Source: Clostridia bacterium
Lineage (GTDB): Bacteria > Bacillota > Clostridia > Christensenellales > Aristaeellaceae
DNA: 40,232 nt
Reading direction: 5' to 3'
Assembly: GCA_017938795.1 (NCBI GenBank)
Contig: JAGBAV010000001.1
Span: 1-40,232, forward strand
A program made the position numbers and the translations under genes. The notes beneath the pieces were generated by a model. It had not been told where the DNA came from. It saw only the letters and a program-made list of their open reading frames with translations, and did not search any database. Every line of letters begins with the position of its first letter. The stretch's first letter is position 1. This document shows, piece after piece, positions 1 through 40,232 of this stretch.

Positions 1-13
1 ATCGGACATTGAT

Positions 14-598
14 GTGCTGATCAGAGCAAGCACACTCGAGACGATAGAAACGGCTGAATCGTTCTCCATCATGGCCTATGAGCCGCCGAAACACAGCCCT
101 GTACCCCCGAAAACTGTCAACGTTGTCAGTGGCGGCGACCCGCTGGAGATCTACACCGACAAGGACGGCGAGGTGATCCTCAAGAAGTATTCGCCGATTG
201 GCGAGATATCAAACTTCGCAAAGGACTACACGGAGTCGCTCTTCCGCTCGCTGGGGCATATCGCCTGCATTACGGATAAGGACATGATCGTGTCTGCCAG
301 CGGCGTATCGCGCAAGGAGCTGTGGGAGAAGCCGATCAGCCGGGATCTGGAACAGGCGATCCAGTCCCGGCAGGTGGTGACCGCCAACAGGGGGAGCGGC
401 GCGCGTTTTGTGCCGGTGACCAGCGAAGAGGATGCGCAGGCCTATACGGCGCAGGTGATCTGCCCGATCATCGCGGACGGCGAGTCGATCGGCGCGGTGG
501 TGCTTCTCTCGCGCGAGCCCACCGCGAAGATGGGCGATACGGAGCTGAAGGTCGCCGAGACCACGGCAAGCATCGTCGGCAGGCAGATGGAGCAGTAA
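14..598 (+). CDS. spoVT: Stage V sporulation protein T-like regulator with replaced N-terminus (possibly 5' partial)
   Basis: SpoVT is a DNA-binding regulator of forespore gene expression, built from an N-terminal AbrB-like swapped-hairpin domain and a C-terminal GAF domain. From residue 41 on (GDPLEIYTDKDGEVILKKYSP) the product matches SpoVT closely, through the GAF region to the typical ending RQMEQ. The first about 40 residues do not match: the expected start of the AbrB domain (a KATGIVRRIDDLGRVVIPKE-like stretch) is absent and an unrelated Pro/Ser-rich sequence is joined in frame. The frame stays open upstream to base 2, so the GTG at 14 is only the first start available in the window and no good ribosome binding site precedes it. 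Either this is a rearranged gene or the first about 130 bases are a junction or assembly error. The sporulation assignment of the C-terminal part is secure; the start is not. Confidence 0.8.
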   Translation: MLIRASTLETIETAESFSIMAYEPPKHSPVPPKTVNVVSGGDPLEIYTDKDGEVILKKYSPIGEISNFAKDYTESLFRSLGHIACITDKDMIVSASGVSRKELWEKPISRDLEQAIQSRQVVTANRGSGARFVPVTSEEDAQAYTAQVICPIIADGESIGAVVLLSREPTAKMGDTELKVAETTASIVGRQMEQ

Positions 599-626
599 TA
601 AGGACATGGTAAAACAGAATCAGCAG

Positions 627-660
627 ACCGGGGCAGGCATAGCGCCTGCTCCGGTTTCGT
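627..660 (+). terminator. Rho-independent terminator after spoVT
   Basis: Two 12-base arms (627-638 and 644-655) pair with one G-T wobble around a 5-base loop. The hairpin is followed by a short T-containing tail (TTTCGT). It lies 28 bases after the spoVT stop and separates that gene from the mannosidase. The rest of the gap up to 779 shows no convincing promoter. Confidence 0.7.
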
Positions 661-779
661 GCATGCAGGTATCTGACCGGCAAGGAAAACAGGGATACCG
701 CGTCGAATAATAACAGGATAAGACCGGCGCCGTGTGATCGACGGACGCGGCGCTGCAGAATAGGATGAGGAGGGAGAGT

Positions 780-3700
780 ATGCGGCCTGAATGGAAGGAC
801 AGGGTGCAGCACTGGATTCATACCCTTGAAAAGGAATTCTATGAGCCGCTTGGTGATATCGCCTTTGAGGGCTTCACGACGTTTGAGATGCTCGATCCTG
901 CGCAGGCGGAGGCAGGCTGTTTTGCCCCGATGCCCGTCGGGACGGCATGGGGCCGCACATGGGAGTATGCGTGGCTGCGTGCGGATCTCGTGATGCCGGA
1001 GCGTGCTGCCGGAAAGCCGATCGTCATGGATCTGCAGCCGGGCGGCGAGGCGACGGTGTTCGTCGATGGCAAGGCCTTCGGCACGCGCCGGGCGGACTGG
1101 ATAAAGGCGAGGCATCACTATATCGCCGATCAGATCCTCACGCTGTCCGCGCAGCCGGGGGATCGCTATCATCTGCTGGTGGAGGCGTATGCCGGGCATG
1201 ACAGGCCGGAGAGCGAGCTTGGCGCATGCGCGACCGGTCCCGTTCGCGTGGATGAGGGGGATTATCTGCCGCTGCCGGACGACGTGCTCCGCAGGACGAT
1301 TGCGCGCAGTACATTCGGCGTCTGGCATGAGGAGGCCTATCAGCTCTGGAAGGACGTCACGACGCTGCAGGACATGCTGAGCGTGATCGATGAGACGAGC
1401 CTGCGCGCGGCGAAGGTCGAGGAGGCGCTGGAGCAGTTCACGCTGCTGGTCGATTTTGAGCAGCCGAGAGAGAAGCGTCTGGCGGATTATGTCCGCGCGC
1501 ATGAGGCGCTGCGCCCCGTGATGGAGGCAAAGAACGGCAGTACCGCTCCGCAGTTCTACGCCATCGGCAATGCGCATCTGGATGTGTGCTGGCTCTGGCC
1601 ATACAGGGAGACGCAGCGCAAGGTTGCGCGTACCTTCGCCCAGCAGGTGCGGCTGATGGATCTGTATCCGGACTACAAGTTCCTGCAGAGCCAGCCGGAG
1701 ACCTATCAGATCTGCAAGGAGCTCTATCCCGAGCTGTATGAGCGCGTGAAGGAAAAGGTGCGCGCCGGGCAGTGGATTCCGGACGGCGCGATGTGGGTGG
1801 AGCCTGACACCAACATGACCTCCGGTGAGTCGCTCGTGCGCCAGCTTGTGCATGGCAAGCGCTTCTATCAGGAGGAGTTTGGCGTGGACTGCCAGCTGCT
1901 CTGGCTGCCGGATACCTTCGGCTACAGCGCTGTGATGCCGCAGCTGCTGGCCGGCGCGGGCGTCAAGTACATGACCACGCAGAAGATCTTCTGGTCCTAT
2001 AATGGCAGCGACCGCTTCCCATACCACTATTTCACGTGGGAGGGCATGGACGGCAGCACGATCACATCCTTCCTGCACATGGACTATACATCGCAGACGG
2101 ATGCGGCGACGGTTGTTGGGCGCTGGCGCGACCGCGTGCAGAAGCGCGGAATTACGCGCTTCCTGCTGCCCTTTGGCTACGGCGACGGCGGCGGCGGCCC
2201 GACCCGCGACAACATTGAGGATATCCGTCGCAATGCGGATCTGGAGGGCGTGCCGCAGATGCGCATGGAAGCGCCGCAGAAGTTCTTTGAGGACTGCGCG
2301 CAGGACGGTGAGCCCGTCAACCGCTATGTCGGCGAGCTGTATTTCCAGGCGCACCGCGGCGTGTATACCTCGCAGGCGGCGATCAAGCGCGGCAACCGCA
2401 AGAGCGAGATCGCGCTGCGCGAGGCGGAGGTCTGGAGCGTTGCAGCGCAGCCTGTGCTGCCGTATCCGGCGGATACGCTTGACAGGCGCTGGAAGCATGT
2501 GCTGCTCAACCAGTTCCACGATATTCTTCCGGGATCATCCATCGCACGCGTATATGACGAGGCGAGAAAGCTCTATGATGATATCCTTGCCGATGCACAC
2601 AGCCTGACACAGCGGGCGGCCGCCGCGCTGACGCAGGGCGAGGGAAGGACATACTTCAACAGCCTTTCGTGGGAGCGGCGTGCGCTGGTGAAGACGGAGA
2701 CGGGCTATGCCTATGCCGTCATCCCGCCGATGGGCTATACGAGCGAGCTGGATACTGCCGCGCCTGTGACGCCTGTGACGGTGACGCTCACGGAGAACGG
2801 CGCGATGCTTGGCAACGGCGTCATCACCGTACAGCTGAACGGACTTGGCGAGATCGTCAGTCTGGCGGATGTGAAGGGGAACCGGCGCATAGGCGGCAAG
2901 GGCAACGAGCTGAGGATGTACAAGGACGTCCCGCGCAAGTACGATGCGTGGGATATCGACAGCGTGTATGCGTATCAGCCCGTTGCGCTTGAAGGCGAAT
3001 GCCGCCTGTCCATCGCGGAGAATACGCCGTATCGCTGTGCGGTGCTGGTGGAGCGCAGCTTCAGCAGCAGCACGATGAAGCAGCTGATTTCGCTGGAAGC
3101 CGGTACGGCTCGCGTGGACTTTGACACGCAGATGGATTGGCATGAGATGCATCGCCTGCTCAAGGTCAGCTTCGCGACCGGCATTCACGCCAATGAGGCG
3201 ATGAATGAGATCCAGTTTGGCTATGTGAAGCGCCCGACGCATCGCAGCCGTCCGTATGATGCAGACCGCTACGAGGTCTGCAACCATCGCTATACGGCGC
3301 TGTGCGATGAGAACCGCGGCGCGGCTGTGCTCAACGAGAGCAAGTACGGCGTCAGCATGCTGGGCGATGAGATTAATCTGACGCTGCTTCGCGCGTCCAC
3401 CGCGCCCGACCTGCATGCCGACCAGGGCGAGCATCGCTTTACCTACAGCTACTATGTGTGGGACGGTTCGTTCATGAGCAGCGACGTTGTGCGTCAGGGC
3501 TACGAAATGAATGTACCCGTCGTTCAGGCGAAGGGCACGGCGCAGACAACCTCGCTGATGTCTGTGGATGCGCCGAATGTGATCATTGACACCGTGAAGG
3601 CTGCAGAAGACGGAAGCGGCGATGCGATCATCCGCCTGTACGAGTGCAAGCATGCGGCGACGAACGCCGTTCTGACGCTGGGGATCCCGGTCAAGAGCGT

Positions 3701-3815
3701 GCATGTGTGCGACCTGCTGGAGCGTGAAGGGGAGGAGCTTGAGGTCAGCGATGGCTGCGTGCGCCTCAGCCTGCGCGGATTTGAGGTCAGGACGCTTCGT
3801 GTTCAGCGTGCGTGA
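780..3815 (+). CDS. Alpha-mannosidase, glycoside hydrolase family 38
   Basis: Retaining alpha-mannosidase expected to remove alpha-linked mannose from N-glycan-like or mannan oligosaccharides in the cytoplasm; no signal peptide is present. About 1011 residues, the normal length for the family. The catalytic GH38 domain shows the zinc motif AIGNAHLDVCWLWPYRE (H266, D268), the nucleophile motif LWLPDTFGYS (D378) and the late zinc histidine in LNQFHDILPGSS (H580). Beta-sandwich GH38 C-terminal domains follow. The start is the ATG at 780, 5-6 bases after AGGAGGGAG; an in-frame ATG at 765 overlaps that ribosome binding site and is rejected. It is alone between the spoVT terminator and the corrinoid operon, on the same strand as both. 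The exact linkage specificity cannot be read from the sequence. Confidence 0.93.
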   Translation: MRPEWKDRVQHWIHTLEKEFYEPLGDIAFEGFTTFEMLDPAQAEAGCFAPMPVGTAWGRTWEYAWLRADLVMPERAAGKPIVMDLQPGGEATVFVDGKAFGTRRADWIKARHHYIADQILTLSAQPGDRYHLLVEAYAGHDRPESELGACATGPVRVDEGDYLPLPDDVLRRTIARSTFGVWHEEAYQLWKDVTTLQDMLSVIDETSLRAAKVEEALEQFTLLVDFEQPREKRLADYVRAHEALRPVMEAKNGSTAPQFYAIGNAHLDVCWLWPYRETQRKVARTFAQQVRLMDLYPDYKFLQSQPETYQICKELYPELYERVKEKVRAGQWIPDGAMWVEPDTNMTSGESLVRQLVHGKRFYQEEFGVDCQLLWLPDTFGYSAVMPQLLAGAGVKYMTTQKIFWSYNGSDRFPYHYFTWEGMDGSTITSFLHMDYTSQTDAATVVGRWRDRVQKRGITRFLLPFGYGDGGGGPTRDNIEDIRRNADLEGVPQMRMEAPQKFFEDCAQDGEPVNRYVGELYFQAHRGVYTSQAAIKRGNRKSEIALREAEVWSVAAQPVLPYPADTLDRRWKHVLLNQFHDILPGSSIARVYDEARKLYDDILADAHSLTQRAAAALTQGEGRTYFNSLSWERRALVKTETGYAYAVIPPMGYTSELDTAAPVTPVTVTLTENGAMLGNGVITVQLNGLGEIVSLADVKGNRRIGGKGNELRMYKDVPRKYDAWDIDSVYAYQPVALEGECRLSIAENTPYRCAVLVERSFSSSTMKQLISLEAGTARVDFDTQMDWHEMHRLLKVSFATGIHANEAMNEIQFGYVKRPTHRSRPYDADRYEVCNHRYTALCDENRGAAVLNESKYGVSMLGDEINLTLLRASTAPDLHADQGEHRFTYSYYVWDGSFMSSDVVRQGYEMNVPVVQAKGTAQTTSLMSVDAPNVIIDTVKAAEDGSGDAIIRLYECKHAATNAVLTLGIPVKSVHVCDLLEREGEELEVSDGCVRLSLRGFEVRTLRVQRA

Positions 3816-3838
3816 GACGGCTGGCAGGACAGCGTGGT

Positions 3839-3945
3839 ATTTCGATAAACGATTTCGCCCGGCGTCGGGCAAACCTGCGAATATCCAGCAATATCAACGA
3901 TTTGATGAAGCTGGATTTCGATAAAACCCAGCGGGTATTTCGATA
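3839..3945 (+). repeat. Three direct copies of ATTTCGATA upstream of the corrinoid operon
   Basis: The 9-mer ATTTCGATA occurs at 3839-3847, 3915-3923 and 3937-3945, all in the same orientation. Copies two and three are 22 bases apart, two helical turns, and copy three lies where the -35 box of the downstream extended -10 promoter would be. This layout suits a regulator binding direct repeats, such as an AraC-type activator; that reading is inference. A fourth copy is at 15554-15562 on the other strand. A small GC hairpin (3857-3870) without a T-tract also lies here. Confidence 0.4.
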
Positions 3946-3963
3946 GCGCGGTGGGCAGTAATC

Positions 3964-3972
3964 TGTTATACT
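3964..3972 (+). promoter_or_regulatory. Extended -10 promoter of the corrinoid operon
   Basis: TGT followed by TATACT (3967-3972) forms an extended -10 element 55 bases before the first gene of the operon. The -35 position has no consensus hexamer and instead overlaps the third ATTTCGATA repeat, which suggests activator dependence. No cobalamin riboswitch is visible in the leader. Confidence 0.5.
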
Positions 3973-4026
3973 TGCATTATCAGGATATTCCATGACCCAT
4001 TCATTGACGTACAGGAGGATACACAT

Positions 4027-4662
4027 ATGGAGCTTTTGGAACAGATTTCTCAGCGTCTTCAGGCCGGCAAGGCAAAGGAAGTCAAGTCCCTGGTGCAGCA
4101 GGCGATTGACGCCGGCGTGCCTGCGCAGGATATTCTGGAGCAGGGCCTGCTCAGCGGCATGAGCGTCATCGGCGAGAAGTTCAAGCGAAATGAGGTCTTC
4201 GTGCCCGAGGTGCTGGTCGCCGCCCGCGCGATGAACCGCGGCGCCGAGCTGCTCAAGCCGCTGCTCATGCAGGAGGGCGTCAAGGCCACCGGCCGCGCGT
4301 GCATCGGCACCGTTCAGGGTGACCTGCACGACATCGGCAAGAACCTTGTCAAGATGATGCTGGAGGCGAAGGGCCTTGAGGTCATCGACCTTGGCACTGA
4401 CGTCTCTGCCGAGACCTTTGTCAAGACCGCTGCCGAGCAGAACTGCCAGATCATCTGCTGCTCTGCGCTGCTGACGACCACGATGTCCGTCATGGGCGAC
4501 GTCGTCCGCGCGGCGGAGGCTGCCGGTATCCGCAATCAGGTGAAGATCATGGTCGGCGGCGCGCCGGTATCTCAGGCGTTCTGCGATGAGATCGGCGCAG
4601 ATGCCTATACGCCCGACGCGGCTTCCGCTGCGGACTTTGCCGCGTCTGTCTGCGGCGCCTGA
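4027..4662 (+). CDS. Methyltransferase-associated corrinoid (B12-binding) protein
   Basis: Small methyl carrier of the MtbC/MtaC/MtvC type: the bound cobamide takes a methyl group from a substrate methyltransferase and passes it on. 211 residues, the family norm. Residues about 1-90 form the helical B12-binding cap domain; the Rossmann-like domain follows with the cobalt-ligand motif D99-L-H101-D-I-G104, and later a GGAPVS segment near the C-terminus. The start is the ATG at 4027 after AGGAGGATACACAT. It is the first gene of a tight operon (12 bases to the next gene) with a zinc methyltransferase, a DUF2284 protein and a reductive activator. The methyl donor cannot be told from the carrier itself. 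Confidence 0.92.
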   Translation: MELLEQISQRLQAGKAKEVKSLVQQAIDAGVPAQDILEQGLLSGMSVIGEKFKRNEVFVPEVLVAARAMNRGAELLKPLLMQEGVKATGRACIGTVQGDLHDIGKNLVKMMLEAKGLEVIDLGTDVSAETFVKTAAEQNCQIICCSALLTTTMSVMGDVVRAAEAAGIRNQVKIMVGGAPVSQAFCDEIGADAYTPDAASAADFAASVCGA

Positions 4663-4674
4663 CAGGAGGAGCGC

Positions 4675-5673
4675 ATGAACGTACGTGAGCTTTTGTGGGC
4701 GAATGCCGGCGCGGCGTCCACGCGCGCGCTGCCCATTCTGTCCTTCCCGGCGATTCAGAAGATGGACGCCACTGTGCGCGAGCTGGTTGCCAGCCCGGAG
4801 CTGCAGGCCCGCGCGATGGAGATCATCGCCCATCAGACGCAGACGCTTGCTGCGGTGAGCCTGATGGATCTGTCCGTCGAGGCGGAGGCCTTCGGCGCGA
4901 AGGTGGTCTTCAGCGATCATGAGGTACCCACTGTGATGGGGCAGCTCGTTGAGGATGAGGACGATGCTCAGGAGCTTGAGGTTCCGCCGCTGAGCGCCGG
5001 CCGCGCTGCGCTTTGCGTGGAGGGCGTGCGTCAGGCGAAGGCGCTGATCACCGATAAGCCTGTGCTTGCCGGTATGATCGGCCCGTATTCCCTTGCCGGC
5101 CGCCTGATGGACGTCACGGAGATCATGTACACCTGCTATGATGAGCCGGAGACCGTCCATGCCGTGCTGGAGAAGGTGACGCAGTATCTGATCGCCTACG
5201 GCACCGCGTTCCGCGAGGCGGGCGCTGACGGCGTCGTGATGGCGGAGCCGCTGGCCGGTATCCTCAGCCCGGAGATGGCGGAGGAATTCTCCATGCCGTA
5301 CGTCAAGCGCATCTTTGATGCGCTGAAGACCGACAGCTTTGCGGTGATCTATCACAACTGCGGCAACTCTGTCGAGCATATGCTGGAGGGAATCTTTGCC
5401 CTTGATGCGGACGCCTACCACTTCGGCAATGCCTCCGATATGGAGAAGGTGCTTGCCGCCGCACCGGAAAACGCGCTGTGCATGGGCAACATTGACCCGG
5501 CGGGGGCGTTTGTCCACGGCACGCCGGAGAGCATGACCGCCGCTGTGCAGGACCTTGCGGCCCGCTGCGGCAGGTATCCCAATTTCGTGCTTTCCTCCGG
5601 CTGCGATATTCCGGCGACGGCCAGCTGGGACAACATCCGCGCGTTCTTCGACGCGGCTGCCGACAGGGGGTAA
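4675..5673 (+). CDS. Zinc-dependent corrinoid methyltransferase, uroporphyrinogen decarboxylase superfamily (MtaA/CmuA-like)
   Basis: TIM-barrel methyltransferase of the UroD superfamily, the group that includes MtaA, MtbA and CmuA. Such enzymes move methyl groups between a cobamide-bound carrier and a zinc-activated thiol, or demethylate a substrate onto the carrier. 332 residues. The zinc ligand pattern is visible: H227-N-C229 in YHNCGN and C310 in LSSGCDIP. It is not HemE: the typical HemE N-terminal motif is absent and the zinc site is present. It starts at ATG 4675 with AGGAGGAGC just ahead, 12 bases after the corrinoid gene. No second methyltransferase is in this operon, so it is open whether this enzyme is the donor-side or acceptor-side partner. 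Confidence 0.87.
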   Translation: MNVRELLWANAGAASTRALPILSFPAIQKMDATVRELVASPELQARAMEIIAHQTQTLAAVSLMDLSVEAEAFGAKVVFSDHEVPTVMGQLVEDEDDAQELEVPPLSAGRAALCVEGVRQAKALITDKPVLAGMIGPYSLAGRLMDVTEIMYTCYDEPETVHAVLEKVTQYLIAYGTAFREAGADGVVMAEPLAGILSPEMAEEFSMPYVKRIFDALKTDSFAVIYHNCGNSVEHMLEGIFALDADAYHFGNASDMEKVLAAAPENALCMGNIDPAGAFVHGTPESMTAAVQDLAARCGRYPNFVLSSGCDIPATASWDNIRAFFDAAADRG

Positions 5674-5677
5674 TGCG

Positions 5678-6205
5678 ATGCAGGCTCTGATTGACGCTGC
5701 CGTGCGTCTTGGCGCGGCGAAGGCCGTGATCATCCCGGCGGAGCAGGTTGTGCTCTCCGCGGAATTCAGGAAGATCTGCGAGAGCAACAGCTGCGGCAGA
5801 TATGGCCGCTGCTGGATGTGTCCGCCGGAGATCGGCGATATTGAGCCCCTGATGGAACAGGTGCGCGGCTATCGCTATGGCCTGCTGTATCAGACCATCA
5901 GCGAGCTGGAGGACAGCTTTGATATCGAGGGCATGTTTGAGGCGGGCGCGGCGCATGCGCAGCTCAGCCAGCGGATCGAGAAATCCGGTCTGCTTCCGCA
6001 GGATCATCTGCATCTGACCTGCGGCGGCTGCCGCCTGTGCGAGCGCTGCGCGAAGGCGGACGGCGAGCCCTGCCGCTATCCTCAGGACGCGCTGCCGTCC
6101 ATGGAGGGATACGGCATCGACGTGTACAACACGACGAAGGGCACGCCGCTCAAGTATATCAACGGATCGAATACGGTCACTTACTTTGGAATTGTCATGC
6201 TGTGA
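5678..6205 (+). CDS. DUF2284 predicted metal-binding protein
   Basis: 175-residue cysteine-rich protein matching DUF2284, a family of unknown biochemical role often found beside corrinoid methyltransferases. Two cysteine clusters are visible: C34, C39, C45, C48 (SCGRYGRCWMCPP) and C115, C118, C121, C124 with C132 (TCGGCRLCERC), enough for one or two iron-sulfur clusters. The start is the ATG at 5678, four bases after the previous stop, with AGGGGG at 5665-5670; a longer in-frame reading from 5555 would overlap the methyltransferase and is rejected. Its place just before the reductive activator suggests a role in electron supply to, or handling of, the corrinoid protein; this is inference. Confidence 0.83.
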   Translation: MQALIDAAVRLGAAKAVIIPAEQVVLSAEFRKICESNSCGRYGRCWMCPPEIGDIEPLMEQVRGYRYGLLYQTISELEDSFDIEGMFEAGAAHAQLSQRIEKSGLLPQDHLHLTCGGCRLCERCAKADGEPCRYPQDALPSMEGYGIDVYNTTKGTPLKYINGSNTVTYFGIVML

Positions 6206-6215
6206 GGTTGATCCT

Positions 6216-7637
6216 GTGCCTGTATTGACTGTGCGGCTGGGTACACGCCGTTATGAAATACCTTTCACCCCCGGGGCCTCCCTGGGGGATCTTTTGCATG
6301 AATTCGGTCATGTGCATCCCTGCGGCGGGCGGGGGATCTGCGGCAAATGCCGCGTGCTGCTCAGTGGGCATGACGAGCCCGTGCTCAGCTGCCGGACGAC
6401 GCTGGGTGAGGAGGATGCGGAGGTCTTCCTCCCGCAGTCGCTGCCCGTCAGCCAGATCGCCATGACCGGGGAGAGCCTGACGTCCTTACCGGCGAAGGGC
6501 GATGTCGGCGCGGCGGTGGATATCGGCACGACGACCATCGCGCTGGCGCTGTATGACATGGAGACGGGCGGCTGCCTAGCAGAGACGGCCATGCTGAACC
6601 CGCAGACCGCCATTGCCGCCGATGTTATCGGACGGATCGACGCTGCGATGAAGGGGAAGCTGGAGACGCAGAGGAAGCTCGTCACAGCGGCTGTGGATAC
6701 GCTGCTGCTGCGTGCCTGCGATCAGGCAGGGATATCCGCCGGGGATGTCAGGCAGCGCGTGCTGACTGGCAATACGACCATGCTCTATCTGCTCACGGGG
6801 CGCGATCCGTCGTCCCTTTCCCATGCGCCGTTTCTGGCGGATACGCTCTTCGGCGCAGAGCATGAGCGGGGCTATCTGCCGCCGTGCATGAATGCCTTCG
6901 TCGGCGCGGACGTTACCTGCGCCGTGCTGGAGAGCGGCATGTGCGACGCGCAGGAGACGGCGCTGCTGTGCGATCTGGGCACGAACGGAGAGCTTGCCCT
7001 ATGGAAGGACGGAAGGCTCTACGTCACCTCCACTGCAGCCGGCCCGGTGTTTGAAGGGGCGTGTATCTCCTGCGGCGTGAGCAGCGTGCCGGGCGCGATT
7101 GACCGGGTGCTGGCGCAGGGCGGCAGGATGTACGTCCATACGATCGGCGAACAGCCGGCTGTCGGTGTGTGCGGCTCCGGTCTGCTGGACGCCTGCGCCG
7201 CGCTGCTGGAGCTGGAAATGATGGATGAGACGGGCTATCTGGAGGATGCGCCCTGCATGCTCGCCGACGGCGTCAGCCTGACGCAGGCGGATATCCGCGC
7301 CGTGCAGTTGGCGAAGGCGGCGATCTTCGCCGGAATCAGCACGCTGCTTGCAAAGGCGGGATGCTCCGTGCAGGAGGTTAAGCGGTTCTACGTGGCCGGC
7401 GGCTTTGGCAGCCATGCCAGCATGGCGAGTGCTGCGGCGATCGGCATGATCCCCAGACAGCTTGCGGGGCGGGCGAAGGTGATCGGCAATGCAGCGCTGC
7501 GCGGCGCAGCAAGGCTGCTGCTCAGCCCGCAGGGACGCGCGCAGGCGGAGGCCATCGCGGGTGCGGCGGTGCATGTGCCGCTGGGCGGCGACGCCGGATT
7601 CAACAACGCCTATATGGAAGCCATGATGTTTGAATAA
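6216..7637 (+). CDS. Reductive activator of corrinoid proteins (RACo-type, 2Fe-2S plus actin-like ATPase)
   Basis: ATP-dependent activator that reduces inactive Co(II) in corrinoid proteins back to Co(I). The N-terminal ferredoxin-like domain carries C36, C42, C45 and C59 (HPCGGRGICGKC ... LSC), a plant-type 2Fe-2S pattern. An ASKHA ATPase region follows with VDIGTTT near residue 101, GNTTM, CDLGTNGE and AGGFGSH. At 473 residues it is shorter than the CoFeSP activator of acetogens (about 630), so a linker region seems reduced. The GTG at 6216 is chosen because GAGG lies 8 bases ahead; a TTG at 6186 overlaps the DUF2284 gene. Last gene of the operon, followed within 4 bases by a strong terminator. 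Co-transcription with its corrinoid protein supports the role. Confidence 0.9.
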   Translation: MPVLTVRLGTRRYEIPFTPGASLGDLLHEFGHVHPCGGRGICGKCRVLLSGHDEPVLSCRTTLGEEDAEVFLPQSLPVSQIAMTGESLTSLPAKGDVGAAVDIGTTTIALALYDMETGGCLAETAMLNPQTAIAADVIGRIDAAMKGKLETQRKLVTAAVDTLLLRACDQAGISAGDVRQRVLTGNTTMLYLLTGRDPSSLSHAPFLADTLFGAEHERGYLPPCMNAFVGADVTCAVLESGMCDAQETALLCDLGTNGELALWKDGRLYVTSTAAGPVFEGACISCGVSSVPGAIDRVLAQGGRMYVHTIGEQPAVGVCGSGLLDACAALLELEMMDETGYLEDAPCMLADGVSLTQADIRAVQLAKAAIFAGISTLLAKAGCSVQEVKRFYVAGGFGSHASMASAAAIGMIPRQLAGRAKVIGNAALRGAARLLLSPQGRAQAEAIAGAAVHVPLGGDAGFNNAYMEAMMFE

Positions 7638-7640
7638 GAA

Positions 7641-7672
7641 CAGGACGCCGGTGTATGCCGGCGTCTTGTTTT
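7641..7672 (+). terminator. Rho-independent terminator of the corrinoid operon
   Basis: Stem 7641-7651 with 7658-7668 (11 pairs, one G-T) around a 6-base loop, followed by TTTTG. It begins four bases after the activator stop codon. Confidence 0.85.
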
Positions 7673-7740
7673 GCTGTATAGGGGAATGGCAGGCGATCGG
7701 GCTGCGGCGAAGGCACTCAATCTGCATAGCAGCCCGGAAA

Positions 7741-7776
7741 TGCAATGAAGAAGGCCGGAGGCGGTTGCCTCCGGCC
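7741..7776 (-). terminator. Rho-independent terminator of the GH35/ABC operon
   Basis: Perfect 10-bp stem (7753-7762 with 7767-7776) with a 4-base loop. Read on the minus strand it follows the solute-binding protein gene and is trailed by a T-rich TTCTTCATT. It faces the corrinoid-operon terminator, so the two operons converge here. Confidence 0.7.
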
Positions 7777-7816
7777 GGTGTGTATCCTGTGAGGGGTGAT
7801 TGCGGATGCTGCCCGA

Positions 7817-9370
7817 TCAGCGGGTCGCCTTCCACTCGTTGTACTGCTTGTAGAACTCGTCGTAGACCTTCTGCAGGCCGGAAGCCTCGAGCTTCTCGTT
7901 CATCTCGGCCAGCGTAGCGTCGACGTCGTCAACCAGACCGAGGGTCAGGACGCCGAAGTACTCGGTGCGGATGTTGTTGACAGCGGCGAGGTACGGCTTC
8001 ACCGGGGTCTCGTCGAAGACGAAGGTGACGCACGGGTTGGAGGTCATGCGGCTGCGGAGGTTGACGTTGTAGGCTTCCTGCTGCATGTCGTTCACGGTGC
8101 CCAGCTTGTAGTCCTTCTTCATCCACCAGCCCATGGCGTTGGCGTTGTCCTGATAGCCGTTGGAGGCGTCGTCGGCGCTGTAGAAGCGGCCGCCCTCAGC
8201 CTCGGTCCAGTGGGTGCCTTCGACGCCCATCAGGCCCAGGGTGTTGAGCTCGTAGTCGTAGCCGATCAGGTCCATGACCAGCGCGGCGCGCTCCGGATTC
8301 TCGGAGTTGGCGGCGATCGCCATGACGGAGTTGTTGTACTCCTCGCAGAAGACGAGGGCGTTCGGGCTCAGATCGCAGGGCACGCACTCGATGCCTTCAG
8401 CGGTCTTCTCAACCTGACGCATGTAGGAGAAGATGGTGCCGTTCCAGAAGGTGGAGGCGCCGGTGCCGTTGCCGAAAGCCTGATAGTTGAGGATGGTGTT
8501 GGTCAGCGCGGAGCGGCTCCAGGCGCCGGCGTCGGCCAGCTTCTTCATGTCGTGCGCGAAGTCACGGAACCACTCGGTGGTCATGGCGTACTTGATCTCC
8601 TCAGCCTCGGGGAGGACGCCGTCTTCCGGATAAGCGACGATGAAGTCGTCGTTGTAGATCGGCATGGCGTTGAACTGCTCATAGTAGGTACGCCAGACTT
8701 CGATGTTGTCAGCAGCAGCGGACAGCGCGTAGATGCCGGATTCCGGGGTCTCCTTCTCGGCGATCGTCAGCGCGTAGTTCATCCAGTCCTCCCAGGAATC
8801 CGGGACTTCGGTGATGCCGTGCTTCTTGGCCAGATCCCAGCGGATGCCCGGGAACTTATACTGCGCAACCATCATGTTGCAGGGCACGCCCTGAATGCCG
8901 TCGCCGATGGTGACGGTGCCCCAGGACTCGGGAACCTGATTGGCATAGGTCATCGGCATGTTCTTCTGGATGAAGTCCATGTCCATCGGATAGAAGGAGC
9001 CCTTCGCCGCCTCGGAGAACAGATAGCACCAGGACGCGGTGTAGATCAGGTCAACCTTCTCGCCGCCCGCCAGGATCAGCGGGTACAGGGTCTGATAGTC
9101 AGACCAGGAGAGGAACTGGATGTCCAGCGTGGTGTTGTACTCGGCCTGCAGGATCTTGTTGATCTCGGCGAGGACGATGTCCATATCCTGATTGCGGTCG
9201 CCGACCAGATACATCAGGACGGTGTAGGGATCAGAGGTGTCAACAGCGGAGTGGTCGTAGTCCTGACGATGGACAGCGGGGGTGGGCTGCTGCTCAGTCG
9301 CGGCTTCGGCGAGGCCGAGCACGGGCAGGAGCAGGCACAGCATGAGGATCAGGGTAACGAGCTTCTTCAT
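7817..9370 (-). CDS. Extracellular sugar-binding protein of an ABC importer (family 1)
   Basis: 517-residue solute-binding protein that captures oligosaccharides for the two permeases encoded just upstream in the same transcript. A classical signal peptide is visible (MKK, hydrophobic core LVTLILMLCLLLPVLG, cleavage after LAEA), but there is no lipobox: the only cysteine in the core is preceded by LML, so lipid anchoring is not predicted. The mature part has the aromatic-rich character of oligosaccharide-binding proteins. The start is the ATG at 9370, after AGGAGG; an in-frame start 8 codons upstream overlaps the ribosome binding site. Last gene of a five-gene operon with GH35, a UroD-like protein and two permeases. 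The ligand is unknown; the neighbours suggest a beta-galactoside. Confidence 0.88.
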   Translation of the reverse strand: MKKLVTLILMLCLLLPVLGLAEAATEQQPTPAVHRQDYDHSAVDTSDPYTVLMYLVGDRNQDMDIVLAEINKILQAEYNTTLDIQFLSWSDYQTLYPLILAGGEKVDLIYTASWCYLFSEAAKGSFYPMDMDFIQKNMPMTYANQVPESWGTVTIGDGIQGVPCNMMVAQYKFPGIRWDLAKKHGITEVPDSWEDWMNYALTIAEKETPESGIYALSAAADNIEVWRTYYEQFNAMPIYNDDFIVAYPEDGVLPEAEEIKYAMTTEWFRDFAHDMKKLADAGAWSRSALTNTILNYQAFGNGTGASTFWNGTIFSYMRQVEKTAEGIECVPCDLSPNALVFCEEYNNSVMAIAANSENPERAALVMDLIGYDYELNTLGLMGVEGTHWTEAEGGRFYSADDASNGYQDNANAMGWWMKKDYKLGTVNDMQQEAYNVNLRSRMTSNPCVTFVFDETPVKPYLAAVNNIRTEYFGVLTLGLVDDVDATLAEMNEKLEASGLQKVYDEFYKQYNEWKATR

Positions 9371-9377
9371 GGGAAAA

Positions 9378-9415
9378 CCTCCTTTTTTATTCATCAGGAC
9401 ACATGTGCAGTGCCC
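9378..9415 (-). promoter_or_regulatory. Leader of the binding-protein gene: hairpin plus AATAAAAAAGGAGG ribosome binding site
   Basis: On the minus strand a 6-bp stem (9410-9415 with 9397-9402, one G-T) is followed by AATAAAAAAGGAGG (9391-9378) and then the start codon. The same 14-mer and the same order recur before the binding-protein gene at 22576. A likely role is strong translation and mRNA stability of the binding protein relative to the permeases; this is inference. Confidence 0.5.
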
Positions 9416-9431
9416 GTGATTTCCGGATGCA

Positions 9432-10370
9432 TCAGCCCTTGACGGCGCCGATGGTCAGGCCCTTGACGAAATAGCGCTGCACGAACGGATAGAGCAGCAC
9501 GATCGGGCCGGTGGCGACGACGGTCATCGCCATCTTCATGCCCTCCATGGGGATGGAGGACGTATCGATGACGGCCGCGCCGTTGGACATGGCGGCCGCC
9601 TTGCGGATGGCGTCCGCGCTGTTGAGGACGGTCTGCAGGTAGTACTGCAGGGAGTAGAGGTGCTCCTTGTTGACGAAGAGCATGCAGTTGTACCAGTCGT
9701 TCCAGTAGGCCAGCGCGGAGAAGAGGCCCAGCGTGGCCAGCAGCGGCGTGGACAGCGGGAGCATCAGCCTGAAGAAGATGACCAGCTCGTTTGCGCCGTC
9801 GATCTTCGCGCTCTCGCCCAGCGCGTCCGGGATGCCGCCCATGAAGGACTTGGCGATGATCATGTTCCAGACGGAGAAGAGCAGTGGAAGAATGAGCGCA
9901 TAGAGCGTATTCTTGAAGTTCAGATAGCGTACGCAGATGATATACCACGGCACGAGACCGCCGGAGAAGAGCGTGGTGAAGAAGAAGAAGAACGAGAAGA
10001 AATTGCGCGCGCGGAAGTACTTGCGCGAGAGCACATAGCCCGTCATTGTGCACATCAGCAGGGAAATGACGGTGCCGATGACCGTCACCAGCGAGGTGAC
10101 GCCGTAGGCGCGCAGGATGTTCTCGGGGTTCTTCAGGCTCATCTTATAGCTCTCCAGCGAGAAGTCGCGGATATAGAGCGTAAAGCCTTCCTTGACGAGG
10201 TTGGACTCCAGCTCGAAGGAGGAGATCACAACCAGATAGAACGGCAGGAAGCACAGCAGCGCAAAGGCGATCAGCAGCGCATAGCCGATGAGGTTGAAGG
10301 CGATTACGTCGCTGGTCCATTTGCGGCCGGAGAGGGCGTACCTGCTGGTGGAAATCTTTCTCTTGGTCAT
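9432..10370 (-). CDS. Sugar ABC transporter permease, LplC/CUT1 type
   Basis: Inner-membrane permease subunit, 312 residues with six predicted membrane helices. The EAA loop that docks the ATPase is clear (ESAKIDGANELVIFFRLMLP), and the C-terminus GLTIGAVKG is typical of the LplC branch. The start is the ATG at 10370, after AAAGGAG. It lies 16 bases after its partner permease and 61 bases before the binding-protein gene in the same operon. No ATPase gene is present, so it probably uses a shared MsmK-like ATPase encoded elsewhere. Confidence 0.92.
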   Translation of the reverse strand: MTKRKISTSRYALSGRKWTSDVIAFNLIGYALLIAFALLCFLPFYLVVISSFELESNLVKEGFTLYIRDFSLESYKMSLKNPENILRAYGVTSLVTVIGTVISLLMCTMTGYVLSRKYFRARNFFSFFFFFTTLFSGGLVPWYIICVRYLNFKNTLYALILPLLFSVWNMIIAKSFMGGIPDALGESAKIDGANELVIFFRLMLPLSTPLLATLGLFSALAYWNDWYNCMLFVNKEHLYSLQYYLQTVLNSADAIRKAAAMSNGAAVIDTSSIPMEGMKMAMTVVATGPIVLLYPFVQRYFVKGLTIGAVKG

Positions 10371-10386
10371 GCCAGTCTCTCCTTTC

Positions 10387-11349
10387 TCAGAACAGCGCGT
10401 AGTCGGGCTGAACCTTCTTCACCAGGAAGTTGGCGCAGCAGATGGTGACGAAGCACAGGACGCTCTGGTACAGGCCGGCGGCGGCGGACATGCCGATATC
10501 GCCGGTGGTCATCAGCGAACGGAACACATAGGTATCCAGAACGTCGGTGTACGGCAGGATGTTCGCGTTGGTCTTGACCGTCTGATAGAACAGGCCGAAG
10601 TCGCCGCGGAACACGTTGCCGATGGCCAGCAGGATGAGGATCATCATCTGCGGGCGCAGGCAGGGGATGGTGATATGGCGGATCTTCTGCCATACATTCG
10701 CGCCGTCGATGCTCGCCGCCTCGAACATGTCCTGATCAAGGCCGGTGATGGAGGCAAGGTAGACGACCATGCCGTAGCCGGTCTTCTTCCAGGCATTGAC
10801 GATCGGCACGACGATGCGCCATGCGCTGCCTGTGTTGTACAGATCGAATGCCTCGCCGCCCATCGCGGTGAGGATCATGTTGAACGTACCCTTCTCAAAG
10901 TTGAAGATGTTGTACATGATCGCCGCGACGACAACCCAGGAAATGAAGTACGGCAGGAACATGACGGTCTGCAGAACCTTCTTGAATTTCTTGCCGAAGA
11001 CCTCGTTGAGGATGATGGCGAAGCCCATCTCAAGGATGACGCTCAGGCAGATGAAGATCAGGTTATAACTCAGCGTGTTCCATGTGAGCAGGCCGAGCTT
11101 GCCGGAGATCTTCAGGAATTCGAAATTGAGCGTGCCGATCCACGGGGAGCCGAAGATACCAAGTCTGGTTTTGTAGTCCTTAAAGGCCAGCACGATGCCG
11201 CTCATCGGCCAGTAAGAGAATACGAGCGCATAGACGACGGCCGGCAGCAGCATCACAAACAGCAGCCAGTTCGTCCTGATCTCCCGCAGCGCGGCATAGC
11301 GCCATCCCTTGCGGGCGGCGGGCTTGTCTGCGGATACCTTCTTGGTCAT
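10387..11349 (-). CDS. Sugar ABC transporter permease, LplB/CUT1 type
   Basis: 320-residue permease partner of the downstream LplC-type subunit, with six predicted helices starting at NWLLFVMLLPAVVYALVFSYWPMSG in LplB style. The EAA loop reads EAASIDGANVWQKIRHITIP. The ATG at 11349 is chosen because GGAGGG lies nine bases ahead; an in-frame reading from 11415 would overlap the UroD-like gene. It sits between that gene and the LplC partner, in the order GH35, UroD-like, LplB, LplC, binding protein. Confidence 0.92.
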   Translation of the reverse strand: MTKKVSADKPAARKGWRYAALREIRTNWLLFVMLLPAVVYALVFSYWPMSGIVLAFKDYKTRLGIFGSPWIGTLNFEFLKISGKLGLLTWNTLSYNLIFICLSVILEMGFAIILNEVFGKKFKKVLQTVMFLPYFISWVVVAAIMYNIFNFEKGTFNMILTAMGGEAFDLYNTGSAWRIVVPIVNAWKKTGYGMVVYLASITGLDQDMFEAASIDGANVWQKIRHITIPCLRPQMMILILLAIGNVFRGDFGLFYQTVKTNANILPYTDVLDTYVFRSLMTTGDIGMSAAAGLYQSVLCFVTICCANFLVKKVQPDYALF

Positions 11350-11380
11350 GGTGTCATCCCTCCCTGTGTGTGTTGCGTGA

Positions 11381-12607
11381 TTATTCTTCGAGCCCGATGC
11401 GGGCCAGTTCAACAAAGCGCTTGACCTTTGCGGCGGAGTGGCCGATCATGTAGACGTCGCGCTGCGCGATCTCCAGCTTGCAGCCCTTGGCGGCCTTGGC
11501 GGTCTTGCGGAAGCAGGCGAGGGTCGCCTCCTCGTCAAGCGCCGGCGTGTCCATGCCGAGGATGGTTGCCGGCGGCTTGCGCAGGAAGGTGACGCCGGTG
11601 CCCTGCAGGCGCTCGCCCATCATCTCCTCGTCGCACCACGGGGAGATGGAGACCTTGCGCATGTTCGGCACCTTGGACAGGCAGTTGTCCCAGATGGGAT
11701 GGGAGGCCTCGCAGCAGCCATAGCTGACCAGACCGAAGTGAGACATCATCTCCTGATAGTAGGGGAAGACCAGCTCGGCGTACATCTCCGGGGAGATGCC
11801 GGCGGTTTCCTGAGAGTCCATGAACAGCCACAGGTCGCTCAGCTTCGCGGGCTCGATGCCTTCCTTAAGCTCGTTGGTGAAGCAGTAGCTGCCCTGACCC
11901 AGATGCTGCATGCGGGCGTGGGACTTGAGATGCCCGCCGGCCTCGAGCATGCGGTAGAACTTGATGTAATCATCCGTCAGGCGGCGCATCATGGCGTGGA
12001 AGCGGTCCTCCTCGTCCATCATGGCGACGTACATGTCGTCCATGTTCATGATGTGGACGATATCCTGCGTCAGGCAGCAGCCGGCGCAGTCGGTGATGCG
12101 CTTGGTCGGGAGAATGTCGCCAAAGAGCTCCTGCATCTGCGCCTCTTCGCGATCGGTGCCCTCCACATCCACGGAGAAGACGGAATCGCCGAGCAGATGA
12201 TCATCCTCCTCCAGCTCGGAGAGGTAGGGGATGAAGTGATGGCCGAGGCTGCCCGTCTCCTGACGCCTGACGGGCAGGCCGAAGGGCACGAAGCTCGTAT
12301 GCATGCGGATCGGATAGTAATCCGGCACCAGCGTGTCGTCCTCAAACTGGGTGAAGTTGATGATCGGGCGCAGCATGTTGGCCTCGATCTCGCGCGCCTG
12401 CGCGCCTTCGCAGCGCTGGATGGCGGGCAGGAGCTGATGCTCAAAGGTATTGATCTCGATACGGATCATCGGACGGCATCCGCCCTTGGAATTGCCGTAC
12501 TCGATCCAGTCCTGAAAGAGCTTCTGGTTGCGGGGAGAGTGCGCCAGCTCCATCTGGCGGGCGGCGAGCTCCCGGAGGATCTGTCTGTCTTTCTGCGAAA
12601 TAGCCAT
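11381..12607 (-). CDS. Divergent UroD-superfamily protein, possible zinc methyltransferase, in a galactosidase/ABC operon
   Basis: 408-residue protein of the uroporphyrinogen decarboxylase fold, larger than and divergent from the methyltransferase at 4675. The metal-site positions are occupied differently: C298-C299-E300 (SYGCCEAS) where MtaA has HxC, and C325 (SPWCDEE) where MtaA has its last cysteine. This resembles uncharacterised UroD-like proteins annotated beside sugar catabolic genes. Function unknown; a corrinoid-linked demethylase of a methylated sugar or glycoside is one inference, helped by the corrinoid operon 4 kb away. The start is the ATG at 12607, eight bases after AAGGAG; that ribosome binding site overlaps the stop codon of GH35, implying translational coupling. 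A GTG three codons upstream overlaps it and is rejected. Confidence 0.8.
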   Translation of the reverse strand: MAISQKDRQILRELAARQMELAHSPRNQKLFQDWIEYGNSKGGCRPMIRIEINTFEHQLLPAIQRCEGAQAREIEANMLRPIINFTQFEDDTLVPDYYPIRMHTSFVPFGLPVRRQETGSLGHHFIPYLSELEEDDHLLGDSVFSVDVEGTDREEAQMQELFGDILPTKRITDCAGCCLTQDIVHIMNMDDMYVAMMDEEDRFHAMMRRLTDDYIKFYRMLEAGGHLKSHARMQHLGQGSYCFTNELKEGIEPAKLSDLWLFMDSQETAGISPEMYAELVFPYYQEMMSHFGLVSYGCCEASHPIWDNCLSKVPNMRKVSISPWCDEEMMGERLQGTGVTFLRKPPATILGMDTPALDEEATLACFRKTAKAAKGCKLEIAQRDVYMIGHSAAKVKRFVELARIGLEE

Positions 12608-12619
12608 ATGATTCACTCC

Positions 12620-14587
12620 TTAAATCTCGATGGTGCAGCGGTATTCATTCTCGACAGTGACGTTCTTCAGGCGCAGGGCGCGTCCGTCCTGATAGGCCGG
12701 CGGGTTCTGCAGCCAGCAGGGCATACCCTCGAAATGTGCGTAGACCCTGAGGGTGGCCTTTGCCGGGCGGCCGTAGCGCGTGAGCGCAATCTCCCAGAGG
12801 GAGCCGTCGTAGATATCATCGGCGACCTTTTCGCCATCCACGAAGAGCTCGGCGAGCGAGCCTTCATAGTCGGCCCTGAGGTAGACTTCCTCGGCGTCGC
12901 CTGAATAGGAGAGATTAAGCTCATAATCGTAGCAGAGGTAGTTGACGTTCTTCCTTCTGCAGACGACGGAGGACTGCTCCTGCGGCACCTTGACGACGCC
13001 CTGCGCGCCGTCCGTGGTATACCACGGCGTATCGCAGCGGGCGAGGCAGGTCACGGCGCCGCCATGCTCGATGACGGGCGCGCTGCAGATGATCAGCTGC
13101 TCGCGGCCATCCTTGGTGATAGCCCATGCGTCCAGCGCCTCGCGGCGGGTGAGGGTGAGGATATCGGCCTTGCCGAGGCTGCCGTCGATGGCAAACTGCG
13201 GCTCGCCGTAGAAGACGTAGGTGCTGCCGTTGAGGATGCACAGAGGGGAGGCGGTGCGGCTGGATACGGCGGCGTCGCCGACCGGGATGCGGATGGGCAG
13301 GATGCCGTAATAGCCGGACGGGGCTGTTACCACGCCGAGGCCGGGAATGTCGATTGTGCGCTCCGGCAGCTCAAGGCAGCGCTGATGATTGTTGACGAAG
13401 GCGAAGCCAACGCCGTCCTTCATGCGCAGCGCATAGCGCGGGCTCTCCGTATCGGCGGGCTGCTTTGCGCTGCAGTCGGGGATGTCCGGCGCCATAGGGG
13501 CGAGCATTTCGCCGTAGCTGCGCAGGAACATGGAGAGGAGCTTGAGCTCCTTGGCAAGGTCGTCGATCTGGCCGCCCTCGCCGATCGGGGCGTGGGGGGA
13601 GTAGCTCAGCGTCGGCGTCTCGCAGAAGGAGCCGGACTCGCGCGTCTCGTTGAGCTCGGGGCCGGGGTTGATGCCGCCATGGTACATGTAGTAGCCCAGC
13701 AGGTTTGCGCCGCTGCCCAGCTTGACGAGGGACATCGCGCCGGTGTCCGCCGGGATGGCGGTTGGCCTGCGGTGGAAAGTGGAGCCGATGCCGCCGCCCA
13801 TCTCCGCCAGCAGGTAGGGGTAGGCGTCCTCGTCGAAGGAGACGTTCGCGCCGCGCTCAAAGTCGCTGCCCACGTCCACATCGTTGCGCTCGTGGGAGAA
13901 GATGTAGTTCGGGCTCGGCGGGAGGGCTTCCAGGCTGCGGTCCCACGGCGCATCGCAATAGCAGGCCATGACCGGCAGCAGGGAGCCGATGACCGCGCCG
14001 CCCCAGCCGGTGGCGGTGTAGTACGGCGTGATAAAGCCGATCTCCTTCGCCATGGCGAGCAGATCGTCCATATGGCTGTTTTCGCCGCTGCCGCCGCAGT
14101 GGCCGTATTCATTCTCGATCTGCACGCCGATGATCGGGCCGCCGTCCTTGAGGAACATGCCGCGGACCTGAGCAAAGACCTGCTCCCACAGACGGCGTAC
14201 CAGCGCGAGATAGCGCGAGTCACTGCAGCGGGTGGGGATCCCCTTGGTCATCAGCCACTCGGGGAAGCCGCCGTGACGGCATTCGCCGTGGCACCACGGA
14301 CCGATGCGAAGCCAGACAGGCAGCCCGACCGCACGGCATTCCTCGATGAAGTCGTGCAGACAGCGGCGGTCAGAGAAGTCGAAGACGCCTTCTTCAGCTT
14401 CATGATGGATCCAGAAGACGTAGGTGGCGACGATATCCACGCCGCAGGCCTTCATCTTCTCCAGCTCTTTGCGCCATTCGTCTTTCGGGTAGCGTGCGTA
14501 ATGGAATTCGCCCATCATCGGGAGAAAGGGTTTGTCGTCGCGCGAGAGATACTGTGTGTTCCATGAATACACGGGAGCGCTTGACAT
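12620..14587 (-). CDS. Beta-galactosidase, glycoside hydrolase family 35
   Basis: Cytoplasmic exo-beta-galactosidase (clan GH-A, retaining), 655 residues, no signal peptide. The family signature GGPIIGVQIENEYG contains the acid/base E160, and the nucleophile is E262 in LLAEMGGG. The N-terminal barrel (about 1-330) is followed by beta-rich domains. First gene of the operon with the UroD-like protein and a complete sugar importer except for the ATPase, so it probably acts on the imported oligosaccharide. Its ATG overlaps the -35 box of the divergent araC promoter, and the whole gap between the two genes is only 49 bases. Galactose removal from xyloglucan or galactan side chains is plausible; specificity is not proven. 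Confidence 0.9.
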   Translation of the reverse strand: MSSAPVYSWNTQYLSRDDKPFLPMMGEFHYARYPKDEWRKELEKMKACGVDIVATYVFWIHHEAEEGVFDFSDRRCLHDFIEECRAVGLPVWLRIGPWCHGECRHGGFPEWLMTKGIPTRCSDSRYLALVRRLWEQVFAQVRGMFLKDGGPIIGVQIENEYGHCGGSGENSHMDDLLAMAKEIGFITPYYTATGWGGAVIGSLLPVMACYCDAPWDRSLEALPPSPNYIFSHERNDVDVGSDFERGANVSFDEDAYPYLLAEMGGGIGSTFHRRPTAIPADTGAMSLVKLGSGANLLGYYMYHGGINPGPELNETRESGSFCETPTLSYSPHAPIGEGGQIDDLAKELKLLSMFLRSYGEMLAPMAPDIPDCSAKQPADTESPRYALRMKDGVGFAFVNNHQRCLELPERTIDIPGLGVVTAPSGYYGILPIRIPVGDAAVSSRTASPLCILNGSTYVFYGEPQFAIDGSLGKADILTLTRREALDAWAITKDGREQLIICSAPVIEHGGAVTCLARCDTPWYTTDGAQGVVKVPQEQSSVVCRRKNVNYLCYDYELNLSYSGDAEEVYLRADYEGSLAELFVDGEKVADDIYDGSLWEIALTRYGRPAKATLRVYAHFEGMPCWLQNPPAYQDGRALRLKNVTVENEYRCTIEI

Positions 14588-14634
14588 AGGATTTCACCGT
14601 CCTCTATAATATTGAAAAACGAAAAGGGGGATAC
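14581..14634. promoter_or_regulatory. Overlapping divergent promoters of the araC gene and the GH35 operon
   Basis: On the + strand TTGACA (14581-14586), 18 bases and TATAAT (14605-14610) form a near-perfect sigma-A promoter for araC. Its -35 box overlaps the GH35 start codon at 14585-14587. On the minus strand TATTAT (14611-14606) is a possible -10 for GH35 without a recognisable -35. The two -10 boxes share five bases, so the two promoters should exclude each other. Confidence 0.65.
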
Positions 14635-14636
14635 AT

Positions 14637-15482
14637 ATGAATCTGGATCCGGATATTCTGGAGGAATCCTCCGTCCATTACTATATTCCCCAGCCGGAGG
14701 ACAGCAAGGAATACCTGTATTACCCGACCAGCACCGGGTATTTTGACTGCAAGCCGACCTATCGTGTCGACCGGCATAATTACTTTTCTTATCTGGTCAT
14801 CGTGGTGCTCTCCGGTTCGCTGAGCTATACCACGATGTTCAGCCGGGGCATCGTCCGCCCGGGCTATGCGCTGCTGATTGACTGCCATCATCCGCACAGC
14901 TATAAGGCCAATGGCAAATGCTCGTTCCTGTTCATGCATTACAACGGCGCGCAGAGCAAGGCGATCTATGAGGCGATCACGTCATCTCTTGGCAATGTGC
15001 TGCACCTGCAGAATCCGGGCGTGATCAGCGAGTATCTCAGCGAGATCATGACCTGCATGTCCACCGGCAAGCGGATCAATTACACGCAGGCGTCTATGCT
15101 GGTGTACAATGTGCTGATGCAGCTGCTCGCAGCGGATACCGCGCAGAGCGAAGGCTCCACCGGCAACCCGACCATCGACCAGGCGATCGCCTATATCCGC
15201 GATCATCTCTCGGAGAAGATCACGGTGAAGAGCATCGCCGAGAGCATCGGCTACAGCGAGAGCTACTTTGCCCATAAGTTCATGGAGGCGATGGGCGTGA
15301 CGCCGTATCAGTTTGTGATGAGCAGCCGTATTGAGCGCGCCAAGCAGCTGCTGCGTACGACGCCTCTGACCATTCAGGAGATTGCGATCCGCACAGGCTT
15401 CAACAGCGTGGCCAATTTCAGCTATGCATTCAGGAAGGAAATTGGCTGTACGCCCCACGGCTACAGGGAGCTTCCGATGTAA
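14637..15482 (+). CDS. AraC-family transcriptional regulator of the GH35/ABC operon
   Basis: 281-residue regulator. The N-terminal part (about 1-150) is a cupin-like sensing domain with DCHHPHSYKA; the C-terminal double helix-turn-helix (about 185-280) has ITVKSIAESIGYSESYFAHKF and TIQEIAIRTGFNSVANFSYAFRKE, typical of AraC/XylS. The start is the ATG at 14637, after AGGGGGATACAT. It is transcribed away from the GH35 gene, so control of that operon is likely, with activation by a sugar ligand the usual mode. The ATTTCGATA copy just downstream of the gene is a possible but unproven binding site. No clear terminator follows it. Confidence 0.9.
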   Translation: MNLDPDILEESSVHYYIPQPEDSKEYLYYPTSTGYFDCKPTYRVDRHNYFSYLVIVVLSGSLSYTTMFSRGIVRPGYALLIDCHHPHSYKANGKCSFLFMHYNGAQSKAIYEAITSSLGNVLHLQNPGVISEYLSEIMTCMSTGKRINYTQASMLVYNVLMQLLAADTAQSEGSTGNPTIDQAIAYIRDHLSEKITVKSIAESIGYSESYFAHKFMEAMGVTPYQFVMSSRIERAKQLLRTTPLTIQEIAIRTGFNSVANFSYAFRKEIGCTPHGYRELPM

Positions 15483-15750
15483 CAGCACAGAATCTCTTTA
15501 TCTAACTCTAACATATTTCCGATTAAAAGAATATATAAATAGATGCACAATTTTATCGAAATCCTGCTTTGTGCTATGAATAACGAGCATCATAGAGTGT
15601 TGAATGCATGAAATTCAGAGGGATAATTGTACACAATCCATGAAGAACGGATGAAAGCTGATGGAAGTGCGCAGAAAATCGATGAAATAGAGCAGTGTTT
15701 TGATGTTCTGCCGGAGCGATTATGGGCAGGGCGTAGAGACGGAAGAGATC
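15483..15750. other. AT-richer intergenic region between araC and the GH20 gene
   Basis: About 270 bases without a convincing gene between two converging genes, clearly richer in A and T than the surroundings. It contains the fourth ATTTCGATA copy (15554-15562, minus strand), set inside a 6-bp inverted repeat (15545-15550 with 15569-15574), and a second one (15574-15579 with 15590-15595). No start codon with a good ribosome binding site and no T-tract terminator for araC is visible. An unannotated small RNA is possible but not supported. Confidence 0.4.
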
Positions 15751-15778
15751 AAGGCCGCGTCAGAGATGACGCGGCCTT
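15751..15778 (-). terminator. Terminator of the GH20-type gene
   Basis: Perfect 12-bp stem (15751-15762 with 15767-15778) with a GAGA loop, four bases beyond the GH20 stop codon on the minus strand. The arms end in AAGG/CCTT, and the + strand side continues TGTTATTCTGTTTT, so it may also stop araC transcripts. Confidence 0.75.
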
Positions 15779-15782
15779 CGTG

Positions 15783-16847
15783 TTATTCTGTTTTGAAAGA
15801 ATGGTATTCAAACATTTTTCGGCCCTTCGGCGCCATGTCGCGGATCACCCGGCCGATATCAGCGCCCGGGCCGTCTGCATCCTCACCGCGGATGGAGGCG
15901 AGCATATTGCCGACCGCCTCGTCGTCCAGCGAGCGCCAGTTGGTGCAGAGCATGCCGCCGAGCTTGCCCGCCCAGCCATGGCGGTTGGCGAGGTACTGCG
16001 CCTCGAGCGCATGCAGCCAGAAGTGAGCGGCGTTCTTCTCGTCCCGCCAGAAGGAGGGGATGGTGAAGAAGCCTTCCTTCACCAGCGTCTCCACGGAGGG
16101 ATAGCCGGCGCTGTGCCATTCGTAATGCCAGTCACAGACGATGATATCGCGCGTGACTTCATCGCGGCGATGGAGCGCGGGGTGTACGCCGAAGCGGTCG
16201 CCCTCCCACATGGAGTAGCCCATCTTCTGCGCATCCAGCAGCCGGTCGCCCCAGATCATGGTATCCAGCCCCTGCGCGGCGAGGTGATCGTGCAGGAGCT
16301 TCACCGTGCGCGCATAGAGCTCGGCAGGCGCTTTGCTGCGGCACTTCGGGCAGACGGCGACGTCGAACAGCTCGTCCATGCCGATATGGAATGCCTGCGC
16401 GCGGCAGGCCTGCGCCATCTCGTCGATCATCGGGAAGATGTACTGATAGACGTCGTCATTGGAGGCGCACCAGCTGTGCAGCACGAAATCCGGCCAGTCC
16501 GTTCCGGGGACGACGCCCTGCCGCTCCAGCAGCTCGGGATGCGCCTGAAACAGCGGGTAGGGAATGCTGCGCGGGCCGGCGGACTGATGGCTCAGGCAGG
16601 GGAGCAGCGGCACAAGGCGGATGCCGTGCTGCTCGCAGGCGTCCGCGATGCGCCCGGCGTCCTCGTAGGTGATGGTGCCGGTGGAATACTCGGGGAAGCA
16701 GCGGAATGCATAGCGCATCTCCAGAATGATGGTATTGAAGCCGTTAGGGGCAAGCCCCTCCTCGATGAGCCGGATCAGGGCGTCCACGCTCTCATGCGCC
16801 TTGATGATGGTATGGAAGCCGATCATGGGTATGCTGCGGTCAAACAT
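15783..16847 (-). CDS. Short GH20-type hexosaminidase-like hydrolase
   Basis: 354-residue protein consisting of little more than a TIM barrel of the GH20 kind. The family motif HxGxDE is present (H154, G156, D158, E159), the Asp-Glu pair used in substrate-assisted catalysis. Residues near TMIWGDRLL and the later WEGD segment fit the C-terminal half of the barrel. Classical GH20 enzymes have an extra N-terminal alpha/beta domain that is missing here. No signal peptide, so cytoplasmic. The start is the ATG at 16847 after AGGAGGGGATACG; an upstream in-frame reading to 16913 has no ribosome binding site. It has its own promoter and terminator. Likely removes N-acetylhexosamine, but a different beta-hexoside is possible. 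Confidence 0.75.
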   Translation of the reverse strand: MFDRSIPMIGFHTIIKAHESVDALIRLIEEGLAPNGFNTIILEMRYAFRCFPEYSTGTITYEDAGRIADACEQHGIRLVPLLPCLSHQSAGPRSIPYPLFQAHPELLERQGVVPGTDWPDFVLHSWCASNDDVYQYIFPMIDEMAQACRAQAFHIGMDELFDVAVCPKCRSKAPAELYARTVKLLHDHLAAQGLDTMIWGDRLLDAQKMGYSMWEGDRFGVHPALHRRDEVTRDIIVCDWHYEWHSAGYPSVETLVKEGFFTIPSFWRDEKNAAHFWLHALEAQYLANRHGWAGKLGGMLCTNWRSLDDEAVGNMLASIRGEDADGPGADIGRVIRDMAPKGRKMFEYHSFKTE

Positions 16848-16884
16848 CGTATCCCCTCCTCGTATATGGTGGTCTGTTATCTTG

Positions 16885-16913
16885 ATTATAGAATGAAACC
16901 CGGTGCGATTCAA
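16885..16913 (-). promoter_or_regulatory. Sigma-A promoter of the GH20-type gene
   Basis: On the minus strand TTGAAT (16913-16908), a 17-base spacer and TATAAT (16890-16885), 38 bases before the start codon. This makes the GH20 gene an independent unit from the GH29/GH31 pair, which ends at the terminator just upstream. Confidence 0.75.
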
Positions 16914-16940
16914 TCGGAAAAGCGCAGGATAATGAAATCA

Positions 16941-16962
16941 GCCCCGCCTGAGCAGACGGGGC
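16941..16962 (-). terminator. Terminator of the GH29/GH31 unit
   Basis: GC-rich inverted repeat (16941-16962), up to nine or ten pairs with one G-T, starting nine bases beyond the GH31 stop codon on the minus strand. It is followed by TGATTTCATTAT. Confidence 0.65.
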
Positions 16963-16970
16963 CGATGGTA

Positions 16971-19208
16971 TCAGTGCATGACGACGGTATAGGGCTTTTC
17001 GCTGTCGGTGGTGACGCAGGCCTTGCCGTCCCGGATGACGACGGTGAACGTCGCGGCGGGCTTGCCCTGCAGGTCGGGGATGACGACGGTGCGGCTCTCG
17101 CCCTCGGCGAGCTGATAGACATGCAGCTCCAGCCCGTCCAGATAGTCATAATCCGGCCGGCTGTCGCAGCTGCCCATGGGCAGCACCGTGCCCGGGCGCA
17201 CCATCAGCGGCAGGGACATGAAGTCGTGCGTCTCCGTGCGCCAGTGACCGCCCTGCGCGGTCTCGCCGCTGAGCAGGCTGGTCCATACGCCGTCGGGCAG
17301 GTAATACTGCACCTGACCGTCCTTGCGGAAGACGGGCGCGGTCAGCAGGCTTTCACCGAGCATATACTGCCTGTCGAGCATATCGCAGGCGGGATCATCC
17401 GGGAACTCCAGCATCATCGGGCGCATCATCGGCGTGCCGTGCTCATGCGCCTCGACGGCTGCGCCGTAGAGGTAGGGCATCAGGCGGCACTTGAGGCGGA
17501 CGAATTTGCGCAGCACATCGCTGCTCTCCTCGTCGAAGAGCCACGGCACGCGGTAGCTGGAGGAGCCGTGCAGACGGCTGTGGCTGGAGAGCACGCCGAA
17601 CTGGCACCAGCGCTTGTAGACGTCCGCAGGCGCGGTGGATTCAAAGCCGGAGATATCGTGGCTCCAGTAGCCGAAGCCGGAGTGGCTCATGGACAGGCCT
17701 GCGCGCAGGGTCTCCGCCATGGAGACGTAGGATGCGCTGTTGTCGCCGCCCCAGTGCACGGGGAACTGCTGGCCGCCGGCCGTCGCGCTGCGGGCGAAGA
17801 GGATGGCCTCGCCCTCGCCGCGCGCCTCCTTGAGCACGTCAAAGACCATCCTGTTGTACAGGAAGGTGTAGTAGTTGTGCATCCGCAGCGGGTCGGAGCC
17901 GTCGTGATAGGCGATGCCGCGCACGGGGATACGCTCACCGAAGTCGGTCTTGAAGCAGTCCACGCCCATCTCAAGCAGGCGGCGCAGATAGCCGCAGTAC
18001 CACTCGCGGGCGGCGGGATTGGTGACGTCCAGAATGCCCATGCCGGCTTGCCACATGTCCGTCTGCCAGACGTCGCCTTCGACGGTCTTGATCAGGTAGC
18101 CATGCTCCATGCCCTCGGCGAAGAGGGGACTGGCCTGACCGATGTACGGATTGATCCAGCAGCACAGGCGCAGACCGCGCTCATGATAGCGGCGCAGCAT
18201 GCCCTCGGGATCCGGGAAGGTCTCCGGATCCCACTCAAAGTCGCACCAGTTGTAGCCCTTCATCCAGAAGCAGTCGAAATGGAAGACGCTCAGCGGGATT
18301 TCGCGCTCTGCCATGCCGCCGATGAAGGAGGAGGCCGTCGCCTCGTCGTAGTTGGTGGTGAAGGAGGTGGACAGCCACAGGCCAAAGCTCCACGCCGGGA
18401 GCAGCGCCGGGCGGCCGGTCAGCGCGGTGTAGAGATCCAGCGTGCCCTTGGGCGTGCCGCCATAGATGATGTCATACACCATCGTCTCGCCCTCATGGGA
18501 GAACTGGACGCGCTCGACTTTCTCGCTGGCGACCTCAAAGCTCACGTCGGAGGCGTCCTCAACAAACACGCCGTAGCCGCGGTTGGTCATGTAGAAGGGG
18601 ATATTCTTGTATGCGAGCTCGCTGGCGGTGCCGCCGTCGGCATTCCACATGTCGACCGTCTGCCCGTTCTTGACGTATGCGCCGAAGCGCTCGCCAAGAC
18701 CATAGACATTCTCGCCCACGTCGAGCATCAGGGATTCGACCATGTAGCTCTTTCCGTGCGGCAGCAGGGAGCAGGGGCCCTCTTCCTTGCGCAGGGCGCG
18801 GCCCATCGCGCGGAAGCCGGAGGTCGTCAGCACGCGGCCGCCCGCCATGTAATCGACCTGCCAGCCGCCGCGGGAGACGCGCGCGGTCAGCTCGCCGCTG
18901 GTGAAGGAGACGTAATCCTCGCTCTCTTCGATGACGGGCGTGACGGGCTCCTCGCAGGTTTCAAAGCGCGGCTCGCGCATCTTCTTTCCGGCGAAGTGGG
19001 TGATCTTCACGCGGATGATGTTGCGGCGCGGCGCGGTGAAGGTGATGGTGAGCGTGCCGCCGTCGAGCGTATCGCCGCGATGGCGGACGGGGCGGCAGGC
19101 GGAGATCACCTCGAGCGCATCCTCGCGCCTGCTGACGCGGACGCACTGGGTGGCGTAGCTCATGATGTATTCCTGACGGGTCAGCCAGTAACCATTGGTA
19201 AAGCGCAT
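16971..19208 (-). CDS. yicI: Alpha-xylosidase, glycoside hydrolase family 31 (YicI type)
   Basis: Retaining alpha-xylosidase that removes the non-reducing alpha-1,6-xylose from xyloglucan oligosaccharides or isoprimeverose. 745 residues; matches E. coli YicI over its length. The nucleophile is D422 in KTDFGERIP and the acid/base D489 in PVHWGGDN, the YicI D416 and D482 positions; SSHSRLHGSSSYRVPW and MEFPDDPACD-like blocks are also conserved. No signal peptide, so it acts on imported sugars. The start is the ATG at 19208 after AAAGGAG, 16 bases downstream of the fucosidase with which it forms a unit. This is the strongest specificity call in the window and points to xyloglucan. Confidence 0.95.
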   Translation of the reverse strand: MRFTNGYWLTRQEYIMSYATQCVRVSRREDALEVISACRPVRHRGDTLDGGTLTITFTAPRRNIIRVKITHFAGKKMREPRFETCEEPVTPVIEESEDYVSFTSGELTARVSRGGWQVDYMAGGRVLTTSGFRAMGRALRKEEGPCSLLPHGKSYMVESLMLDVGENVYGLGERFGAYVKNGQTVDMWNADGGTASELAYKNIPFYMTNRGYGVFVEDASDVSFEVASEKVERVQFSHEGETMVYDIIYGGTPKGTLDLYTALTGRPALLPAWSFGLWLSTSFTTNYDEATASSFIGGMAEREIPLSVFHFDCFWMKGYNWCDFEWDPETFPDPEGMLRRYHERGLRLCCWINPYIGQASPLFAEGMEHGYLIKTVEGDVWQTDMWQAGMGILDVTNPAAREWYCGYLRRLLEMGVDCFKTDFGERIPVRGIAYHDGSDPLRMHNYYTFLYNRMVFDVLKEARGEGEAILFARSATAGGQQFPVHWGGDNSASYVSMAETLRAGLSMSHSGFGYWSHDISGFESTAPADVYKRWCQFGVLSSHSRLHGSSSYRVPWLFDEESSDVLRKFVRLKCRLMPYLYGAAVEAHEHGTPMMRPMMLEFPDDPACDMLDRQYMLGESLLTAPVFRKDGQVQYYLPDGVWTSLLSGETAQGGHWRTETHDFMSLPLMVRPGTVLPMGSCDSRPDYDYLDGLELHVYQLAEGESRTVVIPDLQGKPAATFTVVIRDGKACVTTDSEKPYTVVMH

Positions 19209-19224
19209 AGCTGATTCTCCTTTA

Positions 19225-20700
19225 TCATTCGGTGATGATCTTCACGACGACGGGCAGATCGCTGCGCCAATCCCCGAGATTGACGGTCAGGGCCTCGGTG
19301 TCGCGCGTATAGGACACGGCGCCCAGCCCCAGCACCTCGACGCCGCGCAGGAGGCCGTGCCAGAGCGGCTTGCGGCTGGCGTCCGCCTCGCGCAGGCTGC
19401 GGATGCGCAGCACGCCGTCCTCCGGGCAGCGCATAGCGATGGCGTAGATATTGCCGCCGCGGCAGGTGAAGCGGAAATCCTCGCTGGTGAAGTCGCGGGA
19501 CTTCCCGTCGGCGAACTGGCCTTCCTCAACGGCGGTCGGGCCTTCAAATGCTGTGCGCCAGATGCCGGTGCCGTGGATGGCTTCGTCGTTGATCTTCATC
19601 CAGCCGGCAAGCGTCTTCAGGATCTCAAGATCCTTTTCGGAGAGGGTGCCGTCCGGTTTCGGGCCGAAGTTCAGCAGCAGGCGACCATTCTTGCAGACGA
19701 CGTCCGCCAGATCCCAGATGATCTCGATGGGCTCTTTGTAGACGGCGCGTTCCTTGCTCTCGGAGTAGCACCAGCTGTGGCGCATGACGGACGTATCGCT
19801 CTGCCAAAGGAAGGGCTTGACCTCGGCGAACTGGCCGCGCTCCACGTCCGGCACGGCGATGCCGAAGGGGAAGGCGTCGTGCTTGTAATTGATGACGCAG
19901 CCGCCCCATTCCTCCGCGCGGTTGAAGTAATAGGCCGCGAAGGTCTTGAGATAGGGCTTGACGGCCTCATGATGGATCCACCAGTCGAAGTAGAGGATGC
20001 GCGGATGATAGCGATCCACAATCTCGCAGCAGCGCAGCAGCCAGTCCTCCAGATACTCCGTGGAGGGGGCGCAGGCGCCGTCCAGCGTATGATGATTCTC
20101 GGGCTCCGGCATGGCCGGCCAGTAGAGATGATCGCGCGGGACATCCTGCGGGATATCGCTCTCAAATTCCTTGCCGTGGCTCATGAACCACCAGTGCTCC
20201 ACGCGGTGGGACGAGGCGCCGACGGTCATGCCCGCGCGGTCAGCGGCGCGCAGCAGATCGCCCATGACGTCGCGATGCGGGCCCATCTCGGCGGCGTTCC
20301 AATGGGAGAGCTCGGAGGCATACATCTGGAAGCCGTCATGATGCTCCGCAACCGGGACGATATAGTCTGCTCCGGCGTCGGTGAAGGCCTTGATCCATGC
20401 CTCGGGGTCAAACTGCTCCATCTTCAGCATGGGGATGAAGTCCTTGTAGCCAAAGTCCTTGTGGTCGCCCCAGTGCCTGAGATGATGTTCATATTCCTCG
20501 CTGCCCTTGATGTACATGTTGCGGGCGTACCAGTCGTGATACGCGGGCACGGAGAACGGGCCCCAGTGCAGGAAGATGCCAAGGCGCTTTTCCTTGTACC
20601 ATGCGGGGACGGGATGCTCCGCCAGGGACGCCCAGTCCGCCTTATAACGCCCTTCGCGGATCACCTGATTGATGCGGTCAAGATAAGCCTGTCGATCCAT
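19225..20700 (-). CDS. Alpha-L-fucosidase, glycoside hydrolase family 29
   Basis: Retaining alpha-L-fucosidase, 491 residues, no signal peptide. The GH29 barrel shows GIFLHWGPFSVPA near the start, the EHHDGFQMY block and the nucleophile D239 in ILYFDWWI; a beta-sandwich domain makes the C-terminus. The start is the ATG at 20700, nine bases after AAAGGAG; the longer reading to 20754 has no site. It is expressed with the alpha-xylosidase from one promoter, which fits fucosylated xyloglucan side chains (Fuc-Gal-Xyl) or fucosylated N-glycan pieces. The linkage cannot be decided from the sequence. Confidence 0.93.
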   Translation of the reverse strand: MDRQAYLDRINQVIREGRYKADWASLAEHPVPAWYKEKRLGIFLHWGPFSVPAYHDWYARNMYIKGSEEYEHHLRHWGDHKDFGYKDFIPMLKMEQFDPEAWIKAFTDAGADYIVPVAEHHDGFQMYASELSHWNAAEMGPHRDVMGDLLRAADRAGMTVGASSHRVEHWWFMSHGKEFESDIPQDVPRDHLYWPAMPEPENHHTLDGACAPSTEYLEDWLLRCCEIVDRYHPRILYFDWWIHHEAVKPYLKTFAAYYFNRAEEWGGCVINYKHDAFPFGIAVPDVERGQFAEVKPFLWQSDTSVMRHSWCYSESKERAVYKEPIEIIWDLADVVCKNGRLLLNFGPKPDGTLSEKDLEILKTLAGWMKINDEAIHGTGIWRTAFEGPTAVEEGQFADGKSRDFTSEDFRFTCRGGNIYAIAMRCPEDGVLRIRSLREADASRKPLWHGLLRGVEVLGLGAVSYTRDTEALTVNLGDWRSDLPVVVKIITE

Positions 20701-20790
20701 AACGATGAACTCCTTTCTGTGTCGGGAGATGGCATTCATGCCCTGATGGCGCATCGCCGCGCGGGTGAGGCATCATCAGGGTATAACTCT

Positions 20791-20819
20791 ATTGTCCGTG
20801 GATCCATGCCGTTTGTCAA
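20791..20819 (-). promoter_or_regulatory. Promoter of the GH29/GH31 unit
   Basis: On the minus strand a perfect TTGACA (20819-20814) is followed by 17 bases and GACAAT (20796-20791), about 90 bases before the start codon. The leader contains a long inverted repeat (20741-20748 with 20774-20781). Confidence 0.6.
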
Positions 20820-20842
20820 GGGCGGAACCTCTGTCCCCTGTG

Positions 20843-20874
20843 AAAAAAGGGGCCGCTCCGATGGAGCGACCCCC
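20843..20874 (-). terminator. Rho-independent terminator of the lacI/ABC operon
   Basis: On the minus strand an 11-bp stem with one T-G wobble (arms in 20849-20874) around a short loop is followed directly by TTTTTT (20848-20843). It begins 17 bases beyond the binding-protein stop codon. Confidence 0.9.
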
Positions 20875-20890
20875 GGAGGGTACGAATGGA

Positions 20891-22576
20891 TTACTTCACG
20901 ATGCCGCAGGCGGCGAGGGCCTCGTTGATGTGAACCATCTTCTCGGCGACATACTCGTCATAGCCATAGCTCTTGCAGGTGGCGACCATCTCGGACCACA
21001 GCTGCTCGAACTGCTCCTCAGACTCGGCGTAGACGCAGTTCCAGCTGCCCTGCTTCATCACCGGGGCGAACAGCGCACGGTTCTCCTTGGAGGCGTCGGA
21101 CATATCCGGGAACACCCACGCGATCGCGGTGGCCGGAACGACGGAGTGCTTGCCGGTGTTGCGGTAGAGCTCGATGCCGTTGGCGGCGCCGTTGGCATAC
21201 TCGGTGCTCCAGGCCTTGCTCAGCTCGGTGGAGTAGCGCTCGGTGTAGCACGGCCAGCCCTTATAGGAGTAGGAGTAGGTCTTGCCCGGGATCATCTGCT
21301 CGAGCTTGATCGTCTCGTGGTTGAACTTGCTCTCGCCGTCCTGGAAGGTGCCGCCGCCGTACTCAGCCGGCATGGCGGTGGTGTCGCGGGCTTCCTGGCA
21401 GGCCCAGCCGAACTCGGTCATGAACGGGACGCCGTTCTCGTCGTAATCCCAGCACAGACCCTTCGGGCCGTAGGTCTGCACGATGACGCCTTCCTCGGTG
21501 CACAGCCACTCGATCAGCTCGAGCGCGCGCTCCGGGTACTCGCAGTCGGCGCCGAGGGACCACATGCGGTTGCCGCCGGCAGTGGAGACGGTCAGCTGCT
21601 GCGGGGCAGAGTCTTCGAACATGAAGGTGGTGTAGCCGATCTTCTGAGCGGCGCGGTCGGCGTTGTTGAAGTTGCCGGTGATCCAGCCCCACAGCGCCAC
21701 GAGGTAGCGGCCGCCGGAGAGCTTCTGGGTGTAGGTATCGAAGTTCTGGGAGACGGACTCCGGATCGAACAGGCCGAGGCGATACAGCTCGTTGTTCACC
21801 TTCAGCGCGCGGTAGTACAGGCTGCCGTCCTCGAGCGGATTGACGACGTCGCCGGTGGCGTAGTTGACGCCGAGGAAGTCAGCTTCTTTGTAGCCGTAGA
21901 AGGTCATCAGGTCCCAGGTGAACTTCATGACGCAGTCCTCCCAGTCGCCGAAGCCGCCGTAGGCATAGACCTTCTCGCCGCTCTCGGTGGTCGGAACGGC
22001 GTCCTGCAGCGCCTTCAGGAAGGCGGGCAGATCTTCAAGGGAGGTCAGCGCGGGCTTGCCGGCCTTCTCCCAGGCGTCGTAACGGACCTGCAGCGCGTAG
22101 GTCGGATCGGTGATCTCGGCCCAGGCGTCATTCTCCATGGCCACGGAGTAGGAGAAGCCGTACTTGCCCGGCATGCCCTGCGCGGCGGAGAAGTCGCTGA
22201 CCTTCGCAAAGGCCTCGTCGAAGTAGGTGTCAAGCGTCGGATAGGCGGACATGTCGATATCGGTCATGTCCATCACCAGCTCGGCCTGCAGGGCGGTGGA
22301 GAAGTGCTCGCCCATGTCGCCCCAGCAGATGATGTCGCCCAGCTCCTCAGCCGCCACGCCGGCGGTGAAGGCGTTGGTGTCCACGTTGGTGGAGACGAAG
22401 TTCAGGGTGATGTTGAAGCGGTCCTTGACTTCCTTGGCAAACCAGCCGGACTGCTCGCCGGCGAAGTTCGCGACCTGGGAGAACACGGTCAGGGTGATGG
22501 GCTCACGATACTCTTCTGCGACCGCGACGACGGACAGCATGCAGAGCATCAGAACCAGGGCAAGGATTTTCTTCAT
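20891..22576 (-). CDS. Extracellular oligosaccharide-binding protein of an ABC importer (LplA-like)
   Basis: 561-residue binding protein of the LplA/YtcQ kind, which pairs with LplB/LplC permeases. A signal peptide is clear (MKKILALVLMLCMLSVVAVA, cleavage before EEY), but, as in the paralogue at 9370, there is no lipobox around the core cysteine. The LplA-type segment ADCEYPERALELIEWL is typical. The start is the ATG at 22576 after AGGAGG. It is the last gene of the operon lacI, GH35-like hydrolase, fused permease, LplC permease, binding protein. The 14-base ribosome binding site leader is identical to that of the other binding-protein gene. Confidence 0.9.
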   Translation of the reverse strand: MKKILALVLMLCMLSVVAVAEEYREPITLTVFSQVANFAGEQSGWFAKEVKDRFNITLNFVSTNVDTNAFTAGVAAEELGDIICWGDMGEHFSTALQAELVMDMTDIDMSAYPTLDTYFDEAFAKVSDFSAAQGMPGKYGFSYSVAMENDAWAEITDPTYALQVRYDAWEKAGKPALTSLEDLPAFLKALQDAVPTTESGEKVYAYGGFGDWEDCVMKFTWDLMTFYGYKEADFLGVNYATGDVVNPLEDGSLYYRALKVNNELYRLGLFDPESVSQNFDTYTQKLSGGRYLVALWGWITGNFNNADRAAQKIGYTTFMFEDSAPQQLTVSTAGGNRMWSLGADCEYPERALELIEWLCTEEGVIVQTYGPKGLCWDYDENGVPFMTEFGWACQEARDTTAMPAEYGGGTFQDGESKFNHETIKLEQMIPGKTYSYSYKGWPCYTERYSTELSKAWSTEYANGAANGIELYRNTGKHSVVPATAIAWVFPDMSDASKENRALFAPVMKQGSWNCVYAESEEQFEQLWSEMVATCKSYGYDEYVAEKMVHINEALAACGIVK

Positions 22577-22584
22577 GTGGGTTT

Positions 22585-22621
22585 CCTCCTTTTTTATTTC
22601 GCTGACCTGCCTGTGGCAGGT
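22585..22621 (-). promoter_or_regulatory. Leader of the second binding-protein gene: hairpin plus AATAAAAAAGGAGG
   Basis: On the minus strand a perfect 7-bp stem with a 3-base loop (22621-22605) precedes AATAAAAAAGGAGG (22598-22585). No T-tract follows, so it is more likely an mRNA-stabilising or processing hairpin than a terminator. Confidence 0.5.
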
Positions 22622-22646
22622 AATGCGCAGCAGGGATGCGGGCCGG

Positions 22647-23585
22647 TCAGCCCTTGACAGCGCCGATCATAATGCCCTTGACGAAGTGGCGCTGGAAGTA
22701 GGGATAGACCAGCAGAATGGGGAAGGTGACGACCATCGCGACGGTCATCTGCACGGAGAGGGACGTCTGCTTGGTGGCGAGGTTCGCCATGGCGTTGGCG
22801 TCCTGTGTGGTGCGCACCAGCGCGGCGAGGGACTGCGCCTCGTGCTGATACTTGTAGAGCAGGAACTGCAGCGTGTAGTAGTTGCCCGAGGGCATGAGCA
22901 TCATCGTGTCGGTGAAGCTGTTCCACTGGCCGACCGCGCAGAAGATGCACAGCGTGGCCAGAATCGGGGTGATCAGCGGCATGATGACCGAGACGAAGAT
23001 GCGGATATAGCCCGCGCCGTCCAGCTCCGCGCTCTCCTCAAGGGAGGCGGGCAGGCCCTCAATGAAGGTCTTGACGAGGATGACGTTGTAGGGCGAGACG
23101 AGGCCCGGGATGACGTACACCCAGAAATTATCGAGGAAGCCAAGGTTGCGCAGGTTCATATACCACGGGATGAGGCCGGCAGAGAAGTACATGGTGATTA
23201 CGATGAGGCGATACCAGACCTTGCGCAGCCACATCTCCTGCTTGGTGACCAGATAGCCAAGGAACGCGCAGCCCGCGACTGTCCACAGCGTGCCCAGTAC
23301 CGTGCGGGCGACGGACACCAGCAGGGCGTCCATGATGCCGTCGATCTTGAGCACCTGCACGTAGTTCTCCAGATGAAGATCGCGCGGGTAGAGCTGGATG
23401 CGGCCAAGGCGCACAAGCTCGTTGGAGGAGATGGTGTTGATGAACAGATAGTAGAAGGGGAAGATACAGGCCAGCGTGATCAGCAGGAAGACGGTGTAAT
23501 TGACGATATTGAATGCGATATCGCCCTTGCTGAGCTTCTGACGGCGCTTTTTGATGCGCTTGCTTTCGGTGGTTGCTGTCAGCAT
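22647..23585 (-). CDS. Sugar ABC transporter permease, LplC/CUT1 type
   Basis: 312-residue permease with six predicted helices, EAA loop EESAELDGAGYIRIFVSVIMP and the LplC-type ending IMIGAVKG. The ATG at 23585 is chosen because GGAGGG lies seven bases ahead; the ATG two codons upstream at 23591 almost touches the ribosome binding site. It follows the fused permease by 15 bases and is presumably its heterodimer partner. No ATPase is encoded nearby. Confidence 0.92.
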   Translation of the reverse strand: MLTATTESKRIKKRRQKLSKGDIAFNIVNYTVFLLITLACIFPFYYLFINTISSNELVRLGRIQLYPRDLHLENYVQVLKIDGIMDALLVSVARTVLGTLWTVAGCAFLGYLVTKQEMWLRKVWYRLIVITMYFSAGLIPWYMNLRNLGFLDNFWVYVIPGLVSPYNVILVKTFIEGLPASLEESAELDGAGYIRIFVSVIMPLITPILATLCIFCAVGQWNSFTDTMMLMPSGNYYTLQFLLYKYQHEAQSLAALVRTTQDANAMANLATKQTSLSVQMTVAMVVTFPILLVYPYFQRHFVKGIMIGAVKG

Positions 23586-23600
23586 GATCATCCCTCCTTA

Positions 23601-26195
23601 TCACATGATGGACTCGCCGCGCAGCTTCTTGGAGGCGAAATTCGCGCTGAAGAGAAGCGTGACGCTGACAAGCGTTTTGAGGATACCGATCGCGGTGGCG
23701 AAGGAGTACAGCGTGGTACCCTTGGAGGCGATGGTGATGTTGTAGACGTACAGGTCCAGCACCTCGATGGTGTTCTTGTTCATGCTGTTCTGGAAGACCA
23801 TGTACTGATCCATGCCGTTGTTGAGGATGTTGGAGATGGAGAGCATCAGCAGGACGAAGAACGTGGGCAGCAGGCCCGGCAGGGTGATGTGGCGCATGGT
23901 CTGCCAGCGGTTTGCGCCGTCGACCTTCGCCGCCTCATACTGCTCCTGATCGATGCCGGCGATGGCGGCGAGATACATGATCGCGCCCCAGCCAAGGCCC
24001 TTCCATGTGTTCCATGCCCACATCTTCAGCCAGATGTGCTCGCCGCTGTTGAGCCATGCGACGGGCTGGTCGATCGCGCCGATGGCCAGCATGAACTTGC
24101 TGAAGATGCCGGTGTCCATCGCGAACAGGCACATTGCAAACGAGAAGACCAGCGCCCAGGAGATGAAGTTGGGCAGGGTGGTGAAGATCTGGACGAACTT
24201 CTTGAAGCGGACGTTGTTCACCTCATTGAGGAAGATGGCGAAGACCATCGGCAGCCAGCTGGTCAGCAGGTTGAGACCGGACATGCCGAAGGTATTCTTC
24301 AGCACGCGGATGATGTTCTCCCTGTGGCCGGGGTTGGTGAACATTTCAGTGAACCACTTCAGCCCGACGAATTCCTGCTCGCTCATGGGCACGCCGAACT
24401 TGTAGTTATAGAAGGCGTAGCTCCAGCCGTAGAGCGGCAGATAGCTGAAGAGGAAGACAGCGACGAGGAAGGGGAGCATCAGCAGGAAGAGCTTGTACTT
24501 CTTGGGGAGCTCCTCCAGATGCGCGAAGTTGGCGAAGAAGGCGGCGAAGACCAGCAGCGGCAGCGAGATATAGGTATATACCGTCGCCGTTGCGGAGCCG
24601 ATTGTGCGCGGCACCTGCGTGCTCAGCAGCAGCCATCCCACAATGCGGACAGCGAAGGCAAGCACAAACAGGATGATGGTGATGCGCCTGTCCTTGTTGG
24701 CGATGAGCGCCGCCGCACCGGCGAGGGTCAGCAGCAGCGCAGCCCAGATGCCGATGCTCTGTGTGTTCGCGGCCTGCCCCATGATCTGCGCGACCATATC
24801 GGCGGTGAGATCCTCCTTGGGCTCCTCGCCGTACATGGTCTTGCCCTTGTTGTCTTTGGGCTCAAGGACGTCCTGCGGGACGTCAAAGATCAGCGACTGC
24901 GCGCCGTATACGGACACCGTGGACTGAACCTTGTTCTTACCGGGCTTGCTGAAGGAATAGGAAGCGGAGGGCAGCAGCATCATGACGACGGCCGCCAGCG
25001 CGAGCGCCACAGCAGTGACACGCAGGCGTTTGCTTTCCGGGATGGGGTTGCTGAAATACGGGACATTCGCTGTGCGCACGCCCATCACGCCGCACAGCGC
25101 GCTGGCGGCTGCGGTCATCGTCATGAGCATGGGGCAGACGGTGACGCAGCCGAGGCCGAGCTTGGAGAGCTGGCGGGCGGCGCTGGTGAACATGTCGCCG
25201 TCGCTGATGGTCATCACGCCCATGACCGCAGTGCCGAAGAGCACGGCAGCCAGCGTGGTCATCGCCAGAGAGAACCAGCGGTCAACCCTGGGCAGGAAGG
25301 CCAGCAGCGCGCCCAGCAGCAGCAGAGCCGCGCCGCCGAGCAGATAGGCGTTGATGCCGTTGGTGGAGTTCTTGATGGTGAAGATGCCCCTGATGTTGGT
25401 GACGTCGCCGGAGTAGGGCTCCAGCACAGCGATATCACCGGAGACGACGTCGGCAAAGACGTTCTGCTCCCCAGCGATGGCGGCAAGCGTGGGCTCGCTG
25501 CCCATCATCTCCTGCGCGAGGGTGAGGGAGCGGTTCATGGCGGCGCTGTCCGCCTCGCTGCCGGTGATGCTGGCCGGCACGCTGACCACATGACCGGGCA
25601 GCATCAGCATGGCGACGGCGGCGACAGCCAGCGCGCCGCTGAGCCTGCGCCATGCGGTATCGCCGATGGGCAGTGGCTCTGCGTCCTTGAGGGCGAGCGC
25701 GGTCACCAGCACCTGAATGATGGATGCGGCGGCCGGGATATACGCGAAGACCTGCAATTCATCCAGCAGGAGCGCAAAGAGCAGGGAGGAGGAGACGTTC
25801 ATCAGCTGCAGCGTGAAGGCGGCAATGAACGCGCAGGCGGCGCAGCTGACAACGAACGCAGCCTGCGGGCAGCCTGCGCCGATGAGGCTGAGCACGCCTG
25901 TGGCGGGCTGCACGCGGCGGCGGACAGGCACAAGGCTGAGCGCAAGGCCAGCAGCCATCAGCGCAAGGCCGATGATCAGATTCCCTCCGCCTGTCTCAAT
26001 GAGCGAGAGCTGGGGTATGGCGTCCGCAGGAAGCCCAATGCCCGGCTTAAGCAGATCCAGCAGGGAGAGTGTCTGGGGGAAGAGCGCTGCCGTCTCCGGT
26101 CCGATCTGGCTGTGGACATAGATCTTGACTGCAGGCAGGAAGAGACAGATGATCGCTGCAGCCAGACACAGGCAGGCGATCCACTTCTTTTTCAT
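23601..26195 (-). CDS. LplB-type sugar permease fused to a long N-terminal region of three tandem 4-TM modules
   Basis: 864 residues, almost three times a normal LplB subunit. Residues about 565-864 are an ordinary CUT1 permease (start of helix 1 at KYKLFLLMLPFLVAVFLFSYLPLYG; EAA loop YEAAKVDGANRWQTMRHITLP near 754-774). Residues 1-560 are extra: three similar units at about 1-168, 183-378 and 388-556. Each has a first helix ending in Leu-Pro (LFLPAV, LMLPGH, MLLPSA), a polar loop of about 45-80 residues, and three more helices. That gives about 12 extra helices and three exported loops. I do not recognise this region as a named family; extra binding or sensing at the membrane is a guess. The ATG at 26195 with a weak AAGAAG eight bases ahead is chosen over a GTG at 26204. 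One continuous frame, so not an annotation artefact. Confidence 0.85.
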   Translation of the reverse strand: MKKKWIACLCLAAAIICLFLPAVKIYVHSQIGPETAALFPQTLSLLDLLKPGIGLPADAIPQLSLIETGGGNLIIGLALMAAGLALSLVPVRRRVQPATGVLSLIGAGCPQAAFVVSCAACAFIAAFTLQLMNVSSSLLFALLLDELQVFAYIPAAASIIQVLVTALALKDAEPLPIGDTAWRRLSGALAVAAVAMLMLPGHVVSVPASITGSEADSAAMNRSLTLAQEMMGSEPTLAAIAGEQNVFADVVSGDIAVLEPYSGDVTNIRGIFTIKNSTNGINAYLLGGAALLLLGALLAFLPRVDRWFSLAMTTLAAVLFGTAVMGVMTISDGDMFTSAARQLSKLGLGCVTVCPMLMTMTAAASALCGVMGVRTANVPYFSNPIPESKRLRVTAVALALAAVVMMLLPSASYSFSKPGKNKVQSTVSVYGAQSLIFDVPQDVLEPKDNKGKTMYGEEPKEDLTADMVAQIMGQAANTQSIGIWAALLLTLAGAAALIANKDRRITIILFVLAFAVRIVGWLLLSTQVPRTIGSATATVYTYISLPLLVFAAFFANFAHLEELPKKYKLFLLMLPFLVAVFLFSYLPLYGWSYAFYNYKFGVPMSEQEFVGLKWFTEMFTNPGHRENIIRVLKNTFGMSGLNLLTSWLPMVFAIFLNEVNNVRFKKFVQIFTTLPNFISWALVFSFAMCLFAMDTGIFSKFMLAIGAIDQPVAWLNSGEHIWLKMWAWNTWKGLGWGAIMYLAAIAGIDQEQYEAAKVDGANRWQTMRHITLPGLLPTFFVLLMLSISNILNNGMDQYMVFQNSMNKNTIEVLDLYVYNITIASKGTTLYSFATAIGILKTLVSVTLLFSANFASKKLRGESIM

Positions 26196-26227
26196 ACCGA
26201 TCACTTCTTTCTGATGTGTTTGCCGGA

Positions 26228-27808
26228 TTATATGCAGGGATTCAGGCGGATGCGGACGGTTTCGCCGCGATGGACGAAGAGCTCGAAGTTGCTCTCATCG
26301 CCGTTGCGGCAGCGGTCGCATACCCAGCGATCACCCTCAAAATGCCCTTCCTCCACGGAGAGGAAATTCAGCGTTCCGCTCTGGCGGGACTGGAGGAGCG
26401 GCCACGGATCCTCCACAAGGGGATCGGGCCTGCGCCTGAAATCCACCTTCACGCCGCAGCCGGAGAGGAAGAATTCATCCTCATCCGTCTGGATCAGGAG
26501 GGCGCGCCCGCGCGCGGTCAGCACGTCGGCGTTCTGCGGGTCGCGGGTATTGATGCGGCTGCCCAGCCCCCAGCGGCCGCCGCCGGCGCTGATGAACTTC
26601 GCCTCGATGTGATAGCGATCAAGGCGAAGATACTGCTTGTCCATGAATTCCTGCTGGACGAGCGCATGCACCCTGCCCGTGCCGCGCCAGCGGATGAGCA
26701 GAGGCGCGACGCCCATGACGGCCTTCATGCTCTGCGCAACGTGCACGGCCTCCGGCAGGAGGCTGCCGCCCGCGTCCAGCGCGCTGGCGCCGCCGAAGCA
26801 GGCCATGCCGATGCAGCCGTAGTCCGCGAAGGCCTCCATCATATTCATGGCGTTGGCCTCGCCCATGATCGGGCTCTCCGGGATGAAGAGCGGGTTGTCA
26901 TTGCGCGCATAGAGCCCGGTAACGCGGCGGTAACGCTCCCTGTCCGGGACGTACATATCCGGGCAGAGCAGGTCGATGTCGGGCGCTGCGGCCTTGTAGA
27001 TATCCAGCACGCGGCCCACGGCAGCGCCGCTGTTGTAGCAGGCGCCGGCCTCTTCATAGCCCTGCTCGCCGAGCATGACATTGGTGAAGACCGGAATATC
27101 GTACTGCGCCCGACCGGCCATGGCGACGGCGTTCATGTAGCGCGCATGCGCCCATGCCATGAATGCCTCGTGAGCATGCCGGCCAAAACGGCTGCGCCAG
27201 CTGCTTCCGCCGGGCATCACGCCGCAGTCCTCAAGCACAATGCCGTCAAGACACGCCGGAACGTCCTGACGATAGAGCGCGAGCGTTTCGTCGGAATAAT
27301 CGAAGTCGGTGTTGGCCAGACCCATTTCATTCTCAACCTGCACGGCGATGACCGTGCGGGTATCGCCGTCCGCCTCGCGCAGATGCGCCATGAGCGCGGC
27401 GAAGGCGCGGCTGTCCGCCTGCTGCGTGGCCTCGCATACGGGGGAGAGGCTGGCGACATGACCGCCGTCGCGCCCGCGCGCGACACGGTAAAGATCGGGG
27501 CGGAGCTTGACCCATTCGGGCACATAGTTGGGATGACCGTTCTTGCTTGCGCCGAACCAGAGCAGCACCAGATACAGGCCATTCTCCCGGCAGCGCCGGA
27601 TCAGATCGTCCGCATCGTCAAAACAGAAGCTGCCCTCCTGCGGCTCTGTACGGAACCAGTAGATGGGCGCCTCGAGCAGATTGCCGTGATAGGCCTTCAC
27701 AGCGGCGATCTCCCGCTCCAGCATGGACGGGTCGCCCGTGGAGGAGTTATGCGTCTGCAGGCCAAGCGGCAGGATGGGATTCCCTGCACGGTCACGGAAG
27801 AAATCCAT
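26228..27808 (-). CDS. GH35-like clan GH-A glycosidase (DUF5597-type putative beta-galactosidase)
   Basis: 526-residue TIM-barrel hydrolase. The clan GH-A acid/base is E161 in AVQVENEMG and the likely nucleophile E311 in LFIPESPIMG. The overall plan, including a beta-rich C-terminus about 380-526, resembles the GH35-like proteins that carry a DUF5597 C-terminal domain; a GH42-like assignment is the main alternative. No signal peptide. The start is the ATG at 27808 after AAGGAGG; the longer reading to 27892 runs back into lacI and is rejected. It lies 11 bases after lacI and 32 bases before the fused permease, so it probably cleaves the sugar imported by that system. Substrate unknown, beta-galactoside most likely. 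Confidence 0.75.
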   Translation of the reverse strand: MDFFRDRAGNPILPLGLQTHNSSTGDPSMLEREIAAVKAYHGNLLEAPIYWFRTEPQEGSFCFDDADDLIRRCRENGLYLVLLWFGASKNGHPNYVPEWVKLRPDLYRVARGRDGGHVASLSPVCEATQQADSRAFAALMAHLREADGDTRTVIAVQVENEMGLANTDFDYSDETLALYRQDVPACLDGIVLEDCGVMPGGSSWRSRFGRHAHEAFMAWAHARYMNAVAMAGRAQYDIPVFTNVMLGEQGYEEAGACYNSGAAVGRVLDIYKAAAPDIDLLCPDMYVPDRERYRRVTGLYARNDNPLFIPESPIMGEANAMNMMEAFADYGCIGMACFGGASALDAGGSLLPEAVHVAQSMKAVMGVAPLLIRWRGTGRVHALVQQEFMDKQYLRLDRYHIEAKFISAGGGRWGLGSRINTRDPQNADVLTARGRALLIQTDEDEFFLSGCGVKVDFRRRPDPLVEDPWPLLQSRQSGTLNFLSVEEGHFEGDRWVCDRCRNGDESNFELFVHRGETVRIRLNPCI

Positions 27809-27819
27809 AGGCAGCCTCC

Positions 27820-28809
27820 TTATTTCAGCGCGGACACGGTGTCGCCGTCCATCAGCATGCCGTCGACAATGGCGGTATGGGGAACATAGCACTTGGGATC
27901 CTCGATCGCGCTGATGATCTCCTGCACGGCAAGACGGCCCATCTCGCGCGGATTCTGATGATAGGTGGTCAGCGGGGTGTTCATCAGCTGGACAACGCTG
28001 ATGCCGCCGAAGCCCATGACGCTGACGTCCTGCGGCACATGCAGCCCGCTGCGCTCGATGGCCTGCATGCCGCCAAGCGCGCAGATATCATCCGGGAAGA
28101 TGACGCATGTCGGTGGATGGGGCAGGGTGAGGAGCTGCTTTACGGCGTCCGCCGCAGGCTGTACCTGACGGAAATGGCGGGCAACAACAAACTCGGGCGG
28201 GACGGAGATGCCGCATTCCCTGCAGCCCCTGTGGAAGCCGGCAAGACGCTGGCTGGTGACGGTCGAAAGCTCGCCGTGGATGAAGGCGATGCGTTCATGA
28301 CCGAGGCTGTGCGCATGACGAACCAGCACCTCCATGGCCTGAACGTTGTCGTTGCGGATGACTGTACAGCCGGGCTGCTCATACTCGATGGAGACAAGCG
28401 GCATGCCGCTGTCGAAGATGGACTGCATGCTGCTCTTATCGTAGGGGATCTGCACAAGCAGCACGCCGGCGCACTGCCTGCGCATTGCATGCTCGTAGTA
28501 GGTCATGCCCGCGTTATTCTGGAGGAAGGTGATTTCATATCCATGCTCAGCGGCTTCCTGCTGAATGGACTCGAGAACCTCGGAGAAAAACTCATGCGTG
28601 AACAGATTATAGTAGAGGATGCCGATGTTCTTGCTGCGGTTGGTCTTCAGCAGCCGCGCAGCCTCGTTGGGCTGATAGCCCATCTCCCGCGCGACGCGGC
28701 GGACCATCTCTGCCCGCTCGCGGCTGATACCGGGGCGATTGTTCAGCGCGCGTGATACGGCGGCGATGGACAGCCCGCACTGCTCAGCGACCATTCGGAT
28801 TGTGACCAC
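27820..28809 (-). CDS. LacI-family transcriptional repressor, autoregulated
   Basis: 329-residue regulator. The N-terminal helix-turn-helix reads TIRMVAEQCGLSIAAVSRALNN with the hinge-helix QPNEAARLLKT; a periplasmic-binding-protein-like sugar sensor domain follows (about 60-329). GTG 28809 is chosen because GAGG lies about ten bases ahead and the product then starts right at the DNA-binding domain; upstream codons in the frame (to 28998) cross the promoter and operator. First gene of the five-gene transport operon. A GTAAAACGTTTAC operator sits between its -10 box and start codon, so it should repress itself and the operon until its sugar binds. Confidence 0.92.
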   Translation of the reverse strand: MVTIRMVAEQCGLSIAAVSRALNNRPGISRERAEMVRRVAREMGYQPNEAARLLKTNRSKNIGILYYNLFTHEFFSEVLESIQQEAAEHGYEITFLQNNAGMTYYEHAMRRQCAGVLLVQIPYDKSSMQSIFDSGMPLVSIEYEQPGCTVIRNDNVQAMEVLVRHAHSLGHERIAFIHGELSTVTSQRLAGFHRGCRECGISVPPEFVVARHFRQVQPAADAVKQLLTLPHPPTCVIFPDDICALGGMQAIERSGLHVPQDVSVMGFGGISVVQLMNTPLTTYHQNPREMGRLAVQEIISAIEDPKCYVPHTAIVDGMLMDGDTVSALK

Positions 28810-28837
28810 GGACTGCACACCTCGTTTTCGGATAAAG

Positions 28838-28850
28838 GTAAAACGTTTAC
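28838..28850. promoter_or_regulatory. LacI-type operator O1
   Basis: GTAAAACGTTTAC is a near-perfect version of the CG-centred palindrome GTAAACGTTTAC bound by LacI/GalR regulators. It lies 10 bases downstream of the -10 box of the lacI promoter, a position where bound repressor blocks initiation. Confidence 0.8.
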
Positions 28851-28860
28851 GTTCGATTGT

Positions 28861-28890
28861 ATTATACCGAGACAGCGCTGTGCTTGTCAA
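28861..28890 (-). promoter_or_regulatory. Sigma-A promoter of lacI and its transport operon
   Basis: On the minus strand a perfect TTGACA (28890-28885), an 18-base spacer and a perfect TATAAT (28866-28861). It drives lacI and probably the four genes after it, since no terminator is seen before 20874. Confidence 0.9.
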
Positions 28891-29005
28891 TCGTAAATGG
28901 GCGGTAATGGACAGAATGTAATGAAAATTTATAGAAGTTATGACGTTTGCAGGCGGGAAAATTTGAAATACAAGGCGAATAATATAGTGACATAACAAAA
29001 AGAAG

Positions 29006-29017
29006 GTAAACGTTTAC
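29006..29017. promoter_or_regulatory. LacI-type operator O2
   Basis: A perfect 12-bp palindrome GTAAACGTTTAC, the same site as O1 and 168 bases from it. It faces the + strand esterase/GH74/GH31 genes. A weak -10 (TATAGT, 28983-28988) lies just upstream, so O2 may control rightward transcription, or O1 and O2 may be bridged by looping. Confidence 0.75.
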
Positions 29018-29035
29018 GCTCTGAAGCGGAGCGGG

Positions 29036-29266
29036 ATGGCGGACGAATGGATGAAAAGCTCAGCATTCACTCAGAAATTCCGGCGATGGGAATGCGACGG
29101 ATGCCGGTTCTGCCGGCCACAGAACCGGAAAACAGCGGCGTCAGGGAAACGGCCGGAAAATGTAAGAATTGTGTCACAAATAGCGATGCGGAGGGCCGGA
29201 GAGGGAATCACGCCCGCGGCAGACTGTGGTATACTGATCAAGAAAACGCTGGAGGTGACGGCATGA
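29036..29266 (+). CDS. Possible small ORF in the leader of the esterase operon
   Basis: A 76-codon frame starts at ATG 29036 four bases after GGAG and ends in TGA overlapping the esterase ATG (ATGA). The product is basic and contains a CxxCxxC cluster (WECDGCRFC). The overlap would suit translational coupling, but the spacing is short, the codon pattern is not clearly coding, and a 9-bp hairpin (29104-29128) and an extended -10 (TGGTATACT, 29227-29235) lie inside it. It may simply be leader sequence. I recognise no family. Confidence 0.2.
   Translation: MADEWMKSSAFTQKFRRWECDGCRFCRPQNRKTAASGKRPENVRIVSQIAMRRAGEGITPAADCGILIKKTLEVTA
29104..29128 (+). other. Perfect 9-bp hairpin in the leader upstream of the esterase operon
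   Basis: Arms 29104-29112 and 29120-29128 pair perfectly around a 7-base loop. It is followed by AAAA rather than a T-tract, so it is not a normal terminator on this strand, and no T-tract follows on the other. Confidence 0.5.
29227..29235 (+). promoter_or_regulatory. Extended -10 promoter candidate for the esterase/GH74/GH31 genes
   Basis: TGG plus TATACT (29230-29235) lies 28 bases before the esterase start codon. No -35 consensus is visible. If used, transcription begins about 225 bases beyond operator O2, which would weaken a direct role of O2. Confidence 0.35.
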
Positions 29267-30003
29267 CAGAGGAGTGCGTACGCCTTGACGGCCATCCGCT
29301 GATGCTCTGCACGCAGGGAGAGGGCGGCCCGGTGATCTATTGGGGCACAGCCTGCGGGCAGGAGGCGATGATCCGTGAGGCGGCTTCGCTTCTCAGCGAG
29401 CGCACGCCGGGCCTTTCGTGGACGCTTGCGGCCTATGGCATGCCGCGCTGGAATCATGACTATTCGCCATGGCCGTCGCCTGCGGTCTTCAGGGGAGAGT
29501 CGTTCACCGGCGGCGCACGGGATACTCTTGATTGGCTCCGGCAGGTCTTGATCCCCTATGCAGAGGGGACACGGGGCATGGGCGGCGGAATGCGGATGAC
29601 CGCAGGGTATTCGCTTTCCGGGCTCTTCAGCCTCTATGCGCTCTACGAATGCGCGCTGTTTGACGGCTCGGCGGCCTGCAGCCCGTCGCTGTGGTATCCC
29701 GGGTGGGAGGCATACATGAACGGGCGCACCCCTGCAAAGCCGTGCGCCGTCTGCCTGAGCCTCGGGCGCACAGAGGAGCGGACGAGGAACAGAACAATGG
29801 CGGCTGTGGGCGACGCAGTGCGCGCGCAGGCGCAGCGGCTTGCTGGATGCCCGATGGTGAAGCGCAGCGAGCTGGTATGGCATCCGGGCGGACACTTTGC
29901 GCAGAATGAGCTGCGCATGGCGCACGGGCTTGCGTGGCTAGTCCGGCATGCAGCCTGCAGGGAGGATGCAGAAGAATCAACCAATAAGGAAGGGATACTG
30001 TGA
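29263..30003 (+). CDS. Small alpha/beta-hydrolase esterase (Fes/EstD-like fold)
   Basis: 246-residue esterase of the Fes/IroE or putative esterase type. The nucleophile elbow reads AGYSLSGLFSLYAL, with S117 as probable nucleophile; its position +2 is Ser rather than the usual Gly (GxSxS instead of GxSxG). The catalytic histidine is probably H211 in WHPGGHFAQ. No signal peptide. The start is the ATG at 29263, seven bases after GGAGG; a longer frame to 29047 is rejected for lack of conservation and ribosome binding site. Its stop overlaps the GH74 start (GTGA), so it is made together with GH74 and GH31. Removal of acetyl groups from imported xyloglucan fragments is a reasonable inference. Confidence 0.75.
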   Translation: MTEECVRLDGHPLMLCTQGEGGPVIYWGTACGQEAMIREAASLLSERTPGLSWTLAAYGMPRWNHDYSPWPSPAVFRGESFTGGARDTLDWLRQVLIPYAEGTRGMGGGMRMTAGYSLSGLFSLYALYECALFDGSAACSPSLWYPGWEAYMNGRTPAKPCAVCLSLGRTEERTRNRTMAAVGDAVRAQAQRLAGCPMVKRSELVWHPGGHFAQNELRMAHGLAWLVRHAACREDAEESTNKEGIL

Positions 30004-32318
30004 GAAACGTACCGTATATCTATCGTCATCTGCCCATTGGCGGCGGCGGATATGTGACCGGATTCATCTTTCATCCGACGCAGCGCGATCTGCTGTATGC
30101 GCGCACGGATATCGGCGGCATGTACCGGTTTGATCCCTACTCGCAGGAGTGGGTGAGCCTGATCGATCATGTGACGCCGCTTGATCTGAGTCAGGCATTC
30201 CCGATCTCCGCGGCGGTAGATCCGGCGAGGCCTGAAAGGCTGTATGTCGCCTGCGGCGAGCGGCACCTCAGCCAGGGGACGCTTGCGGTATCGGAGGATT
30301 ACGGCGATACGTTCCGCTGCACGACGATCCCGGTGCGCGTTCACGGCAACCTGAACGGGCGCGGTACGGGTGAGCGGCTGCTGCTCAGCCGGGAGGACGA
30401 CAGCACGCTGATCTTCGCCAGCCAGCTGGACGGTCTGCTGATCAGCCGAGATCTTGGCGAAAGCTGGGAGGCGGTGGATGCGTTGCCCGAGCGGGCACTG
30501 ACCTTCGCGGCGCAGCCCTGCGCAGGCGTGCTGCTTGTGGGCAGCGCCGGCCTTGAGCGGGGCGTGCCGGGGGTACGCCGCGGGCCGAGCCTCTACGTCT
30601 CCTATGACGGCGGCGCGAGCTTTGCTGTGATGGAGCAGCCGAAGGATCCCCGCGTGCCGGGGACTGCGCTGCTGGGGCATGTCGCTCAGCGCTGGGCGGC
30701 GGACGAGCGCTATGTGTATGTGACGTTTGCTGCGACGGGGCGCAATAGCTACATACAGGACGTCGGCTACAGCAATGACTCCGGCGACAGTGAATGCGGG
30801 CGGATCGTCCGCTATCCGATCGGGAACGACGGCAGGCTTGGCGCGATGGAGGATATCACACCGCCGTTCTATGCCGATACGCAGTTCGGCTTCTCCGGCC
30901 TGTCGGCGTGCCCTGCCCGGAGCGGGCTGCTGGCAGCGTCGAGCATCTGCCGGGAGGAGGGCGACTTTGTCTGCGTCTCGGAGGACAGAGGCGAGAACTG
31001 GCGCGTGGTGATGTGCGATCTGCAAATCGGCCGGATGGAGTTCCGCCTGCCGTATATGCGCCCCTGCTGCAATGCGGGCAGGAGCATCGTCCACTGGATG
31101 AGCGACTTCGCGATCGATCCGTTTGATCCCCGGTGCGCATGGTTCAATACGGGCACGGGCGTGTTCCGGACGCAGAACCTGCTGGACGACGAGGTGATCT
31201 TCTGCGACTGGTGTGACGGCATAGAGGAGACGGTGCATCTGAATGTCTATGCCCCGACGGACGGGCGCAATCAGGTGATCGATATCATCGGCGATCTGGG
31301 TGGGTTCGCCTTCGAGCAGCTCGATCAGCACTGCCTCAACAGCTTCGCTGATGACGACGGCAACCGTTACATCACCTGCATGAACGCGGACTTCCGCGAC
31401 GAGGCGCCGGATCATGTGATCGTGACGCCGCGCGGCAACTGGAAGGGGTATACCAAGGGCGGCCTGATCGTATCGCATGACGGCTGCGTGCATTTTGACC
31501 GGCTGCCGATGCCCTATGGTCTGGATACGCAGATCGATGCGCTGCTGGCCAGAATTGAAAGGCCGAATGTCAATGCCGGATGGTGCGCGCTGTCCGCGGA
31601 TGGCGGCAGCATCGTATGGGCTGTCGGCGACGGCGACAATCTGCCTGCGCAGTGCCTGATCCGCAGCGGGGATGGCGGCGCGAGCTTTGCCCGCTGCCAT
31701 GTAACGGACATGAACGGACAGCCTGCGCAGGGCCTGATGAAACCGTTTGCCGATCGCTGCGACAGCAGCCTGTTCTACGGCTTCGGTGAGGCGGGGCAGC
31801 TGTATGTGAGCCGCGACGGCGGGCGCAGCTTCGCGCAGAAGGAAGCGCCGGATGGGTTCCCTGCGGTCAATATGGGGCTTGTGGATTGCCGGAATAAGAC
31901 GGAGATCCGGGTGGAATCCGGCGCATGTGGCGTGATCTGGCTGGCGCTGGGCGCTGGCGGGCTCTGGCGGCTTCAGTATGATCAGGCGAATGACAGGTTC
32001 TGCGGCAGGCGGGTTTCTGCGCCGGAGGACGTCGTCTTCCGCATGGGGCTTGGCCTTGGACGACCGGGCGGCGACTATATCCATGAGCGCAAGCGGATCT
32101 ACTTCAGCGGCATTGTCGGCGGAATGTACGGATTCTACAGCATGAATGACGACGGCAGTGATCTGGCGCGGCTCAATACAGCGCGGCAGATGTACGGCGA
32201 GATCAACAGCATGGACGGCGATTGCAGGGTCTATGGCAGATTCTATCTGGCGACGGGCTCCAGCGGCCTGCTGTATGGCGATATCACAGAAGCGAAAGAG
32301 GAAGAGGTGGCATTATGA
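30000..32318 (+). CDS. Xyloglucan-active beta-glucanase, glycoside hydrolase family 74, without signal peptide
   Basis: 772-residue protein of two seven-bladed beta-propellers. Family motifs are strong: GGGGYVTGFIFHPTQRDLLYARTDIGG at the N-terminus with catalytic D37, and GIEET followed by IIGDLGGFAF with the second catalytic Asp at D432. GH74 enzymes are inverting endo-xyloglucanases or reducing-end-specific xyloglucan cellobiohydrolases. Most known members are secreted; this one starts directly with the propeller and has no signal peptide, so it should work in the cytoplasm on imported oligosaccharides. The GTG at 30000 overlaps the esterase stop by four bases and follows AAGGAAGGG. The GH31 gene overlaps its own stop (ATGA). 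The family is sure; endo versus exo action is not. Confidence 0.92.
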   Translation: MRNVPYIYRHLPIGGGGYVTGFIFHPTQRDLLYARTDIGGMYRFDPYSQEWVSLIDHVTPLDLSQAFPISAAVDPARPERLYVACGERHLSQGTLAVSEDYGDTFRCTTIPVRVHGNLNGRGTGERLLLSREDDSTLIFASQLDGLLISRDLGESWEAVDALPERALTFAAQPCAGVLLVGSAGLERGVPGVRRGPSLYVSYDGGASFAVMEQPKDPRVPGTALLGHVAQRWAADERYVYVTFAATGRNSYIQDVGYSNDSGDSECGRIVRYPIGNDGRLGAMEDITPPFYADTQFGFSGLSACPARSGLLAASSICREEGDFVCVSEDRGENWRVVMCDLQIGRMEFRLPYMRPCCNAGRSIVHWMSDFAIDPFDPRCAWFNTGTGVFRTQNLLDDEVIFCDWCDGIEETVHLNVYAPTDGRNQVIDIIGDLGGFAFEQLDQHCLNSFADDDGNRYITCMNADFRDEAPDHVIVTPRGNWKGYTKGGLIVSHDGCVHFDRLPMPYGLDTQIDALLARIERPNVNAGWCALSADGGSIVWAVGDGDNLPAQCLIRSGDGGASFARCHVTDMNGQPAQGLMKPFADRCDSSLFYGFGEAGQLYVSRDGGRSFAQKEAPDGFPAVNMGLVDCRNKTEIRVESGACGVIWLALGAGGLWRLQYDQANDRFCGRRVSAPEDVVFRMGLGLGRPGGDYIHERKRIYFSGIVGGMYGFYSMNDDGSDLARLNTARQMYGEINSMDGDCRVYGRFYLATGSSGLLYGDITEAKEEEVAL

Positions 32319-34387
32319 GATTTGAACAGCAGAAAACGAGGCTGATCATCCACGATAAGGGAACGCAGCTATGGATTGAGCCGTGGGGAGAGAATTCCCT
32401 GCGCGTACGCATGACGGCGGAGACGCAGATGGACGCGCACGACTGGGCGCTGACGGAGAAGATGCCGGAGATCACCCCCGAGATTGAGCTGAAGGAAATC
32501 GATGTGACTGATCCATGGTATGCGGGCGAGGAGTACGCGCATTACCATCAGACCGGCGTCTGCGCGCGGCTGACGAACGGCAAGATCACCGTGCAGGTCA
32601 CCCATGAGGGATGGCTGTCCTTCTATAATCAGAAGGGTGAGCTGCTGACGCAGGAATACTGGCGCAACCGCAACCGGCTCAATCGCTATTGCGTACCGAT
32701 CCGGCTGGAGGCGCGCGTGCTCAAGCCGATCACCGGCACAAGCGATTACGCGCTGACGGCGCGGTTTGAGGCGTTTGACGATGAGATGATCTTTGGCATG
32801 GGCCAGTATCAGGACAAGCGCCTTGATAAGAAGGGCTCCCTGCTGGAGCTCGCGCACAGGAACAGTCAGGCGAGCGTGCCGTTCTATGTATCCAGCAGAG
32901 GCTACGGATTCCTGTGGAACAATCCGGCGATCGGCACCGTCACCTTCGGCATGAACAGGACGGAATGGACGGCGCAGAGCACGAAGAAGCTGGATTATTT
33001 CATCACGGCGGGCGACACCCCGGCGGAGATTGAGAAGCAGTATTCCTTCGCAGCCGGCCGTACGCCGATGATGCCCGAGTATGGTCTTGGCTACTGGCAG
33101 TGCAAGCTGCGCTACCGCACGCAGGATGAGCTGATGGCCGTCGCGCGCGAGCATAAGCGCCGCGGGCTGCCGCTGGACGTCATCGTGGTCGATTTCTTCC
33201 ATTGGACGCGGCAGGGCGAGTTTAAGTTCGAGCCGCTGGACTGGCCGGATCCTGACGGGATGGTGCGCGAGCTGAAGGAGATGGGCGTGGAGACCGTCGT
33301 CTCTGTCTGGCCGTCCGTAGATGACCGCAGCGAGAACTATGCGGAGATGAACGATCGCGGCTATCTCATCCGCACGGACAGGGGTCAGCCCTACCATATG
33401 CTGTGGATGGCGAACTGCGCGATCTATGATGCGACGCATCCCGGCGCGCAGGCCTTCGTCTGGGAGAAGTGTAGGCAGAATTACTACACCAAGGGCATCC
33501 GCTGCTTCTGGCTGGACGAGGCGGAGCCGGAGCTTGACCAGTACGACTTCGATATCTACCGCTATTATGAGGGGCCTGCGCTGCAGTGCAGCAACGTGTA
33601 TCCCGTCGGATATGCGAAGGGATTCTACGACGGCCTGCGCGCGCAGGGTGAGACAGAGATCCTCAGCCTCGTGCGCTGCGCATGGGCAGGCAGCCAGAAA
33701 TACGCCGTGCTGACGTGGTCGGGCGATATCCATTCTTCCTTCCGCTCGATGCGGGAGCAGCTGCAGGCGGGCCTGAGCATGGGCATGGCCGGCATTCCGT
33801 GGTGGACGTGCGATATCGGCGGCTTCCTCTCCGGCATGAATGACGATCCGGCCTTCCGGGAGCTGCTGGTGCGCTGGTTTGCATGGGGTGCGTTCAGCCC
33901 GGTATTCCGCATGCATGGCGAGCGGTCTCCGTGGCATGAGCGCGAGCAGGAATTCCGAAACGGCGTGCGCCAGCTCACCGGCGGGCAGGATAATGAGGTC
34001 TGGAGCTTCGGCGAGGAGAATTACGAGATCTTCAAGTCCTATCTGTTCATGCGTGAGCGCCTGCGTCCGTATATCAGGGAATGCATGCGCGAGGCGAGCG
34101 AGAGCGGCGCGCCGGTGATGAGACCGCTGTTCTATGAGTTCCCGCAGGATGCTGCCTGCTGGAAGGTGGAGGACTCCTATATGTTCGGCCCGGATCTGCT
34201 GGTGTCGCCCGTGATGGAGGCCGGCGTCAGCGAACGCGGTGTCTATCTCCCGGCCGGCTGCACGTGGACGGACGCCTATACGGGCAAGGTCTATGAAGGC
34301 GGCCAGAGGGTGATTGTGCCGGCGCCGCTGCATGTGATCCCGGTCATGGTGCGCGGCGGCAAGTCCTATCCGATCTATCATGCGTGA
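32315..34387 (+). CDS. GH31 glycosidase, probable alpha-xylosidase
   Basis: 690-residue family 31 enzyme from a different branch than the YicI-type protein at 19208. The nucleophile is D401 in CFWLDEAEPE and the acid/base D471 in LTWSGDIHSS; GMGQYQD and the late FRMHGERSPW block are typical. No signal peptide. Coupled to GH74 by an ATGA overlap, with GAGG nine bases ahead. An alpha-xylosidase acting on xyloglucan oligosaccharides cut by GH74 is the best reading; alpha-glucosidase is the alternative. A terminator follows about 120 bases downstream. Confidence 0.9.
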   Translation: MRFEQQKTRLIIHDKGTQLWIEPWGENSLRVRMTAETQMDAHDWALTEKMPEITPEIELKEIDVTDPWYAGEEYAHYHQTGVCARLTNGKITVQVTHEGWLSFYNQKGELLTQEYWRNRNRLNRYCVPIRLEARVLKPITGTSDYALTARFEAFDDEMIFGMGQYQDKRLDKKGSLLELAHRNSQASVPFYVSSRGYGFLWNNPAIGTVTFGMNRTEWTAQSTKKLDYFITAGDTPAEIEKQYSFAAGRTPMMPEYGLGYWQCKLRYRTQDELMAVAREHKRRGLPLDVIVVDFFHWTRQGEFKFEPLDWPDPDGMVRELKEMGVETVVSVWPSVDDRSENYAEMNDRGYLIRTDRGQPYHMLWMANCAIYDATHPGAQAFVWEKCRQNYYTKGIRCFWLDEAEPELDQYDFDIYRYYEGPALQCSNVYPVGYAKGFYDGLRAQGETEILSLVRCAWAGSQKYAVLTWSGDIHSSFRSMREQLQAGLSMGMAGIPWWTCDIGGFLSGMNDDPAFRELLVRWFAWGAFSPVFRMHGERSPWHEREQEFRNGVRQLTGGQDNEVWSFGEENYEIFKSYLFMRERLRPYIRECMREASESGAPVMRPLFYEFPQDAACWKVEDSYMFGPDLLVSPVMEAGVSERGVYLPAGCTWTDAYTGKVYEGGQRVIVPAPLHVIPVMVRGGKSYPIYHA

Positions 34388-34506
34388 TGGTGGAGGATGA
34401 AGAACGGATATTCATAAAAAACGCGCATGGCGTGGAGTGTGCCGTGAGGAATGGACGTTAATCATCGCTGATTGTGGTGATTGATTGAATTGCGCATATA
34501 TACAGA

Positions 34507-34537
34507 ATCGCCCCGGAATGCAATGCTCCGGGGCGAT
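34507..34537. terminator. Bidirectional terminator between GH31 and the second araC gene
   Basis: Perfect 11-bp stem (34507-34517 with 34527-34537) with a 9-base loop between two converging genes. On the + strand it is followed by TTGTGATGTTTT. The gap before it (34388-34506) holds nothing recognisable. Confidence 0.75.
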
Positions 34538-34553
34538 TTGTGATGTTTTCTGT

Positions 34554-35360
34554 TCAGACGCTGCCCGCTGACCCGGAGAGCCTCTCCCTGTACTGGCTGG
34601 GCGTCATCTGGCACTGCGCCATGAAAGCGCGATGGAAGGTGCGGGGATTGCCGTAGCCGCACAGATAGGTGATCTGAGAGATCGTGCAGGACGGATCGTG
34701 AAGCAGCTGGCACGCGCGGTCAATGCGCAGGGAATTGATGTACTGACGGAAATTGATGTGCAGCTGCTGGGAGAAGATGTGCGAGAGATGGATACGGCTG
34801 ATGCCCAGCGCATGCGCGGTGGTCTCAAGGCTCAGCGGCTCGGTGAAATGCTCTGAGACATAGTGCAGCACCTGATAGGACAGGCTTGACTGCAGGTGCT
34901 TCTGCGAGTCCTCAAGCCGGACACAGGTGAAGAGATAGGAAAGGAACAGATGGAGGAAGCCCAGCTTAAGCGGGCTGTCATCCTGAATCCCCAGATGCTG
35001 CATGGCGGCGATCAGCTGATCGAGCGCGGGGTCCTTCTCTTCGGCCGGGAGGAGCGGCTGTACAAGCGACTTGCGGCGGAACTGATGCGTGAACTCTGCA
35101 ATCACGTCAGGGGAGAAGATCAGCGCAAGGCCCGCCGCATCCTCGGAGGCGCGCACATAGCTGTGCGGGATTGAGGGGAAGGCGATAGCGATATCGCCCG
35201 GATGCACGGTAAAAGGTCTTCCGGCGATTGTCATCTCCAGCGTGCCGCTGGTCACGCACACGATCTCCGTGACGTCATGCACATGGAGGGGGAACGGGTA
35301 TTTGCAGATCGAGCCGATAAACATCTCCTCGGATCGCTTTTCATAGAACACGGGGCTCAT
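34554..35360 (-). CDS. AraC-family transcriptional regulator with cupin sensor
   Basis: 268 residues. The N-terminal cupin domain (about 20-90) shows PFPLHVHDVTEIVCVTSG and the HPGDIAIAFPSIPHSY motif; the C-terminal double helix-turn-helix (about 165-262) has LSLETTAHALGISRIHLSHIF and TISQITYLCGYGNPRTFHRAF. The start is the ATG at 35360 after AAGGAGGATAACG. It is divergent from the carboxylesterase gene across about 180 bases and probably controls it; a role for the neighbouring importer is also possible. Its own promoter is not obvious. Confidence 0.9.
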   Translation of the reverse strand: MSPVFYEKRSEEMFIGSICKYPFPLHVHDVTEIVCVTSGTLEMTIAGRPFTVHPGDIAIAFPSIPHSYVRASEDAAGLALIFSPDVIAEFTHQFRRKSLVQPLLPAEEKDPALDQLIAAMQHLGIQDDSPLKLGFLHLFLSYLFTCVRLEDSQKHLQSSLSYQVLHYVSEHFTEPLSLETTAHALGISRIHLSHIFSQQLHINFRQYINSLRIDRACQLLHDPSCTISQITYLCGYGNPRTFHRAFMAQCQMTPSQYRERLSGSAGSV

Positions 35361-35461
35361 CGTTATCCTCCTTCTTTCGTGGGTTTACCCGCCCCTGAAT
35401 ATGGCGGCGGACAGGATGAATGAGAGAGATACAATTGTCTGCAATATGCGATGATGCGGTA

Positions 35462-35490
35462 TTGCCGCAGGGCGGCGCATTCCGTATAAT
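35462..35490 (+). promoter_or_regulatory. Sigma-A promoter of the carboxylesterase gene
   Basis: TTGCCG (35462-35467), a 17-base spacer and a perfect TATAAT (35485-35490), 53 bases before the start codon. The non-consensus -35 lies inside a short TGCGG/CCGCA inverted repeat, a possible regulator site. Confidence 0.8.
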
Positions 35491-35543
35491 GACAGTAGAT
35501 ACCGTCCTGCGGGCCAAACCGTAGGGCACGGGGAGTGAAGAAT

Positions 35544-37061
35544 ATGATACGCAGAGTCAAGGTGGAAAACGGCTGGGTCCGCGGCCTTCCGGCAGCGGAT
35601 CCGCGCATCACGAGCTACAAAGGGATTCCGTTTGCGGATAAGCCTGTCGGCCGCAACCGCTGGCGTGCGCCGCAGCCCTGCCCGGATTGGGAAGGCGAGC
35701 TGTTTGCTGCGGACTTCGGCCCGATTGCTATGCAGGCGAACTGCGCGGGCGACCCGGCAAAGGACATCTATGCCCGCGAATGGGCGGTGGACGCTGAGCT
35801 TCCCATGAGCGAAGACTGCCTGTACCTGAATGTATGGGCGCCTGCGGACGGGCGAAAGGGTATGCCCGTGTATGTGTGGTATTTCGGCGGCGGCCTTCAG
35901 GTCGGCAATACGACGGAGATGGAGTTTGACGGCGAACGCATCGCCCGAAGAGGGGTTGTTGTGGTGACGGTAGGTTACCGGCTCAACGCCTTTGGATTCC
36001 TCTGTCATCCGGAGATCACGGCGGAGGCGCCTGAGGCGCCGGCGAACTTTGGCTTCCTTGATCAGCAGTACGCGACGCGCTGGGTGAAGCGCAATATCGA
36101 AGCATTCGGCGGCGACCCGGAGAATATCACCATCGGCGGCCAGTCTGCCGGCGGCATGAGTGTCTGCGCGCAGATGACGCATCCCGCCAACGAGGGCCTG
36201 TTCAAGCGGGCAATCGTGCAGAGCGGCACGTTTGTGCAGGCGTATGGCCAGCGATTCGGGCTGGCGCCCCGCACGCTGAATGAAGCGGAGACGCAGGGCG
36301 AGCGGTTCTTCGAGGCCCTCGGGGTGAAGACGCTGGAGGAGGCCCGTGCGCTGGACGCGAGGACGATCGAGAATAAGTCGCTCGAGTGGCCCTGGGGCTG
36401 CTGGAGCGAGGCGGTGGACGGGCAGTTCTCCCTCTATCCGAGCAATGAGTGGTTCCTGCATACAGATCGTGTGGTCTGCCCTGTGCTGCTGGGTCAGACC
36501 AGCTCGGAATTCACCAATGACCCTGGCGTCTCCTCTGAAGAGGAGCTTGCGGCACTGGCGCAGCAGCTGCTTGGCGAGCGGGCGGATGAGCTCCTTCGCT
36601 GCTTCAGCCATCCGGCGACGAAGGAGAGCATCGCCGGTGACGGGCTTATCCATTCCATTGACTTTGCTATCCGCGCGGCCTGCCGCAGGAACAGGGAAGA
36701 GGGAATTGATCAGCCGCTGTATGCCTACAACTTTGACGCCGAGATCCCCGGCTGGGATCAGCCCGGGACGTTCCACTCGGTGGACCTGTGGTTCTTCTTT
36801 GAGACGCTGGCGAAGTGCTGGCGCCCGTTCACAGGCGTTCACTATGACCTTGCGCGGCAGATGTGTGATTATTGGGTGAACTTCATCAGAAACGGCGACC
36901 CGAACGGCAAGGATTTTCATGGAAATGAGCTGCCGTACTGGCCGGCGCTGAATGAGGATGAGCCGGTGCGGATGGTCTTTGCCGATTCGGCGAAGCCTGT
37001 GCGTGCCCCCCTTAGCGAACTGGAGAGCCTGCTGCTGGAGGCGTATCTGGAGCGCGCGTGA
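35544..37061 (+). CDS. Type B carboxylesterase (para-nitrobenzyl esterase family)
   Basis: 505-residue alpha/beta-hydrolase of the COesterase family. The catalytic triad is visible: S201 in IGGQSAGGMS, E322 in QTSSEFTND and H411 in GTFHSVDLWF. The oxyanion-hole segment VWYFGGGLQVG and SEDCLYLNVWAP are typical. No signal peptide, so intracellular. The start is the ATG at 35544 after GGGGAG; a GTG three codons upstream overlaps the ribosome binding site. Monocistronic, between its promoter and a strong terminator. Its place among glycan genes suggests removal of acetyl or aromatic acyl groups from sugars, but this family is too broad to say. Confidence 0.9.
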   Translation: MIRRVKVENGWVRGLPAADPRITSYKGIPFADKPVGRNRWRAPQPCPDWEGELFAADFGPIAMQANCAGDPAKDIYAREWAVDAELPMSEDCLYLNVWAPADGRKGMPVYVWYFGGGLQVGNTTEMEFDGERIARRGVVVVTVGYRLNAFGFLCHPEITAEAPEAPANFGFLDQQYATRWVKRNIEAFGGDPENITIGGQSAGGMSVCAQMTHPANEGLFKRAIVQSGTFVQAYGQRFGLAPRTLNEAETQGERFFEALGVKTLEEARALDARTIENKSLEWPWGCWSEAVDGQFSLYPSNEWFLHTDRVVCPVLLGQTSSEFTNDPGVSSEEELAALAQQLLGERADELLRCFSHPATKESIAGDGLIHSIDFAIRAACRRNREEGIDQPLYAYNFDAEIPGWDQPGTFHSVDLWFFFETLAKCWRPFTGVHYDLARQMCDYWVNFIRNGDPNGKDFHGNELPYWPALNEDEPVRMVFADSAKPVRAPLSELESLLLEAYLERA

Positions 37062-37098
37062 GACAAACACTTGCCAACAGTATAGCAGAAAAGAGAAT

Positions 37099-37137
37099 GC
37101 CCCGGCGCAGGAATATCTGTGTCGGGGCTTGTTTTTT
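37099..37137 (+). terminator. Strong Rho-independent terminator after the carboxylesterase
   Basis: GC-rich imperfect stem (37099-37111 with 37117-37128) with a 5-base loop, followed by TTGTTTTTT. It abuts the stop codon of the converging permease gene and may serve both strands. Confidence 0.85.
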
Positions 37138-37139
37138 GA

Positions 37140-38051
37140 TCAGCCCTTGACGCCGCCGAGCACCATGCCGGTGACGAAATAGCGCTGCAGGAAGGGGTAG
37201 ACCAGCAGGATCGGCAGCGCGGAGACGACGGTGATCGCGCAGCGGATGGTGATCGGCGTGGTCTGTGTTGTGCTCTTGAGCGCTTCGGCCGAGGTGTTGG
37301 CCGCGTTCATGCTTTGAGTGGTGGTCGCCAGCTTCATCTTCAGCAGGTACTGCAGGCTGTGCAGGTACTTCTTGCCGCCGTTGTAGAGCTGGGTGTCGAA
37401 CCACTGGTTCCAGCTGCCGACGGCAACAAAGAGCGCGACGGTCGCCAGAACGGGCATGCACAGCGGGAAGATGATCTGCCAGAAGATGCGGATATCGCCC
37501 GCGCCGTCGATGCGTGCAGATTCAACCAGTGCCTCGGGCAGGCCGATGATGTAGGTGCGGATGACGATCATATTGAAGCAGCTGAACATCGTGGGGATGA
37601 TGTAGACCCAGAAGGTCTTGCTCAGCTTCAGCGTCTTGGAGATCAGCAGGTAATTGGGAATCAGGCCGGCGTTAACATACATGGTCAGAACCATCGCCGT
37701 GGTGATGAAGCCGCGCAGCACATACTCCTTGCGGCTGAGCGCAAAGGCGAGCATGGAGGTGAAGAAAAGATTGAGCAGCGTGGTGATCACCGTACGGGAG
37801 ACGGAGATGAAGAAGGCCTGATAAATCATCGGGTCCTTGAGAAGGGACTCGTAAGCCTTCGTGCTGAAGACGCGGGGCCAGAGCTCGATGCCGCCGCGCA
37901 GGGCGTCGGTGCCGTCGTTAAAGGAGATGGCGACCGTATTGAGCACGGGGTAGAGCGTCACGAACATGAGGATGCAGAGCACGATGCCATTGACGAGAGG
38001 GAAGATGACATCCCGCTGACCGGGCTTTCTGTTCTTTGCTATGGCTTTCAC
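37140..38051 (-). CDS. Sugar ABC transporter permease, LplC/CUT1 type
   Basis: 303-residue permease with six predicted helices; the EAA loop reads VESARIDGAGDIRIFWQIIFP and the C-terminus MVLGGVKG is LplC-like. GTG start at 38051, eight to nine bases after GGAGG; no ATG fits. It is the last gene of the third importer, 13 bases after its LplB partner. Regulation is probably shared with the binding-protein gene, reduced by the terminator at 39039-39074. Confidence 0.92.
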   Translation of the reverse strand: MKAIAKNRKPGQRDVIFPLVNGIVLCILMFVTLYPVLNTVAISFNDGTDALRGGIELWPRVFSTKAYESLLKDPMIYQAFFISVSRTVITTLLNLFFTSMLAFALSRKEYVLRGFITTAMVLTMYVNAGLIPNYLLISKTLKLSKTFWVYIIPTMFSCFNMIVIRTYIIGLPEALVESARIDGAGDIRIFWQIIFPLCMPVLATVALFVAVGSWNQWFDTQLYNGGKKYLHSLQYLLKMKLATTTQSMNAANTSAEALKSTTQTTPITIRCAITVVSALPILLVYPFLQRYFVTGMVLGGVKG

Positions 38052-38064
38052 GGAATATCCCTCC

Positions 38065-39018
38065 TTAAATCAGCGTATCTTCGTCCAGCTTCTTGGCGAT
38101 GAAGTTGGCACTGAAGAGCAGGATGATGGCGACGATACTCTTGAACATGCCCGCTGCAGTGGCGATGCCGTATTCATTGGAAGAGATACCGTACTTGAGG
38201 ACGAAGACGTCGATGGTCTGCGAGTAGTCGATGACCTGCGAGTTGCCCATCAGGTACTGGATCTCGAAGCCGGCCTCCATCAGATGGCCGATGTTCATGA
38301 TGAGCAGCACGACAAATGTCGACTTGATGCCGGGCAGTGTGACATGCAGGATGCGGCGGAAGCGGCCCGCGCCGTCGATGGACGCAGCCTCATAGAGCGT
38401 GGGATCGATGGAGGTCATCGTAGAGATATAGATGATGGAGTTCCAGCCGACTTCCTTCCAGATATTGATAACGCCGACAAGACCCCAGAAGAGCTTCTCC
38501 TCGCCCAGCCAGAAGACAGGATCGTCGATGAGGCCGAGCTTGATCAGCAGGGAGTTGACGGTGCCGTTGCTTGCAAAGATATTCTGAGCCATGCCCACGA
38601 CGATGACCATGCTCAGGAAGTGGGGGAGGTAAGTGACCGTCTGTACGGTGCGCTTGAAGGCGCGGGTGCGGACTTCGTTGAGCAGCACGGCCAGCAGGAT
38701 GGCAGCCAGCGTGCCAAATACCAGATTGATCAGGCTCATCGCCAGCGTGTTGCGGATGCTGAAGAGGAAATCCTCGCGATTGAAGAGCCACTTGAAGTTG
38801 TCAAGGCCGACCCATTTGCTGCCGAAGGGGCCGAGCTTCGGGTTGTATTTCTCAAAGGCAGCAATCCAGCCCCACATGGGGTAATAGTTGAAAAGGAAAA
38901 CATACAGCAGCATGGGGACGGACATCAGCATCAGCTGTTTTTGCCCCATAAGCGTTTTGAAGAATTTACGGATACGAGCAGTCCTGGTGAGCTCCGGCTT
39001 TCTTGCAGGCTCTGTCAT
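38065..39018 (-). CDS. Sugar ABC transporter permease, LplB/CUT1 type
   Basis: 317-residue permease; first helix QLMLMSVPMLLYVFLFNYYP in LplB style, EAA loop EAASIDGAGRFRRILHVTLP. The start is the ATG at 39018 after AAGGGGG. Unlike the LplB subunit at 26195 it has no N-terminal extension, which shows the normal size in this organism. It lies directly after a terminator-like palindrome and before its LplC partner. Confidence 0.93.
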   Translation of the reverse strand: MTEPARKPELTRTARIRKFFKTLMGQKQLMLMSVPMLLYVFLFNYYPMWGWIAAFEKYNPKLGPFGSKWVGLDNFKWLFNREDFLFSIRNTLAMSLINLVFGTLAAILLAVLLNEVRTRAFKRTVQTVTYLPHFLSMVIVVGMAQNIFASNGTVNSLLIKLGLIDDPVFWLGEEKLFWGLVGVINIWKEVGWNSIIYISTMTSIDPTLYEAASIDGAGRFRRILHVTLPGIKSTFVVLLIMNIGHLMEAGFEIQYLMGNSQVIDYSQTIDVFVLKYGISSNEYGIATAAGMFKSIVAIILLFSANFIAKKLDEDTLI

Positions 39019-39038
39019 GATATCGCCCCCTTATTCTG

Positions 39039-39074
39039 AAAAAACCATGGGGAGAGAATATTCTCTCCCCATGG
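39039..39074 (-). terminator. Intra-operon terminator: perfect 30-bp palindrome plus T6
   Basis: 39045-39074 is a perfect palindrome (14-bp arms with a 2-base centre, folding with a loop of about 4), followed on the minus strand by TTTTTT (39044-39039). It lies between the binding-protein stop and the LplB start, so read-through would set permease expression well below that of the binding protein. Confidence 0.9.
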
Positions 39075-39088
39075 CGTGCTTGATGCGG

Positions 39089-40232
39089 TTACTTGGTCGC
39101 CTGCTCGACGAGCTTGAGGACCTCAGCCTGCATGAACTCGGTGTAGATCTGCGCGCTCGGGGTGATTTCGGCGACGAAAGCATCCCAGTTCGCGTCGAAC
39201 TCAGCGTCGTCAGCGGACATGATGATCGTGGGCAGCCACTGATCCTGAATCGCCAGGAAGTCGTTGTAGTCAAGCTGGATGGGGGTCTTGTCGATCTGCC
39301 AGGCCTCGCCGTACGGAGCCAGCGTGCAGGGAGCGTTGAAGAAGTCGGCCGGCTTCTGATAGCCATAGGCGGTCAGGAAGGCCTTGTCATACTCGCTCAT
39401 CAGGTTGAAGTAGTTCTCCGGCTGGTCGCTGTGCGCCCAGGCATTGCCGTCGTCCATGGTGCCCTGCTTCTTCGGCGCGGACTCCCAGATGGCCTTCGCG
39501 GTGTTCTGCATCTGCCAGGTGGCGTCCTGACGGTTCCTGTACTGCTCGTCGGTCATCAGCATACGGCCGTTCTCGACGTAGTAGTCCTCGCCCTCAACGC
39601 CCCACTGGAGCAGCTTCTGCCACTTGTCGGAGAGGAGGTTCTCGAACAGGTTGATCATGCGCTCGGGGTACTCGCAGTTGATGGAGATGCCGAAGCCGCG
39701 GTCCTTATTCGGGACGGCGCCGTTGAGGTACTGCTCGGAGATGACCTTGCCGTCGACATACTCGGGGTCATAAACCAGCGGGAGGGCGATGTAGGTGTTC
39801 TCATACATGCCGGCGGTCTCCAGCGCGGCGGTGGCGGTGCCGAAGTCCCAGGTCTGGTCGAACATGCCCAGCACGGTGCCGCTGGAGAGGGCCGCGATGT
39901 ACTGGTCGTAGTTCATGACGAAGGTATCCTTGTTGATGAGGCCCTTCTTGTATTCTTCGTTCAGCTTCTTGTAGTAAGCCTTGGCATACGGCTTGTCGAT
40001 GAAGGTTTCGGTCTCCCAGTTGCCGGAGTTGACGTCGATGATGACTTCGCCGTCATTCGGGCGGCCCATCAGGTGCTGCACCGGGTTGATCAGGCAGAAG
40101 TGACGCCAGCCTTCGCAGAGGATCGCGAAGCCGGTATACGGGGTGCCGTTCTTATCGGTCGGGTTCGCCGCGATGAACTTCTCGATGACGTCGAAGTACT
40201 CGTTCAGGGTCTTGATCTGCGGATAGCCGGCC
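39089..40232 (-). CDS. Oligosaccharide-binding protein of the third ABC importer (5' end outside the window)
   Basis: C-terminal 380 or so residues of an LplA/YtcQ-type solute-binding protein; the frame is open to the window edge, so the signal peptide cannot be seen and an apparent GTG start at 40081 is internal. The segment INCEYPERMINLFENL is typical of the family, and the aromatic content fits sugar binding. It is transcribed first, ahead of the two permeases, unlike the other two importers here where the binding protein comes last. The ligand is unknown. Confidence 0.88.
   Translation of the reverse strand, partial: AGYPQIKTLNEYFDVIEKFIAANPTDKNGTPYTGFAILCEGWRHFCLINPVQHLMGRPNDGEVIIDVNSGNWETETFIDKPYAKAYYKKLNEEYKKGLINKDTFVMNYDQYIAALSSGTVLGMFDQTWDFGTATAALETAGMYENTYIALPLVYDPEYVDGKVISEQYLNGAVPNKDRGFGISINCEYPERMINLFENLLSDKWQKLLQWGVEGEDYYVENGRMLMTDEQYRNRQDATWQMQNTAKAIWESAPKKQGTMDDGNAWAHSDQPENYFNLMSEYDKAFLTAYGYQKPADFFNAPCTLAPYGEAWQIDKTPIQLDYNDFLAIQDQWLPTIIMSADDAEFDANWDAFVAEITPSAQIYTEFMQAEVLKLVEQATK

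Follow-up and report, generated by a model that had tools for sequence, protein, structure and literature searches.

An ABC sugar permease of a Clostridia bacterium with three tandem four-helix modules of predicted claudin/TARP-like fold

The 40,232-nucleotide stretch of DNA analysed here (the window), from a Clostridia bacterium of the gut, encodes a permease subunit of a carbohydrate importer that is preceded, in the same polypeptide, by three tandem modules of four transmembrane (TM) helices each. The subunit is intact. Our reading, which we offer tentatively, is that its in-cis modules are claudin/TARP-like, with a reduced loop sheet and no disulfide, and may act as auxiliary subunits of the permease. 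The features on which this reading is built are listed in Table 1.

The open reading frame starts at 26195 and its stop ends at 23601 on the minus strand (864 aa; an alternative GTG start at 26204 would give 867 aa). Its permease domain was matched by Pfam BPD_transp_1 over residues 662-852 (E 5.6e-17) and by AlgM1 (4tqu_M) using the alignment profile (E 1.6e-47), and the translated domain contains an EAA loop fitting the motif of such permeases (EAA-x3-G-x9-I-x-LP). The same full-length gene, 54-70% identical over its whole length, was found in 27 other genomes; together with the window this makes 28 of the 308 genomes of the host family and 10 of its 50 genera, a lower bound, three candidates having been scored per genome. 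The frameshift or assembly error raised as a possible objection to the original prediction is therefore excluded, and the approximately 560 residues of three similar units which it had placed before the LplB domain belong to an intact, conserved 864-aa frame. Two other LplB-like frames of the window, at 38065-39018 (317 aa) and 10387-11415 (342 aa, presumably the 320-residue LplB of the original prediction read from another start codon), lack the extension, as had been predicted. Its proposed specificity for this importer holds within the window and fails beyond it, where a single-module profile matched 78/308 family genomes.

Table 1 Coordinates of the three-module permease gene, its parts and its neighbours in the window.
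Feature	Position	Strand	Basis
864-aa ABC permease with three N-terminal 4-TM modules (whole gene)	23601..26195	-	ORF reading
LplB/AlgM1-type permease domain with EAA loop (residues 562-864 and stop)	23601..24512	-	BPD_transp_1; AlgM1
Module 1 (residues 1-178), 4 TM, predicted claudin-like	25662..26195	-	AF2
Module 2 (residues 179-384), 4 TM, predicted claudin-like	25044..25661	-	AF2 alone pLDDT 91.8, pTM 0.83; TARP, GARLH4-complex and claudin chain matches
Module 3 (residues 385-561), 4 TM, predicted claudin-like; weak DUF4064 similarity in relatives	24513..25043	-	
Exported loop 1 of module 1 (residues 21-69)	25989..26135	-	AF2 secondary structure; mean identity 0.45
Exported loop 1 of module 2 (residues 200-282), 7 invariant positions	25350..25598	-	AF2, alignment
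Exported loop 1 of module 3 (residues 409-478)	24762..24971	-	AF2, alignment
Cytoplasmic linker between modules 2 and 3 (residues 376-386)	25038..25070	-	Mean identity 0.83, 5/11 positions invariant
Second permease of the importer	22647..23591	-	BPD_transp_1; beside the long permease in 26/27 named loci
Solute-binding protein, type-I signal peptide, no lipobox	20891..22576	-	PDB 9pmy_A (extracellular solute-binding protein family 1) E 2.7e-8
Glycoside hydrolase with DUF5597 (GH42/GH35-like)	26228..27892	-	Pfam
LacI-family regulator	27820..28998	-	HTH from residue 66 of ORF
Alpha-L-fucosidase (GH29)	19225..20754	-	
Alpha-xylosidase (GH31, YicI type)	16971..19208	-	
GH35 beta-galactosidase	12620..14587	-	
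Xyloglucanase, GH74 type	30000..32318	+	PDB xyloglucanases, e.g. 6mgj_A E 9.2e-55

The hydropathy of the extension shows recurring hydrophobic zones with a long polar loop behind the first zone of every unit, and AlphaFold (AF2) predicted four membrane helices in each of the three units. The prolines closing the first helices (P21, P200, P409) are invariant in 28/28 aligned sequences, window included, in agreement with the Leu-Pro ends described in the original prediction. In 28/28 sequences lysine and arginine make up more of the segments predicted to be cytoplasmic than of the exported ones (means 0.265 vs 0.069), a positive-inside signal which supports this topology and, with the AF2 model, the exported polar loop and three further helices claimed for each unit. 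The LplB core usually has 6 helices; added to the 12 predicted in the extension, these fit the roughly 18 helices expected for one subunit, the core itself being poorly modelled here.

The repeat was examined by profile-profile comparison. Modules 1 and 2 scored 46.1 and modules 2 and 3 scored 38.2, and module 1 aligned in register with the module of the single-module class (score 35.5), all above the controls (reversed profiles up to 23.8; permease segments up to 16.4). The score of modules 1 and 3 (23.9) was no better than that of the best reversed control, and those of modules 2 and 3 against the single-module class (17.2 and 15.2) were below it, so that the links of relatedness pass through modules 1 and 2. 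The self-comparison thus recovers the proposed similarity for both pairs of adjacent units, and the outer pair taken alone stays at control level.

At the sequence level the original prediction of an unknown family stands: residues 1-573 had no Pfam match at E<=1 and, in NCBIfam, a sorting-signal model as sole match (E 0.23), and the N-region profile returned one irrelevant match (E 2.5) among solved (PDB) sequences. The predicted structure points elsewhere, the AF2 model giving, in the N-region, four-helix units that resemble claudins and TARPs. The pLDDT of this region is mostly 80-95, with a dip to 56 near residues 91-100 (the permease-core part was modelled poorly), and module 2 folded alone reached a pLDDT of 91.8 and a pTM of 0.83. 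Each module follows the same order: TM1, a strand directly after it, the exported loop, TM2, TM3, a loop-2 strand and TM4, the strands after TM1 and in loop 2 being predicted at residues 21-25/144-147, 200-204/349-351 and 409-416/533-537. In uncalibrated searches of a library of 350,542 chains, Foldseek with the whole model gave TARPs, claudins and GluA2 chains from TARP complexes as 49 of the 50 best listed of 274 matches (E<=10), and VIA gave claudin-superfamily or designed claudin-fold chains as 49 of the 50 listed. With module 2 alone, 40/50 of the listed Foldseek matches (including the first 23) and 44/50 of those listed by VIA were claudin-type, among them TARP, GARLH4-complex and claudin chains.

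By the description in PMC13307082, proteins of the claudin superfamily have four TM helices with both termini in the cytoplasm, one loop inside and two outside, and a first strand that directly follows TM1 and has a strand of outer loop 2 at its flank. The modules share the helix number, the position of the termini and the arrangement of the loops (AF2 helices; K+R signal in 28/28). Their outer loop 1 carries two predicted strands (at least 3 residues each) per module, vs four in claudins. Outer loop 1 of claudins also has a conserved disulfide and a W..W..C..C signature; this signature is found in 0/28 members, none of which has two cysteines in one loop 1. Claudin-type Pfam matches at E<=1 were absent from 22 N-regions (15 families matched, module 2 being scanned within the whole N-region only) and from 28 module-1 sequences, and none was seen for module 3 among the 25 of 44 families listed. 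What did match were DUF4064 (PF13273), weakly, to module 3 of 18/28 members, that of the window not among them (E<=1, best 1.1e-4), and Trp_oprn_chp (PF09534), weakly, to the single-module class (8/18 members, best E 9.3e-6). On the predicted models, the modules are claudin-like and are not classed as claudins, because the disulfide and two of the four loop-1 strands are missing.

Searching for the fusion in other genomes together with its neighbours, as had been suggested, recovered both the fusion and the importer operon. In the 28 other genomes of the window's own genus no credible match to the N-region was found; one extra match (L002) was an antisense reading of a LacI gene. An N-region alignment scan of 84,980 species genomes, made with two peptide patterns and of limited sensitivity, returned 27 loci in Clostridia, Clostridiales, Eubacteriales or Christensenellaceae, most of them in MAGs, with roe deer, goat, yak and horse as the sampled hosts of several. 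The three-module profile had no match in 290 other genomes of the class (no other host-family member being among the matches listed), the N-region had none on plasmids, and the module 3 profile matched 3/347 genomes across the order, all through three-module genes, with no stand-alone module. The single-module profile matches in the family are mostly permease fusions as well (76/81 match rows, in frames of at least 494 aa); the other 5 rows, from four genomes, lie in shorter frames, among them a gene broken into two frames and a row at the edge of a contig. Outside the order this profile matched 3/291 sampled genomes of the class, in frames of 483-568 aa. Two tandem module matches were found in 2 of the 78 genomes (L033 2022-4973, G241, and L147, G234; frames of 987 and 1011 aa), and the first-module loop 1 of L033 bears a polar, Ala-rich insert of approximately 330 residues. 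At L135 (G189:C133 7740-8301) a single-module permease is read in two frames with the module apart from the permease, which either a real break or an error in sequencing would explain.

A tree built from 92 permease domains placed all three-module members in one clade (support 100/100) and the single-module members in another (100/95); the latter included the split gene L135, entered as plain. Both clades were neighbours in the best tree with a support of 64/33, which neither shows nor rejects a single origin of the modules as opposed to two.

The extension is under purifying selection yet evolves faster than the permease core, with an omega of 0.18-0.60 in the 14 closest pairs, as against a permease-domain omega of 0.013-0.198. 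In modules 1 and 2 the exported loops equal or exceed their own helices in conservation, TM4 of module 3 has a mean identity of 0.65, and the linker between modules 2 and 3 is the most conserved part of the extension (0.83). The loop conservation would suit the partner binding put forward in the original prediction, but distances among the loops were not correlated with those among the binding proteins once permease distances had been removed (partial r -0.11; helices 0.20; a weak test with 26 sequences), and coevolution gives no support for a contact between the module loops and the binding protein.

The importer operon has the order permease-permease-solute-binding protein (SBP). The SBP, which had no Pfam or NCBIfam match in the window, stands beside the long permease in 25/27 named loci, and the loci in which it or the second permease is missing (L077, L089) end there at a contig edge. 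An ATPase was absent from the part of the window ORFs that was scanned; we presume that the importer uses a shared MsmX-like ATPase. The LacI regulator starts inside its listed frame, since its HTH begins at residue 66. Around the importer, 12620-32318 likely forms a xyloglucan utilisation locus, which also holds a GH20-like protein and an esterase. We infer that xyloglucan oligosaccharides are imported in this species, since the GH74-type enzyme, GH31, GH29 and GH35 adjoin. The 27 other three-module loci (median 15 kb of DNA) do not share this set: GH74 occurs in 0, GH29 in 3, GH31 in 1, GH35 in 1 (weak, partial) and the DUF5597 hydrolase in 7, indicating that the substrate varies or is only partly revealed by the neighbours. 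The DUF5597 hydrolase was found in 7/27 long-class loci, 0/20 single-module loci and 0/40 plain loci, the last two groups having been hand-picked from the host-family match list, not drawn at random. Elsewhere in the window, at 35388-37070, a 561-aa ORF without Pfam, NCBIfam or PDB match lies beside a plain LplB-type importer and is possibly a wrong reading.

As the SBP of the window has a signal peptide without a lipobox, the modules were considered as a tether replacing the lipid anchor of a soluble SBP. The SBPs beside three-module permeases do carry AxA-type signals, a lipobox-like pattern being flagged in 1/26 of them (3/18 in single-module loci and 0/34 in plain loci, the SBP having been located in 34 of the 40 plain loci; 4/78 in total). 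Omp85 was absent from 31/31 genomes (the window's, 18 of the genus and 12 of the order) in a search positive in 7/14 control genomes, which suggests that the host is monoderm, although Lgt is present in all 31; on the same count a diderm envelope was rejected. Replacement of the anchor is nevertheless refuted by the plain permeases of the family, whose SBPs likewise lack a lipobox, and by the single-module permeases outside the family, whose adjoining SBPs have a clear lipobox (4/4, three genomes, read by eye). A tethering role in place of the anchor is scarcely credible, and a part of the modules in SBP docking is still conceivable. By script classification, nine lipobox-like signals were found among 134 exported ORFs, several also with an AxA site further on. 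Type-I signal peptides occur on SBPs almost throughout the host family despite the presence of Lgt and the absence of Omp85.

The main rival to auxiliary subunits is a membrane scaffold, in which the modules would drive lateral self-association of the importer or bring in a further membrane protein, in the manner of AuxB and of claudins assembled in cis. It is possible but doubtful: tandem repetition and fast evolution suit an adaptor, claudins assemble in cis (excerpt of PMC12965324), and the DUF4064 protein AuxB of S. aureus, to whose family module 3 is weakly similar in 18/28 members, has four TM helices, homodimerises and binds PknB (excerpt of PMC12505970, which also places DUF4064 in the Pfam tetraspanin clan); the window's own module 3, however, lacks this similarity, and the window genes compared include no conserved partner outside the importer operon. 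A generic four-helix bundle not specially related to claudins, whose role would be to stabilise the permease or hold it in position, is rather unlikely, since in all three modules the predicted strand positions fit the claudin fold described in PMC13307082 and claudin-superfamily chains dominate the listed structure matches; a truly claudin-like fold is, on the models, probable. The original prediction had also suggested that the loops bind glycans, and binding of glycan or cell wall would suit loops facing outwards beside a carbohydrate importer and the long loop-1 insert of the two-module L033. We consider it very unlikely: each member has 0-3 Trp over all six exported segments, none conserved (F+Y+W 5.6%), and no carbohydrate-binding family is among the Pfam matches.

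Built-in auxiliary subunits of the permease remain the most likely role of the modules, one we put forward with some reserve. The permease would have gained, in cis, three tandem copies of a four-TM module; module 3 would pack on the permease core via its conserved last helix, and the conserved cytoplasmic linker would hold it to module 2. The exported faces of modules 1 and 2 would then stand at the docking site of the binding protein and could tune docking or gating, much as TARP loops are assumed to act on AMPA-receptor ligand-binding domains. These ligand domains resemble bacterial binding proteins. The loops of TARPs and GSG1L are 'generally assumed' to interact with ligand-binding domains, in the wording of PMC12965324. 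A far wider proposal, which we regard as improbable, is that claudin-type four-TM modules are an ancient bacterial accessory subunit of transporters using Venus-flytrap binding proteins, that the TARP/AMPA-receptor pairing repeats or descends from a one-polypeptide bacterial arrangement, and that the number of modules (0, 1, 2, 3) can evolve to adjust how an importer behaves.

Should the predicted fold hold, an architecture of animal junction and receptor proteins (those in the structure matches listed) also exists in bacteria, as an integral part of a transporter. Its neighbour there is a binding protein resembling the ligand domain that TARPs act upon, and the fusion suggests that bacteria integrate helpers of the claudin/TARP kind into the transporter itself. 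As close relatives carry 0, 1, 2 or 3 modules, such a role can be tested directly by deletion. In the open-licence PMC literature we found no report of a bacterial claudin-like module, or of one in or fused to an ABC importer.

Among known systems, AlgM1/LplB-type permeases (alginate importer, 4tqu) share the C-terminal 300 residues and the partner permease and SBP in one operon, but no four-TM modules precede AlgM1 (301 aa in its PDB entry) or the plain LplB-type relatives that were compared. Accessory parts fused to an ABC transporter that contact the binding protein or a partner include the P2 loop of MalF and the TMD0 of SUR1 and TAP; unlike the modules, MalF P2 is a soluble inserted domain, and TMD0 belongs to exporter-type ABC proteins and is not known to be claudin-like. 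Trp_oprn_chp, weakly matched by the single-module class, is not known as a transporter fusion and is at most a putative relative of the modules. AuxB is a bacterial four-TM protein linked by the DUF4064 profile, but it is a separate protein with a cytoplasmic tail and no transporter fusion. TARPs, claudins, LHFPL4/GARLH4 and Cav gamma share with the modules the four TM helices and two outer loops of which the first is the longer, with a strand, predicted in the modules, directly behind TM1 and another in loop 2. In contrast to TARPs and claudins, the modules are bacterial, stand in cis and in tandem on a transporter, have two loop-1 strands instead of four and no disulfide, and gave no claudin match among the Pfam families listed; TARPs, for their part, are auxiliary subunits placed beside a ligand domain that resembles the binding proteins of such importers.
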